Source: Raphanus sativus (taxonomy: Eukaryota; Streptophyta; Magnoliopsida; Brassicales; Brassicaceae). From it: 64,000 nt of DNA. Numbering within the stretch: position 1 is the first letter of the stretch; every line of letters begins with the position of its first letter. The notes beneath the pieces were generated by a model. The model saw only the letters and a list, made by a program, of their open reading frames with translations, ran no database searches and was not told where the DNA came from. The stretch spans positions 30,665,643-30,729,642 of the forward strand of contig NC_079516.1 in the NCBI RefSeq assembly GCF_000801105.2, written 5' to 3'. The translations under genes and the position numbers were made by a program. Of this stretch, positions 1 through 64,000 are shown piece by piece.

Positions 1-514
1 CAAAGCAGAGAGTGTGAGAGAGAGACTAGAGTTTTACTTGTTTTGAGAGATTGGAGAGATTTGTTATCTCCTTTTGTATTTCTACTTTATTCTATCTATG
101 CAATGCTTTCATCTATCAATTGTTATGAATTGCTTAGCTATGTCTAAGTAGTCTACTTGTTAGATCTAGGGTTTAAATAGGTTTGTGGGATTAGCCCCAA
201 ACTATAATTGCTAAGTTGTGATATTCATCAAATAGATTGCACCCTAAGCTTGTTTTAGAGTAGCTAACTAGAATATAGATCACTAGGATCTTTGATATCT
301 TGAATTATCTGTTTGAACTAGTATCTCCTTGGAGAAGAGCTAACCTCCCTCCTTGAGATCTAGTGTTCATTATCAGCTCGTGCCTAGGCATATCTAGAAG
401 CCGTCGATCGATATCCCGACAGGTGAATCGATCGCCGAGCGAAAGGTATATCGATCGATATATGTACCTCTTATTTGAGAGAGTAAGCTCTACTGGGTAA
501 TTTGAGCACTATCA
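1..514 (+). repeat. Element A 5' LTR, partial, with an internal deletion
   Basis: The sequence matches the 3' LTR from about 22164 to its end, so about 470 bp of the LTR lie left of the window. Near 461-464 it jumps from the TCGATCGATAT motif directly to TGTACCTCTTATTTGAG, which skips about 365 bp present in the 3' LTR (about 22627-22993). The LTR ends in TATCA just before the primer binding site. Confidence 0.88.
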
Positions 515-517
515 ATT

Positions 518-534
518 TGGCGCCGTTGCCGGGG
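518..534 (+). other. Primer binding site, tRNA-Asp type
   Basis: TGGCGCCGTTGCCGGGG is the reverse complement of the 3' end of plant tRNA-Asp (CCCCGGCAACGGCGCCA), three bases after the LTR end. This sets the element's orientation and LTR boundary. Confidence 0.9.
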
Positions 535-626
535 AGCTTTGATCGCCATTAGATTTAATTTTATTAATCTTAGGTTTTTCTTTTTACCCCCTTTCTGATT
601 AAAATTTTTCTTGTCTTTTCAGGTAC

Positions 627-1244
627 ATGCCAAGTAGTACCAGAAGCAACATGGGAGATCAACTACTATTCTCAGAAGAACCTGCACACTTAGAACGCTC
701 AATCCGCAAAGACCTACGCTCCGCATCGATCGACAGAACCGCAGTACCGTCGACTGATACTCACGTTCAACCGTCGACCGACACTCAGACAGCACCATAG
801 ACCGATACCGTTCGCTGATCCACATCGTTCGATACTACTCACCGTACATCGATCGATACTACCCCGCGAAGCATGGTTGCGATTGTTATTCTCACGCAGG
901 ACCAGAATGGAAACCTGTATGACCAAGATGGTCATCTGCTTAATGAAACATGTCAGAAGCTAGATGCACAGGGAAACATAATCCCTGAGCCTGAAGCTGA
1001 GGCTACAGGAGAAGCTCAAACACGATCGTTGGCAGACTACAATCGTCCAGACGAGTACTACACCAACATATCATCTATTCGACATCCAGAGATTCAGAAG
1101 CCGAACTTCGAGCTCAAGCCTCAGTACTACTCTCTCGTGTCTCAGATACCTTATTCTGGGTTATCACACGAGCATCCTATGGACCATCTGGAGAGGTTCG
1201 AGGATCTTATCGCTGCTATTCGTATGGATGGAGTCCCTGAGGAC
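627..1244 (+). pseudogene. Element A gag, N-terminal part, broken
   Basis: The reading frame opens at an ATG after a pyrimidine-rich stretch ending TTTTCAG and matches the N-terminal 205 or so residues of the Gag of copy C. A first block contains Ser-Ile-Asp and Ser-Thr-Asp units. It is followed by the conserved stretch around DYNRPDEYY, FELKPQYYSLVSQIPYSG and HPMDHLERFEDL, which leads into the capsid-like domain. Two in-frame stops lie at 798-800 and 816-818. Copy C has CG dinucleotides at the corresponding places, which fits decay of methylated CpG. After GVPED the frame is cut by element B and continues at 16337. Confidence 0.85.
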
Positions 1245-1670
1245 TGTTTGAACCGAAATCGGTACTGTGCAGGGAGTAGACTGATTTCGATGGTGGGATT
1301 AGGAGAGGTCTTCATAATGAGCTTGAACTGGATAGATGGAGAGTAAAAGAGGTGTAATATGTTATAGCTGGACCCGGTGAAGGGTTGCCTACGTACCCCG
1401 GATGGGGATCAAGCCAATCGTAGTTCTACAACAAAGGATCACAAGTGCTTAGATAAAAGCATGTGATGTGGTGTTTCTCTCTCTAGAGAGTGTTTATCTC
1501 TTTAGAAGGTGAGAAAGGAAGTAAGAGATGGAAAAAAGACCCTTCTCAACGAGGGGATGCCTCCTTATTTATAGAAGGATGAGGTCTAGGGTTTTCCTAG
1601 TGACCTCTTTTAAATGGGCTGAGCCCATTATCTTATAAACCTTGTTGAAGGGCAAAGCCCACCCCCAACA
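1245..1670 (-). repeat. Element B 3' LTR (426 bp)
   Basis: It is nearly identical to 15912-16331. On the minus strand it begins TGTTGGGGGTGGG and ends GGTTCAAACA. A TATA-like TCTATAAATAAGG lies on the minus strand near 1563-1575. The purine tract read from the minus strand (complement of ATAAGCCCCCGAG, 1671-1683) abuts it, so this is the downstream LTR. Confidence 0.9.
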
Positions 1671-1768
1671 ATAAGCCCCCGAGTTCGTTGAGAGAAATAG
1701 AGTTGATCTCTACGAATTTTATGAAGAGGTTTATAAGACAATGGACTCAGCGCTTTTATACTTTAATG

Positions 1769-2735
1769 ACAAAGGCGAGTAGTACTTTTCTAGGCGAGTT
1801 AGCAGGTGAACTCGTGCCTAGGACGCGAATTGTACTCTTGCTAAGGGATTTTACTATGAAACCATCCCTAGAAGAAGTTACTCGGCCAGTAACTCGTGCC
1901 TGAGTGAAAATGAGTAGATGTACTCTTGTTAGGCGAGTTGAGTGTAAACTTGTACCTTGAAAAAGGTAAGCTTACTAAACTCGTGCCTAGACAAAGGCGA
2001 GTAGTACTTTTCTAGGCGAGTTAGCAGGTGAACTCGTGCCTAGGACGCGAGTTGTACTCTTGCTAAGGGAGTTAACTATGAAACCATCTCTAGAAGAAGT
2101 AACTCGGCCAGTAACTCGTGCCTGAGTGAAAATGAGTAGATGTACTCTTGTTAGGCGAGTTGAGTGTAAACTTGTACCTTGAAAAAGGTAAGCTTACTAA
2201 ACTCGTGCCTATACAAAGGCGAGTAGTACTTTTCTAGGCGAGTTGGCAGGTGAACTCGTGCCTAGGACGCGAGTTGTACTCTTGCTAAGGGAGTTTACTA
2301 TGAAACCATCCCTAGAAGAACTAACTTGGCCAGTAACTCGTGCCTGAGTGAAAATGAGTAGAAGTACTCTTGTTAGGCGAGTTGAGTGTAAACTTGTACC
2401 TTGAAAAAGGTAAGCTTACCAAACTCGTGCCTAGACAAAGGCGAGTAGTACTTTTCTGGGCGAGTTAGCAGGTGAACTCGTGCCTAGGACGCGAGTTGTA
2501 CTCTTGCTAAGGGAGTTTACTATGAAACCATCCCTAGAAGAAGTAACTCGGCCAGTAACTTGTGCCTGAGCGAAGATGAGTAGATGTACTCTCGTTAGGC
2601 GAGTTGAATGTAAACTAGTGCCTTGAGAAAAGCAAGTTTACTAAACTCGTGCCTAGACAAAGGCGAGTAGTAATTTTCTAGGCGAGTTGAGTGTAAACTT
2701 GTACCTAGAGAAAGGCAAGTTTACTAAACTCGTGT
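1769..2735. repeat. 222-bp tandem repeat, about 4.4 copies
   Basis: The unit start ACAAAGGCGAGTAG recurs at 1769, 1991, 2213, 2435 and 2657, exactly 222 bp apart each time, and the last unit is incomplete. Units differ by a few substitutions. Each is built from shorter motifs around GAGTTNNACTCGTGCCTAG. No frame stays open across units, so it looks non-coding despite 222 being a multiple of three. Confidence 0.92.
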
Positions 2736-2776
2736 GCCTAGAGGTACGTACTTAGCCAAATGCTAATATGCAGCAA

Positions 2777-2842
<66 letters not shown>

Positions 2843-2861
2843 TATGTACATATATATATTT
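2777..2861. repeat. (TA)n microsatellite
   Basis: A run of alternating TA with a few interruptions, inside the internal region of element B. Confidence 0.95.
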
Positions 2862-3123
2862 GACGAGTAAAAAGTAGTAAGCAACCGATGTACCTTGTCG
2901 TTTACTCGCGAGAAGTAAGAGTGACGAGCAACAGATGCAAGCGTCATTTTACTCCAGCTCGTTTGACTATTTGCCTTGATGGGCTTGTACCAACAAATGA
3001 AGTAGATCCTTTGGCCGACCAACTGAAGCTTTTTTTTTCTTTACATTGAGATGCTCGACATGGCGACGAGCAGCTTGGTGAGACAAGTGACTTTTACTCA
3101 GCAAGACCGTGAAGGCTTTTACT

Positions 3124-4482
3124 TGATAGTGCTCAAATTACCCAGTAGAGCTTACTCTCTCAAATAAGAGGTACAGCTGTAGTACTTAGGGATCGAATCA
3201 CGAGGAGTTAGGGAACCAATTAAATAAAATCTACTAATCAATCCTAGGCAAGGTTGGTTTAAATGATGGAAATAAAAGTAACAATTCCTAAAATGAGTAA
3301 GGTAGTTGCTCTAACTAACAATATGATGGGTTGTTTAAATGTGATAAAGAGTGCTAGACATAGGGTTTCTATTCAGGAATGGAGATTATAATCTCTATAA
3401 ATGCTTTAAAAAGTTTCTTGCATGATACTATAGATCTCAGCCGCTTAACTCAAGTGAAGTATCACTGGTTAAATAATCTAGATCTCTGGCCTTAACTGTC
3501 GTAATTTTGGTGCAGAAAAAGAGTCGGTCGATATCCTTTTGAGATATCGAGCGATACACCTTTCGCAGCGCCGATCGATTCACCTGTCGGGATATCGATC
3601 GACGGCTTCTAGATCTGCCTAGGCGCGAGCCAAATATGAACACAAGGTCTCAAGGAGGAGATGTCGCTCTTCTCAACGGGAGACAAGCAAGCTCAAATGG
3701 ATAATTCAAGATAATCAAAGATTCTAGTGATCTATGTTCTAGTTAGCTAATCTAAAACAAGCATAGGGTGCAATCCATTTGATGAGTACCACAACTTAGC
3801 AATTATAGTTTGGGGCTAATCCCACAAACCTATTTGAACCCTAGATCTAACAAGTAGACTACTCAGACATAGCTAAGCAATTCATAACAATAGATAGATG
3901 AAAGAATTGCATAGATAGAATAAAGTAGAAATACAAAAGGAGATGAGAAATCTCTCCAATCTCTCAAAACAAATAAAACTCTAGTCTCTCTCTCACACTC
4001 TCTGCTTTTCTCTTGATGGTTGTCAAAAGCTTGCTTCTTTCGAAGGTTGCCGTCAAAAAACACTTAGCAGGAATATTTAAGCATTTCCATTAGGTTAAAA
4101 ACTCGTCAGGGCCAATCTCGTAATTTGGTGAAGTCTTGGTGAAGTAGTCGGCTAAACCATTTCGTCTTCGATATCGATCGACAACACTGGATGTGTATCG
4201 ATCGATTATAATCTTCTAGTACGCGGATCTTCTCAGCTACATCGATCGACAACTCAGGATGAGTATCGATCGATTATAATCGCAATGTTGACTTCCGACT
4301 TAGTCTTGAATGGTCAACTCGGGTGTATCATCTCTTGTACTCCAAAATGCTCCAAAAATATCACTTTCTTACAAAATGCTCCTGAACCTGAAAACATACC
4401 TAACAGGCTAGAAAACAGATTAAATATATAATAAAATACTAGTATACCATGGTTAAAAATGGGTAAAATCCATGGTATATCA
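3124..4482 (-). repeat. Element C 3' LTR (1359 bp)
   Basis: It runs from TGATAGTGCTC to GGTATATCA on the plus strand and matches the LTR of A and two solo LTRs. It contains several TCGATCGA palindromes outside any open frame, for example near 3594-3602, 4175-4215 and 4241-4275. The complement of the PPT follows at 4483-4497. Confidence 0.92.
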
Positions 4483-4497
4483 ACTCCCCCAGACTTA
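4483..4497 (-). other. Polypurine tract of element C
   Basis: On the minus strand this reads TAAGTCTGGGGGAGT and directly abuts the 3' LTR. It is the expected plus-strand primer. Confidence 0.85.
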
Positions 4498-5453
4498 CTC
4501 CTTTGGAAAAGGTTTGAAAACAGCAGGAACTCAAAGATTCAAAATATTGAAGTCATCACTCTATGGGTTCTATGGGTTTGCAATTCATGTCTAAACATCC
4601 TAATCACAGAAGTTCAATATGCCTTATCCTAGCTTAGCAACCAAACTCATCTAGTCAACAACTTAGCAAATCTCATCTGACATTCCCCTCTACTAACCTC
4701 ATTTCTTAACATAAAATAAAAGTGCAGGCTTTACCTTGGGAGTATCCATCAAAGGACACATGGATTCAACTCAAACAAGTATCTGAACACACATGTAGTC
4801 TTCTCTGGTCCCTTTCTCCCCTCTTCTCTCTTCTCTGAATCTCTTATTAGTTTCAATTTCAACAGGTTTCGATGCCACATAGGTCATCTAGTCCATCTCA
4901 TTGACATTTGCATTGTAACTCATACATTTTTGGCAAAGTGTAGCGAATAATGGGGTTTGGTACTCAACCTATCCCTCGTTTCCACAATGTGTGATCATCC
5001 TTGAGATTTAGAATACTGGGGTCGCAGAAGACACTCCTACCCCTCTGCCTCTCAAGAAATCATTTCAATCTTTTATAACATAAACTTAGATCTCGAGACG
5101 CTGAAGAGAGAGAAGGAAGGGAACCAGAAACACACAGACTTTTTACCTTCCAGACTTGTAGGAGGATTCCGATCCAGTGATTTCCAAGCCCCAAGACAAG
5201 CAAATAAGTCAGTATTAGTGTTGGAGGTCAGCTTTGGTTCCTTCAAACAATCTTAGCTAGTGAATATAGGTGACAGGTTGATCCACTTTAGCATCTTTAG
5301 TACTATCTGCAATCAGTAATCTAGAATGGTGCTAAAGAGTGGTCAGACAATCAAATATAAATCTATATCAATGTTCCTATTTAATACTTATACGAAAAAT
5401 AATTTTGAAAAACAATTTGAATAAAAACCATAATAAAAACACATATTAGTAAA

Positions 5454-5490
5454 CTCCCCCCCAGACTTAAATTACACTGTCCCAGTGTAA
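5454..5490 (-). promoter_or_regulatory. Hairpin plus internal polypurine tract of element C
   Basis: In the element sense, TTACACTG-GGA-CAGTGTAA (5472-5490) forms an 8-bp stem with a 3-base loop. It is followed by TTTAAGTCTGGGGGGGAG, a close copy of the terminal PPT (5454-5467). The same block occurs in A and twice in H. It could be a second plus-strand priming site or an RNA structure; the function is inferred. Confidence 0.6.
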
Positions 5491-5765
5491 CACAGCCGGT
5501 GGTGAGGTAAATAAAATAAATCATAATTAATAAATATAACAAGTTAGAATGAATAAACCTGATCGACAAGGTGTCGATCGATTCGTAGTGGTGTACGTCG
5601 ATCGTTAGTAATGGTCGTGTGGTGTCGAGCGATATGAATGGTGAATGTCGGTCGATGGAATCATCATTCTACTTGGATCTAATAAAAACTGCAAAATAAA
5701 TCCGAAAAAATAAAAGCAAAAATGAAAAATAAAATAAAGTAAAGAAAAATAAAAGAAAACCTAAT

Positions 5766-5783
5766 AGTGGGTTGCCTCCCACT
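5766..5783 (-). promoter_or_regulatory. Conserved AGTGGG/CCCACT hairpin, element C
   Basis: AGTGGGAGGCAACCCACT (element sense) has a 6-bp stem. It lies just after the last coding frame, and the same string occurs in A (20511-20528) and after the integrase of Athila element I (40688-40705). Confidence 0.6.
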
Positions 5784-5830
5784 CAGCGCTTTGTTATAGT
5801 CATTTAGCTTGACTGTGGTAGGTGAGTGAC

Positions 5831-7348
5831 TCATGGGGTGCAGAAACTGCTGATTGCCGGACAGCAATCATCAATCTTGTGTCTCCTACTATTGAACCAT
5901 GTGGCGACGAAGCTTCTTGTGGCATCATCCGCTCGTAGTTGTTTCTTATCTATCTTGAGGACTGTATCTTGAAGTTTCCTCACAGAATTCTCAATGTATT
6001 CGATGTTGCCAACCTTCCTGTCGATGGTCTGGTAGGTATATACGGACAATTCCTTCAGCTCACTCTGTAATGCATCGATCCTGTCAAGAATAAACTGATC
6101 TCGATCTGCTAAAGACTCGGTGTCGATCGATGCTACGAGATGTGCGTCGGTCATTTCGCTGAGGGGTCTGTCGGTCGACTCAGAATCTACTGTGTCGATC
6201 GACTGTGAGCACTGTCCTTGGTACTGCAGAGCACGTATATTGCCCTTCATATGGCGAGTAGTTCTGCATAGGCTGTTAACTCGTTCGTTAACAGTGTAGT
6301 CAATGGTATCACAGGTCCCGTTGAGTCTCCTCTCCATAGCATCCATAGCCTCGTACAGCTCATGTTTAAGTTCATCAACTTCTGCTGTAGTGCATGCTCT
6401 TCTCGCTGGTGGTGGCTCGCTGTCGATCGATATTGGTCTAGGCCTGTCGATCGATGTTGCGTTTCTGTCACGAAGACCAAGATAATCTTGAACTATGCTC
6501 AAGTCTTGTTGTAGCTCGTTCAGCTGCTGTGACAGTGTGTCCTGGAATCGCAGGATAGGTGAACTGAAATTTTCATGCTTTTTCACGTATGCTTTCATCC
6601 TATCTTCCAGTTCTGCGAATCTTGTGTCGATCGACGATGAAGATTGTGTGTCGATCGACGGAAAAGTAGCATTCTTAGCTTGATATTGCTTGCGAATTGA
6701 TGCTAGCTCTTTCTGTAGAAGATCGATCCTCTTGCTTAACCATTCGACATTGTTGTTGAGAGGGCTGTAGACGTCTCCAATCCGTGTATTGATGTAAGCA
6801 ACCTCCCATTCATCTTTCTTAGGTGATGAACATTTTGGTCGGTCCATGGATGTAGTCTTGCCGATGTCGATCGATGGTACTTGTACTCTGTCGGTCGATA
6901 CTGGTGGCGTAGCCTCTTTCTCAAGCATGGTCAATATGTTTCCAAGCTCCACTCTTATCTCAGCCATATCATTCTGGAAGTCCTTGTAACTGACATCCAA
7001 AGGCTGGAAAGTGTCTTCCACCAATGTGTGCATGTTTGCCTCAAGGTGTGCCTGAGCTCTCCATACATCAGTCACCATATCATCTATCTCCTCTCTACTG
7101 TAGGGTACTGGTGGTGGTATGTATGCATGGTAAGGGCGTGTGTGTACTGGAAGGCGTAAGCAACCTCTGTGAAAAAGGGATGCTCTATCCAGAATTCTCT
7201 TTACTTGCTCCTTGGTAACATGGATGATCTCACCATCAACTCCTCTAGCATAGCCAAACTCATCTCTGTAGACACCATATTCATCCTTAGCTTCCCATTT
7301 GAATCTCCTGGATCCATCAGTATTGAAGGCACGTCGTCCAAACTCCAA
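5831..7348 (-). CDS. SID-repeat/coiled-coil protein of element C (505 aa)
   Basis: No recognised enzyme domain. It is the C-terminal part of the SID-family coding region and lies where pol would be in a normal Athila element. The N-terminal third contains the conserved motif DEYGVYRDEFGYARGVDGEI, repeated in divergent form in the preceding protein. The rest is charged and heptad-rich (DVYSPLNNNVEWLSKRIDLL, then LRFQDTLSQQLNELQQDL), suggesting long coiled coils. These are punctuated by Ser-Ile-Asp-Thr/Arg units, each encoded by TCGATCGAY. The true frame begins further upstream: coding similarity to copy A extends through 7349-7600, so the first ATG here is probably internal. Copy A (18730-20463) preserves the protein with stops and frameshifts. 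A structural role in particles or nucleic-acid binding is possible but not shown. Confidence 0.7.
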   Translation of the reverse strand: MEFGRRAFNTDGSRRFKWEAKDEYGVYRDEFGYARGVDGEIIHVTKEQVKRILDRASLFHRGCLRLPVHTRPYHAYIPPPVPYSREEIDDMVTDVWRAQAHLEANMHTLVEDTFQPLDVSYKDFQNDMAEIRVELGNILTMLEKEATPPVSTDRVQVPSIDIGKTTSMDRPKCSSPKKDEWEVAYINTRIGDVYSPLNNNVEWLSKRIDLLQKELASIRKQYQAKNATFPSIDTQSSSSIDTRFAELEDRMKAYVKKHENFSSPILRFQDTLSQQLNELQQDLSIVQDYLGLRDRNATSIDRPRPISIDSEPPPARRACTTAEVDELKHELYEAMDAMERRLNGTCDTIDYTVNERVNSLCRTTRHMKGNIRALQYQGQCSQSIDTVDSESTDRPLSEMTDAHLVASIDTESLADRDQFILDRIDALQSELKELSVYTYQTIDRKVGNIEYIENSVRKLQDTVLKIDKKQLRADDATRSFVATWFNSRRHKIDDCCPAISSFCTP

Positions 7349-7565
7349 TCGTCTGTCGGGCGATCTGACTCTTGGTCTGTCGATCGATCCGGGATATCCG
7401 CCGTCGATCGATGGTGTTGAAACGATGTCGATCGATGGTGAATTCCTAGGTTGACCGAAGTGTTGAGGAACTGTATCCTCCCTTGTGTTGGTGTTGTGGT
7501 TGTCCTGGACGTGAGCTAGGATGTCTGGATGGCTACGTTGCTGTGTGAACAGGTTTTCTGGTCCA

Positions 7566-9269
7566 TTAGCAACTTGGAGGATGTCTGCTGTGTCTCTCTC
7601 TGGTTATGTGCAGAACTCTTCCATCCATTGCTCTTGCATAGCCATCTGTGTCCCTGAAAATTCCAAATTCATCAGGTGTTAGTGAAACGTTCCTGATATC
7701 GTAAGGTTCATGAGATCGAGGTTGAGCTCTGTTGAAAGCGTCGATCGATGGTGATGTGGTGGTGGCGATCGATGGTGCACGTCTAGCTGCACGGTTGGAT
7801 CGATTGTACATGTTGTTGCAGTCCTCCATTGATAGGTTTCTGAATGCTGGAAGCTGCTGGGTAGAAGGTGAAAAGTTTTGAATTTTCGTGGCTTGAGTTG
7901 TCAACCTTTTATACCCATGTGTTGTCCTAATCGGTGAAATTCCGATTTTGTCCTTCAAGTCGTCCGGGTTAATATCGATCGATGTGATACTGGCGATGTC
8001 GATCGATGGACGATGTCGTTTTGCTGGATGAAGTAGATAATCGATCGATGGTGGGCGTTTGATGTCGATCGATTGTGGGAATCGAATTGCAAATCTGTCA
8101 TTCTCCAAGTAATTTTCCCAAGCTCTCTCTTCCCAATAGTCTGCATCATGTTCTTCACTGTGGTCTCCACTGTGGGAAGAGGTGGCTATGTCTACTGCAA
8201 AACTCTCATGAAATCCGCTATCTGCCCAACTCCTTACTGAGTAATCATCTTCCTTTCGGCTGGGTGGGATGGCGAAATTCGGGTAGCAATGATCTGGTAG
8301 ATCGAGTTCATCATCTGGTGGGTCTCTGTCGATCGATGATCTATATTTGTTGTCGATCTCCTCTGACTTGCAAGTGTCGATCGATGATGTTAAAGTGCTG
8401 TCGATCGATCCCGAGTACTCTGTCTCATACTCGACTTCACAATGACAAACTGCTATGATACCAGTATCATCTTCCTTTACCACTGATTTGGCTGGTGGTT
8501 TGCCAAGCTTGACAGGGTCGTAGTGGATCTCTGGATCTATCATAGTCAAGCACATCCTGTTGGTGTTCATGTCACATATGGCTCCTACTGTAGCCATAAA
8601 TGCTCTTCCAAGTAAGAGGGAAGAGTTCCAATTTAGCTTGATGTCTAGGACATGAAAATCCACAGGGACGATAGCATTACCAATATGTACCTCCAGGTCT
8701 CTGATGAAGCCTCCAGAGTTTTTCTGAGAGTAATCCACAAAGGTAAAGATCTCTGGTGAAGGCTCTACTTGCAGGCCCAGATGGTCTGCCATGACCTTTG
8801 GTAAGATGCTGACTGATGAACCAGTGTCACATAGTGCATGAGAAAATTCAATCCCTTGTACCACACAGGGTATTGCAAACTTCCCAGGATCACTCTTCTT
8901 CTGCAAAGTAATCATTTTCCTCATATCTTCTCTGACATTGTCAAACCTTCTCCTAATGTCAGTTTCAGTCTCCCTTGTTTCTCTGAAGAACATCCACAAT
9001 CTGCTTGTGAAGTAAACCTCCTCAAAAGGTTTCTCTGGTGGGATTCTGATAACTCTCTTAGTGAAACCATCAATCTCCTTTTCATTAGCTTCCCTCTTAA
9101 GGTTCTTAGGAATCTTCTCCTTCCTACTCCTTAACCTTCTTCCTTCAGTTCCCTCTGATGTAGGTGTAGTGTCTGAAGGGTTACCAGTGATCTCTGTAGG
9201 GTTAGCTTGTGGTTTCGGTGTGGGTCTGAGTGCATTGATTCGGTTGCTGTCTATCGATGGTAGTTGCAC
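7566..9269 (-). CDS. Retropepsin-like protease with SID repeats, element C (567 aa)
   Basis: An aspartic protease domain lies at about residues 125-270. The catalytic motif is LCDTGSSVSILP (Asp-Thr-Gly-Ser), and the second hallmark is LLLGRAFMATVGA, the ILG-type flap-proximal motif of gypsy proteases. Upstream is a basic linker (EGRRLRSRKEK). Downstream, residues 300-470 are acidic with Ser-Ile-Asp units, then a conserved block MEDCNNMYNRSN and YDIRNVSLTPDEFGIFRDTD. It would process the Gag polyprotein. The annotated start is arbitrary, because Gag and protease were probably one polyprotein and small indels now separate the frames. A one-base insertion near 7596-7610 relative to copy A ends it early. 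Copy A has lost about 60 residues just before the active site. Confidence 0.8.
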   Translation of the reverse strand: MQLPSIDSNRINALRPTPKPQANPTEITGNPSDTTPTSEGTEGRRLRSRKEKIPKNLKREANEKEIDGFTKRVIRIPPEKPFEEVYFTSRLWMFFRETRETETDIRRRFDNVREDMRKMITLQKKSDPGKFAIPCVVQGIEFSHALCDTGSSVSILPKVMADHLGLQVEPSPEIFTFVDYSQKNSGGFIRDLEVHIGNAIVPVDFHVLDIKLNWNSSLLLGRAFMATVGAICDMNTNRMCLTMIDPEIHYDPVKLGKPPAKSVVKEDDTGIIAVCHCEVEYETEYSGSIDSTLTSSIDTCKSEEIDNKYRSSIDRDPPDDELDLPDHCYPNFAIPPSRKEDDYSVRSWADSGFHESFAVDIATSSHSGDHSEEHDADYWEERAWENYLENDRFAIRFPQSIDIKRPPSIDYLLHPAKRHRPSIDIASITSIDINPDDLKDKIGISPIRTTHGYKRLTTQATKIQNFSPSTQQLPAFRNLSMEDCNNMYNRSNRAARRAPSIATTTSPSIDAFNRAQPRSHEPYDIRNVSLTPDEFGIFRDTDGYARAMDGRVLHITRERHSRHPPSC

Positions 9270-10021
9270 TCGGTATGTGAGAGGTGCGTGTCGATCGATA
9301 GGTGGAGAAAAGGGTCGATCGATACGTTTCTCGTCTTTGTGTCGATCGATGAGTGGCTCTCTCGTCGGTCGATATCTTCGTAGGTGTGGGTGGGTGTGTA
9401 TGGATGAGAAGCCGTGAATTCAGCATGTGTCAATATCCTAACCGCGTTGCAATCTGCAGTCGTATCCGGAAATGACATCGGTGATGTCGATCGATGTGGA
9501 CTAGTTGGTGTCGATCGACACCATTGTGATCCACCGAGACTTAGTGAACTTTCCACTTCAAAGTCTCCTTCTTGTAGCTTCTCATGTTTCACCACTTGCC
9601 AGAAATCATCATCTATGATAGCATTCACGTGGTGTTTCCTATTTCCTTCCCCTACTTCCTTAGAAGTTCCAATCCTCCTGATAGAGTCTTCAGTCTGGAC
9701 AATCTGTGTCTCAAGTTTCTTAACTTGAGTGCAAATGGTGTCTATCCTTGTGGTCAGATTGTTGAAGACAGAATCAATCTTCCCATTGAAGTCTACTGTA
9801 AGCTTCTGCTGACCTTCCAGAACTCTATCAATCATGGCATCAAACTTACTCTCCTGGGTGGGTGGCGGTTGGTTTTTGGTAAGCTGAGTTGCCGTAGTTC
9901 CTTTTGTTGGTGAAGGATTTCTGATACTGTGAACTCTGGTTGTAGTTACTTTTCTAACCACTGCCAAAAAAATTTCTGTTTCCACTCTGGTTTCCATATC
10001 TCTGAAATCCAGTACCTCCAA
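9251..10021 (-). pseudogene. Gag C-terminal/linker region, element C, frameshifted
   Basis: This 256-residue frame continues Gag after a frameshift. Copy A has six bases in a homopolymer at the matching point and copy C has seven A's (near 9966-9972). It holds a predicted coiled coil (FDAMIDRVLEGQQKL to VKKLETQIVQTEDSIRRIG), a conserved DDDFWQVVK motif, and at its end clustered Ser-Ile-Asp units encoded by TCGATCGA. I see no CCHC zinc knuckle, which is unusual for a plant gypsy Gag. It overlaps the protease frame by a few codons because of a further indel. Confidence 0.72.
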
Positions 10022-11210
10022 TGTAGTTCACATCTTCCTCTGTATCATCTTCTCTAGCCTCTCCTTCTTCAGCTGAGCAGACTGGCTGCCCTAGAAATGC
10101 ATGTAAAGCATCTATCTTGGTTCTGACTTCATTCATCTGGTCTTCCCCGATGGCTGCAACCGATTTCTTCTTGTCAGAGTCAGTGTTCTTGGTGCTGCTG
10201 CTGTTGGCTAGGTTCTCAATAAGTCTCACAGCCTCTATTGGATTCCTAGTGTTGAAGTTCCCCTCACTAGCAGTATCAAGAGCCATCTGATACCTCAAGG
10301 CGATACCTCTGTAGAAAGTGCTTAGCAGCTGCACTTCATTGAATCCATGGTGTGGACAGTCTCGCTGGAAGAACTTAAATCTGATCCACGCGTCTTTAAA
10401 AGTCTCACTAGGCTTTTGCGCGAAAGTGGCGATTTTGCTTCTTAAGTCTTCAGCGCGTGCCTCATCAAAGAAATTACGCAGGAAGGCATTTTTGATGTCG
10501 GCCCAGGATGTCAGTGATCCTGTAGGTAGCTGCTTGAGCCAGTGCGAAGCTTCTCCAATCAGTGAGTATTTGACGAGCTTGCAGAGTAGGTAGTCCTCAG
10601 GGACTCCATCCATACGAATAGCAGCGATAAGATCCTCGAACCTCTCCAGATGGTCCATAGGATGCTCGTGTGATAGCCCAGAATAAGGTATCTGAGACAC
10701 GAGAGAGTAGTGCTGAGGCTTGAGCTCGAAGTTCGGCTTCTGAATCTCTGGAAGTCGAATAGCTGATCTGTTGGTGTAGTACTCGTCTGGACGGTTATAG
10801 TCTGCCAACGATCGTGTTTGAGCTTCTCCTGTAGCCTCAGCTTCAGGCTCAGGGATTATGTTTCCCTGTGCATCTAGCTTCTCACATGTTGCATTACGCA
10901 GATGACCATCTTGGTCATACAGGTTTCCATTCTCGCCCTGCGTGAGAATAACAATCGCGACCATGCTTCGCGGAGTAGTGTCGATCGATATACGGTTAGA
11001 AGTATCGAACGATGTTGATCGGCGAACGGTATTGGTCGACGGTGTTGTCTGAGTATCGGTCGACTGTTGAACGTGAATATCAGTCGACGGTACTGCGGTT
11101 CTGTCGATCGATGTGGAGCGTAGGTCTTTGCGGATTGAGCGTTCCAAGTGTGCAGGATCTTCTGAGAATAATAGTTGATTTCCCCTGTTGATTCTGGTAC
11201 TGCTGGGCAT
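9954..11210 (-). CDS. Gag of element C (418 aa, frameshifted at its end)
   Basis: This is the capsid precursor of the SID family. The N-terminal 80 residues are rich in Ser-Ile-Asp/Ser-Thr-Asp. Next comes a conserved stretch (DYNRPDEYY, YSLVSQIPYSGLSHEHPMDH), and then a Retrotrans_gag-type domain at about residues 190-330 with LIGEASHWLKQLP, WADIKNAFLRNFF and KPSETFKDAWIRFKFFQRDC. Its start at 11210 lies 91 bases inside the primer site and follows a CTTTTCAG-like sequence, so splicing of the leader is conceivable. The end at 9954 comes from the homopolymer frameshift described for the next frame. Assembly into virus-like particles is inferred from the family. Confidence 0.85.
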   Translation of the reverse strand: MPSSTRINRGNQLLFSEDPAHLERSIRKDLRSTSIDRTAVPSTDIHVQQSTDTQTTPSTNTVRRSTSFDTSNRISIDTTPRSMVAIVILTQGENGNLYDQDGHLRNATCEKLDAQGNIIPEPEAEATGEAQTRSLADYNRPDEYYTNRSAIRLPEIQKPNFELKPQHYSLVSQIPYSGLSHEHPMDHLERFEDLIAAIRMDGVPEDYLLCKLVKYSLIGEASHWLKQLPTGSLTSWADIKNAFLRNFFDEARAEDLRSKIATFAQKPSETFKDAWIRFKFFQRDCPHHGFNEVQLLSTFYRGIALRYQMALDTASEGNFNTRNPIEAVRLIENLANSSSTKNTDSDKKKSVAAIGEDQMNEVRTKIDALHAFLGQPVCSAEEGEAREDDTEEDVNYIGGTGFQRYGNQSGNRNFFGSG

Positions 11211-11301
11211 GTACCTGAAAAGACAAGAAAAATTTTAATCAGAAAGGGGGGTAAAAGAAAAACCTAAGATTAATAAGATTAAATCTAATGGCGATCAAAA
11301 C

Positions 11302-11318
11302 TCCCCGGCAACGGAGCC
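11302..11318 (-). other. Primer binding site of element C, one mismatch
   Basis: CCCCGGCAACGGAGCCA on the plus strand matches the tRNA-Asp 3' end except A in place of C at GGCGCCA. It lies five bases from the 5' LTR. Confidence 0.85.
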
Positions 11319-11323
11319 AAATT

Positions 11324-11557
11324 TGATAGTGCTCAAATTACCCAGTAGAGCTTACTCTCTCAAATAAGAGGTACAGCTGTAGTACTTAGGGATCGAATCA
11401 CGAGGAGTTAGGGAACCAATTAAATAAAATCTACTAATCAATCCTAGGCAAGGTTGGTTTAAATGATGGAAATAAAAGTCACAATTGCTAAAATGAGCAA
11501 GATAGTTGCTCTAACTAACAATATGATGGGTTGTTTAAATGTGATAAAGAGTACTAG
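11324..11557 (-). repeat. Element C 5' LTR, first fragment
   Basis: It starts TGATAGTGCTC next to the primer site and is cut after ACTAG by solo LTR D. It continues at 12916. The two parts total 1357 bp, matching the 3' LTR of 1359 bp. Confidence 0.92.
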
Positions 11558-12910
11558 TGATAGTGCTCAAATTACCCAGTAGAGCTTACTCTCTCAAATA
11601 AGAGGTACAGCTGTAGTACTTGGGGATCGAATCACGAGGAGTTAGGGAACCAATTAAATAAAATCTACTAATCAATCCTAGGCAAGGTTGGTTTATATGA
11701 TAGAAATGAAAATAACAATTCCTAAAATGAGCAAGGTAGTTGCTCTAACTAACAATATGATGGGTTGTTTAAATGTGATAAAGAGTGCTAGACATAGGGT
11801 TTCTATTCAGGAATGGAGATTATAATCTCTATAAATGCTTTAACAAGTTGCTTGCATGATACTATAGATCTCAGCCGCTTAACATATGTGATGTATCACT
11901 GGTTAAAATATCTAGATCTCTGGCCACACCTTTCGCATGATGACACAGAAAAAGAGTCGATCGATATCCTTTTGAGATATCGAGCGATACACCTTTCGCA
12001 GCACCGATCGATTCACATGTCGGGATATCGATCGACGGCTTCTAGATCTGCCTAGGCGAGAGCCGAATATGACCACAAGGTCTTAAGGAGGAATTGTCGT
12101 TCTTCTCAACGGGAGACAGACAAGCTCAAATGGATAATTCAAGATAATCTAAGATCCTAGTGATCTATGTTCTAGTTAGCTAATCTAAAACAAGCATAGG
12201 GTGCAATCCATTTGATGAGTATCACAACTTAGCAATTATAATTTGGGGCTAATCCCACAAACCTATTTAAACCCTAGATCTAACAAGTAGACTACTCAGA
12301 CATAGCTAAGCAATTCATAACAATAGATAGATAAAAGAATTGCATAGATAGAATAAAGTAGAAATACAAAAGGAGATGAGAAATCTCTCCAATCTCTCAA
12401 ACACAAATAAAACTCTAGTCTCTCTCTCACACTCTCTGCTTTTAGGGTTGTTAAAAGCTTCAAGGTTTTTAAAGTTTGCCGTCAAAAATACTTAGCAGGA
12501 GTATTTAAGCATTTCCATTAGGTTAAAAACTCGTCAGGGGCAATCTTGTAATTTGGTGAAGTCTTGGTGAAGTAGTCGGCTAAACCATTTCGTCCTCGAT
12601 ATCGATCGACAACACTGAATGTGTATCGATCGATTATAATCTTCTAGTACGTGGATCTTCTCAGCTACATCGATCGACAACTCAAGATGAGTATCGATCG
12701 ATTATAATCGCAATGTTGACTTCCGACTTAGTCTTGAATGGTTAACTCGGGTATATCATCTCTTGCACTCCAAAATGCTCCAAAAACATCACTTTCTCAC
12801 AAAATGCTCCTGAACCTGAAAACATACCTAACAAGCTAGAAAACAGATTAAATATATAATAAAATACTAGTATACCATGGTTAAAAACGGGTAAAATCCA
12901 TGGTATATCA
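11558..12910 (-). mobile_element. Solo LTR D (1353 bp) inside the 5' LTR of element C
   Basis: This is a complete LTR of the same family, TGATAG...TATATCA, flanked by ACTAG (11553-11557 and 12911-12915). No internal sequence is present, so it is a product of LTR-LTR recombination. It contains its own TCGATCGA clusters (about 11957-12035 and 12600-12710). Confidence 0.92.
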
Positions 12911-12915
12911 ACTAG

Positions 12916-14038
12916 ACATAGGGTTTCTATTCAGGAATGGAGATTATAATCTCTATAAATGCTTTAACAAGTTGCTTGCATGATACTATAGATCTCAGCC
13001 GCTTAACTCAAGTGAAGTATCACTGGTTAAATAATCTAGATCTATAGCCTCAACTGTCGTAATGTTGGCGCAGAAAAAGAGTCGGTCGATATCCTTTTGA
13101 GATATCGAGCGATACACCTTTCGCAGCGCCGATCGATTCACCTGTCGGGATATCGATCGACGGCTTCTAGATCTGCCTAGGCGCGAGCCGAATATGAACA
13201 CAAGGTCTCAAGGAGGAGCTGCCGCTCTTCTCAACGGGAGACAAGCAAGCTCAAATGGATAATTCAAGATAATCAAAGATCCTAGTGATCTATGTTCTAG
13301 TTAGCTAATCTAAAACAAGCATAGGGTGTAATCCATTTGATGAGTACAACAACTTAGCAATTATAGTTTGGGGCTAATCCCACAAACCTATTTGAACCCT
13401 AGATCTAACAAGTAGACTACTCAGACATAGCTCAGCAATTAATAACAATAGATAGATGAAAGAATTGCATAGATAGAATAAAGTAGAAATACAAAAGGAG
13501 ATTAGAAATCTCTCCAATCTCTCAAAACAAATAAAACTCTAGTCTCTCTCTCACACTCTCTGCTTTTCTTTTGAGGGTTGTCAAAAGCTTGCTTCTTTCG
13601 AAGGTTGCTGTCAAAAAATACTTATCAGGAATATTTAAGCATTTCCATTAGGTTAAAAACTCGTCAGGGGCAATCTCGTAATTTCGTGAAGTCTTGGTGA
13701 AGTAGTCGGCTAAACCATTTCGTCTTCGATATCGATCGACACACTGGATGTGTATCGATCGATTATAATCTTCTAGTACGCGGATCTTCTCAACTACATC
13801 GATCGACAACTCAGGATGAGTATCGATGGATTATAATCGCAATGTTGACTTCCGACTTAGTCTTGAACGGTCAAATCGGGTGTATCATCTCTTGTACTCC
13901 AAAATGCTCCAAAAACATCACTTTCTCACAAAATGCTCCTGAACCTGAAAACATACCTAATAGGCTAAAAACAGATTAAATATATAATAAAATACTAGTA
14001 TATCATGGTTAAAAACGGGTAAAATCCATGATATATCA
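12916..14038 (-). repeat. Element C 5' LTR, second fragment
   Basis: It resumes the LTR after the ACTAG duplication (12911-12915) and ends ATATATCA before TTACT. Confidence 0.92.
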
Positions 14039-14043
14039 TTACT

Positions 14044-15891
14044 CGGCACTACGTCTCGTCTTCGAGCAAGTGAATTTAGGAGCGTGAAAGAGGTCAAGAT
14101 AGGCACCGAGAAGACAACACAAGAGCAAGAGTGTCTTGATCGAGTAAGATAAGATGAGTTCTTGGAGCACAAGCTTTTTGTCGGCCTAAGCTTTTAGTCG
14201 TCGTTGGTCTGCTACTCGGCAGCAGTGACGTCTTGTTGGTAACTAGATGCCGAGCAACGAGTGTTCCGCGTAGAGCGTATGACGAACGTCTGTTAAAAGA
14301 AGCCTTGTGACGAGTCTCAGGTGGAAACCAGCAGCCATTGATGGAGCTTGAAGTCGGCGTCATCTCGTTTCAGCCGTGAAAAGTGATGGAGTGGAGATGA
14401 TCGATCACGTTCTCCTTTTAGCCGTGACGAGTAATGGAGGTTGGAGCCGACAAGAAGCTTCCCTTGGTGGAGCTGGAGATAGAGATCACGTGATGAGGAT
14501 GAGCCCTTTACTCGGTGAGAGTTTTTAGTCGGGGAATCAAAACTCTGTCTCATTAATTTTTTTTTTTTTGACTCGGTCATGTGATCGGCTTGCGGAGAGG
14601 TGTGTTGGGTCTGGTGTGGGCCTCAATTCTTGAACTGATCGAGATTGGAACTATAGACTATCAGCTTCCACAATGACGAGTAATGGAGGTCGGATCCGTC
14701 GTTACCGTTATGCCTCTGCTTTTAGTCGGCATAAGCTTTTGATAGGAAAGAGCTTTTACTCGATGAGACCAAGACCGCTTGAATCTCTTTTACTCTCCCT
14801 TAGATGAAGACGTCATGCTTGGCGAAGCTTAAGACACCGGGTGCCGAGATCATACGGTCGCCTCCATATTATTCGGCAATGGTGGTGAGCTTGAAGATAT
14901 CGTCACAAGGCTTATGCTTTTGGTGGGGAAGAGATTTTAGTCGGCACAAGCATTTGATCGTCAACTAAAAGGGACAATAGCACCGCTTTGCTCGGTCTCG
15001 AAGAAGAAAGACTTCGTTTACTCGCGTTTATTCGTCACATTCATTCATGGTATGTTGGGCTCAAAGTGGGCCTCTTCTTGTTAAAAGATTGGGCTGACCA
15101 TGGTTCATGAATCAAAATCATCCGCATAAAGTTTTGAACAGCATGGACCGACTAACTTTTTGTTTACCACCGAGCAGATGAGACATGGTAGGTCCCACTC
15201 CTTTTTTTTTTTTTCTTTTTTTTTTAACGAGAAGAAGATGCAACTTGTCGTTTACTCTCTTTTTTTTTTGGTTTATAACCGATCAAATGAGACATGGTAG
15301 GTCCCACTCCCTTTTTTTTTTTAACGAGTAAATGGTCAAGTGACGAGTAAACGGTCGAGTGCACGGTCGAGTGACGAGTAAACGGTCGAGTGATGAGTAG
15401 TCGACCAGGTGACGAGTAGACGACCAGGTGACGAGTAGACGGCTAGTTGACGAGTAGACAGCCAGGCTACTAGTGAACGGTCAGCTGACGAAAGTGAACG
15501 GCCAGGTGATGAGTGAACGGTCAAATGACGAGTGAATGGTCAGGCGACGAACGGTGACGACCAAGCGGTCAGGCGACGAACGGTGACGACCAAATAGCGA
15601 CGACCAGACGGCTGACGAGCAAACGGTCAGACGACAAACGGTGACGACCAAATAGCGACGACTAGACGGCTGACGAGCAAACGGTCAGACGACAAACGGT
15701 GATGACCAAACGGGTGACGACCAAATGGCGATCGACGACCAAACGGTCAAGTGATGACCAGACGACGATGAGCAAATGGTCACGTGACGAGCAAACGGCG
15801 ACGAGCAAACGACGACGAGCGAACGGCGACGAGTAAACGGCGACGAACAAACAGATTCCGAGTTCAATTTTCTTCGAAGATACTTCTCCAT
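14044..15891 (-). repeat. Element B internal non-coding DNA with GACGAGTAAA-type repeats
   Basis: No domain-bearing frame is found. Poly-T runs occur near 14560-14572, 15200-15225 and 15258-15270. From about 15336 to 15850 there are dense imperfect repeats of the type GTGACGAGTAAACGGTCGA / CGACGACCAAACGGT, about 13-26 bp each, with progressive change along the array. The motif GACGAGTA also recurs at 14427, 14675 and in the left half of B (2860-3000). Confidence 0.75.
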
Positions 15892-15909
15892 GCCCCACGG
15901 TGGGCACCA
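15892..15909 (-). other. Primer binding site of element B
   Basis: The minus strand reads TGGTGCCCACCGTGGGGC two bases from the LTR, the usual layout of a Tat-type gypsy primer site. I do not assign the tRNA. Confidence 0.7.
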
Positions 15910-15911
15910 AT

Positions 15912-16331
15912 TGTTTGAACCAAAATCGGTGCTGTGCAGGGAGTAGACTGATTTCGATGGTGGGATTAGGAGAGGTCTTCATAATGAGCTTGAACTGGAT
16001 AGATGGAGAGTAAAAGAGGTGTAATATGTTATAGCTAGACCCGGTGAAGGGTTGCCTACGTACCCCGGATGAGGATCAAGCCAATCGTAGTTCTACAACA
16101 AAGGATCACAAGTGCTTAGATAAAAGAAAGTGATGTGGTGTTTCTCTCTCTAGAGAGTGTTTATCTCTCTAGAAGGTGAGAAAGGAAGTAAGAGATGGAA
16201 AAATACCCTTCTCAAGGAGGGATGCCTCCTTATTTATAGAAGGATGAGGTCTAGGGTTTTCCTAGTGTCTTCTTTTAAATGGGCTGAGCCCATTATCTTA
16301 TAAACCTGAAGGGCAAAGCCCACCCCCAACA
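15912..16331 (-). repeat. Element B 5' LTR (420 bp)
   Basis: It is nearly identical to 1245-1670, with a few substitutions and small deletions. It ends CCCCCAACA, followed by AGGAC. Confidence 0.92.
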
Positions 16332-16336
16332 AGGAC

Positions 16337-17614
16337 TACCTACTTTGCAAGCTCTTCAAATACTCACTGATTGGACAAGCTTCACACTGGCTCAAGCAGC
16401 AATCTACAGGATCACTGACATCCTGGGCCGACATCAAAAACGCCTTCCTGAGTAATTTCTTTGATGAGACACGCGATGAAGACTTAAGGAGCAAAATCGC
16501 CACTTTCTCGCAAAAGCCTGGTGAGACTTTTAAAGACGCGTGGATCAGATTTAAGTTCTTCCAGCGAGACTGTCCACACCATGGATTCAATGAAGTGCAG
16601 CTACTAAGCACTTTCTACAGAGGTATCGCCTTGAGGTATCAGATGGCTCTTGATACTGCTAGCGAGGAGAACTTCAACACCAGGAATCCAATAGAGGCTG
16701 TGAGACTTATTGAGAACCTAGCCAACAGCAGCAGCACCAAGAACACTAACTATGACAAGAAGAAATCGGTTGCAGCCATGGGGGAAGACAAGATGAATGA
16801 AGTCAGAGCGAAGATAGATGCTTTACATGCATTTCTGGGGCAGCCAGTCTGCTCAGCTGAAGAAGGAGAGGCTAGAGAAGATGATACAGAGGAAGATGTG
16901 AACTATATTGGAGAAACTGGATTTCAGAGATATGGAAACCAGAGTGGAAACAGAAACTTTTTTGGCAGTGGTCAAAAGAGTAGCTACAACCAGAGTTCAC
17001 AGTATCAGAAACCCTTCACCAACACCAGGAACTACGGCAACTCAGCTTACCAAAACCCACCACCACCCACCCAGGAGAGTAAGTTTGATGCCATGATTGA
17101 TAGAGTTCTAAAAGGTCAGCAAAAGCTTACAGTAGACTTCAATGGGAAGATTGACTCTGTCTTCAATAATCTGACCACAAGGATAGACACCATTTGCACT
17201 CAAGTTAAGAAACTTGAGACACAGATTGTCGAGACTGAAGACTCTATCAGGAGAATTGGAACTTCTAAGGAAGTAGGGGAAGGAAGAAGGAAACACCACG
17301 TCAATGCCATTATAGATGATGATTTCTGGCAAGTGGTGAAACAGGAGAAGCTACAAGAAGGAGACTTTGAAGTGGAAAGTTCACTAAGTTTCGGAGGATC
17401 ACAATGGTGTCGATCGACACCAACTAGTCCAGATCGATCGACACCAACGATGTCATTTCCGGATACGACTGCAGATTGCAACGCGGTTAGGATATTGACA
17501 CATGCTGAATTCACGGCTTCGCATCCTCACCCACCCACCCACACCTACGAAGATATCGACCGACGAGACGAGCCACTCATCGATCGACAAAAAGATGAGA
17601 AACGTATCGATTGA
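16337..17614 (+). pseudogene. Element A gag, C-terminal part
   Basis: The frame resumes exactly where B interrupted it and is open from 16334 to 17614, with no upstream ATG of its own. It contains the capsid-like domain (ASHWLKQQSTGS, WADIKNAFLSNFF, ETFKDAWIRFKFFQRDC), the acidic EGEAREDDTEEDVNYIG stretch, then the coiled-coil linker and DDDFWQVVK. Here capsid and linker are one frame, which shows that the split seen in copy C is a mutation. The end is Ser-Ile-Asp rich. Confidence 0.85.
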
Positions 17615-18723
17615 CCCTTTTCTCCACCTATCGATCGACACGCACCTCTCACATACCGAGTGCAACTACCATCGATAAACAGCAACCGAATCAATGCTCT
17701 CAGACCCACACCGAAACCACAAGCAACCCTACAGAGACTACTGGTAACCCTTCAGACACTACACCTACATCAGAGGGAACTGAAGGAAGAAGGTTAAGGA
17801 GTAGGAAGGAAAAGACTCCTAAGAACCTTAAGAGGGAAGCTAATGAAAAGGAGATTGATGGTGTAGTACAAGGGATTGAATTTCCTCATGCACTATGTGA
17901 CACTGGTTCATCAGTTAGCATCTTACCAAAGGTCATGGCAGACCATCTGGGTCTGCAAGTAGAGCCTTCACCAGAGATATTTACATTTGTGGATTACACT
18001 CAGAAAAACTCTGGAGGCTTGATCAGAGACCTGGAAGTTCAGATTGGTAATGCTATCGTCCCTGTGGATTTTCATGTCCTAGACATCAAGCTAAATTGAA
18101 ACTCTTCCCTCTTACTTGGAAGAACATTTATGGCTACAGTAGGAGCTATATGTGACATGAACACCAACAAGATGTGCTTGACTATGATAGACCCAGAGAT
18201 CCACTACGACCCTGTCAAGCTTGGCAAACCACCAGCCAAAACCGTGGTAAAATAAGATGATCTTGGTATCATTGCAGTTTGTTATTGTGAAGTCGAGTAC
18301 GAGACAGAGTACTTGGGATCGATCGACAGCATCTTAACTTCATCGATCGACACCAGCAAGTCAGAGGAGATCGACACCAAACATGGATTATCGATCGACA
18401 GAGACCCACCAGATGATATAAGGTTGACAACACCAGCCACGAAAATTCAAACCTCTACACCTTATACCCAGCAGCTTCCAGCATTCAGAAACTTAACAAT
18501 GGAGGACTGCAACACCATGAACAATCGATCCAACCATGCAGCTAGACGATCACCAACAATCGCCACCACCACATCACCATGGATCGACGCCTTCAACAGA
18601 GCTCAATCTCGATTTCATGATCCTTATGATATAAGGAATGTTTCACTAACACCTGATGAGTTTGGAATTTTCAGGGACACAGATGGCTATGCAAGAGCAA
18701 TGGATGGAAGATTCTGCACATAA
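17611..18723 (+). pseudogene. Element A protease region, broken
   Basis: It matches the protease of copy C, with LCDTGSSVSILPKV as active site at about 17895-17935. It has a deletion of about 60 codons before the active site (IDG joins directly to VVQGIEF), a stop at 18097-18099 within the LDIKLNWN region and another at 18253-18255. A second deletion (DPPDD joins RLTTPATK) removes about 120 codons of the SID linker. The two deletions and the stops make it inactive. Confidence 0.82.
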
Positions 18724-18729
18724 CCAGAG

Positions 18730-20463
18730 AAGACATAGCAGACATTCTCCAAGTTGCTAATGGAACAGAAAACCTGTTCACACAGCAACGTGGCCATCCA
18801 GACATCCTAGATCACGTCCAGGACAACCACCACGTCACCACAAGGGAGGATACAGTTCTTCAAAGCTTCGGTCAACCCAGGAGTTCACCATCGATCGACA
18901 TCGTTTCATCACCGTCAATCGACGGCGGATATCCCAGATCGATCGACAGAGCAAGAGTCAGATCACCCGACAGACGATTGGAGTTTGGATGACGTGCCTT
19001 TAATAATGATGGATCCAGGAGATTCAAATGGGAAGCAAAGGATGAATATGGTGTCTACAGAGATGAGTTTGGACATGCTAGAGGAGTTGATGGTGAAATC
19101 ATCCCTGTTACCAAGGAGCACATAAGGAGAATTCTGTGGAGAGCATCTCTTTTTCACAAAGGTTGCTTACGCCTTCCAGAACACATACGCCCTTACCATG
19201 CATACAGACCACCACCAGTACCCTACAGTAGAGAGGAGATAGATGATATGTTTACTGATGTATGGAGAGCTCTGGCACACCTTGAGGCAAACATGCGCAC
19301 ATTGGTGGAAGACACTTTCCAGCCTTTGGATATCAGCTACAAGGATTTCCAAAGTGACATGGCTGAGATAAGAATGGAGCTTGGAAACATCTTAACTATG
19401 CTTGAGAAGGAAGCTACGCCACCAGTATCGATCGACATAGTACATGTACCATCGATCGACATCGGCAAGACTACATCCAAGGACCGACCAGAATGTTCAT
19501 CACCTAAGAGAGATGAATGGGAGATTGCTTACATCAATACACGGATTGGAGACGTCTACAGCCCTCTCAACAACAATGTCGAATGGTTAAGCAAGAGGAT
19601 CGATCTTCTACAGAAAGAGCTAGCATCAATTTGCAAGAAGGATCTGGCTCAAATTGCTACTTTTCCATCGATCGACACACAGTCTTCACCGTCGATCGAC
19701 ACAAGGTTCGCAGCACTGGAAGATAGGATGAAAGCATACGAGGAAAAACACGATCATTTCAGTTCACCTAGCTGAACGAGCTACAACAAGACATGAGCAT
19801 AGTTCAAGATCATCTTGGTCTTCGTGACAGAAGGCGACATCGATTGACAGGCCTATACCGATATCGATCGACATCGAGCCACCACCAGCGAAGAGAGCAT
19901 GCACTACACAAGAAGTTGATCAGATCAAACACGAGCTGTACGAAGCTATGAATGCTATGGAGAGGAGACTCAACGGGACCTGTGATGACATTGACGACAC
20001 TGTCAACGAACGAGTGAACAGCCTATGCAGAACTACTCGCCAAATGAAGGGCGATATACGTGCTTTGCAGTACCAAGGACAGCATTCAGAATCGATCGAC
20101 ACAGTTGACATTGAATCGACCGACAAAACTACCAGCGAAATGACCGACGCGCACCTAGTAGCACCGATCGACACCGAGTCCTTGGCAGACCGAGATTAGT
20201 TAATTCATGACAAGATCGATGCAATACAGAATGAGCTGAGGGAGTTGTCAGTATACACCTACCAGACCATCGACAGGAAGGTTGGCAACATCGAATACAC
20301 TGAGAATTCTCTGAGGAAGCTTCAAGATACAGTCCTCAAGATAGATAAGAAACAGCTAAGATCAGATGATGCCACAAGAAGCTTCGCTGCCACATGGTTT
20401 AACAGTAGGATACACAAAATTGATGATTGTTGTCCGATAATCAGCAGTTTCTGCACCCCCTGA
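18730..20463 (+). pseudogene. Element A SID/coiled-coil region, broken
   Basis: It is collinear with 5831-7565 of copy C. In-frame matches begin with the segment preceding LEFG (about 18735-18985), where a stop follows, and continue through DEYGVYRDEFGHARGVDGEI, VYSPLNNNVEWLSKRIDLL and AMERRLNGTCDDIDDTVNERV to the common end CCP-ISSFCTP. Frameshifts near 19773-19850 and a stop near 20197 interrupt it. Ser-Ile-Asp units encoded by ATCGATCGACA occur at about 19429, 19452, 19668 and 19693. Confidence 0.8.
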
Positions 20464-20510
20464 ATCACACACCTACCAAAGTCAAGCTAAATGACTATAA
20501 CAAAGCGCTG

Positions 20511-20528
20511 AGTGGGAGGCAACCCACT
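20511..20528 (+). promoter_or_regulatory. Conserved AGTGGG/CCCACT hairpin, element A
   Basis: AGTGGGAGGCAACCCACT is identical to the C and nearly identical to the Athila I copy. It lies 48 bases after the coding end. Confidence 0.6.
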
Positions 20529-20796
20529 ATTAGGTTTTCTTTTATTTTCTTTTTAAGTTATTTTTCATTTTGTACTTTTATTTTTCGGATTTATTTTGCA
20601 GTTTTTAAGATCCGAGTAGAATGATGATTCCGTCGACCGACACGTACCATTAATATCACTCGACACCACACGACCATTACTAACGATCGACGTACACCCC
20701 TACGAATCGATCGACACCTTGTCGATCAGGTTTAATCGTTCTATCTTGTTATATTTATTTATTATGATTTATTTTATTTACCTCACTCCGGCTGTG

Positions 20797-20834
20797 TTAC
20801 ACTGGGACAGTGTAATTTAAGTCTGGGGGGGAGG
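20797..20834 (+). promoter_or_regulatory. Hairpin plus internal polypurine tract, element A
   Basis: TTACACTG-GGA-CAGTGTAA (20797-20815) is followed by GTCTGGGGGGGAGG (20821-20834), a near copy of the terminal PPT about 860 bp upstream of the 3' LTR. Confidence 0.6.
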
Positions 20835-21680
20835 TTTACTAATATGTGTTTTTTATTTTGGTTTTTATTTAAAATATTTTTCAAAAATATTTTTCACATA
20901 AGTATTAAATATGAACATTGATATAGATTTATATTTGATTGTCTGACCACTCTTTAGCACCATTCTAGATCTACTGACTGCAGATAGTACTAAAGATGCT
21001 AAAGTGGATCAACATGTCACCTATATACACTAGCTGAGATTGTTTGAAGGAACCAAAGCCGACCTCCAACACTAATGCTGACTATTTGCTTGTCTTGGGG
21101 CTTGGAAATCACTGGATCGGAATCCTCTTACAAGTCTGGAAGGTAAAAAGTCTGTGTGTTTATGGTTCGCTTCCTTCTCTCTCTTCGGCATCTCAAAGAT
21201 CTAAGTTTATGTTATAAAAGATTGAAATGATTGAGTTACAATGCAAATGTCAATAAGATAGACTAGATGACCTTTGTGGCATCGAAACCTATTGAAATTG
21301 AAACTAATAAGAGATTCAGAGAAGAGAGATGAGGAGAGAAAGGGATCAGAGAAGACTACATGTGTGTTCAGATACTTGTTTGAGTCGAATCCATGTGTCC
21401 TTTGATCGATACTCCCAAGGTAAAGCCTGCACTTTTATTTTATGTTAAGAAATGAGGTTAGTAGATGGGAATGTCAGATTAGATTTGCTAAGTTGTTGAC
21501 TAGATGAGTTTGGTTGCTAAGCTAGGATAAGGCATAATGAACTTATGTGATTATGATGTTTAGATATGAATTGCAAACCCATAGAGTGAAGACTTCAATA
21601 TTTTGAATCTTTTGAGTTCCTACTGTTTTCAAACCTTTTCCAAAGATTACTGTTTTTGCTTGAGGACAAGCAAAGGAGTA

Positions 21681-21693
21681 AGTCTGAGGGAGT
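21681..21693 (+). other. Polypurine tract of element A
   Basis: AGTCTGAGGGAGT immediately precedes the 3' LTR start TGATATACC. Confidence 0.85.
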
Positions 21694-23045
21694 TGATATA
21701 CCATGGATTTTACCCGTTTTAACCATGGTATACTAGTGTTTTATTATATATTTAATCTGTTTTCTAGCCTGTTAGGTATGTTTTCAAGTTCAGGAGCATT
21801 TCGTGATAAAGTGATGTTTTTGGAGCATTTTGGAGTGCAAGAGATGATACACCCGAGTTGACCATTCAAGACCAAGTCGGAAGTCAACATTGCCATAAGA
21901 ATCGATCGATACACATCCAGAGTTGTCGATCGATGTAGCTGAGAAGATCCGCGTACTAGAAGATTATAATCGATCGATACACATCCAGTGTTGTCGATCG
22001 ATATCGAGGACGAAATGGTTTAGCCGACTACTTCACCAAGACTTCACCAAATTACGAGATTCCCATGACGAGTTTTTAACCTAATGGAAATGCTTAAATA
22101 TTCCTGCTAAGTGTTTTTGACGGCAACCTTCGAGAGAAGCAAGCTTTGAAGAGTCTAAGTTATCACAAAGCAGAGAGTGTGAGAGAGAGACTACAGTTTT
22201 ACTTGTTTTGAGAGATTGGAGAGATTTGTTATCTCCTTTTGTATTTCTACTTTATTCTATCTATGCAATTCTTTCATCTATCTATTGTTATGAATTGCTT
22301 AGCTATGTCTGAGTAGTCTACTTGTTAGATCTAGGGTTTAAATAGTTTTGTGGGATTAGCCCCAAACTATAATTGCTAAGTTGTGATATTCATCAAATAG
22401 ATTGCACCCTAAGCTTGTTCTAGAGTAGCTAACTAGAATATAGATCACTAGGATCTTTGATATCTTGAATTATCTGTTTGAACTAGTATCTCCTTGGAGA
22501 AGAGCTAACCGTCCTCCTTGAGATCTAGTGTTCATTATCAGCTCGCGCCTAGGCATATCTAGAAGCCGTCGATCGATATCCCGACAGGTGAATCGATCGC
22601 CGAGCGAAAGGTGTATCGATCGATATCTCTAAAGGATATCGATTGACTCTTTTTCTGTGTCAACATACGACAGTTGAGGCCAGAGATCTAGATTATTTAA
22701 CCAGTGAGACATCACTGAGAGTTAAGCGACTGAGTTCTATTGTATCATGCTAACAACTTGTTAGGCATTTATAGACATTATAATCTCCATTCCTGAATAA
22801 AAGCCCTAAGTCTAGCACTCTTTATTTCATTTAAACACCACATCATATTGTTAGTTAGAGCAACTACCTTGCTCATTTTAGGAATTGCTATTTACATTTT
22901 CATCTTTAAAACCAACTTCACCTATGATTGATTAGTAGATTATATTTAATTGGTTCCCTAGCTCCTCGTGATTCGATCCCTAAGTACTACAGCTGTACCT
23001 CTTATTTGAGAGAGTAAGCTCTACTGGGTAATTTGAGCACTATCA
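21694..23045 (+). repeat. Element A 3' LTR (1352 bp)
   Basis: It runs from TGATATACCATGG to GAGCACTATCA. It is the complete plus-strand version of the LTR found at 3124, 11324, 11558 and 26033 in the other orientation. TCGATCGA motifs occur near 21901-22005 and 22568-22630. The base pairs after it, ATGAC, would be the target duplication, but the left copy is outside the window. Confidence 0.92.
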
Positions 23046-23787
23046 ATGACTCTTGATATACCAACGATCTAAGGCTAACCACCAAAGAACGGATGAATGT
23101 GTTGGCTAACCACCAAACAACACACAAAGATGATTGGCTGACCACCAAATCAACAAGCTGATTCACACCGATGAACTAGCTAAGAACTCTCTCTCTCACT
23201 TAGAGAAGAAACAAAAATAAACTCCAAAATGATCTGATTTTTATTCATGAAATGAATTACATATTTATAGTAGAATGATTCAAAGAAAGACATAAATAAT
23301 TGTGGAAAACTAGAAGCATAGAAAAAACAAACAAAGACTAAGACTAAAGACTTTTGTAGAACCGAGAAGTTGAATTTTGACTAGTCTTTGGAGAAATCAA
23401 TGCAGGCCACGACTTTGACTCATTTTCTTGATATTCCTTGAAGCAAATGGGCAGGAGACCATCAGGAAAGGCCTGGTCGAATTTGGTGTAAAACGGACCC
23501 AAATTGAATTTGTTATGAATTTTTCGGTGGGCCGAAAAAGGCTTATTTCGCCCATCAGCTAAACCAGCACCTTCTTCAGTGTCACTTAGCTCATTCAGCT
23601 CCAAGTTAGTGTCACTTAGCTCGTCTAGCTCCATAGTAGTGTTATCTCACTCAACTCATCTAGCTCTAAAGTAGTGTCACGATCTGATGGAAAAATCTTG
23701 GTTGGATCAAGCTGGTCGACATGATCACCATCATGGACCGTGTCCATGAACCAAAAAGGACGGTGCTCGATTTTGTTTATATCATCA
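23046..23787. other. Unclassified DNA, part of degenerate element F or older host
   Basis: Repeats of CTAACCACCAAA occur at 23070-23150. The 23160-23290 stretch (ACTCTCTCTCTCAC, ATTTTTATTCATGAAATGAATTAC) resembles copia LTR sequence. A minus-strand frame (23344-23634) encodes two short LELxELSDT repeats and then an unrecognised segment; I do not support it as a gene. Confidence 0.4.
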
Positions 23788-24301
23788 GGGTCTAGAACCT
23801 CCGGGTTCAATACGACCTCTGGGTCTAGAATCTTCGGATTCAATAAGGCCTCCGGGTCTAGAACATTAGAGTTCAATACGACCTTCGGGTCTAGAATCTT
23901 CGGATTCAATAAGGCCTCAGGGTCTAGAGCCTTCGGGTTCAATACAACCTCCAGATCTCTGGATTCAATACGGCCTCAGGGTCTAGAACCTCCGGGTTCA
24001 ATACGACCTCCGGGTCTAGAATCTTCGGACTCAATAAGGCCTCCGGGTCTAGAACCTTCGGGTTCAAAACCACCTCAGGGTCTAGAATCTTCGGATTCAA
24101 TAAGGCCTCCGGGTTCAATACGACCTCCGCGTCTAGAGCCTTCGGGTTCAATACGACCTCAGGGTCTAGAGCCTTCGGGTTCAATATGACCTCAGGGTCT
24201 AGAGCCTTTGGGCTCAATACGGCCTCAGGGCCTATAAAGGACCTCCGGGTTCGATACGGCCTCAGGGCCTATAAAGAACCTTTGGGTTCGACAAGGCTTC
24301 C
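23788..24301. repeat. 33-bp minisatellite, then 37-bp variants
   Basis: About 13 units of the form GGGTCTAGAACCTCCGGGTT plus 13 bases follow one another, most exactly 33 bp. Two types alternate in the first part (AACCT-CCGGGTTCAATACG and AATCTTCGGATTCAATAAG), giving a 66-bp higher-order period. Two units are truncated (26 and 18 bp). After 24227 two units expand to 37 bp through an insertion of TATAAAG. Because 33 is a multiple of three, both strands are open; the minus strand reads an 11-residue LDPEVVLNPKA repeat. Confidence 0.9.
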
Positions 24302-24875
24302 AGGTCTATAAAGGACCTACGGGTTCAAAAAGGTCACCTACGGGTTGATCAAAGGACTTTCGATTCTAATGACCTTCAGGTCTAATAAGAACCTCCGTGT
24401 TCAAGGATCTCTATATCCAACTACCAACCTTCGGGTTTACTAAGGACCTTTTGGTTCAAGGTATCAACCTCCGGGTTCGAGGTATCAACTGGGTTTAATC
24501 AGAGAGTCTCGAATCAAAGATTACCTCAGTGTTCAAGGACCTTAGGGTTCAATGAGCAAACCTTTGGGTTTAATAAACGGCCTTCGGGCCTAGGTAAGGA
24601 ACCTCAGGGTTCAAGGCCCTAAAAACCTCCGGGTTCTACGGCTCAAGGACCTCAGGGTTCAAGGAACCTAAGAACCTTCGGGTTCCAGGGTTCAAGGACC
24701 TCCAGATCCAATTACCAACCTTCGGGTCCTAAGAGACCTTTGGATCCTAAGGAACTTCCGGGTTATAAAACCTACGGGTTCTAAAGAACCTCCGGGTTAC
24801 AAGACCCCATGGTCCTAAGATAACCTCTTGGTTATCAAACTAAACCCTCCCGGTTTAAAGAAGGGGTTCACCCTA
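24302..24875. repeat. Degenerate CCTTCGGGTTC repeat field
   Basis: Irregularly spaced copies of ACCTCCGGGTTC / CCTTCGGGTTT continue the array with spacing that is no longer constant. I see no gene here. Confidence 0.75.
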
Positions 24876-25035
24876 CAGCCTTCGGGTCCCTGAATGAAAA
24901 GTCCATCCAGCCTTCGGGTCCCTGGACGAAAAGTCCATCCGGCCTTTGGGTTGGTGGACGAAAGGTCCATTCAGCCTTCGGGTCCCTGGACGAAAAGTTC
25001 ATCCAACTACCAGGTCCCTGGATGAAAAATCCACC
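24876..25035. repeat. 32-bp tandem repeat, five copies
   Basis: Units of CAGCCTTCGGGTCCCTGGAC followed by GAAAAGTCCATC (32 bp) begin at 24876, with increasing divergence to the right. Confidence 0.88.
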
Positions 25036-25084
25036 CAGCATCCTCCAGGTTCCAGGAAAAGCATGACGCAAGGTCATCCCCCCT

Positions 25085-25538
25085 TGTAGAACCTAAAATC
25101 TATGCTCAAGTATGTTGTAGTGTTTGTAAGTAAACTAGGGAAGTGACAAAAGATGTAGGCAACGATATCCTTAGAACACAACAATGTAATCGGAATTCGG
25201 TAGACAAAAATGGACTTTTATTGATTAAGTGGTCGAATACAAAGAATAGCTAAGAGATCAACTATAACAAAGAGGTTGATCAAGTATCAGATCTAAAGCG
25301 AAGTAAGAAAGTTGAATATTTGTGGTGTGCTCTCTCTCTAGAGTTTTCGCTGTGTCTTTAGCATTGATCTTCTCTCCCTTTTATAAGCTCAACTACACTA
25401 TTCTTGTAACTGCTTCCGCGACCTCTTCGACTTCGGCGACCTTCTTTTCCACATCGTTGACATCGCTATGGGTTTTATCCTTTTACGGCCCATTTTAAAT
25501 ATAGCCCATTTAGCCTATGTCAAAAATTGGGTCCAACA
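25085..25538 (-). repeat. Element E 3' LTR (454 bp)
   Basis: It runs from TGTAGAACC to GGTCCAACA on the plus strand and matches 33958-34408. The complement of the PPT, TTTGTCCCCCAGTCT, follows at 25539-25553. Confidence 0.9.
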
Positions 25539-25859
25539 TTTGTCCCCCAGTCTCTTTTCTTTTGATCGAGATGGAAAGAGACGGTTCGGTTTACTCGGTT
25601 CGGGAATTGGTTGGATCTTCTTCGGTTTTCAATGTTTCGATTTGTCTGTTATGTTGCACCGCATAACGGTCGTGAGCGTGAATTTCTAGGGTGAAGGGAA
25701 GTGATTATGGCGGTTATAGCGTAGTCTAGGCAATTATTGCGTTCCTCGGGAGCCCCAATATAGCCATTTGAGGCTTTCCTTTAAATAGCGATGGAGCTTT
25801 GATCTTTCTTTTTCACTTCCGATCATCTTTCTTTCTCTTGTTCTTGCGATTTTTCTTCT

Positions 25860-26032
25860 TTGCTTCCGGAAACTGTCAGAAACGGGTATGGCGGAGCATA
25901 TCTCAGCTTCTTCGAGTCTTGCGGGCTTTCTTTCCCAATTCCGAGACAGCTGCTAGAGATTCTCGCCGATCTTGGTATTTCTCTCACGCAGCTATGCCCG
26001 AACCTTCTCCGACACCTCCTAGCGATACTTGT
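25860..26032 (+). pseudogene. Antisense ORF of element E, first coding part
   Basis: The frame encodes AYLSFFESCGLSFPIP, then LLEILADLGISLTQLCPNLL, similar to the ORF at 37980-38507 (YFEAGIRDRVPSLI, LDISPGQLTPPAW). This is the pattern of the putative gypsy-type transposon domain (Transposase_28 type) found in plant Tat elements. It has no clear start codon in this frame and follows a CT-rich leader. It is cut at 26032 by a solo LTR. The frame rejoins correctly at 27397 if the LTR and one target duplication are ignored. Confidence 0.65.
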
Positions 26033-27391
26033 TGATAGTGCTCAAATTACCCAGTAGAGCTTACTCTCTCAAATAAGAGGTACAGCTGTAGTACTTAGGG
26101 ATCGAATCACGAGGAGCTAGGGAACCAATTAAATAAAATCTACTAATCAATCCTAGGCAAGGTTGGTTTATATGATAGAAATGAAAATAACAATTCCAAA
26201 ATTGAGCAAGGCAGTTGCTATAACTAACAATATGAAGGGTTGTTTAAATGGGATAAAGAGTGCTAGACATAGGGTTTCTATTCAGGAATGGAGATTATAA
26301 TCTCTATAAATGCTTTAATAAGTTGCTTGCATGATACTATAGATCTCAGCCGCTTAACATATGTGAATGAATCACTGGTTAAAATATCTAGATCTCTGGC
26401 CACACCTTTCGCATGATGACACAGAAAAATAGTCGGTCGATATCCTTTTGAGATATCGAGCGATACACCTTTCGCGGCGCCGATCGATTTACCAGTAGGG
26501 TATCGATCGACGGCTTCTAGATCTGCCTAGGCGCGAACCGAATATGACCGCGAGGTCTCAAGGAGGAACTGTTGTTCTTCTCAACGGGATACATGCATCG
26601 CTCAAATGGATAATTCAAGATAATCTAAGATCCTAGTGATCTATGTTCTAGTTAGCTACTCTAAAACAAGCATAGGGTACAATCCATTTGATGAGTATCA
26701 CAACTTAGCAATTATAGTTTGGGGCTAATCCCACAAACCTATTTAAACCCTAGATCTAACAAGTAGACTACTCAGACATAGCTAAACAATTCATAACAAT
26801 AGATAGATGAAAGAATTGCATAGATAGAATAAAGTAGAAATACAAAAGGAGATGAGAAATCTCTCCAATCTCTCTCAAACAAATAAAACTCTAGTCTCTC
26901 TCTCACACTCTCTGCTTTGGTTGTGAAAAGCTTCAAGCTTCAAAGGGTTTTCAAAACTTGCCGTCAAAAGAACTTAGCAGGAGTATTTAAGCATTTCCAT
27001 TAGGTTAAAAACTCGTCAGGGGCAATCTCGTAATTTGGTGAAGTCTTGGTGAAGTATTCGGCTAAACCATTTCGTCCTCGATATCGATCGACAACACTAA
27101 ATGTGTATCGATCGATTATAATCTTCTAGTACGCGGATCTTCTCAGCTACATCGATCGACAACTCAGGATGAATATCGATCGATTGTAATCGCAATGTTG
27201 ACTTCCGACTTAGTCTTGAATGGTCAACTCAGGTGTATCATCTCTTGTACTCCAAAATGCTCCAAAACATCACTTTCTCACAAAATGCTCCTGAACTTGA
27301 AAACATACCTAACATGCTAGAAAACAGATTAAATATATAATAAAATACTAGTATACCATGGTTAAAAACGGGTAAAATCCATGATATATCA
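26033..27391 (-). mobile_element. Solo LTR of the SID family (1359 bp) inside the E antisense ORF
   Basis: TGATAGTGCTC...ATATATCA, flanked by CTTGT (26028-26032 and 27392-27396). It has the same length and structure as the LTRs of element C and no internal sequence. Confidence 0.93.
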
Positions 27392-27396
27392 CTTGT

Positions 27397-28943
27397 CAGA
27401 GCCAGAGAGGAGAAGCTTTTGTTTGAGCTGGAGGAGTTGCACAGTCTATATCTCATAAAGCGCAACCAGAAGAATCATGGGACATTCTTGGCGTCTCCTC
27501 GTCCTGGCCTCCATGTGATTGGCGGGACACCCTATCGGGATGATCTGTGGCGAGAACAATTCTTTGTTTTCAAAGTTGACTCGTCCACAGTGGGAGATTT
27601 TGATTTCTCCCTGCTCCTTCGTCGATGGGCCGAAACTATCGGTGAGGTTTTGAACTTTTATTTGCCTATTATCCAAGGAATCTATGCAATTGCTCATTCA
27701 TATGTTTTTTTTTGTTTAGCTCATCCGAAAGTTTCTCCGGTGTCCGATCAACTTGGAGGAATGGTGGCTGTTTTGAAGCGCGGGGACACCGATTGGTCAT
27801 TGTTTACTAGGGAGCAAATTTGTACTTTGAATTCGCTTTCCGTCTGTTTAGGAATAGCTCCAGCGATCTCGTGGCCGGTCGGGTTGCTCGAAGAGGCTGA
27901 GCCTTCTGATCATGAAGAGGTGCTCGTTCCGGAGATCACTCAGAACCCTGGCGTCTGCTTCGAGGAAAACGCCAGTGGATCCTACCCCGTTATCTTTGAG
28001 CTCCGATTCGGAGGAGGATGTGGCAGCTCGCGAACACGGGTCTGCCAAGGCTTCGCGAAGTGCTTCACCAAGACCGCCGCAACCTGCTTCCAAGACGTCG
28101 AAAAGACGGAGAGTAGGGAGGAGCGATCGTTCCCCTTTACGTGAGACTAGTTCTGGTCCCAAACATTTGGGTGATGGGACTAGCTCTCGAAGCTTTGGGG
28201 CGATGTTCTTCTCTTCCTCGGAGGAGGAAGACGCTTATACCAAGGTCGCTGAAGCGAATGCCAAGGTTTGATCTAAGCCAACTGTTATTTTATTACTAAT
28301 TCCTGCTTTCATTGCATCGTTTTCTGATTATATTTATTTCCAGGTCATGGAGGCTTGTAACGACCTTGTTCTTAAGATGGCGGAGCGTACAGAGACTTCT
28401 CAGAGAGATGTGGAGATTGATCGGATCTCCCTTGACTTTAAGAGGATCTCTGCTGAACTCGAGATTGCCAAGCGGGAGAACAAGGAGGAGGTTGAGAAGA
28501 TCAACTCCATGATGGCAGAGTGGGTGAAAGTTTGTGATGAGAAGTCAGCTCTAGAAGTCGAGGTCGCTGCTCAACAGACCAAGATTGCAAGGCTTGAAGC
28601 TGAGAGGGATCGAGACGTTCGCTCCGCTTGTCGCGAGATGTCGCGTCAGTATGCGGAGATTCTGGGATCTTTAGAAGAAAAGTGGTCCAACAAGGAGAGG
28701 GAGATGGCGGCTAGAATTCAGCTTCAGGAGGTGGTTGCTAACATTGATCTTCTGAATGAGATCAAAGAGGACATCTGCGACGTTGACGGGGAGTTGGCTC
28801 GCCTGCAAGATTTGGAGAGAGATTGTGAAGCAGCCATCGAGTCCTGTCCCTCCTCGAGTTGGACTATCTCCGAGCTTGATCTTCTTGAAAGTGCTGGAGG
28901 ATTTGGACCTCCGGGGGCCGTCAAACGCGGAAGGCGACGTTGA
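27397..28943 (+). pseudogene. Antisense ORF of element E, copy 1, with two probable 78-bp introns
   Basis: It continues the Transposase_28-like frame (SPRPGLHVIGGTPYRDDLWR, SLLLRRWAETI). A probable intron at 27642-27719 (GTGAG...TTTAG, 78 bp) keeps the frame, leading to AHPKVSP. The next coding block changes frame between about 27880 and 27960: SDSEEDVAAREHGSAKASRS, then a KTSKRRRVGRSDRSP basic stretch and SSSEEEDAYTKV. A second GT-AG interval at 28266-28343, also 78 bp, joins ANAK to VMEACNDLVLKMAE. The last part (28344-28943) is a coiled coil of about 200 residues ending in the basic tail KRGRRR. A nuclear or structural role is plausible; I do not assign a function. Confidence 0.65.
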
Positions 28944-29287
28944 CCCTTAATTTTCTTTTCTTTTGATTTTTCTTTTTGTTGGATAACTATGTCATCGCGG
29001 ATATCCTTATTTTTCCCGGAATTTTGTGGGTTCAAATTTGAATTGTTAGGATATTATCTGTTTTTCTTTCGATAAGAATATTTTGGTGTTTCGGATTTAT
29101 TAAAATCTTTCGGTTAAGATACTTGTTGCACTTCGTTCTTTATAAGACCACGAGGTTTCTTACTTGGGTTTCATCCGAGCAACCTGCGAAATCTCTATTC
29201 TCTCTTCAATTTAAGTGATTATGTCAACAAGAAGATCGAATCCCCCGCGAGGCCGATAAGTCGAGAAACCGAGTTGGCAGCGTCGGC
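28944..29287. other. Spacer between the two antisense ORF copies
   Basis: AT-rich 3' flank (TTTTCTTTTGATTTTTC) followed by DNA with no supported gene. Confidence 0.5.
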
Positions 29288-30432
29288 GTGGAGAGGATTC
29301 GATCTGGGGACGTTAGCGAGGCTCTTAGTGAGGTCCTTCGTGAAGACACCCGAATTCCCCAGGTTAATTCTAGACAGGAGGGTAAGGAATCTGGTGGCAA
29401 GGATTCAGCTACTGGTGTGAAGTCGAGTAGTCCCACTGGCTCGGAGGGTCGTGAACGTCCCTCCAAGAAGGCGAAGACGAATGGTTCTGATCATCGCCAA
29501 AGTTCTCTTGGTGATGGGGCTGCAAAGCCGTTTCATTGGCAATTTACGCACTCCAAGGATTGTCCGATCACGGAGGATCCGGACAGTGTGGCTCATCTGG
29601 TGAGGCACTTTAAGCCTGCTGGTTGCCCACTTCCTTCTCTTCGGAACATGGCCTAGTGCGAGGCTTATGTCAAGATGGCGGTGGCTCATGCCAAGGTCGG
29701 TTTGCTTAACTTTTTGCATGCCTTTGTCCGAATTTATCCTGAAATTATCATGATTTATAGGCCATGGAGGCTAACAACGAATTCGCGGTGACCTTGGAGC
29801 GGCGTCTCCAAGATGTTCTGTGATCTGACGAGCTCCTCGAAGTTAAGAGGGTCGTGAGGGAGCTGAAATCAAACCTGAAGTTATTGCAGGAGCATGATTG
29901 CGCCAATGCCGATCGTTTGTCGTTTGCAGAAGAATCGGAGAGCCGAATTGCTTTGCTTCAAGCTCGTCTTCGCATCGCGGAAAACGAGAGGAAGTCGATT
30001 CTTGAACGAGTTTCTTTGCTTGAGTCGCAGCTAGAGTCAGATGCTTCGAAGCATGCGGATGCTCTCCGAAGTTCGAGTCGCGAGGCCAAGAAAGGCTTGG
30101 CTGAAGATTATCAGAGCGTTCTGGAGTCTCTGAAGGAGAAATGGGAAGGCGAACGGTCCAAAGTTGCTGACGAGCTCCAGCTTGGGGAGGTTGTCGTGAG
30201 GATAGATTTTTTGAAGGAGATAATGGGGAAGAACCTATTGGCCTTGGGTGGCGTGAAGCGTTCTGGAGAGAAGGAGGTCGAGCTCGGAGAGTTCGATGTG
30301 TCTGTGATGACCGAAGGGCTAGATCTTCCCCATGACTCTGTAGATTACTTCGCCAAAGGGGCTTTTGACGGCGATGGGGCGAAGCAAATGGATGTATGCT
30401 TTGGAGATGGGGATTTTGACGTCGGAGAGTAG
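29288..30432 (+). pseudogene. Antisense ORF of element E, diverged second copy
   Basis: This is a second, more diverged copy of the distal half of the preceding gene. The low-complexity region has a basic run (RPSKKAKTNGS), then a stop at 29654-29656. A GT-AG interval at 29696-29760 (65 bp) sits at the same place as the second intron of copy 1 (HAK|AMEANNEFA against NAK|VMEACNDLV). A further stop lies at about 29820. The coiled-coil exon 29854-30432 aligns with copy 1 at ESLKEKWEGERSKVADELQL and GEVVVRIDFLKEI. The C-terminus is acidic (FGDGDFDVGE), unlike the basic end of copy 1. Confidence 0.65.
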
Positions 30433-31076
30433 TTTGTAGGAAGCTGCTCTTCGTCGATTATTTTTCATGTGTTGTCTTTTTTATTATTTGTTTCTGTTAT
30501 TGAATTTAATAAAGAGATGAGTTTGAACGCTTCGTATTTTCTTTCGAAGAATAGAATTCCGATTTTTCTTTTGAACTTTTGATCGAAGGGAGTTGATACT
30601 CCGTCGATGCCTTGTTGGCGCAGATTGAGGTTTTTATTAAAACCGATATCCCGCATTTTCCAGCGGGACCGAAATGTGCTCAGAGACTTGATCAGGGCCT
30701 CGAGTTTACATTTAGTCGTCTAGTAAGCAAGAGAATTATATGGTGGTAAAACTTGTGTTTTGAATACGGTGAATCTTGGAGAGGTTGCTTTTTGATAATT
30801 TTTGAACTGTTAATTTTATTACAATCGAATTCTTGTTGAAAGAAAGTCTGCGTAATGGGGTCCTTGACTTGGATAGGTCGCTTGTTGTTGTGGGATGCTC
30901 CCTTCTTGTTTTTAATGTTGGGAGGTGACTGAAATCGTGTCGCGAGCTGCCTACGTACCCTTAGGAAGGGATCATGTCTTAACGTAGTTCAATTGATTCC
31001 CCTTAGTTAAGGGTCGTTTTGGCTTTTGATCGTGTACGAGTGTTCGTACGGTCTTTGTTAGGGTATCTATTTCGGC
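30433..31076. other. Element E region where pol is missing
   Basis: No RT, RNase H or integrase motif is present on either strand. It contains GCTGCCTACGTACCCTTAGG (30949-30968), a motif also present in the LTRs of B and, inverted, F. Confidence 0.6.
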
Positions 31077-31730
31077 CTAAAGGAGTGGTTCGATATCTTT
31101 GAAGCTCGCGAGGTAGCATGTCCGAGAGCTTCTCTGACTTCCGCGAATGGTTTCAATGCCTTTCGGGGTTGGGAATTTCAAGCATTGGTCGTAAGTTGAT
31201 GGTACTGCTTTCATACTGTATAGCCATGGTCTTCCTAGGATAGCGTTTAACGGTGCCGGTCGGTCTATTACGATGAACGCCACGATTTTCCTAACGTCCC
31301 CGGCGGTGACTGCGAGCTCGATAGATCCTAGGGAGTAAGTTGTTTCCCCTGTGAATCCGATGAGAGGAGTTGGTTCTTGCTTAAGGAGAGTTTTGGTGAA
31401 CCCCATTCGTTTGAAGGCATCGTAGAATAGGACGTCGGCTGAACTTCTGGTGTCGATCATAATTCGTGAGAGCTCGCATCCTCCGACATCGAGTCGTAGA
31501 ACGAGGGCGTCGTCGTGTGGTTGATCGAGGTATGCGGTTTCGTTCTCGTCGAATGTAATTTCGTGGTCAGGGCCGGACAGAGGTTCTTGGATTCTTAGAG
31601 GTCTTTCGGCTCTCCGCTGGTGGGCCTTAATTGAGTTGACGGAGTTGCAAAATTTTGACCCTCCATATATGAAATCGATACGTCGTATGATCTGACTGTT
31701 TATAGTGGGGGGAGCCATTTCTTTCTCCAT
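31077..31730 (-). pseudogene. Element E retropepsin with mutated active site
   Basis: A gypsy-type aspartic protease of about 217 residues. The active-site region reads ELSRIMIDTRSSADVLFYDA, where the family has Asp-Thr-Gly-Ser. The glycine codon has become AGA (arginine), one transition from GGA. The second motif NAILGRPWLYSMKAVPSTYD, typical of Tat proteases, is intact. Loss of the catalytic-loop glycine should abolish activity. It ends with no RT following. Confidence 0.82.
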
Positions 31731-32434
31731 GCGGACTGGTATTGCCTTTGCCCCCCAGACAGCTTGTAGTTGGGCTGCTGCATGCTGTTTTCATTTCGAT
31801 TCCTGAGCTCATATGGCCTCATTTCCTCTAAGTGCTTTCTGAGTTTTGTGACTTTTTCGGCCAGTTTTGGCTTGATCGGCTGTTTTTTGGTACAAGCTCG
31901 AATTCTTCATGGAGTCCGGGGATTTGTATGGTGATTGTTATGCTTCCTTGCGTCGAGGTCGCCGTCGTACCCTGGACGTCGTATCGATCTCGCCTGTTTG
32001 TGCTTAGCGAGATCATGTCTACCCTTTTTTTGGGAGCGGATGGTGGCGAGTTTGGTGACTCGGCCTCTACCTCCCGAGCCCTTTTGTGGGAAGACGATTT
32101 CGGCTTTTTGTCACTTTTTGGAGTCGAAGGGAGTTCATCCTCTTGGGAGTTTTCTTCTTCCTCCTTTCTCTCTTTTTCGCTTAAAGAAGCGCGGCATTCC
32201 TCAGTGGAATGTCCTTTTCGTTTGTGGAAATCGCAATGCTTGTTTAGATCGAAAGTGGATGACCTGTTTTCGTGGAGTTGTCTATTGCGTAAGAATGGTG
32301 ATCTTTGGTCGGTGCTTGTTTACTTGTCGAGGTCTTTTTGCTGGCGGCGTTTTTGCTTGCCAAGAATTGTTCTTTCAAGTTAGCTACGTCCTCTTCGTAG
32401 GCTGCGAAGTACGATGCTCGATGCAGCGCGTCAT
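31731..32434 (-). pseudogene. Element E Gag-protease linker, degraded
   Basis: Short minus-strand frames only. A possible zinc-knuckle region (around 32190-32240, the complement of CATTCCTCAGTGGAATGTCC) is too broken to call. The plus-strand frames here are shadows. Confidence 0.45.
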
Positions 32435-33578
32435 CTAGTGACACCGGGGCTCTGACCGACATTTCTTCTGCGAAGTACCACACACACCATTTTTCAGGGC
32501 GGCTAGGGCCACTCCGTCGTTTAGGTTTGCGATTTTGGCTTTGATTTCCCTAAATTTGTTTATGTAGGCTCTTAGAGGCTCGAAGGGTGCTTGTTTGAGG
32601 TTCCATAGATCGGCTTCGGTCGTTCTGGTTTCTATGAACACCGAGTATTGTTTTAGGAATGCCGACACTAGTTGTGTGAAGTTATCAATCGAATTTTCTT
32701 CTCGGCCGGCGAACCATTCTAGGGCGGAGCCCGTGAGGTTCTCCAGCGAAGAAACGACAGTAGCCCGCTTCTTTTTCATCGTCGTTGAGATGCGCTCTGG
32801 ATATTGCGAGTCTAAAGGCTCGGATGTGAGCTTTAGGGTCTGAGTTTCCAGAGTACTCGGGGAATTTAATTTTCCCGACGGTGCTTAGGTTCATCCCCGA
32901 GATTCTTTCTGTGAAGGGAGTCCTTCGTATTTCCTCTATAGCGAGGTCGATATCTGGGGCTGCGCTTGTTGCCATATGCATAATAGTGTGTAGTCGTTTG
33001 AGTTTGGCATCGTTTCAATCGATGTACTCCTGAAAGTTCCTGTTTCCTCCATCGGTCCTCAGGTCATCCCTCCGCGGAGTCCCAACAGCGGTTGGGGAAA
33101 AAGGTGGCACTTCATTTCGTCTACCCTGCTCGAGACCTGTGTCAGGGATCCCAAAATCTCCCGTCGTTGTGTGATGGACTCCGGAAGCTCGTTGGTCGGA
33201 AGGCGGGGTCTCGAATCGAACTTCGTTGGCTCTTTCGGTGAAGCCGTTGGTCCGGAGAGGCGTGATCGGGGAGCCTTGGGTTCGTGTTGGGTTTTCTCCA
33301 GTTCCATTAAAACTTAGGCTCCGAGGAATCGGGCTGGTATACGGATTGTTAAGCGAGTTATCTCCGGCATAATGTCCCGATGGAGCACTCGAAAAACCGG
33401 GGGTTCCGAAGGCTCTGCCGTTCGGTGCTCGAGGCAACGGATTCGTCTGGGATCTGTGCACGTCCTGAATGCTAGCTCGATGCTCGGCGAACTCTCTTTC
33501 AGTTTGTTCTAGCCTGGAGGTAATTGCTCGATGAGCGATCTCCTGCTCCTGGGCTTTGTCTAGGAGGGCTCGTACCAT
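32435..33578 (-). pseudogene. Element E gag, frameshifted
   Basis: The N-terminal frame (33578-33015) is a low-complexity region with a coiled coil (AQEQEIAHRAITSRLEQTE). The next frame (32981 to about 32750) begins the capsid-like domain with FTERISGMNLSTVGKIKFPE and GNSDPKAHIRAF, typical of Tat Gag. A frameshift near 32750 moves it into 32779-32435, with GSALEWFAGREENSIDNF and PFEPLRAYINKFREIK completing the Retrotrans_gag domain. A further break separates the N-terminal frame near 33000. Confidence 0.78.
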
Positions 33579-33936
33579 GCCCCGAAGCTCTGCGACTTCC
33601 TCCCTTGCTTGGGTTATTTGTATAGGAGAAATCGGTCTTATTGGTTGAGTTCGGGTTAGCGAACTGTCTATTGGGGATCTGTCCCCAGTTCGACTCCAGA
33701 CTCGGGATCCGGATCTGTCGGAGGCTGTGACCCCAGCTGGTGGAGCTTGCGGGATCTGGGTTGGATCGTTGATCCCGCTTATGTTAACTGGTCCGATCGG
33801 CAGATTGACTCCTTGGTCGACTCCGATTGGAACGGCTTGTCAGATCTCTGTTGAGGGACTCCAGATTGACTTGGATCCATAATCGTGCTTAGAAATCCTA
33901 GATCGGGTTCTTAGCAAGGATGTTTTTCGTTTATCT

Positions 33937-33954
33937 TCCCCACAGTCGGCGCCA
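33937..33954 (-). other. Primer binding site of element E
   Basis: The minus strand reads TGGCGCCGACTGTGGGGA, three bases from the LTR. Confidence 0.8.
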
Positions 33955-33957
33955 AAA

Positions 33958-34408
33958 TGTAGAACCTAAAATCTACACTCAAGTATTTTGTAGTGTTTGT
34001 AAGTAAACTAGGGAAGTGACAAAAGATGTAGGCAACGATATCCTTAGAACACAACGATGTAATCGGAATTTGGTAGACAAAAATGGACTTTTATTGATTA
34101 AGAGGTCGAATACAAAGAATAGCTAAGAGATCAACTATATCAAGGAGGTCGATCAAGTATCAGATCTAAAGCGAAATAAGAAAGGTGAATATTTGTGGTG
34201 TGCTCTCTCTCTAGGGTTTTCGCTGTGTCTTTAGCATTGATATTCTCTCCCTTTTTTAAGCTCAACTCCGCTATTCTTGTAACTACTTCCGCGACCTCTT
34301 CGACTTCGGCGACCTTTTTCACATCATTGACGTTGCTATGGGTTTTATCCTTTTACGGCCCATTTTAAATATAGCTCATTTAGCCTATGTCAAAAATTGG
34401 GTCCAATA
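33958..34408 (-). repeat. Element E 5' LTR (451 bp)
   Basis: It matches 25085-25538. The terminal CA is changed to TA (34407-34408), but the CCCCT duplication follows directly and fixes the border. Confidence 0.88.
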
Positions 34409-35556
34409 CCCCTCATTGATTATTGCATACCTCCGGGGGCAGGTTGTAATGTTACAAAGTTGAGAGTAGCCAAAAATCACTGGCAGAGTTCAACTAATGT
34501 TTCCACCTTCTTCACTAAACATGGATACCACTGCTCGCCGCCAACAACATGTCCAATATATCTTCTCCGATACGGAGGATCAACAGGATATCTCCAAGTA
34601 CCAAGATAGAATCTCTGAATGTCCCCCTGCCAGAGGTCGAGGTACAATCCTAAGACAAGGCATGAAGCTACTACAGCATCGAAACCTCGAGGAGCATCGA
34701 GTATGCTGAATGCAACAAGGGGACCGGCACGAAGACCTGAATGAAAGTCCACTATTGCTTTTAAAAGGTCAAAAAGGTGCAAGCAAGGCCAACGGAATCA
34801 ACAATGAGGATCCTCAGCTCTAGCCTCCGGGTCATATTCAACCTCTTCGTTCTCCTATCCTTGCCGAGGCTTTCCTTCTCAGAAATCATGGATCCCGACT
34901 CATACATTCCTCCGCACGACTCATGAAACCAGAGAGTCCTCGAGAAATGCAAACTGAAGTCCTACCTGAACCAAGGTCGAGTTTAGTTCCAGGAGCAGCA
35001 CAAGCATCTCGGGCACCCCTTCGATATCCAATGACAGTGGACCACGCGCCTTTGGACCGAGTATCTCAACTGCTCAGAAAATTTATCTCTGACTCCAAGA
35101 CCAGGACTTCCATAGGCAGGCCATCATAATCGAGAGTACAACCAGACTCGCATGGTCCTCATCACTCGGACCAAGCACACATTCATTGAAGCACACATTC
35201 ATTGAAGCACGTCTGAAAGTCTATCTACATTGGTCCAAGCCGCGACATCAGGCCTATATGGTGTACCGACGAATATACTACTTGTTCCAGATCACGTGAC
35301 TGTATTCGACCAAGGATTACCGTCCATTCTCCAGGTCCTACATGTCCAATCAGGTTATGAAACCTTTCAGATCATGCGCAAGTACATCTAGGCGCTACCA
35401 ACAAGACAGTTTAGCGTCTCAGGATTTGGCATCCTTTTTAGTAGACAAGCCGACGTCGTATCTCGAATTTCTCAAGGAACTTGGTACCATGGTGCAACTC
35501 ATGAAGTCCTATGAAGAAAGTCATGTTATTTCCTGTCTTCAACCATGAAGCCAGAA
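34409..35556 (+). other. Element F internal remnant
   Basis: This continues the DNA interrupted by E. It leads into a PPT and a plus-strand LTR, so it is the 3' internal part of a gypsy element. The only frames are short and broken; I recognise no domain. Confidence 0.5.
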
Positions 35557-35570
35557 AATAAGGGGCAAAC
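35557..35570 (+). other. Polypurine tract of element F
   Basis: AAATAAGGGGCAAAC-type tract directly before TGTTGGGGAAAAAT. The same tract, inverted, is beside the LTR of G. Confidence 0.75.
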
Positions 35571-36966
35571 TGTTGGGGAAAAATAATCCATGAGGGGATT
35601 TCCCCAGCTTCCGGCTTCCAGGTTCCAACATCTTCTTCCAGGGTCCGACCCCTATCCGGGTCAGACCCCTGTCAGGGTCCGACCCCTGCCCCAGGTTCAA
35701 GGTTCCGGGCCAAATAATTAATCCTGCCTCTGAGTAAAAAGGAAAACTTCAAGATAAAGGTAAACATCCATATTTATCATAATATGGTCGAATCTCCTTA
35801 AGTCTAAGAGAAGAAAGAGGAAGTATTCCAATACATGGAGCCGCCTTTAAGAAAAATAGATATATTCTATTATCTAAGGATAAAGTGAATATTTCCAAAT
35901 ACTAGAGAGGAGGCACGACTTCTACTATAAATAAAAGGGTTAATAAACCCTAAAAGAGGAGGTCAACACGTTCAGAGACAGAGTTCACAAGTTCTACAGC
36001 CGTCAAGCTAATATTTCATACCTAGAAGACCTTCTACTTGGATTCGCCTATGACAGGTTGATCCCGACGTTTACTATCAGCTAGATGGGGCTCTATACTC
36101 ATTGTTACACGTCCACAGTAGAGGAAGACGTCCATCTAAAGAAGACATAAACCCCATAGTCAATTCGACGGCTACCAAGGCATGAATTGACCTAAAAGAC
36201 TATCTCCACCGACATGTCTATGGAGGACGAATCCCTGCGATCATCACCAACAAGATGACGTCTCTGTTCATGGCAGCACGTCTATAACTCAATATATTGG
36301 CTCAGGCTATAATATCTAGCTCATCGGCAAGGACACTCCTTGCTCCATGAAGCATATCGAAGCTCCATGCTCACTGCAGCATCCCGACGACCCCACCATC
36401 TATTCCGGCCATGTGTCCTCTACAATAGATGACTCCTATCAACTACAGAGCCACGTGCCTACCAGGCCACATGCCTCCATCAGGCTCCGCACCTCCACAA
36501 GGCCACATGCCTATCAGGCCCCGTGTCTCCACAAGGCCACGTGCCTACGAGGCCACGTGCCCATCTAGTCTACGAGCCTCCAATATATGAACTACGAATG
36601 GCTTTATCCCCTTCTGAGGGGTACGTAGGCAATCCCCACTGTAGGATGCAGCTATAAATCCCAAACACCTTCTACGGTTCCATGACTTAGAACCTAGAAT
36701 ACACCTTTAGAACGAGGAACCATCGACTATACATCATGAAGACATTGCGGCCTTCATTATAGACCATGTGTCCTTCACCACAGATAGGCAGCCCCTGCCT
36801 ATCGACCAATATCCCTTGCTGATACGAAGGCATTGTTGATACATACTGGTCCATATCCTTATGGCAGTATCCTAGAAGCAGGATCTCCTGGTTCATCTAC
36901 CACTAAAGCAGGAGAAAGCACTATGACTACTTGTCTCCTTCCTCCTATCATTCCGTAGGCTGAGCA
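35571..36966 (+). repeat. Element F 3' LTR, probable extent
   Basis: The start TGTTGGGGAAAAATAATCC is certain. The end is placed at GAGCA, where the oppositely oriented LTR of G begins. A TATA-like ACTATAAATAAAAGG lies at about 35918-35932. GGGTCCGACCCCT repeats occur at 35640-35695, and CCACGTGCC/CCACATGCC repeats at 36450-36565. GGGGTACGTAGGCAATCCCC at about 36617-36636 is inverted relative to the related motif in E and B. Confidence 0.6.
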
Positions 36967-37406
36967 TGTTAGGGTATTTTTGTGTAGGATCGTTTAAGTG
37001 CTACGAAACACTAGAAGATTTGTATGAAAGCAAGAGAAATCGTAAACTAGAAGATGTTATCGAGTGTTTGAATCGGGACTACAATGTTTGGGTGTATAAA
37101 CCCTAGTTCTAGTCGCCTAAACTCTAATCTTCTAGTCTCCGAAAGTCGATCCCTTATTCTAGGGTTTGGGCACCCCTTTTATAGTTGTAGATGTCGGCTT
37201 CAAGTAATAGAACTCTTCCATAATCGCAAAAATGGAAGTTTCCCCTTAGGTAGAAAACTTCTATTTTGCTCCAAGGGGTTGGTCCGATCTAGGGGTCGGA
37301 CCTAAGGCAGGGGTCGGTCCCTGGTTTCCTCTTGAGCAAGGGTCCGGAAGTCGAGGTCCTTTCCGGAAGCTGGAGAAAACTCATGTCTGGATATTTTTCC
37401 CCAACA
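36967..37406 (-). repeat. Element G 3' LTR (440 bp)
   Basis: On the minus strand it starts TGTTGGGGAAAAATATCC and ends with the complement of TGTTAGGG. A TATA box (CTATAAAAGGGG, minus strand) lies near 37171-37183. The PPT GAATAAGGGGCAAAC (minus strand, 37407-37421) abuts it. The LTR shares its first 40 or so bases and the PPT with F but is only a third as long. Confidence 0.8.
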
Positions 37407-37421
37407 GTTTGCCCCTTATTC

Positions 37422-37979
37422 CTTGATTTGCTCGTGGAAATCAAGGGATAACATGTGCTTCCTGAGCCTTGGAAGTTTTCTCCTTGGGACGGAGAATCTC
37501 TCGGGTACCTTATCTTCTTGCAATGGGTCAGGCCGAGACCCTAGCTGATGAAATGAGATACTGATTTTACGAGGCTCTGAAAGTCGTAGCTTCCTAGAGC
37601 GTCCAGATCCGTGTCTTGACTAGTTTTCAAATGAAAAGAAGATGGGGTGTCCCCCTTTTGAAGAATCAAGGGGTACGAGCCTTGCCTTTGGAATCTGATC
37701 GAATGAAGTGCGCTTTGCGAATAGGCCCAAAGATGGTTGAGTTTCTCCGTTTGGCGCCCATTTGGTCTCGTGGCAATTTGTACGAGGCGCGTGGTCGCAA
37801 CCCTAGGGTTTTCTCCTTCTTTCTTTCATTTGATCGAGACCAAAGTCTTTTTCTCCTCATTTCTTCTCTACTCTTCTCAAGATTCTCTCTCTCGGCGGCT
37901 CCCTTTCTTGAAGAATTCCTCTCGTTCAGGTAGCCGTCTTCTTCCCTTTCCACTTTTCTTTTCTTCTGATTGATCGATA
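37422..37979. other. Leader of the antisense gene in element G
   Basis: No coding frame on the element strand. The last 150 bases are CT-rich (TTCTCCTTCTTTCTTTC), like the leader before the antisense gene of E. Confidence 0.5.
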
Positions 37980-38950
37980 ATGTCCAACGGTTCCCCTAGC
38001 AAAACCCTAGAATCTCCCGTTGATAGTAGAGCTAGATCCAAAACCCTAGGCTCGATGAACTCTTCTTCTCAGTCCCCCGAACCCACAGCCGATGCGGAGG
38101 GTCCCTGTCTCGACGTTGGGGAGTACATCTCCTCCGGCGATGAAGCAGAAGAGTCTTTGTTGGTGGGTCCGGTTTCCAGAATCGGAAAGAGAGATGTTGA
38201 AGAGTTGAGGAGGAAGTACGATCTTCCCCAGGATCTGGAGATCCGAGTTCCGGGTCCTTCCGATAGGATATCGGATTTTGAAGTCGATGAGATCCCGATC
38301 TACGAGGCATACTTCGAGGCGGGCATTCGGGATCGCGTTCCTTCTCTGATCGCCAAACTCTCGGAACATTTGGACATCTCCCCGGGTCAGCTGACTCCTC
38401 CAGCCTGGAGGACCTTGATCGCGATCCAGAACCTAGGTGACTTGGAGCGCTTGGTGATAGGAGTGAACGAGGTGCTCCACTCGTATTATGTCGCTGATCT
38501 GCCTTGATCAAAGGGGAAGTATTACCTCCACCCTCGTAGTAGCCAAGCTTTGGTTTGAGAGATCGAGAAAGGCGCAAGGAAGCGTCATCCAGTCTTTAGT
38601 AGTAGATGGGCAGAGAGATTTGCCTTCGTAACCCTTCCTGGATTTTCTCCTATTTGACATGTAGTGGGTAGGTTGCTATTCTTCTCAATAACCTTTGGTC
38701 GCGGTATTGATTTGTCCTTATTTTTCTTTTTATTGCAGAGGTATCTCGCAAACCCGTGCCTGAAGGGAAGGAAGTTGCCGATCAGATCCTTGATCTTCCT
38801 CCGTTACGTCGTCAAACCACCTTTCTTACCAGCAAAGAAGTCTTAAGGCAGTGCAGCATCTGGGGTAAGATTTTCACATCATGTCTTTTCTTACGAGCTT
38901 GTTTACTGACTGCTTTGGTCCTTTTCAGGTAACATGTCGGGATCCACAGG
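37980..38950 (+). pseudogene. Antisense ORF of element G (Transposase_28-like)
   Basis: An uninterrupted 175-codon frame (37980-38507) begins MSNGSPSKTLESPVDS, is acidic and low complexity for 60 residues, and then has the conserved block RKYDLPQDLEIRVPGP, YEAYFEAGIRDRVPSLI and LDISPGQLTPPAWRTL. This matches the putative gypsy-type transposon domain and the antisense ORF of E. A TGA at 38505-38507 cuts it where homologous sequence continues in frame (KGKYYLHPR...RWAERFAFV). Probable introns end at about 38738 (TTTATTGCAG) and 38928 (CCTTTTCAG). It runs into the Athila ORF of element I at about 38935-38955, where G is truncated. Confidence 0.65.
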
Positions 38951-39964
38951 AGAATAAAGCTATGGAGGCGTTCATCCAAGCCGCGGAGAAGCTCTCAGCC
39001 AAGAAGCCTGCTGCTTTGTCTTGGAACTTGTAGGTGTTCTCGTTGCGCAAGATGTGGCATGCGATCAGGTAAGGAGTATCAATGTACTCCATCTCAGAGA
39101 CAACCTTGTAGGAGCTGAGGTTGATGTAGAAGCGCTGGAACAAGGGAGTGAGCAGACTGCCACAACGATCCTTCTTGTCATCAGTCCGAATCAAGGTGTC
39201 TCTGCGCTCAGCGAACATGGAGATGAGATGGAAACCTGGGTTGGTCTTAACCTCCTGGATCAGGGTGATGTTCTCTCTGCGCATCTCGTCCTCAAGTCCC
39301 GTGTAGAGAACCTGGAGCTCTCCTTCGCGAACAGGACATTGGACACGATCTTGGCGATGATCCGGATAGTAGAGTTCCAGATCTGCGACTGGTAGGCCTT
39401 GCGAGAGGTGAACTTGCCGGCTGCAATGAGATCCCAAAAGGTGTCTGCCGGCTTGAACTTCTTCTCCACTGAAACTCCCTTAGGCGTGTCTGCAATCTCT
39501 GGTAGCTCATTCAGATCGTTGAGAGAGATGGTGCAGAACTTGCCATCAGCCATGAAGGAGAAGGAGCAGTTCTCGTATGTAGGTGCATTGGAGTTCTGGT
39601 AAGTGATCTGGCACGTCGCGAGCACTTGCCTGACCAAATCCGGGTAGAGAACCTGGGCTTGGAAACAAAGAGCCATGAGTCCCATAGCCTGAACCGTGTC
39701 AAACACCTCGGTGTCAAGGCCTAGATCAGCTAAGGTCTCCTGGTGCGCGAACCGCGTGGGCAAGATATCCGCTAGAAGGAGCCGGTTGTATCTCGCTGCT
39801 GACTCCTTGTCCCATCCCTCAACATTGTAGTCAAGGAGCATCGGATCATTGAGGTCGATGGGCTCGCCTTCAGTCTTGTTCGGCCATGGGTAACCAGGTG
39901 GAGCTCTCACGGCTGGAGAAGCTGTGGTCTTGGCGGCCCGTGCGTTTCTCATCTTTGGAGGCAT
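38925..39964 (-). pseudogene. Athila ORF-1-type protein of element I, frameshifted
   Basis: The first frame (39964-39260, 234 residues) begins with a basic N-terminus, then PPGYPWPNKTEGEPIDLNDP, and has the conserved block RFAHQETLADLGLDTEVFDT characteristic of the Arabidopsis Athila ORF-1 family encoded between pol and the 3' LTR. A frameshift at about 39290-39430 moves it into the frame ending at 38925 (RENITLIQEVKTNPGFHLIS, YIDTPYLIACHILRN). The end is truncated by the junction with G. The plus-strand frames here are shadows. Confidence 0.8.
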
Positions 39965-40747
39965 CTGTAAAACAAAAACAATATCCCAATATCAGCACAG
40001 TTCATTGGTTGTTCTAGAAACGATGGAACAATCCAATCTTCTTATTATACCCAAGTCCATCGATTACTAGACAACCTACACAAGCCTCAATGTCTACATC
40101 ACAAATCGCAAAGACCAAGAATCACAATCAACAAATCGGTTCCTCTTCCATTCAAAATCAATCATCAATTCAATCCTAGTAGCAAGTATACTATCAAGAG
40201 CTACAATCTAGGATGAAATCGCAAAGCATAAAGGGAAAAGAGGATCCAAGAAATCACTCCCAATCGCGAATTGCATGCGCAAAGAGGGGGAGGATTCTTG
40301 AGTGATTACCTTGATTGGAGAGGTGATTCCTACAAAACAAACCAATCTCTAGAGAACCCAAGAGATGAGAACCAAAATCGATGGAGAGAAAGAGAGATGA
40401 GTGGTTCGCGATTTAGGGTTCAAAGGGTGTGGTTTGCGGCGAGAGAGATGAAGTGGGGAAGTGGAGTGAGTGGGCCTTAAATAGGCCAACCAAAACCGCT
40501 TCCCCTTCCCTTTTATTTGTTTTTTTTTATATATTTTTTTTTGTTCGAGTACTTACCTGGGAACAATCGGCGGAACAACCGCTGGAGTGTTCTCCTGGAA
40601 AGATCTCGAGTTTTCTTGATTTTTCAACCTGCAAGTTAGTTTCTGGAATGATAAAAGTAAAAAGATAAAACAATATTTACACTCACCAGTGGGTTGCCTC
40701 CCACCAAGCGCTTGTTTTCTGTCACTAGCTTGACTTCAATGAGCCGA
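39965..40747 (-). other. Element I spacer between pol and ORF-1
   Basis: Non-coding. It contains poly-T (40516-40543) and the AGTGGG...CCCACY hairpin at 40688-40705. Confidence 0.7.
40688..40705 (-). promoter_or_regulatory. Conserved hairpin after the Athila pol
   Basis: In the element sense GGTGGGAGGCAACCCACT differs by one base from the copies in A and C. The position, shortly after the last coding frame, is the same. Confidence 0.6.
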
Positions 40748-43371
40748 TTAGGCCTGAGGGGGATCGCTTAAGGGTATCTCTACACCTTCAGCACTTGTTG
40801 TGTCAGCAAGATCTGGCTTGAGACGCTGACCATTGACAACAAATTCTCCACCTCTTGTGTCCAGCAACACAACAGCTCCATAGGGGCGAACCTCCTTGAT
40901 GGTGAAAGGTCCAGACCATCTGGACTTAAGCTTTCCAGGGAACAGCTTAACCCTGGAGTTGAAGAATAAGACCTGATCGTTCGGAGCAAAGCTTCTGCTG
41001 ATGATCCGTTTGTCATGGAACGCCTTGGTCTTTTCCTTGTATATCTTAGAGCTTTCATAGGCCAGATGCCTGATCTCCTCCAACTCGTGGATCTGAATGG
41101 TTCGCCTCTCCTTGGCGGGTTTGATGTCGAAGTTGAGTAGTTTGACAGCCCAAGCAGCCTTGTACTCTAGCTCAACAGGTAGGTGGCACGCCTTGCCATA
41201 GACCAGATGATAGGGAGTGGTCCCTAAAGGTGTCTTGTAGGCTGTTCTGTACGCCTAGAGAGCATCGTCAAGCTTAAGGGAACAGTCCTTGCGGGTGGTG
41301 TTGACAGTCTTCTGCAGGATGCTCTTGATCTCTCTGTTGGAAACTTCCACTTGACCACTTGTTTGGGGATGATAGGCGGTTGCAACCTTGTGTTTCACAC
41401 CATTCTTGCTCAGCAATCCTTGGAACAACTTATTGATGAAGTGAGTTCCACCATCGCTTATAACCACTCTAGGCACTCCAAATCTTGGAAAGATGATGGA
41501 GGTGAACATCTTGATTACAACTCGTGCATCATTGGTTGGACTAGCAATCGCTTCTACCCACTTGGAGCCATAGTCCACAGCAACTAAGATGTACTCGTTC
41601 TTGTGAGAGACTGGGAATGGTCCCATGAAATTGATCCCCCAGCAGTCGAACACTTCAACTTCAAAGATATAGTTCTGAGGCATCTCGTTTCTCTTGCTTA
41701 TACTCCCCATCCTTTGGCATGAATTGCATCGTGATATGAAAGTGTGAGCATCTCTGAACATAGTGGGCCACCAGAAACCAGCTTGGAGGATCTTGGAAAC
41801 TGTCTTGAAGGTGGCAAAGTGACCAGCATAAGAGGAACCGTGACAGTGGTGAAGGATCCCTGGAATATCAGCCTCTGGAACACACCTCCTGAAGATCCCA
41901 TCTTTGCCTTGCCGATATAGATACGGCTCATCCCAGAAGTAGTGCCTCGCTTCCCTTAGAAATTTCCTCTTCTCATTCCCAGTGAACCTAAAAGGCTTTT
42001 TCTCAGCTGCCAAGAAGTTGGCAATCTCAGAACACCATGGAAGGTTCGGGTACTGCTTCTGGATCACTGCAACCAATGCTCCTTCTACGTGGGAGCAGTC
42101 CTTGATGACAGGTGACGACTGTTCCAAGTTGCACAGACCAATCGCATTGACGTATTCCATCGGTTGTTCCTCGTCAAGAACTGTCTCATCTGACACTTTC
42201 ATCCTGGAGAGATGATCTGCTACTCCATTATCAACCCCCTTCTTGTCTCTTATCTCCAGATCAAATTCTTGGAGCAAGAAAATCCATCTTAAGAGCCGCG
42301 GTTTAGCATCCTTCTTCGTGAGTAGGTACTTGAGAGCCGCGTGGTCTGTGTGCACAATCACCTTTGATCCAACCAGATAGGATCTTAACTTCTCAAAAGC
42401 GAACACGATGGCAAGGAGCTCCTTCTCTGTGGTTGCGTATCGGCATTAAGCTTCATCTAAGGTCCTGCTTGCATAGTATATAAGGTGAATCTTCTTGTTT
42501 TTACGCTGTCCAAGGACTGCTCCCACTGCAAAATCACTTGCATCTGTCATGATCTCAAAAGGAAGATCCCAGTCTGGAGGTTGGACAACTGATGCACTGA
42601 CTAGAGCTCCCTTGATCGTGTGGAATGCGGCTAGGCAATCGCTGTCAAAGGCGAACTGAGCTTCTTTGAAGAGCAACCGAGTGAGTGGTCTCGCGATCTT
42701 AGAGAAGTCCTGGATGAACCTCCTATAGAAACCAGCGTGCCCCAAGAAACTCATGATTCCTTTCATTGAAGTCGGTGGTTGCAGACTCATCATGACCTCG
42801 ATCTTTGCCTTGTCCACCTCAATGCCTTTCTCTGATATCTTGTGTCCCAGAACAATCCCATCTCTGACCATGAAGTGGCATTTCTCCCAGTTCAGCACCA
42901 GATGCTTCTCCTCGCATCGGTTCAGCACCCTGCACAAATTTGACATACAGACATGAAAGGAGCTTCCATAGACGCTGAAATCGTCCATGAAAACCTCCAT
43001 TATGTCTTCGATCAGATCAGTAAAAATCGACATCATGCAGCGTTGGAAGGTCGCTGGAGCATTGCACAAGCCGAAAGGCATCCTCCTGTATGCATATGTT
43101 CCATAGGGGCATGTGAACGTCGTCTTCTCCTGATCGTCTGGGTGGATGGGAATCTGAAAGAAACCTGAATAACCATCTAAAAAGCAATAGTAAGGGTGGT
43201 TAGCCAATCTCTCAAGCATTTGATCAATAAAAGGAAGTGGGAAGTGATCCTTACGAGCCGCAGCATTCAACTTACGAAAATCAATACACATGCGATGACC
43301 AGTAACTGTTCTAGTAGGGATCAATTCATTCTGTTCATTGGTTATCACAGTGATCCCACCCTTCTTAGGTA
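40748..43371 (-). pseudogene. Athila pol (RT, RNase H, integrase) of element I, two nonsense mutations
   Basis: One minus-strand frame runs from 43371 to 40748 with only two stops (42444-42446 and 41252-41254), each a single change. It starts inside RT at PKKGGITVITNEQNELIPTR because element H cuts off the N-terminus. RT shows FRKLNAAARKDHFPLPFIDQ, FGLCNAPATFQRCM and the catalytic VFMDDFSVYG. RNase H shows EIMTDASDFAVGAVLG, then the first stop. Integrase has the HHCC zinc region ([18 protein letters not shown]), [21 protein letters not shown] and [10 protein letters not shown] for the Asp-Asp-Glu triad. The second stop replaces a Trp-like position before AYRT. The C-terminal part ([15 protein letters not shown]) is intact. 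It is the only gypsy RT/IN in the window. Confidence 0.92.
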
Positions 43372-44820
43372 TGATATCACTCAAATTACCCTAAGGAGTG
43401 AATTACTCTCATCAAAAGAGGTCAAGTTATAGTACTTAGGGATCGAATCCACAAGGAGCTAAGGCACACACTAGATCTAATAGTTATGATTAAGCTAGGC
43501 TAGCAGTAAATATATTATAAAGCAGTAAATAAAATAGTAAATATATTAAATAGCAAGGGTGAACAAGGTAGTTGTTCTTATGAAACCAAGGTAGTTGATG
43601 GAAGGATGGTTGCTAGATCTAGGGCTTCTATTCAGGAATTGGGGATTATAATGTCTACAAATGCCTAACAAGTTGTTTGCATAATACTATAGATCTCAGC
43701 CGCTTAACATATGTGATAAATCACTGGTTAAATCATCTAGATCTCTGGCCACACCTTTCGCATGATGACACAGAAAAAGAGTCGGTTGATATCCTTTTGA
43801 GATATCGAGCGATACACCTTTCGCAGCGCCGATCGATTCACCTGTCGGGATATCGATCAACGGATTCTAGATCTGCCTAGGCGCGAGCCGAATATGACCA
43901 CAAGGTCTCAAGGAGGAACTGTCGTTCTTCTCAACGGGAGACAGGCAAGCTCAAATGGATAATTCAAGATAATCAAAGATCCTAGTGATCTATGTTCTAG
44001 TTAGCTACTCTAGAACAAGCATAGAGTTCAATCCATTTGATGAATATCACAACTTAGCAAGTATAGTTTGGGGCTAATCCCACAAACCTATCTGAACCAT
44101 AGATCTAACAGGTGGATCTATTCAGACATGAAGTATGTCACAGAAATCATAGATGAATAGATGAAAAGCAATAGATAAATAAAACCAAAACCAAAGGAGT
44201 TCCAGGAGGACTCTCAAGGAGTTCCTCCCTTATCTCCTAAGAGAAACAATGAAAGCGTAAAGAGCGTAGAAAGCGTCTAAAGCGTCCCCCTCAACAATGG
44301 CTTAGAAATAACATAAATAGGGTTTCTGGTCGTCAAGGGTATTTTGGTAATTTTGTGGTGACTCCTGGGCTTCAGTCGGTCATGAAATATACTCAGCCCA
44401 CATTCTGATGTCCCTGTCGATCGACATGCAGTGTGCTGTGTCGATCGACATACAATCCTCTTCTCGACAGTCTTCTTTCGCGAGGCAGACTGACAACTCT
44501 TCCGTAAAACGGGCATAACTTCCGATCTAACCGTTGGATTGATCTCAAACCGGTGGCATTGGAAAGCTAACTCAAAGTTCTAGCTTGTGCCCAAATATGG
44601 GATACATCCAATGGTGGTAAGGTCTCCATCGAGAGCTAAACATCTGAAGCGTATGTGCAGTCCTGCACTGTGAAAGACTTCAAAAGGCACCAAAATCACC
44701 ATATTTTTCCAAATCGTCCCTGAACCTGTAAATACTCTAAATAGACTCCAATACATAATAAATAGTATATAAAACACTTATAAACCATGGGTAAAAATGG
44801 GTAAAATCCATGGTATATCA
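43372..44820 (-). repeat. Element H 3' LTR (1449 bp)
   Basis: TGATATCACTCAAATTACCC...GGTATATCA; related to but distinct from the A/C LTR. It shares blocks such as AGATCTCAGCCGCTTAAC and the TCGATCGA cluster at 43820-43865. The PPT complement ACTCCCCCAGACTTA follows (44821-44835). It is inserted in the RT of element I; AGGTA at 43367-43371 should be one target duplication. Confidence 0.88.
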
Positions 44821-45556
44821 ACTCCCCCAGACTTACCCTTTTGCTTGTCCTCAAGCAAAACCAACAGGCAGTCTCTCTGAAAGAGGTTTGAAAACAGCAG
44901 GGACTCAAATGATTTTAAAAACTCAGTTCATCATCTCTCTAGTAGTGCAAACCAAATCATTAAACATCCTAACCTTAGAAGCACATTATATAATATCATA
45001 GTATAGCAACCAAATTCACCTAGTCAACATTCTAACAGATCTTGTCTGACAATCCCCTCTACTAACCTCATTTCTTGCATAAACATAAAAGTGTAGGCTT
45101 TACCTTGGGAGTATCGATCAAAGGACACATGGATTCAACTCAAACAAGTTTCTGAACACACAGGTAGTCTTCTCTGATCCCTTTCTCCCCTCATCTCTCT
45201 TCTCTGGATCTCTTTTTAGTTTCAATTTCAACAGGTTTCGATGCCAACACAGGTCATCTAGTCTATCTCATTGACATTGCATTTGTAACTCATACATTTT
45301 GACAAAGTGTAGAGAATAATGGGGTCTCAGGTAATTTACCTATCCCTTGTTTCCACAATGTGTGATCAAATATAGTTGACATGTTGATCCACTTTAGTAT
45401 CTATAGTACTTCTGCAGTCAGTAAATCTAAGACTGGTCTAAAGATTGGTTAGATGACAAGTAATAAATCGATTAAGATATATCCCCTTCTTGACTCAATA
45501 AAAAATTTTTGAAAACGTTTTAAATAAGACAAATAAAGTAAATAACCATTAGTAAT

Positions 45557-45590
45557 CCCCCCAGACTTAAATTACACTGTCCCAGTGTAA
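45557..45590 (-). promoter_or_regulatory. Hairpin plus internal PPT, element H copy 1
   Basis: TTACACTG-GGA-CAGTGTAA in the element sense (45572-45590), followed by TTTAAGTCTGGGGGG. The hairpin is identical to A and C. Confidence 0.6.
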
Positions 45591-45914
45591 AACAGCCGGT
45601 GGTAAGGTGAAAATCATAAAGCAATAGCACAAAATTAACAAGTAAGAACGATATACCAGCTCGCTGATGTCTGTGTTGATCGACACAATGAAGTATCAAT
45701 CGATCGTTGAAGATGAAGCGTTGTCAAACGATATCGATATGATCCCATCAGTCGATGGTTAGAGAGATCGTTCGACACAATGAAGAGACAATCGATTGTG
45801 TGATATGAAGTGCTGTAGATCGATATCGAGCTGGTCTCATCAGGCGATGTGCTGAGCAATCGTTTACCTGGATCTTTTTTTTTTTCACTAACTAAAACAC
45901 AATATCAGTAGAAC

Positions 45915-45950
45915 CTCCCCCAGACTTAAATAACACTATAATGGTGTTAT
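45915..45950 (-). promoter_or_regulatory. Hairpin plus internal PPT, element H copy 2, with changed stem
   Basis: In the element sense ATAACACCATTATAGTGTTAT (45930-45950) precedes TTTAAGTCTGGGGGAGG. Relative to copy 1 the arms differ, yet most pairs are retained through matching changes on both sides; one pair becomes C-A. Confidence 0.58.
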
Positions 45951-46619
45951 CCAGTCGAAGATTGGTGATAAATAAATCATAAGCATTAACTTTAACAAGT
46001 TAGAACGAAATACCTGACCGGAATAGATGTTGATCGATGTAAATTTGTTATCATCGGTCGTGGCAGATTTGGTTATGTCGATCGATATCGACTTCTTCTC
46101 GTCGGTCGATATTATGGCAATCGTTTACTCGTGTCCTTATTCTAAATAGCTAATCTAACTTTGATGTGAATATTGACCAACACAGTTAAGTGGCGGTCGA
46201 TACTCTTGATGCTCTATCGATCAACACAATTAAGTGGCGATCGATCGATGCTATTAATGCTCTGTCGACCAATGCTGCGCAGTCATCGGTCGATGTTGGT
46301 AGATCAAGTTTCTTCATTGGGTTCCTCCTTTTGTTTACCTGATATATATAAAAAATACTAAAGGTAGTAAAAGATAAATATAATTTTTATTTTTTTCGAT
46401 GAACAGTGACTCTGCTACAGTAACGTTGCTACAGTGATTCTGATACAGTAATTCTGCTACAGTGTTGGGCGTACTGTTCATCATTTTTTTTTTTTTTGAA
46501 TAACCTGCGATAATTAAAAACAAAAATAATTAGTATATGAAAATAAATCCAAATTTAAAACAAACCTAACAGTGGGTTGCCTCCAAAACAAATCTCAATG
46601 TCCAATCTTTGAGGCTTTA

Positions 46620-47360
46620 TCATTCTTGTGTGAAAGCCTCCTCCATAGACTTTTCTCCTTTGTCTATCATCTCAGCAATAAAAAGTGCTTTAAGCTTTGC
46701 AAACGGATGTGTGAAGCATCTGCAGTGCACTCTGGGTTTCCTGACACAATCTGAAAAGTAAGGAGTCAATGGTAACTGAGAACCTCTCTTGGTTCGTTTC
46801 CGCTTCTTCCAATTTCTCATCTTCTTTCCCACAGACTTGTGTAGTCTCACTCCAAAATTCCTGACATCATCGGAGAAGTGAGGAGTCAATGATAACTGGG
46901 AATCCTTTTTGGTTCTTTTCCTCTTCCTCCAATTCATCATCATCTTTCCCCCAGACTTGTCTGAACGCGTGGTGGTATCTCCATCAAAAATATTTCCACA
47001 CACTTCATACTCATTCTGCTCTGATTCGCGTCTGGTATCGATCGATGAACCAGTGGTAGTGTCGATCAATGACATATTGATGATGTCGATCGGTGGTATC
47101 TGGTAGATGTCGATCGATGGTGGAGTGATATTATCGATCGATGTTTTCTGAACAGTGTCGATCGAGACTTCTTCTCTGAGGCCTTTGTCGACTTCAGTTC
47201 TACACCTCATCTCTCTCTGAGAAGCTACTACATGCTGATGATCCTTAAATACTCCAGTGTAAGAATCTAGATGCATACCTCTATCTGGTGGTATAGGAGA
47301 TTCAGCTTCAAACACGGTACAGGGAACCACAATCTTCACAGGGTCATGTATCCTTTTCAT
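46620..47360 (-). CDS. SID-repeat protein of element H (246 aa), function unknown
   Basis: No recognised domain. The N-terminal half carries Ser-Ile-Asp units (EVSIDTVQKTSIDN, PPSIDIYQIPPIDI, GSSIDTRR). The C-terminal half contains two copies of an approximately 45-residue basic module (KMMMNWRKRKRTKKDSQLSL and KKMRNWKKRKRTKRGSQLPL, each followed by TPxFSDxVR), suggesting a duplicated basic, possibly nucleic-acid-binding segment. It ends EKSMEEAFTQE. It lies downstream of the preceding SID ORF in the same orientation and probably belonged to the same coding region. A homologue in C or A is not obvious outside the SID motif. Confidence 0.55.
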   Translation of the reverse strand: MKRIHDPVKIVVPCTVFEAESPIPPDRGMHLDSYTGVFKDHQHVVASQREMRCRTEVDKGLREEVSIDTVQKTSIDNITPPSIDIYQIPPIDIINMSLIDTTTGSSIDTRRESEQNEYEVCGNIFDGDTTTRSDKSGGKMMMNWRKRKRTKKDSQLSLTPHFSDDVRNFGVRLHKSVGKKMRNWKKRKRTKRGSQLPLTPYFSDCVRKPRVHCRCFTHPFAKLKALFIAEMIDKGEKSMEEAFTQE

Positions 47361-47399
47361 TCTTTTGCAAATCCCAGCAGCTTCTTCTGCGCATATGGG

Positions 47400-47975
47400 T
47401 CATAGATATTCAGGGACAGCAAGGTATGAGGTCTCAGACTTGTGCATTCTCACTTCAATCGGTTCCAGCTCAACTGTGCATCCTGGTAGCTCATCAAATG
47501 ATGTGTGTCGATCGATGCACTCGGGTGGGTGTCGATCAATGTTATCGGGTGGGTGTCGATCAATGCTATCTGGTGGGTGTTGATCGATCTCATCAGGTCG
47601 GTATCGATCGATGCTAGCCTTTGCCGAAGTCTCCATATCTTTTCTCACAGTTCTCCGCTCGTCATCAAGCTTTTGTTGTGACTCAAGCCATTCCTCCAGC
47701 TTTATGAAGTCTTCCATAGTGACTTCTACACTCGAATCCAGGTCTCCAAGTTGTTCTCCACCTTCTAACTCCAAAAATTCTTCTAGCTCCAAGAAATCTT
47801 CCATGGTGATCTCTTTTTCTACATCTTGGTTAGGATAACAACTTGATACATCAATGTACTCCAGTGTCGAGTCTGTAGTGTCCTGAGGACAACTCGAACT
47901 TTCAGGGATTTCGGGTGGTGTCGATCTGTGATAAACGTCTCTGTCGATCGATGTTGGGGTCGCGGGGTCGATCAA
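47400..47975 (-). CDS. SID-repeat acidic protein of element H (191 aa)
   Basis: No known domain. The first part is acidic with a repeated motif (ITMEDFLELEEFLELEGGEQ and VTMEDFIKLEEWLES), each predicted helical. Then four tandem 8-9-residue SIDRHPPD units follow, encoded by TGTCGATCAATG-type sequence. It may be continuous with the Gag-like frame upstream (48798-48073) through a frameshift. Only its place between Gag and the next SID protein hints at a role as a polyprotein linker. Confidence 0.55.
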   Translation of the reverse strand: MIDPATPTSIDRDVYHRSTPPEIPESSSCPQDTTDSTLEYIDVSSCYPNQDVEKEITMEDFLELEEFLELEGGEQLGDLDSSVEVTMEDFIKLEEWLESQQKLDDERRTVRKDMETSAKASIDRYRPDEIDQHPPDSIDRHPPDNIDRHPPECIDRHTSFDELPGCTVELEPIEVRMHKSETSYLAVPEYL

Positions 47976-47977
47976 TG

Positions 47978-48695
47978 ATGAGCTTGTGTTACAAATATCG
48001 GCTTCTTCTACTCTGCTCAGCTCTCCAGATTCATGTTGTTCATCACCTCTACCATATATTCCAGCATAGATATTATCTTATCTCTAGATTTGCTGTAGCA
48101 TTACATAGGAAGTTGTTGAGGAAGACGTTTGTGATGTCTTTCCAGGTAGTAACAGATCCTTGTGGCAACTTCCTGAACCAACATGCTGCTTCTCCAACAA
48201 GAGAATATGAGAATAATTTGCAGAAGTAGTAGTCTTCAGGGACTCCATTGCATTTGATGGTCGAAGCTAAATCTTCGAATGCCTCTAAGTGGTTAGTGGC
48301 ATCTTCATAATGAAGACCATGAAAAGGAGTCTGACCCACAAGAGAGATATATGCAGTAGGTAGCTCAGGGACAGAACTCTGGAATGTTGAACGACGCAAT
48401 GCAGGCCTTTTAGCATAAAAATCCTCAGGACTGTTGTAGTCTCTGAGTGCTCTTTGTCGTTCTGTCCCAGCATTCACAGCAGTAGCATCAGGGATTTCGA
48501 GAGGTATCGATCGATGAGACAAATATGTACCGATCATTTCTGAAGTGCCGATATCGATCGATGCTGAAATCGAATCACTTGTATCAGCTTTTTCTACTAT
48601 GCTCGGCTCTCGAGATCCATCTTGTTCATCATCCTCAACCGTACTATGGTTGAACAGCTGTCCTCTGTTCAGTTTGTCCCTCTGTGTATTCTCAT
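47978..48695. repeat. 718-bp direct repeat, copy 1
   Basis: From GAGCTTNTGTTACAAATATC to GTATTCTCAT it is nearly identical to 49893-50613. It covers most of a Gag capsid-like domain and is separated from copy 2 by 1.2 kb. Confidence 0.9.
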
Positions 48696-48798
48696 GTTGA
48701 TCCTGAATGTCTGGCTGCTTGACATGAGTTGTTGGGGTCTCAGAATCTCCATTCTGCTCGCTGTAGACATAATCAATAATCTGGCTGATACTAGTCAT
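48073..48798 (-). CDS. Gag-like protein of element H (241 aa)
   Basis: It has a Retrotrans_gag-type domain: DYNSPEDFYAKRPALRRSTF, SLVGQTPFHGLHYEDATNHL, DLASTIKCNGVPEDYYFCKL, GEAACWFRKLPQGSVTTWKD and VFLNNFL. This parallels the DYNRPDEYY...WLKQLPTGS arrangement of the A/C Gag but is clearly diverged. The N-terminus has SISASIDIGTSEM, an SID unit. It stops soon after NNFLCNATANLEIR, shorter than the A/C Gag, so the second half of the capsid domain is lost or frameshifted. Confidence 0.75.
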   Translation of the reverse strand: MTSISQIIDYVYSEQNGDSETPTTHVKQPDIQDQHENTQRDKLNRGQLFNHSTVEDDEQDGSREPSIVEKADTSDSISASIDIGTSEMIGTYLSHRSIPLEIPDATAVNAGTERQRALRDYNSPEDFYAKRPALRRSTFQSSVPELPTAYISLVGQTPFHGLHYEDATNHLEAFEDLASTIKCNGVPEDYYFCKLFSYSLVGEAACWFRKLPQGSVTTWKDITNVFLNNFLCNATANLEIR

Positions 48799-48801
48799 TA
48801 T

Positions 48802-49179
48802 TCATTTCTCATGATCTTCAGTCATCTTCTCAATCATGTAATCAAACCTTTTACTGTGAATTGCTACAGCTTCACTGAAAAATTTACCTAGGAAGGCGCT
48901 TTTGATGTCTTCCCAACAAGTTAGAGATCTTGGCTGCAACTTACTGAACCAGCTAAAAGCATCTACAGATAAAAAATATGGAAAGATCTTGCATATAATG
49001 TGATCTACATGTACCTCATTCTGCTTGTTTGCTGATGAGAGGGCTGATGAAGCTAAATCCTCGAGTGTCTTGATAAGATCTTTGGGATTTTCAAAAAGAA
49101 GACCTTTGAAAGGGTCCTCGCTTCCGAAATCATACCATTGGCTTGTCAAATTAAAGTCGTTTGTCTCAGCAAAAATCAA
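48802..49179 (-). CDS. Second Gag-like domain of element H (125 aa)
   Basis: A different, more diverged capsid-like segment: WYDFGSEDPFKGLLFENPKD, DAFSWFSKLQPRSLTCWEDI and SAFLGKFFSEAVAI. It aligns with the Gag pattern above (WFRKLPQGSVTTWKDI, VFLNNFL) but is not a recent copy. It ends four bases before the start of the next Gag-like frame, so two Gag domains stand in tandem. Confidence 0.68.
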   Translation of the reverse strand: MIFAETNDFNLTSQWYDFGSEDPFKGLLFENPKDLIKTLEDLASSALSSANKQNEVHVDHIICKIFPYFLSVDAFSWFSKLQPRSLTCWEDIKSAFLGKFFSEAVAIHSKRFDYMIEKMTEDHEK

Positions 49180-49359
49180 TCACATCAGGGATTACATCAC
49201 TGTCTGCATTAATCAATTCTCCTCTGGTGTTGCAGGGATGACCTTCTTCGTCTCGCCAGATACCTCTCTTATCAATCTTAAGTATGAGCGCTTTGACCTC
49301 ATGTATCTTCCCGCAAGTGGTGTCGGTCGACTCTTGATGAACAAAATTTTTCGGCGTCG

Positions 49360-49835
49360 GATGAATAGTGTCCGGATGAACAGTACCCGAATGAACAGTC
49401 GCGGTGAACAGTGTTTTGAATGAACAGTATCGCGATGAACAGTACCCCGATGAACAGTGTCGCGATGAACAGTACAGCGATGAACAGTGTTTCAGTGAAC
49501 AGTGTCGATCGACGTCGGATGAACAGTGTCGATCGACGTCGGATGAACAGTAGCGATCGATACTGGATGAACAGTGTTCGGATGAACAGTGTTTTCGTGA
49601 ATACTGCCGCGATGAACAGTGTCACGATGAACAGTATCGATCGACACAGAATGAACAGTGTCGATCGATTTTGGATGAACAGTGTTTTCGTGAACAGTAC
49701 TCCGATGAATAGTACCGGGATGAACAATATCGGATGAATAGTAATCGGATGAATAGTACCTTGATGAACAGTACCCGCGTGAATAGTACCACGATGAACA
49801 GTACCTCGGTGAACAGTGTTCGCGTGAACAGTGTC
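49360..49835. repeat. GATGAACAGT minisatellite, mostly 15-bp period
   Basis: More than 25 units of GATGAACAGTRYCGC-like sequence, with 15-bp spacing dominant and 18-24-bp units where TCGATCGACGTCG is inserted. The minus-strand frame (49865-49299) reads TVHRG/LFIxT units; I treat it as a repeat by-product rather than a gene. Confidence 0.88.
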
Positions 49836-49892
49836 GTTTGACGATTTATGTACTCTGTCGATCACCGGTTCTTGTAGGGTGTCGATCGATTC

Positions 49893-50613
49893 GTGAGCTT
49901 CTGTTACAAATATCGGCTTCTTCTACTCTGCTCAGCTCTCCAGATTCATGTTGTTCATCACCTCTACCATATATTCCAGCATAGATATTATCTTATCTCT
50001 AGATTTGCTGCAGCATTACATAGGAAGTTGTTGAGGAAGGCGTTTGTGATGTCTTTCCAGGTAGTAACAGATCCTTGTGGCAACTTCCTGAACCAACATG
50101 CTGCTTCTCCAAAGAGAATATGAGAATAATTTGCAGAAGTAGTAGTCTTCAGGGACTCCATTGCATTTGATGGTTGAAGCTAAATCTTCGAATGCCTCTA
50201 AGTGGTTAGTGGCATCTTCATAATGAAGACCATGAAAAGGAGTCTGACCCACAAGAGAGATATATGCAGTAGGTAGCTCAGGGACAGAACTCTGGAATGT
50301 TGAACGATGCAATGCAGACCTTTTAGCATAAAAATCCTCAGAACCTGTTGTAGTCTCTGAGTGCTCTTTGTCGTTCTGTCCCAGCATTCACAGGCAGTAG
50401 GCATCAGGGATTTCGAGAGGTATCGATCGATGAGACAAGTCTGTATCGATCATTTCTGAAAGTGCCGATATCGATCGATGCTGAAATCGAATCACTTGTA
50501 TCAGCTTTTTTCTACTATGCTCGGCTCTCAAGATCCATCTTGTTCATCATCCTCAACCGTACCATGGTTGACGCAGCTGTCTCTGTTCAGTTTGTCCCTC
50601 TATGTATTCTCAT
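49893..50613. repeat. 721-bp direct repeat, copy 2, with a broken Gag-like frame
   Basis: It matches 47978-48695. On the minus strand it encodes the same Gag-like domain (SLVGQTPFHGLHYEDATNHL, then a frameshift before LVQEVATRI). It has several one-base indels relative to copy 1. Confidence 0.88.
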
Positions 50614-50639
50614 AAACATATTGATCATGAACTCCCCCT

Positions 50640-52600
50640 GATGAATGCATCACCGAAGATCCTTCAGTCGACACATGCCTATCTGGTGCACGACTTCTTG
50701 AACACTGATGTGGCTAAGGACTTGGTGAAGAGATCGGCTGAATTCTCACTTGAACTGACTTGTAACACTTGGACCTGCCTTCTGGAGCTCGTGGTAAACA
50801 GAACTTTGGAAGAATGTGCTTCGTCCGGTCTCCTTTGATGTATCCATCTTTAAGCTGAGCAATGCAGGCTGTGTTATCTTCGTATAGGATGGTAGGTGGA
50901 TCTTTTCCTTTGGTTATACCACAAGTGGTACTGATGTGTTGTGTCATGGATCTCAACCATACACTCTCTCGACTAGCCCTCATGCATTGCCAATATTTTC
51001 TGCATGATTTGAGGAAGTAGCTGACATGGTTGTTTCATGGATCGCCAAGATATTGCTGTCCCTCCATGTGTAAAAACATATCCAGTCTGAGATCTACCAA
51101 ATGTGGATCAGATAGGTAACCTGCATCAGCAAAACCAACTAAAACCTTTCTTAGATTTGGTTAGTAAACATAAGACCCAAATCCTTCGTTCCTTGTAGAT
51201 AACGAAGTACATGTTTTATCCCATTCCAGTGCCTTTGGGTCGCGACATGAGCTGAACCTAGATAGTAAAGTTCACAGCAAAAACTGATGTCTGGTCGTGG
51301 TATGACCAGCTAAGTACATCAGAGCTCCTATGGCACTGAGATATGGCACCTCTGGACCAAGGATCTCTTCATCGTCCCTCTTTGGACCAAATGGATCCGT
51401 GTCTGGTCCAAGGCTTCTCACGACCATGGGACTGTTTAATGGGTGAGATTTGTCCATATTAAATTTCTTGAGTATCTTTTCTGTATATGTTTCTTGATGC
51501 ACAAGGATTCCATCTTTTACATACTCAAATTGTAAACCCAAACAGAAACTTTGTTTTCCCGAGATCTTTCATCTCGAATTCTTTTCTTGAGATATTCAAC
51601 AGTTTGGGAAATTTCTCCAGATGTTCCTAGGATATTTTAAATCATCTACATATACTGGCAATGATTACAAAAACCCTTATTGAACTTCTTTATGAAAATA
51701 CATGGGCAGACCTGGTAGTTTTTGTATCCTTCTTTCAGGAGATACTCAGATAGTCTATTATACCACATTCGACCTGATTGCTTAATCCATAAAGAGACTT
51801 GTTCAATTTGATACAATGTTGTTCTCGAGAACTCTCTTTGTTTTTTCATTTTCAATACCATCTGGAATTTTCATGTATATCTCATTATCCAGTGGACCAT
51901 ACATGTAGGCAGTTACAACATCCATTAACCGCATATCTAGACCTTCTCTTATAGCCAGACTTTATTAAAAATCTCAAGGTCGTAGCATCCACCACAGGGG
52001 AATAAGTTTCCTCATAATCTATTCCTGGTCTTTGTGAGAATCCTTGTGCAACAAGTCGTGCTTTGTATCTCACAACTTGATTCACCTTTCTCATTTTTTT
52101 TTTCTCACAAAAACTCATTTGTATCCCACTGGTTTTATATCATGGGGTGTCCGGATGATCAGTCCAAATACACCTCTCTTTTTCAATGATTCTAAACTCC
52201 ACATTAATGGCTTCTTTCCATTTTAACCAAATTTGGTCGTTGCATGCATTCATATATAGATGTGGGTTCTAGATCCTCATTATCCATCAATTCAAGTGCT
52301 ACATTGTATGCAAATATATCATCCATGTCGACATGTTTCTGTTCCATTCCCTTCCAGACATGACATAATTTATTGAGATCTCATTATTGTCAGGGACCTC
52401 AGTACCTTGATCCTTGGCGTCCCAAGTTTCTTTTGGGGTACATGAGTTTCCTTTTCCATGTCTAGGGGTTTCAAAGATTCGGATTTCTTTGCACCTTTTC
52501 TTTTCCGAACTTCTTTGTCTTTGGAACCTGATGGTCTCCACGTTAACTGTGGTTTAGACGTAGTAGCGTTGATTATGTCTCTCATGGATATCAAGTCTTA
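50640..52600 (-). pseudogene. Ty1/copia pol relic (integrase-RT linker, RT, RNase H)
   Basis: Minus-strand pieces in order: linker (EISINYVMSGREWNRNMSTW at about 52390-52310), RT start ([20 protein letters not shown], then [14 protein letters not shown]), RT middle (QSGRMWYNRLSEYLLKEGYK, CIFIKK), RT end (TEKILKKFNMDKSHPLNSPM, then EVPYLSAIGALMYLA) and RNase H (PTILYEDNTACIAQLKDGYI, then GDRTKHI). These are diagnostic copia motifs. Many frameshifts and stops separate them. The catalytic YVDD region falls in a degraded gap near 51600-51650. It abuts element H at 50613. Confidence 0.88.
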
Positions 52601-52916
52601 TCGGTGCATTGGCAGCTGGTATATATGACTTGGTTACTCTATTTGGGTTAGCAAAGAACTGGCAATTTATTAGCTAGCTCTTGCAAATGTATTATTTTCT
52701 GGACTTCTAGATCACAATCTCTAGTCCGAGGATCCTGCCCCTGTTAAGGATGTTTTGATTCCATTTTATATCTTTTTCCAGCTTACCCAAAGATATACCC
52801 CTAATGCTGGATACTTAGATTCATCAAAATGCAATCCGCAACTACCTGGCCTTAAACAAATCACCAGTTGTTGGCTCTAGGTATTTAATAATAGTGGGGG
52901 ATCGTATCCAACATAT
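52601..52916 (-). other. Degraded copia flank before the gap
   Basis: Continues the relic toward the integrase side with no readable domain. Confidence 0.4.
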
Positions 52917-53016
52917 NNNNNNNNNNNNNNNNNNNNNNNNNNNNNNNNNNNNNNNNNNNNNNNNNNNNNNNNNNNNNNNNNNNNNNNNNNNNNNNNNNNN
53001 NNNNNNNNNNNNNNNN
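52917..53016. other. Assembly gap (100 N)
   Basis: Exactly 100 N, the usual placeholder for a gap of unknown size. Features on either side need not be adjacent. Confidence 0.98.
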
Positions 53017-53400
53017 AAAGTAATTATAAATAATTATTTAAATAAATAATAAAATAAAAATATTTTTAATAGTTTTGAATTCTATATTTTCAAATTAAAA
53101 CTTTTTATAATATAAATTAAATATAAATGATTATTTAAATAAATACTAAAAATAAAAATATTTATTTAATAGTGTTGAATTCTATGTTTTCAAATTCAAA
53201 ATTTTTATAATAATTTTTCGAAATTTATTTTCAAATATTTTTTATATTTTATTTTTCGAAAGTTATTTTCAAATGTTTTTTTCAAATTTATTTTCAAATT
53301 CAAAATTTTTATAATAATTTTTCGAAATTTATATATATTTTGTGGAGTTAATTTTAGAATTAGAAATATACGAACAAATTATATATATATAAGTAAGACA
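53017..53400. other. AT-rich DNA with imperfect internal repeats
   Basis: Blocks such as AATTCTATRTTTTCAAATTNAA (53085 and 53167) and TTTTCGAAATTTATTTTCAAA recur. No gene is seen. Confidence 0.7.
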
Positions 53401-53427
53401 CAATAGATAACATTATCAATATATTCT

Positions 53428-53485
53428 TGTGGCACAATGGTTTAGTGAGTGTTTCAAATATGGCTGAACCCGGGTTCGATACCCC
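53428..53485 (+). ncRNA. tRNA-like pol III promoter, probable SINE relic
   Basis: TGGCACAATGG (53430-53440) fits an A box and GGTTCGATACC (53473-53483) fits a B box, 32 bases apart. There is no full cloverleaf and no clear target duplication, so this is a decayed tRNA-derived SINE head rather than a tRNA gene. Confidence 0.45.
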
Positions 53486-53749
53486 AAAATGACATATATA
53501 AAATGATTTTATTTTTATTTTATTAATTAAATAAAAAATATAAAAACCATGTCAGCATCCGTTAAGTTCACATAAGACACCGTTATAGTTTGACTAACGG
53601 TAAGACGGTCAATGTATGAATTAACCGAAAAGTAAGAGTTGATGTATGAAATTTTTTAAAAAAGTGAGTTGATGTATGTTTTAGCACATGTACGTAGTGT
53701 ATGTATTGATCGGGACCGCGGTCCTCTGTTGATGTATGAATTGGCCGAT

Positions 53750-53894
53750 TTCCCATCGTATCACCAAGTCCTTTTGATCGTAGCATGATCCTTGCATCAA
53801 GTGCCCAATCAAGGTAATTTTCACCATTGCTTTTCAAAGCAGGGAAGTCAAGATTTGCCAATTTAGACATCTGAAAAAAAATTATTTCCCCCAT
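53750..53894 (-). pseudogene. Copia gag N-terminus, truncated
   Basis: The minus-strand frame begins MSKLANLDFPALKSNGENYL and continues DWALDARIMLRSKGLGDTM, the typical opening of plant copia Gag proteins. After DTM the frame runs into unrelated DNA rich in TTGATGTATGAA repeats (53583-53745). It may belong with the copia pol relic across the gap, but the gap prevents proof. Confidence 0.7.
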
Positions 53895-54045
53895 TAGATA
53901 TAATAATCATACGATAACATGTATAAAATTTCACAAAAAACGAGTTATGCATGCTAACAATATGCATGGTCAAACGAGCTATGCATGGTCAAAACTAAAA
54001 AAAATAGAGTAATATATGATGCATGCGATAACAAAGCAATGCAAA

Positions 54046-55251
54046 CAATATACGAACGATTTGGTTTACTGCAGAAATGATCGGCATGTGCATTGAAGAT
54101 GATCTGGCTACTGTTCTTCGCAGGCCACTCTATCTGGTCCATTTGGTTTACTGCAGAAATATTGGAAGGGAATATCCAAGCTTTTTGGATAATAAACACA
54201 AGGCAGAAATACTCCTGGTTGGTAAACTGTCTTCTTGACCTCCGCCCCATTATTTTCCCATGGATCAGACAGAGAATTGGTAACGGGGAAACATGCTACT
54301 TCTGGACGGGAAACTGGTCCCCTATGGGTACAATGTCTGATCATCTCAACTCTTCTGGTTCTAGGCGGTTTCCAATCGCTAGAGACGCCACACTAGCTGA
54401 GCTATGGGAGGATGGTTCCTGGATCCTGCCAAATGCTAGATCAGAGAGAGAGTTACAGGCTATCTCTTTCCTCTCTACCATAACACTTACTGATGACAGT
54501 GACTATCTTGAATGGGTTCCTGATAATGTAAAGAGGCAAAGCTTTTCAACAGGTGAAATCTACAACCTTTTGAAGTTTCATCAACCTAAGGTCGCTTGGG
54601 TGTTAGAGGTCTGGTTCTCGGGAGGCATTCCGAAGCACAAGTTTCTCGCCTGGTTGATGGTACTAAATCGCTGCCCTACTCGTGATAGATTGCTGAACTG
54701 GGGCCTTCAAACTGATCCTAACTGCCTCTTCTGCAATGTGGGAAATGAGTCTATCGAACACTGTTTTTTTTTTAATGCAATTTTACATGGGTTGTTTGGG
54801 AGCAGGTTGCAAACAAGTGTGAATTTCAATCACCAAGGGCCTGGAGTGATATTCTACAAAGACTGACGGGAAGGTTCTCCAACAAGCACCACAAAGTTCT
54901 CACTCTCCTAGGATGGCAAGCTACTCTCTACTGTTTCTGGTCTGAGCGGAATAACAGGATTCACAGAGCTCACTTCTCGTCTGCTGATGGGATCCTGAGC
55001 CAAATAAAGTTGGTTATCAAGAACCGGATCTTCAGTTTGCGTCAAGATAGACCTTCCTTCTCCGCTGCTCTGTCTCAACTATGGTTCTCTAGATAATTAT
55101 CTCCCCCTCTCATGTTCACTTCCTTCTCTATGTGTTTATGTAAAAGGCTACTTAGCCTACTGTGATCACTCACTGTAAAACCCTTTTCTTTCTCCTGCAT
55201 TTTAATAGTAAATCGTTTGTCAAAAAAAAAAAAAAAACAATATACGAACGA
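54046..55251 (+). mobile_element. 5'-truncated L1-type LINE with target-site duplication
   Basis: CAATATACGAACGAT occurs at 54046-54060 and 55237-55251, a perfect 15-bp target duplication (18 bp if shared A's are counted). The body (54061-55236) ends in a poly-A run (55222-55236). Together with the LINE C-terminal domain this is a textbook target-primed insertion. At the 5' end, TTTGGTTTACTGCAGAAAT is present twice (54060-54078 and 54142-54160). Confidence 0.93.
54093..55096 (+). pseudogene. LINE ORF2 C-terminus (zf-RVT domain), frameshifted
   Basis: The frame encodes FPWIRQRIGNGETCYFWTGN, then NWGLQTDPNCLFC and GNESIEHCFFF, the reverse-transcriptase zinc-binding domain (Cys-His pattern CLFC...HC) found after RT in plant L1 elements. 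A frameshift at the T-run near 54764-54773 moves the reading frame. The tail, with LGWQATLYCFWSERNNRIHR and LSQLWFSR, then reaches a stop at 55094-55096. RT itself is lost by 5' truncation. Confidence 0.88.
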
Positions 55252-56228
55252 TGCATGATCATTAATTAGCCGAGTTGAAAAAAAATTAACAGAGCGATAT
55301 GTATATATATATATGAGCATGGCAAACAGAGCAGGGCAAGATATATATATATATATATATAAACAGAGCATGCGAACGAGATAAAACAAAGCATGCGAAC
55401 GAGTGATTAAAAAAAACGGGCAAGTTGATTGATAATGCATCAAATGATCAGGTCAGGTTTCTTTGAAAAAAAAATGAATGATCGAGATTTCTAGTCTAAT
55501 CAGATCAAAACGAGCTTTGCATTAACACTTATCATACAAGTTGATTCGGAACAGGGCAAGACAAAAAAAACAGAGCATGATATAGGACGTACGGTTTGTG
55601 ACAGAGTAAACAAATCAAACGCAAACGAATCAGGACGATGTATTTTATACGAACCAGAGCAAACAAACAAGGTGATGACATTATGCGAAAAAGGTCAAGC
55701 GAGCAAAGTGATATCATTATGCGAAAACAGAGCATAACGTAATGGTGAAGCTATCTTAGGTAGAGAAAAAAAAATAATGACGATGATAGCTATGGATGGT
55801 AAACGGAAACAAGAGCAATAACTTATATTACGCATAACTTATAGATTTTGGTTTTTTTTTTTTTCTTTGCAAGACATGTTAGCTAAATATAGCTTCATGT
55901 TTGCGGGTAGGGTTTCAGTTTGCGGGTAGGGGTTTCCGATGATACCTTTGATCTCGGAAGGGTTGATCGGTCTCGTCGTCGGAGCAGTACTGGTTCGTTT
56001 CTTCTCGTCGAAGATCGCTTCTCGTCTTACAACTTTCTTCTCGTCCGGAGTTTTGCTTCTTCTCGTCAACAATCCAGCGGAGAAGAGGTTTTATTATTAT
56101 TTTTTTTTCTTTTGCTATTAGCTAGGGTTTCTATGGGATCAAAGGTGCTGATAACCTGTGTTGTAACTAAGGGAAAAGCTTGTGTTATTCCTTGACGTGA
56201 AACGTCAAATATATACATGTTCTCATAG
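55252..56228. other. Unclassified DNA with TA microsatellites
   Basis: TA runs lie at 55297-55313 and 55341-55361. ACAGAGCATGCGAACGAG-like words recur at 55364-55400. A CT-rich plus-strand frame (55920-56195) has no recognisable domain. No gene is supported. Confidence 0.5.
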
Positions 56229-56428
56229 TTATCTTAATAAGGAGATAAACACCAATATAATGAGATAATAACAAAGATATATGTCGATCATATATTCTCG
56301 GATCACAACAGCAAGGAAATTGTAACAAATATTCATTATTGCAAAAATATTGCAATAATCATAGCAAATTAATAACGAAAACGGATGTTGCAATTTTTCT
56401 GTTGCAATAGAGCTATTTTCTTGTAGTG
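56229..56428 (-). mobile_element. CACTA-type DNA transposon terminus
   Basis: On the minus strand the element begins CACTACAAGAAAATAGCTC at 56428, the conserved end of plant CACTA elements, followed by subterminal GTTGCAA repeats (56384-56408 and others). It interrupts the Gag frame of J. The other end is not visible and may lie beyond the assembly gap. Confidence 0.7.
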
Positions 56429-56971
56429 TTTTCCCATCAAGAGAGAAAGGGAACAGAGTACACTTGATGTAATCGGGTGGTACTCCATTCGCCTTAGTGA
56501 AACCACACATCTTCTCAAAGTTCTCGATGTGGTCCATCGGTATCTCAGCAGGAAGTCCATTGAAGATCTTCCTTTGCACCAGACTTATCAAGGCTGGCTT
56601 GATCTCAAAGTCTTGCCTAGTGCACGGTGGAGGGTTGATGGCAGATCGCGTAGCAGGCAGATTACGCAGTAGGTTTCTCTGGCCGATCGGAACAACCTCC
56701 TCCGGTTCTGCTGATTCGCAGCATTCAGAGCAGCTTGCTCGGCAGCAGCTTGCTCGGCAGCAGCTTGCTGCGCTTGGATCGTTTGCTGCATCTGCTGCAT
56801 ATGCTGTTGCATGAGTGCAAACGCAGCAGTGAGATCATCCTGGTGATCACCCATGTTGGTGTTCGTAGATCTCGGCTGTTGACGGTTCTGTTGTTCCAAT
56901 CTCGCTAGTTCTTCGTTGGTAAGCAGATGCAATGGTCCTTGTGCGTTGCTCCGAGTACGTCTACTGGTCAT
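56429..56971 (-). pseudogene. Athila gag of element J, truncated and frameshifted
   Basis: It starts MTSRRTRSNAQGPLHLLTNE and has a Gln/Ala-rich region (HMQQMQQTIQAQQAAAEQAA). After a frameshift near 56690 comes the Athila Gag block ALISLVQRKIFNGLPAEIPM, DHIENFEKMCGFTKANGVPP and CTLFPFSLDGKT. The CACTA end replaces what follows. It is related in layout to the Gag of A/C (FELKP...PMDHLERFEDL...GVPEDY). Confidence 0.82.
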
Positions 56972-57063
56972 GCACCTGGATCATCAGCTGAAACAAAGAA
57001 ATAAACACGAGTTAGATATCTTAAACTAGATATGAAACCGAAAATTAGAGGTAAAAAATCTGG

Positions 57064-57083
57064 TCCCCGTCGCAACGGCGCCA
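57064..57083 (-). other. Primer binding site of element J
   Basis: The minus strand reads TGGCGCCGTTGCGACGGGGA; the first 12 bases match the tRNA-Asp 3' end. It is five bases from the LTR. Confidence 0.75.
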
Positions 57084-57088
57084 AAACT

Positions 57089-57491
57089 TGATACACTAAA
57101 AATGAATCCTTGCTACTACCAAGTTAACAGTTGCAATTGTAGTACTTGAGATTCAAATCCAGAGGACCAGTCTACACTCTAGTTCTATAAGTTCCGAAAT
57201 CAAGCTAAGATGAAGATATGAATTTGGTTATAAAGTGACGATAGTTAACAAGCAAATAAAACTAGAGATTGATTCAATTAAACAAGAGCTAGCCTAGGGT
57301 ATTTCATTAGGTGTTGATTTGGAGCCAAACAATTATTCAAGCGCGATGAAGTGCTTTCTAGAACTCGGATCACTCAGCTGGAACACTCCACTGTCGTGGC
57401 AGTGATCGCTTTGCAGATCGATCTCACCACCTAACTGTCGTTGGGATGAGGATCGATTGGAAGCTTTAGAGAACAGGTCCGATCAGTTCAC
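57089..57491 (-). repeat. Element J LTR, first part
   Basis: Starts TGATACACTAAAAATG beside the primer site; interrupted by element K after TTCAC (57487-57491). The rest begins after the second TTCAC, at 63346. Confidence 0.82.
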
Positions 57492-57492
57492 T

Positions 57493-58353
57493 GATGCGGT
57501 AATCAAACCAGTAGCTGAACCGGAGGTTCCCCAAACTGTCCAAAACAACCACCTAGGCGATACCAGCGACATAGGTCCAGTCCATGGCGTATATCTCGAC
57601 AACCAAACGGAGTTTTGGAGTGAAACCAATTTTATTGGATTTTATACTCAAGAAGGAGTCCAGCCCAATTGGAATTTCCAGAAAATCTTACCGGACCAAG
57701 GAGTTATGGATTTTACAAACTGTAGGTTCTCCAGCCCATCCAGTTGCGAGTATCAGACTTTAGAAGATGATTTCAGCCCAACCATGAAGCGGCCCTTTCC
57801 AGAATCAATCATGGGTTTCAAGAGGGAATTATTATCTATCCAGAGAGTCCAGAATCAGACGAATTGGTTCAGGGAATACCAAGATACAATCAATTTCCCA
57901 AAACCGATCAAACCGACATTATTTTGGGAAAGTTGCCAACCAATTCGATTTGGTCCAAACCAGACTTATCTATGGAAGCCAGGAGATCATATTAACCATT
58001 CAGAAGACATCCAAGATGTCTTCAGCTGCACCAGCACCCAGGAGATCAGGAGGATCTTCATTTGCACAAACCTTCCATTTTTGGCAGCATGGACACTAAA
58101 TGGTTTAAATGAATTTCTACTGATTTTTGCTCAAGACCAACGGCCATATTCTTCATCATGGCAACTCAGAGACATCTCAGGAAGACTCCTTGACCGTTGC
58201 TACATCCAGAAGCTGTCCAGATACAAGATCAGATCAAGTTTCCCCTTTGAAGAGAGCATAAATCAAGCTAAAGGCTATTTCTTTGGAGTCATCAAAGCCT
58301 TTGCTTCCAAGATTTTTATTTCGATTTTATTTGTTTCCTTTAGTCATTTTTAG
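57493..58353 (+). CDS. U3-encoded protein segment of element K, 5' LTR copy (286 residues, intact)
   Basis: No stop from the second base of the LTR to TAG at 58351-58353, only about 25 bases before the TATA box. It has no good start codon at the LTR border; the first internal Met is in GVMDFTN. In the 3' LTR the same frame is entered from the internal coding region, so this is best read as the C-terminal domain of that protein, duplicated here by LTR synthesis. Landmarks: NNHLGDTSDIGPVHGVYLDN, WNFQKIL, SSPSSCEYQTLEDDFSPTMK, LFWESCQPIRFGPNQ, LNGLNEFLLIFAQDQRPYSS and SYIFxAFASK-like end. I do not recognise the family. Several Trp, Cys and buried-type residues suggest a folded domain. Confidence 0.7.
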   Translation, partial: DAVIKPVAEPEVPQTVQNNHLGDTSDIGPVHGVYLDNQTEFWSETNFIGFYTQEGVQPNWNFQKILPDQGVMDFTNCRFSSPSSCEYQTLEDDFSPTMKRPFPESIMGFKRELLSIQRVQNQTNWFREYQDTINFPKPIKPTLFWESCQPIRFGPNQTYLWKPGDHINHSEDIQDVFSCTSTQEIRRIFICTNLPFLAAWTLNGLNEFLLIFAQDQRPYSSSWQLRDISGRLLDRCYIQKLSRYKIRSSFPFEESINQAKGYFFGVIKAFASKIFISILFVSFSHF

Positions 58354-58378
58354 ACTGTTAGAATGTCCCAAGGTCGAG

Positions 58379-58390
58379 CCTATATAAGCT
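58379..58390 (+). promoter_or_regulatory. TATA box of the element K 5' LTR
   Basis: CTATATAAGCTC, just downstream of the U3 ORF; the same box is in the 3' LTR near 62860. Confidence 0.75.
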
Positions 58391-58870
58391 CATTTAGTTT
58401 GTCTTTGTTAAGAACCCATCTTTGAAAGTAATAAGAATTATTCAGTTTTCTAGTTTTCTTAAAACTATTGTTTGAAGTCTTTTGAGTTAGTGAGAATCAG
58501 CTCTTGAGCAACCAGGCTTATCAAAGTCTCCTTTCACAGAGCTTTGTGGTGTCTATTCAATCCATTTCGTCCATCATCCCATCTGGTTGAGAGATTCAAT
58601 CAAACCTTCATCCGCAAATCCACTTCAATCCATCATTTGATCAAGCTGAGAGTGATACACATCCAGCAGCTTGATTCCACCATATCTATCCTTTATCTTT
58701 GTTTATTTACTCTGATTTGTTCTTCATATCATTAGCATCCCATTCATATTTTATTTGTTTCTGTTTTGTTTCATAAAAACTCATAAAACTCATAAAAATC
58801 TATCTTCTTTGTTTTCAGGTTGAACCTCAGTTCATCAATTCATATGGTCTGATTTCCAGGCTGTATCATT

Positions 58871-58882
58871 TGGTATCAGAGC
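58871..58882 (+). other. Primer binding site of element K, tRNA-iMet
   Basis: TGGTATCAGAGC is the standard plant initiator-Met primer site, two bases after the LTR. Confidence 0.95.
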
Positions 58883-59419
58883 TCAAAGCTCATGAATCAG
58901 GTCCATTCTATCCTTGCATCATATCCCATATTTGCTTGCATTTGTTTTTCCATTTTATAAAATCGAAAAATCCATAAAAACTGTCTTTTTGTTTCAAGTT
59001 TTGTTTCTGCATTTTATTTTTGTGTTCTTGCTGTTCATCCTTATAAACCACGAAAAGAAAATAAAAAGTTGTGTTTGATTCAGTTTGCATTGCATTTAGT
59101 TTCGAAATTTAGTTTCCTTTTAATTTGTTTCCATTTTTAAAAAGTCAAAAAAAAAATCTGCATTTTAAATTGTTTCCATATCAAATCTGAAAATTCAAAA
59201 AAAAAATCATTGTCAGCTTTGCATTTCATATTTTCTTTCATTGTGTTTATTAGCATTCCATATTAGTTTCATTTCGAGTTTGCATTAAGAAAACCAAACG
59301 AAAAATCATTTTTTGCTTAGTTGATTTCATTTCGGTTCATACTTGCATATTTATCGGTTTTGTTTAAATTAGTTTGCATTGCTGCATTGTTATTTTGCTA
59401 AACCAGAAATTCCCTATCC
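58883..59419 (+). other. Element K leader
   Basis: AT-rich leader with GTTTCATTT/TTTGTTTC words and no supported ORF. Confidence 0.7.
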
Positions 59420-60265
59420 ATGGTAGGAGAAACACACGGACAAAGTCAGATGGCCAAGAAGAGCCAACATTTGACAGCTTTGCAAGAGGTTGAACAGATT
59501 GCTCAGTTGAGGAAAAGAAGAAAGGCACAAGGCCAACGTCCACAGCCAGCAGAAAGAAGATTTGGAGATGCATCAGAGGCTGTCTATGTCGAACCCAAGC
59601 CACCAGATCCTTCAAGGATCAATAAAAATCCAAATTCTAAAACCCCCAAACTTAATGTTGTTAATTCTCATTTTGATTATAACTCTTTTGCTAATAAAGT
59701 TGAACTCTTTAAATTTTCAGGAAAAAGAGGTTATCTTAGATGGGAGAAGAACCTTGATGAATGGTTTCACTACAACAACATCTTGAAGGAAGAAAGGCTA
59801 GCTTATGCCATTGATCATCTAAAAGGAGATGCCTTTAAATGGTGGGTTCAAGAAGTAGATGATAGATGGTTTTACAAGGAGCCAACTATCAAAACGTGGG
59901 GAACACTTAAGAAAGCCATAAGGTATGAGTTTGCACCAGATTTTACAACATCTCAAATCAAGGAGAAGTACCCAAGGAGGTATCCAACTCATGGTTCCCA
60001 AGAAGCAAGAGAAGCTGCCCACAAAGAGGGTCAAAGAAGCTTGTCTCAACAAGCCAACTTGCAACCAAACCAGGGGCACACCATTGTCCATTGCTTAGGC
60101 CAGAAAAGTGACATCCTAAAGGTCATGGAGGTGAGTAAAAACGTCAGCCAAGACACCTTGAGCAGAGCCAAAGAAGAGCTAAACAAACCAGTACTTCAAG
60201 CAAAGGCTATGGTAAGTCCTATACTTGATAAATTGGTTTATATATATCATCTCCCACTGGTATGA
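59420..60265 (+). CDS. Gag of element K (281 aa)
   Basis: A Lys/Gln-rich N-terminus (MVGETHGQSQMAKKSQ) is followed by a Retrotrans_gag-type capsid domain at about residues 95-185: VELFKFSGKRGYLRWEKNLD, EWFHYNNILKEERLAYAIDH, LKGDAFKWWVQEV and TLKKAIRYEFAPDF. The frame ends at a TGA that overlaps the ATG of the next ORF (ATGA, 60262-60265). The next ORF continues the protein with a zinc knuckle, so this is either a recent one-base frameshift or a programmed shift. I favour mutation because the following text MSHLSLSK is one of the element's repeated motifs, normally preceded by in-frame sequence. Confidence 0.85.
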   Translation: MVGETHGQSQMAKKSQHLTALQEVEQIAQLRKRRKAQGQRPQPAERRFGDASEAVYVEPKPPDPSRINKNPNSKTPKLNVVNSHFDYNSFANKVELFKFSGKRGYLRWEKNLDEWFHYNNILKEERLAYAIDHLKGDAFKWWVQEVDDRWFYKEPTIKTWGTLKKAIRYEFAPDFTTSQIKEKYPRRYPTHGSQEAREAAHKEGQRSLSQQANLQPNQGHTIVHCLGQKSDILKVMEVSKNVSQDTLSRAKEELNKPVLQAKAMVSPILDKLVYIYHLPLV

Positions 60266-60762
60266 GTCACTTGTCTTTGTCCAAGGATATTAAGACAGGT
60301 CTTGAGGTCCAGAAAGACATGACCCCCACAACCTTGTTGGAATCAAGAGTTGTCCATGATTTATTTCCAAGAAAAATGGAGATTCCAAACCAAAAGAAAG
60401 AAGAGGCATCAACCCAAGGTAAGTCTTCTAATTTTAAAAATCTACAGGATCAGACATGCTATAGATGTCATAATAGAGGACACTTTTCTGTAGTTTGTCC
60501 AAATAAGAAAGCATTGAAAGAAACATCACTAGAAGAGAAAACAGATTTATCTATAAAAAGTGATAGTTTTATTCAATCTGATTTATTGGTTCCAAATTCT
60601 TGTATAATGCACTTGTCTTTGTCAAAGGGTATTGTATCAGGAAATAAGGAGCAAGAACTTAAAAGAGAAGACCCAGTCTACCAGCATGGCATTGCTAAAG
60701 AGGAGGAAGCCATAAGTGAGGCTGGAAGAAATGATTTGTTGCTTAAGGAAGCAAACCAGTAA
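60262..60762 (+). CDS. Gag C-terminus with CCHC zinc knuckle, element K (166 aa)
   Basis: It contains CYRCHNRGHFSVVCPNK, a CX2CX4HX4C-type nucleocapsid zinc knuckle, at about residues 68-84. Two copies of the (M)HLSLSK motif flank it (residues 1-9 and about 117-126). It overlaps the upstream Gag by four bases. The stop at 60762 is followed in another frame by 60858-62429. Binding of element RNA is the expected role of the knuckle. Confidence 0.8.
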   Translation: MSHLSLSKDIKTGLEVQKDMTPTTLLESRVVHDLFPRKMEIPNQKKEEASTQGKSSNFKNLQDQTCYRCHNRGHFSVVCPNKKALKETSLEEKTDLSIKSDSFIQSDLLVPNSCIMHLSLSKGIVSGNKEQELKREDPVYQHGIAKEEEAISEAGRNDLLLKEANQ

Positions 60763-60857
60763 TCAAAGTATCAAACCAAGGTAAGTGTTTAACAACACCT
60801 TTAGATACTGGTTTAAATTTTTATATTCTTGGTACAGGGATACCAGATGAGAGCTCC

Positions 60858-62834
60858 ATGCTTACTGAAGTGCCAAGGGCCGAGCCAGACCATGAGCTCA
60901 ATCAAAATCCACACCACAAGTGGAAACCAAAATCTGAACAAAGAATTGTTCAAGTGCCAAAACCTGAGGTAAATTTCACTATGGATCAGAATGCTATTAT
61001 TATTTCCATGATAAGATTAATGCACTTGTCTTGTCCAAGGGAAAGTGAAATAGGTACAGGAGACCAAGGTGAGAGCAAGCCAAACAAAGAAATAAAATTT
61101 CTTGCTGCCACAACTGAAAGTAAGGTTCTTTGTTCTTTGTTTTCATCAGTTTATAAATTCATTTACTTTGGTATGATACACATGTCTCTGCCAAGATGTT
61201 TTGACCCGGGAATAAGCAAAGAAAAGGGACATCCAAACCGTGGTAAAATCTTGCAAGAAGAAGCCTTAACCATGATGTCAATAGATGCTGTCTAGAAACT
61301 AGTTCAAAGAGATGTTGAACAAATGCCATTCAAAGTCAGCTTTGGTAAGGAAAGTCTTCTCAATTTTAAAATGTCTTTATCACTTGATTTTCCAGATGTG
61401 ATGCACTTGTTTTTGCCAAGAAATTTTGATCCAGGAATAAGAGAAGTAGAAGTTCACATCAGCCAAACACAAAAGGTGCAAAGAAGGCAGCAAGCCAACA
61501 CATGTTGCCCAAAGAAGAAAATCATTTTTCAACTTGTGGAAGCTATCAAAGTAAGTCTGGAAATCTCACATTTTGTTTATAATTTTTCAACCACAGATAT
61601 AATGCACTTGCTTTTTGTCCAGAATGTTGAGATTATTTCAGGTTGCAAAGAAGAAAGCTTCAAAGAGATCCCACCAGATTATCTTGTGTTGCTAGGAAGA
61701 TCAGCTCCAAGGAGGGACAGAAACGTGGCTACCAATAATCTGAAGGACCACCCACTCCAGAAGAGATGCAATGACCATAAACATAACAGAGGCGTGATCC
61801 TTTCCTATCTTCTCAAAGAAGAGCCACCAGACACACCATGCATCACCAAACCAAAATTGTATCACCAAGGTAAGGTTCTAAACTCCCAAATGAGAATGAA
61901 ACCTAACTTGCTCTATTGTGGTGTATCAGGTTATCCAGTTTTGAGGTCAAAACCTTCACAAGGGGGAGGGAATGATGCGGTCATCAAACAAGTAGCTGAA
62001 CCGGAGGTTCCCCAAACTGTCCAAAACAACCACCTAGGCGATACCAGCGACATAGGTCCAGTCCACGGCGTATATCTCGACAACCAAACGGAGTTTTGGA
62101 GTGAAACCAATTTTAATGGATTCTACACTCAAGAAGGAGTCCATCCCAATTGGAATTTCCAGAAAATCTTACTGGCCCAAGGAGTTATGGATTTTACAAA
62201 CTGGAGGTTCTCCAGCCCATCCAGTTGCGAGTATCAGACTTTAGAAGATGATTTCAGCCCAACCATGAAGCAGCCCTTTCCAGAATCAATCATGGGTTTC
62301 AAGAGGGAATTATTATCTATCCAGAGAGTCCAGAATCAGGCGAATTGGTTCAGGGAATACCAAGATACAATCAATTTCCCAAAACCGATCAAACCGATAT
62401 TATTTTGGGAAAGTTGCCAACCAATTTGATTTGGTCCAAACCAGACTTATCTATGGAAGCCAGGAGATCATCTTAACCATCCAGAAGACATCCAAGACGT
62501 CCTCAGCTGCACCAACACCCAGGAGATCAGGAGGATCTTCATTTGCACAAACCTTCCATTTTTGGCAGCATGGACACTAAATGGTTTAAATGAGTTTCTA
62601 CTGATTTTTGCTCAAGACCAACGGCCATATTCTTCATCATGGCAACTCAGAGACATCTCAGGAAGACTCCTTGACCGTGGCTACATCCAGAAGCTGTCCA
62701 GATACAAGATCAGATCAAGTTTCCCCTTTGAAGAGAGCATAAATCAAGCTAAAGGCTATTTCTTTGGAGCCATCAAAGCCTTTGCTTCCAAGAGTTTTAT
62801 TTCGATTTTATTTGTTTCCTTTAGTCATTTTTAG
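60858..62834 (+). pseudogene. Repeat-bearing protein of element K running through the PPT into U3
   Basis: One frame covers 60858-62834 with two stops: TAG at 61293-61295 and TGA at 62427-62429. The second lies in the LTR where the 5' copy has CGA, a CpG-to-TpG change. The internal part has degenerate modules ending in a motif like DVMHLFLPRNFDPG (about 61019, 61175, 61399 and 61601; related copies at 60267 and 60606). At 61959-61972 the purine tract is itself translated (SQGGGND), and the frame goes on into U3 of the 3' LTR for 287 codons to TAG at 62832-62834. No known enzymatic domain. Confidence 0.75.
61959..61972 (+). other. Polypurine tract of element K
   Basis: CAAGGGGGAGGGAA directly before TGATGCGG. 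Confidence 0.9.
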
Positions 62835-63340
62835 ACTGTTAGAATGTTCCAAGGTCGAGCCTATATAAGCTCATTTAGTTTGTCTTTGTTAAGAACCCAT
62901 CTTTGAAAGTAATAAGAATGATTCAGTTTTCTAGTTTTCTTAAAACTATTGTTTGAAGTTTTTTGAGTTTGTGAGAAGCAGCTCTTGAGCAACCAGGCTT
63001 ATCAAAGTCTCCTTTCACAGAGCTTTGTGGTGTCTATTCAATCCATTTCGTCCATCATCCTATCTGGTTGAGAGATTCAATCAAACCTTCATCTGCAAAT
63101 CCACTTCAATCCATCATTTGATCAAGCTGAGAGTGATACACATCCAGCAGCTTGATTCCACCATATCTATCCTTTATCTTTGTTTATTTACTCTGATTTG
63201 TTCTTCATATCATTAGCATCCCATTCATATTTTATTTGTTTCTGTTTTGTTTCATAAAAACTCATAAAAATCTATCTTCTTTGTTTTCAGGTTGAACCTC
63301 AATTCATCAATTCATATGGTCTGATTTCCAGGCTGTATCA
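61973..63340 (+). repeat. Element K 3' LTR (1368 bp)
   Basis: It is nearly identical to the 5' LTR. The main differences are the stop at 62427, a handful of substitutions and a 9-10-bp deletion of one CTCATAAAA copy near 63255-63270. Confidence 0.93.
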
Positions 63341-63345
63341 TTCAC

Positions 63346-64000
63346 TTACCATCCTAATATCTACTTTCGCTGATTAGGGATACCAAGCTCATTCAATACA
63401 TGTCAAGTTATCTCCTAAGCGGTTAACTAGGTGATGAACTAGTGAAGCAGTAAGAACAGTATGAATGAAGAACAGTTTAGAATTGCTTATCTATGTTTAG
63501 CTCATGTCTCAACACCCTAAAAACCCTAGGCGAGCAAGGCTACTACTCGATCATGATGCAGATAATCAAAGACATAAATCCTGAATAAAATTCCATAAGA
63601 ACAGAGTATGAAATAAAAAGGTTCAGATGATTTTCTCTATGAGAGGATGGATTCTTCTCCCTTACAAGTTGCAGATCGCAATATTACAGTGTTCTCTTGT
63701 AAAAACTATGGTAAGAGAATAGTAAAATGATAGATGGTGTTTTATATGGAGGCGCCAATCAGAAGAAAAGAGATTAGGGCAACATGGCTTTAATTCCCGA
63801 AATAGGAGTTTCCATATTCGTCGGGAACAATCTCCGGATCACTCCGTCTGCTTGTTCCGCTTGAGAGAGAACAGTCTCGGGACTGTTCTACTTGAGTGTT
63901 CTCCGCAGGATTGCTCCAAAAAGACATCTTTTCATCATGCACCTTCTCTTCTCTCTTCTACTAACTCCAGACCTGTAAAAGGTCAAAAAGGACTAGACTG
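63346..64000 (-). repeat. Element J LTR, continuation beyond the window
   Basis: It resumes after the K target duplication with ATCCTAATATCTACTTTCGC. The text is AT-rich and non-coding (AACACCCTAAAAACCCTAGG; TTTTCCATATTCGTC-type flanks), as expected for an Athila LTR. Its right end is not reached. Confidence 0.6.

Follow-up and report, generated by a model that had tools for sequence, protein, structure and literature searches.

Can a plant LTR retrotransposon carry the end of its own protein inside the U3 region of its LTR, where the promoter and the border of the element also lie? The question is raised by an element, here called K, in a stretch of 64,000 nucleotides from Raphanus sativus (the window), in which an open reading frame leaves the internal region and continues through U3. 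The layout itself is real and rarer than expected by chance, and similar layouts are known elsewhere.

Anatomy of element K and its frames

K is an LTR retrotransposon that spans 57492-63340, with TTCAC flanking it on either side (Table 1). The primer binding site, two bases past the end of the 5' LTR, is the single match of its sequence in the window, no match occurred in 100 shuffles, and we take it to pair with initiator tRNA-Met. The LTR pair differs by 31 substitutions and one 9-base gap, and the LTR-LTR divergence of 2.3% dates the insertion to about 0.9 to 1.6 million years ago at substitution rates of 1.3e-8 and 7e-9 per site. The faster rate is given in PMC5818461. A tandem-repeat scan and a bacterial sigma-70 promoter scan, the latter inapplicable to plants, added no information.

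Table 1. Features of element K, in positions of the window
Feature	Positions	Strand	Basis and remarks
Left target-site duplication TTCAC	57487-57491	.	same 5-mer at both ends of K
5' LTR, TGATG...GTATCA, 1377 bp	57492-58868	+	97.1% identity to 61973-63340
U3 frame, 5' LTR	57493-58353	+	286 stop-free codons (57493-58350), TAG 58351-58353; translation, shuffles
TATATAA, probable core promoter, 5' LTR	58381-58387	+	read from sequence; function presumed
Primer binding site TGGTATCAGAGC	58871-58882	+	2 bases past 5' LTR end
gag-like ORF, 281 aa	59420-60265	+	Retrotrans_gag E 0.025, weak, under Pfam cut-off
Second ORF, CCHC zinc-knuckle-like stretch, different frame	60262-60762	+	zf-CCHC E 0.035, weak, under Pfam cut-off
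Third open stretch, same frame as later U3 entry	60747-61295	+	TAG 61293-61295 at end; translation
Frame crossing the polypurine tract, internal region to 3' LTR U3, 377 codons	61296-62429	+	TGA 62427-62429 at end; translation
Polypurine tract AAGGGGGAGGGAA	61960-61972	+	adjoins 3' LTR; in frame within SQGGGND
3' LTR, 1368 bp	61973-63340	+	pairs with 57492-58868
U3 frame, 3' LTR	61974-62834	+	one TGA at 62427-62429; sequence reading
TATATAA, 3' LTR	62862-62868	+	read from sequence
Right target-site duplication TTCAC	63341-63345	.	same 5-mer at both ends of K

The initial annotation described a frame that passes through the polypurine tract (PPT, translated SQGGGND) into the LTR, and this frame is indeed present, its stop-free stretch beginning at 61296, directly after the TAG at 61293-61295. 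The 286 codons said to be open in the 5' LTR are open throughout, and the 3' LTR carries the single CGA-to-TGA change that had been described, past which the frame is open again up to 62831. The stop, placed about 25 bases ahead of the TATA box in the initial annotation, lies 27 bases ahead of TATATAA in both LTRs.

The frame that enters U3 differs from that of the gag-like ORF. A repeated peptide occurs in it twice in phase, as IHMSLPRCFDPGI at 61176, ahead of the TAG at 61293, and as MHLFLPRNFDPGI at 61401, beyond that stop; two more copies of the motif lie in the preceding frame (60262 and 60607). The copies at 61020 and 61602 are in phase at their start and then lose phase, so the frame of this spacer was not maintained throughout. 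One of our codon tests used an Arabidopsis codon table; with this table the segment 61296-61970 has a z of 2.75, its synonymous preference has a z of 5.15, models trained on ORFs of the window give 1.90, and the segment ranks first of six frames. The frame upstream of the PPT is probably coding.

Rarity and coding character of the U3 frame

When the 890 bases ahead of the TATA box were shuffled 5000 times with dinucleotides preserved, no shuffle attained 286 codons, the longest run being 246, and the per-frame chance probability of the open U3 run is 4.6e-6. Markov sequences trained on U3 attained this length in 1 of 20,000 cases at order 1, and in 43 and 62 of 20,000 at orders 2 and 3, both of which partly carry over the depletion of stops that is under test. 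With training on the R/U5 and leader of K, the length was attained in 0 of 20,000 sequences at order 1 and 0 of 20,000 at order 2. Over the 858 bases of the U3 frame, the two other sense frames contain 10 stops each. The window contains four further repeats longer than 1 kb, mutually related, LTR-sized copies of unproven LTR status, and in these the open runs reach at most 92 codons on either strand; a shorter repeat of 739 bases (47964-48695) has 206 open codons on the minus strand, where they overlap gag-like ORFs. A chance origin of the open U3 run is unlikely but not absurd, since the finding was picked out by eye.

The codon statistics of U3 are weak and neither prove nor exclude coding. 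Codon-position composition bias is absent (p 0.165), whereas four other frames of K give p values of 0.0003 to 0.017. Under the Arabidopsis table the U3 frame ranks fifth of six in the 5' LTR and third of six in the 3' LTR, the non-coding R/U5 and leader of K rank fourth and fifth, and the control ORFs, which are open frames of which several have no Pfam match, rank first in 12 of 12 cases. Synonymous preference reaches a z of only 1.18 and 1.13 in U3, compared with 2.72 to 5.63 in 10 of the 12 controls. Since the results disagreed, the codon tests were repeated with several training sets. Models trained on the ORFs of the window rank 10 of 12 held-out controls first (z 1.05 to 7.92). They place U3 at ranks 2 and 1 in the two LTRs when all 12 window ORFs serve as training (z 1.66 and 2.18), at ranks 2 and 2 with the four ORFs of K (z 0.48 and 0.84), and at ranks 1 and 1 with the other eight (z 1.87 and 2.06), the two LTRs not being independent of each other. 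A cruder codon model gives U3 ranks 3 and 2 with training on the ORFs of K and ranks 1 and 1 with training on seven others. In the codon tests the first half of U3 scores above the second half.

Decay of K and searches for relatives

In the U3 frame the 5' and 3' LTRs differ by 17 nonsynonymous changes, of which one is nonsense, and by 6 synonymous ones, giving a dN/dS ratio of 0.72 (binomial p 0.44), and substitutions amount to 23 in the 858 bases of the frame versus 8 in the remaining 509 bases of the LTR (Fisher p 0.26, computed with 508). The differences between the LTRs of K look neutral and, as in any dead insertion, are silent on selection before insertion. From gag to the end of U3 there are two frame changes and two stops, and K itself is therefore unable to make the whole protein; the ends of the gag-like and CCHC ORFs are counted as frame changes because in each case the next ORF continues in another frame. 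Two nonsense changes since insertion are observed (TAG 61293 and TGA 62427) and 1.62 are expected, an expectation that covers the gag-like ORF, the CCHC ORF, the third stretch, the tail and one U3, with frame changes outside it. K is a broken copy whose parts may have formed one frame when it was inserted.

The initial annotation had envisaged a useful coding domain inside U3. A protein frame up to the PPT and an openness beyond chance speak for this proposal, but its usefulness finds no such backing: the codon statistics are weak or contradictory, no family or structure emerged and the LTR differences look neutral. Profile search and structure prediction did not reveal a recognizable domain, as Pfam gave no match for the U3 protein and the AlphaFold2 single-sequence model was not confident (mean pLDDT 37.3). 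Among the five K proteins searched against Pfam, no pol family (reverse transcriptase, integrase) was found at E values up to 1. A PDB sequence search returned no match for the U3 protein up to E 10 and none for the gag-like protein up to E 1, and self-BLASTP of the U3 protein (E up to 10) detected no internal duplication. When U3, gag and tail were compared with the window by tblastn (E up to 1), K itself and weak matches were recovered, the best at E 0.043 inside K and 0.20 elsewhere, with no partner element among them. The U3 and gag-like proteins had no relative in viral and prokaryote contig collections, where absence is no evidence. The analysis also gave an ATHILA match and a weak DUF1633 match, families that point to the Brassicaceae as the likely host group. 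The U3 protein has a hydrophobic C-terminal segment (19-residue mean of 2.0 from residue 263); a reading of this segment as a membrane anchor was set aside, since T-rich DNA can yield such segments without function.

Known counterparts and competing explanations

K resembles the CRM chromoviruses in its LTR ends (TGATG...TATCA), in its 5-bp duplication (TTCAC twice) and, on our assumption that the site at 58871-58882 pairs with tRNA-Met, in its primer site, and it resembles CRM group A in a frame that runs through the PPT into the 3' LTR, in K an open frame and candidate coding region. Most CRM elements have LTRs ending in TGATG and T/CATCA; CRM elements also have a tRNA-Met primer site and a 5-bp duplication, and in group A an ORF enters the 3' LTR, where the CR motif of the integrase C-terminus is encoded (Neumann et al. 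2011, PMC3059260). However, the LTR part of CRM ends an integrase with the CR motif, whereas in K neither pol nor a CR motif was detected by Pfam and the U3 run extends over 286 codons. Because no pol was found, we do not file K as a CRM member, but its layout, if functional at all, would operate in the CRM manner. If K is a Ty3/gypsy element, its tRNA-Met-type primer site points to a chromovirus; alone the site is undecisive, since Ty1/copia shares tRNA-Met. Among plant Ty3/gypsy elements, this type of primer site belongs to chromoviruses and not to other lineages, and it is found in Ty1/copia as well (PMC6317226).

In the Reina clade, the ORF of Bingo1 to 4 and 7 from Beta vulgaris extends into the flanking LTR; Bingo LTRs measure 293 to 503 bp and the elements encode pol (PMC3605345). 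K is unlike them in that its 858 open bases exceed entire Bingo LTRs and in that no pol was detected. TR-GAG elements have two LTRs and a GAG-type ORF but no POL (PMC8704663; PMC5818461), an Arabidopsis TR-GAG of a copia family transposes (PMC8704663), and those of Coffea are related to autonomous CRM groups (PMC5818461). K shares with TR-GAG elements the two LTRs and the undetected POL, its GAG-type match being weak and split over frames, but a GAG frame that ends within U3 goes unmentioned in the available parts of PMC8704663 and PMC5818461. Extra ORFs located between pol and the 3' LTR are discussed in a review whose available text does not mention ORFs inside LTRs (PMC7264820). In animal retroviruses the U3 of MMTV contains the whole sag ORF, and a retroviral U3 may carry part of nef, as in HIV-1 (PMC12789967). 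These frames, like that of K, lie in U3 and are duplicated in both LTRs, but they are accessory genes of animal retroviruses and no homology is implied. A literature search for ORFs inside LTRs returned nothing relevant; other authors may have worded the matter differently, and we do not claim that it is absent from print. K brings together features that were already known, a probable GAG-only make-up and an LTR-entering frame, and its unusually long LTR part consists of 286 codons that fill U3 as far as the core promoter.

It could be that the U3 frame is a relic carried as a passenger, namely the polyprotein C-terminus of an autonomous partner (for example the integrase tail of a chromovirus), which K retains unused by way of a shared LTR. 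Such an origin would agree with the CR motif and integrase C-terminus encoded in the 3' LTR of CRM group A, with the kinship of Coffea TR-GAG elements to autonomous CRM groups and with the lack of a pol family in K. However, the U3-entering frame of K continues the repeat-bearing spacer with no detectable piece of integrase, tblastn (E up to 1) revealed no partner element in the window, and an unused frame should accumulate stops across transposition cycles, which makes a passenger somewhat unlikely. We also regard it as unlikely that U3 is non-coding and open by accident, the true protein ending near the PPT and the frame continuing without function. The weak codon signal, weakest in the second half, the absent period-3 bias, the lack of a family or fold and the U3-trained Markov sequences of orders 2 and 3 that attain 286 codons (43 and 62 of 20,000) are consistent with an accident, but the shuffles (0 of 5000), the order-1 sequences (1 of 20,000) and the sequences trained on the non-coding parts of K (0 of 40,000) argue against it, as does the first rank of six that models from the ORFs of other elements assign to U3 in both, non-independent, LTRs (z 1.87 and 2.06). 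A separate accessory gene with its own short RNA has a precedent in MMTV, whose U3 houses the entire sag ORF, but in K the U3 frame carries on from the internal one and a separate start is unnecessary, so that a gene of this kind is highly improbable.

A more appealing explanation, to which we assign a probability of about 0.5, is that K is an LTR retrotransposon that has decayed, is non-autonomous, has no detectable pol and probably derives from a Ty3/gypsy chromovirus as a GAG-only form, and that its U3 was possibly translated as a protein C-terminus. We favour a C-terminus because the U3 frame has no stops while the other two sense frames have 10 and 10 and none of the 5000 shuffles is as open, because it continues the coding-scoring segment 61296-61970 with the two in-phase motif copies, and because the two nonsense changes match the 1.62 expected since insertion. 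The ORFs that enter the 3' LTR in CRM group A and in certain Reina elements, and the limit of 92 open codons in the four other large repeats of the window, are further reasons. The C-terminus is weakened, however, by the lack of period-3 bias in U3, by its low codon ranks and the absence of a Pfam or PDB match or a confident model, as well as by the two frame changes, the two stops and the two motif copies that lose phase.

If U3 does encode a C-terminus, the protein frame of K at insertion would have run from gag across the spacer with its repeats and over the PPT into U3, stopping just ahead of the core promoter. The genomic RNA would start in R and the 5' U3 would act as promoter only, while the 3' U3, at the 3' end of the RNA, would be read by ribosomes as the C-terminal segment of the element's own protein and the stretch from the TATA box to R would form the 3' UTR. 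We infer these RNA ends, the translation and the open state at insertion from the anatomy of K. Reading U3 in this manner would require no new signal and would fit a frame that ends right before the TATA box. Perhaps the U3-encoded segment serves in C-terminal particle or chromatin targeting, by analogy with the role proposed for the LTR-encoded CR motif of CRM.

It is possible, although we propose it with considerable reserve, that in a family of plant retrotransposons lacking pol the C-terminal quarter of a GAG-type protein has come to lie in U3, where selection on protein, promoter and PPT/border would be combined over nearly all of U3 ahead of the core promoter and every insertion, including solo LTRs, would spread the domain. 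Should the U3 frame be translated and under selection, a single stretch of DNA would act as coding sequence, promoter and LTR border in a GAG-only element of plants, with an LTR-entering frame longer than in the Reina cases described in the available text of PMC3605345. The LTRs of such families would then not be neutral non-coding clocks, contrary to the usual assumption in the dating of insertions.

Other retroelement-like features in the window

Features outside element K, the decayed LTR retrotransposon (E-values are for Pfam profile matches)
Feature	Position	Strand	Detail
Retrotransposon gag ORFs, elements other than K	7569-11234 and 16310-17611		Retrotrans_gag, E 5.7e-22 and 7.9e-21
Ty3/gypsy-type pol remnant	41258-43390	minus	RT, RNase H and integrase domains across two adjoining ORFs
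Direct repeat pair	47964-48695 and 49878-50613		96% identity, copies 1.9 kb apart
ATHILA ORF-1 match	39263-39991		E 1.4e-13
DUF1633 match, weak	28272-28940		E 7.9e-5, below cut-off
Related LTR-sized repeats (n=4)	3123-4485, 11558-12913, 12912-14038, 26032-27391		mutual likeness ~92-97%

The entry for the gag ORFs also includes a protease-like stretch, whose gag-asp_proteas match (E 2e-5) falls below the cut-off. On the minus strand, an ORF matching Retrotrans_gag overlaps the left copy of the direct repeat. Given the ranges of these families, the ATHILA ORF-1 and DUF1633 matches hint that the host belongs to Brassicaceae. Two of the four LTR-sized repeats abut near position 12912.

A repeated motif in the spacer of element K

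Around and 3' of the zinc-knuckle-like stretch of K, the spacer between gag and the PPT carries six copies of an MHLSLPK-like motif (within 60257-61641). They are irregularly spaced, at distances of 342, 413, 156, 225 and 201 bases, and some of them are out of phase.

The junction between the first two ORFs of K

At 60262-60265 the stop codon of the gag-like ORF of K shares bases with the ATG of the following ORF in the sequence ATGA. This overlap probably reflects a frame change at the repeated MHL-type motif, and an overlap of the ATGA type could also allow reinitiation at this site.
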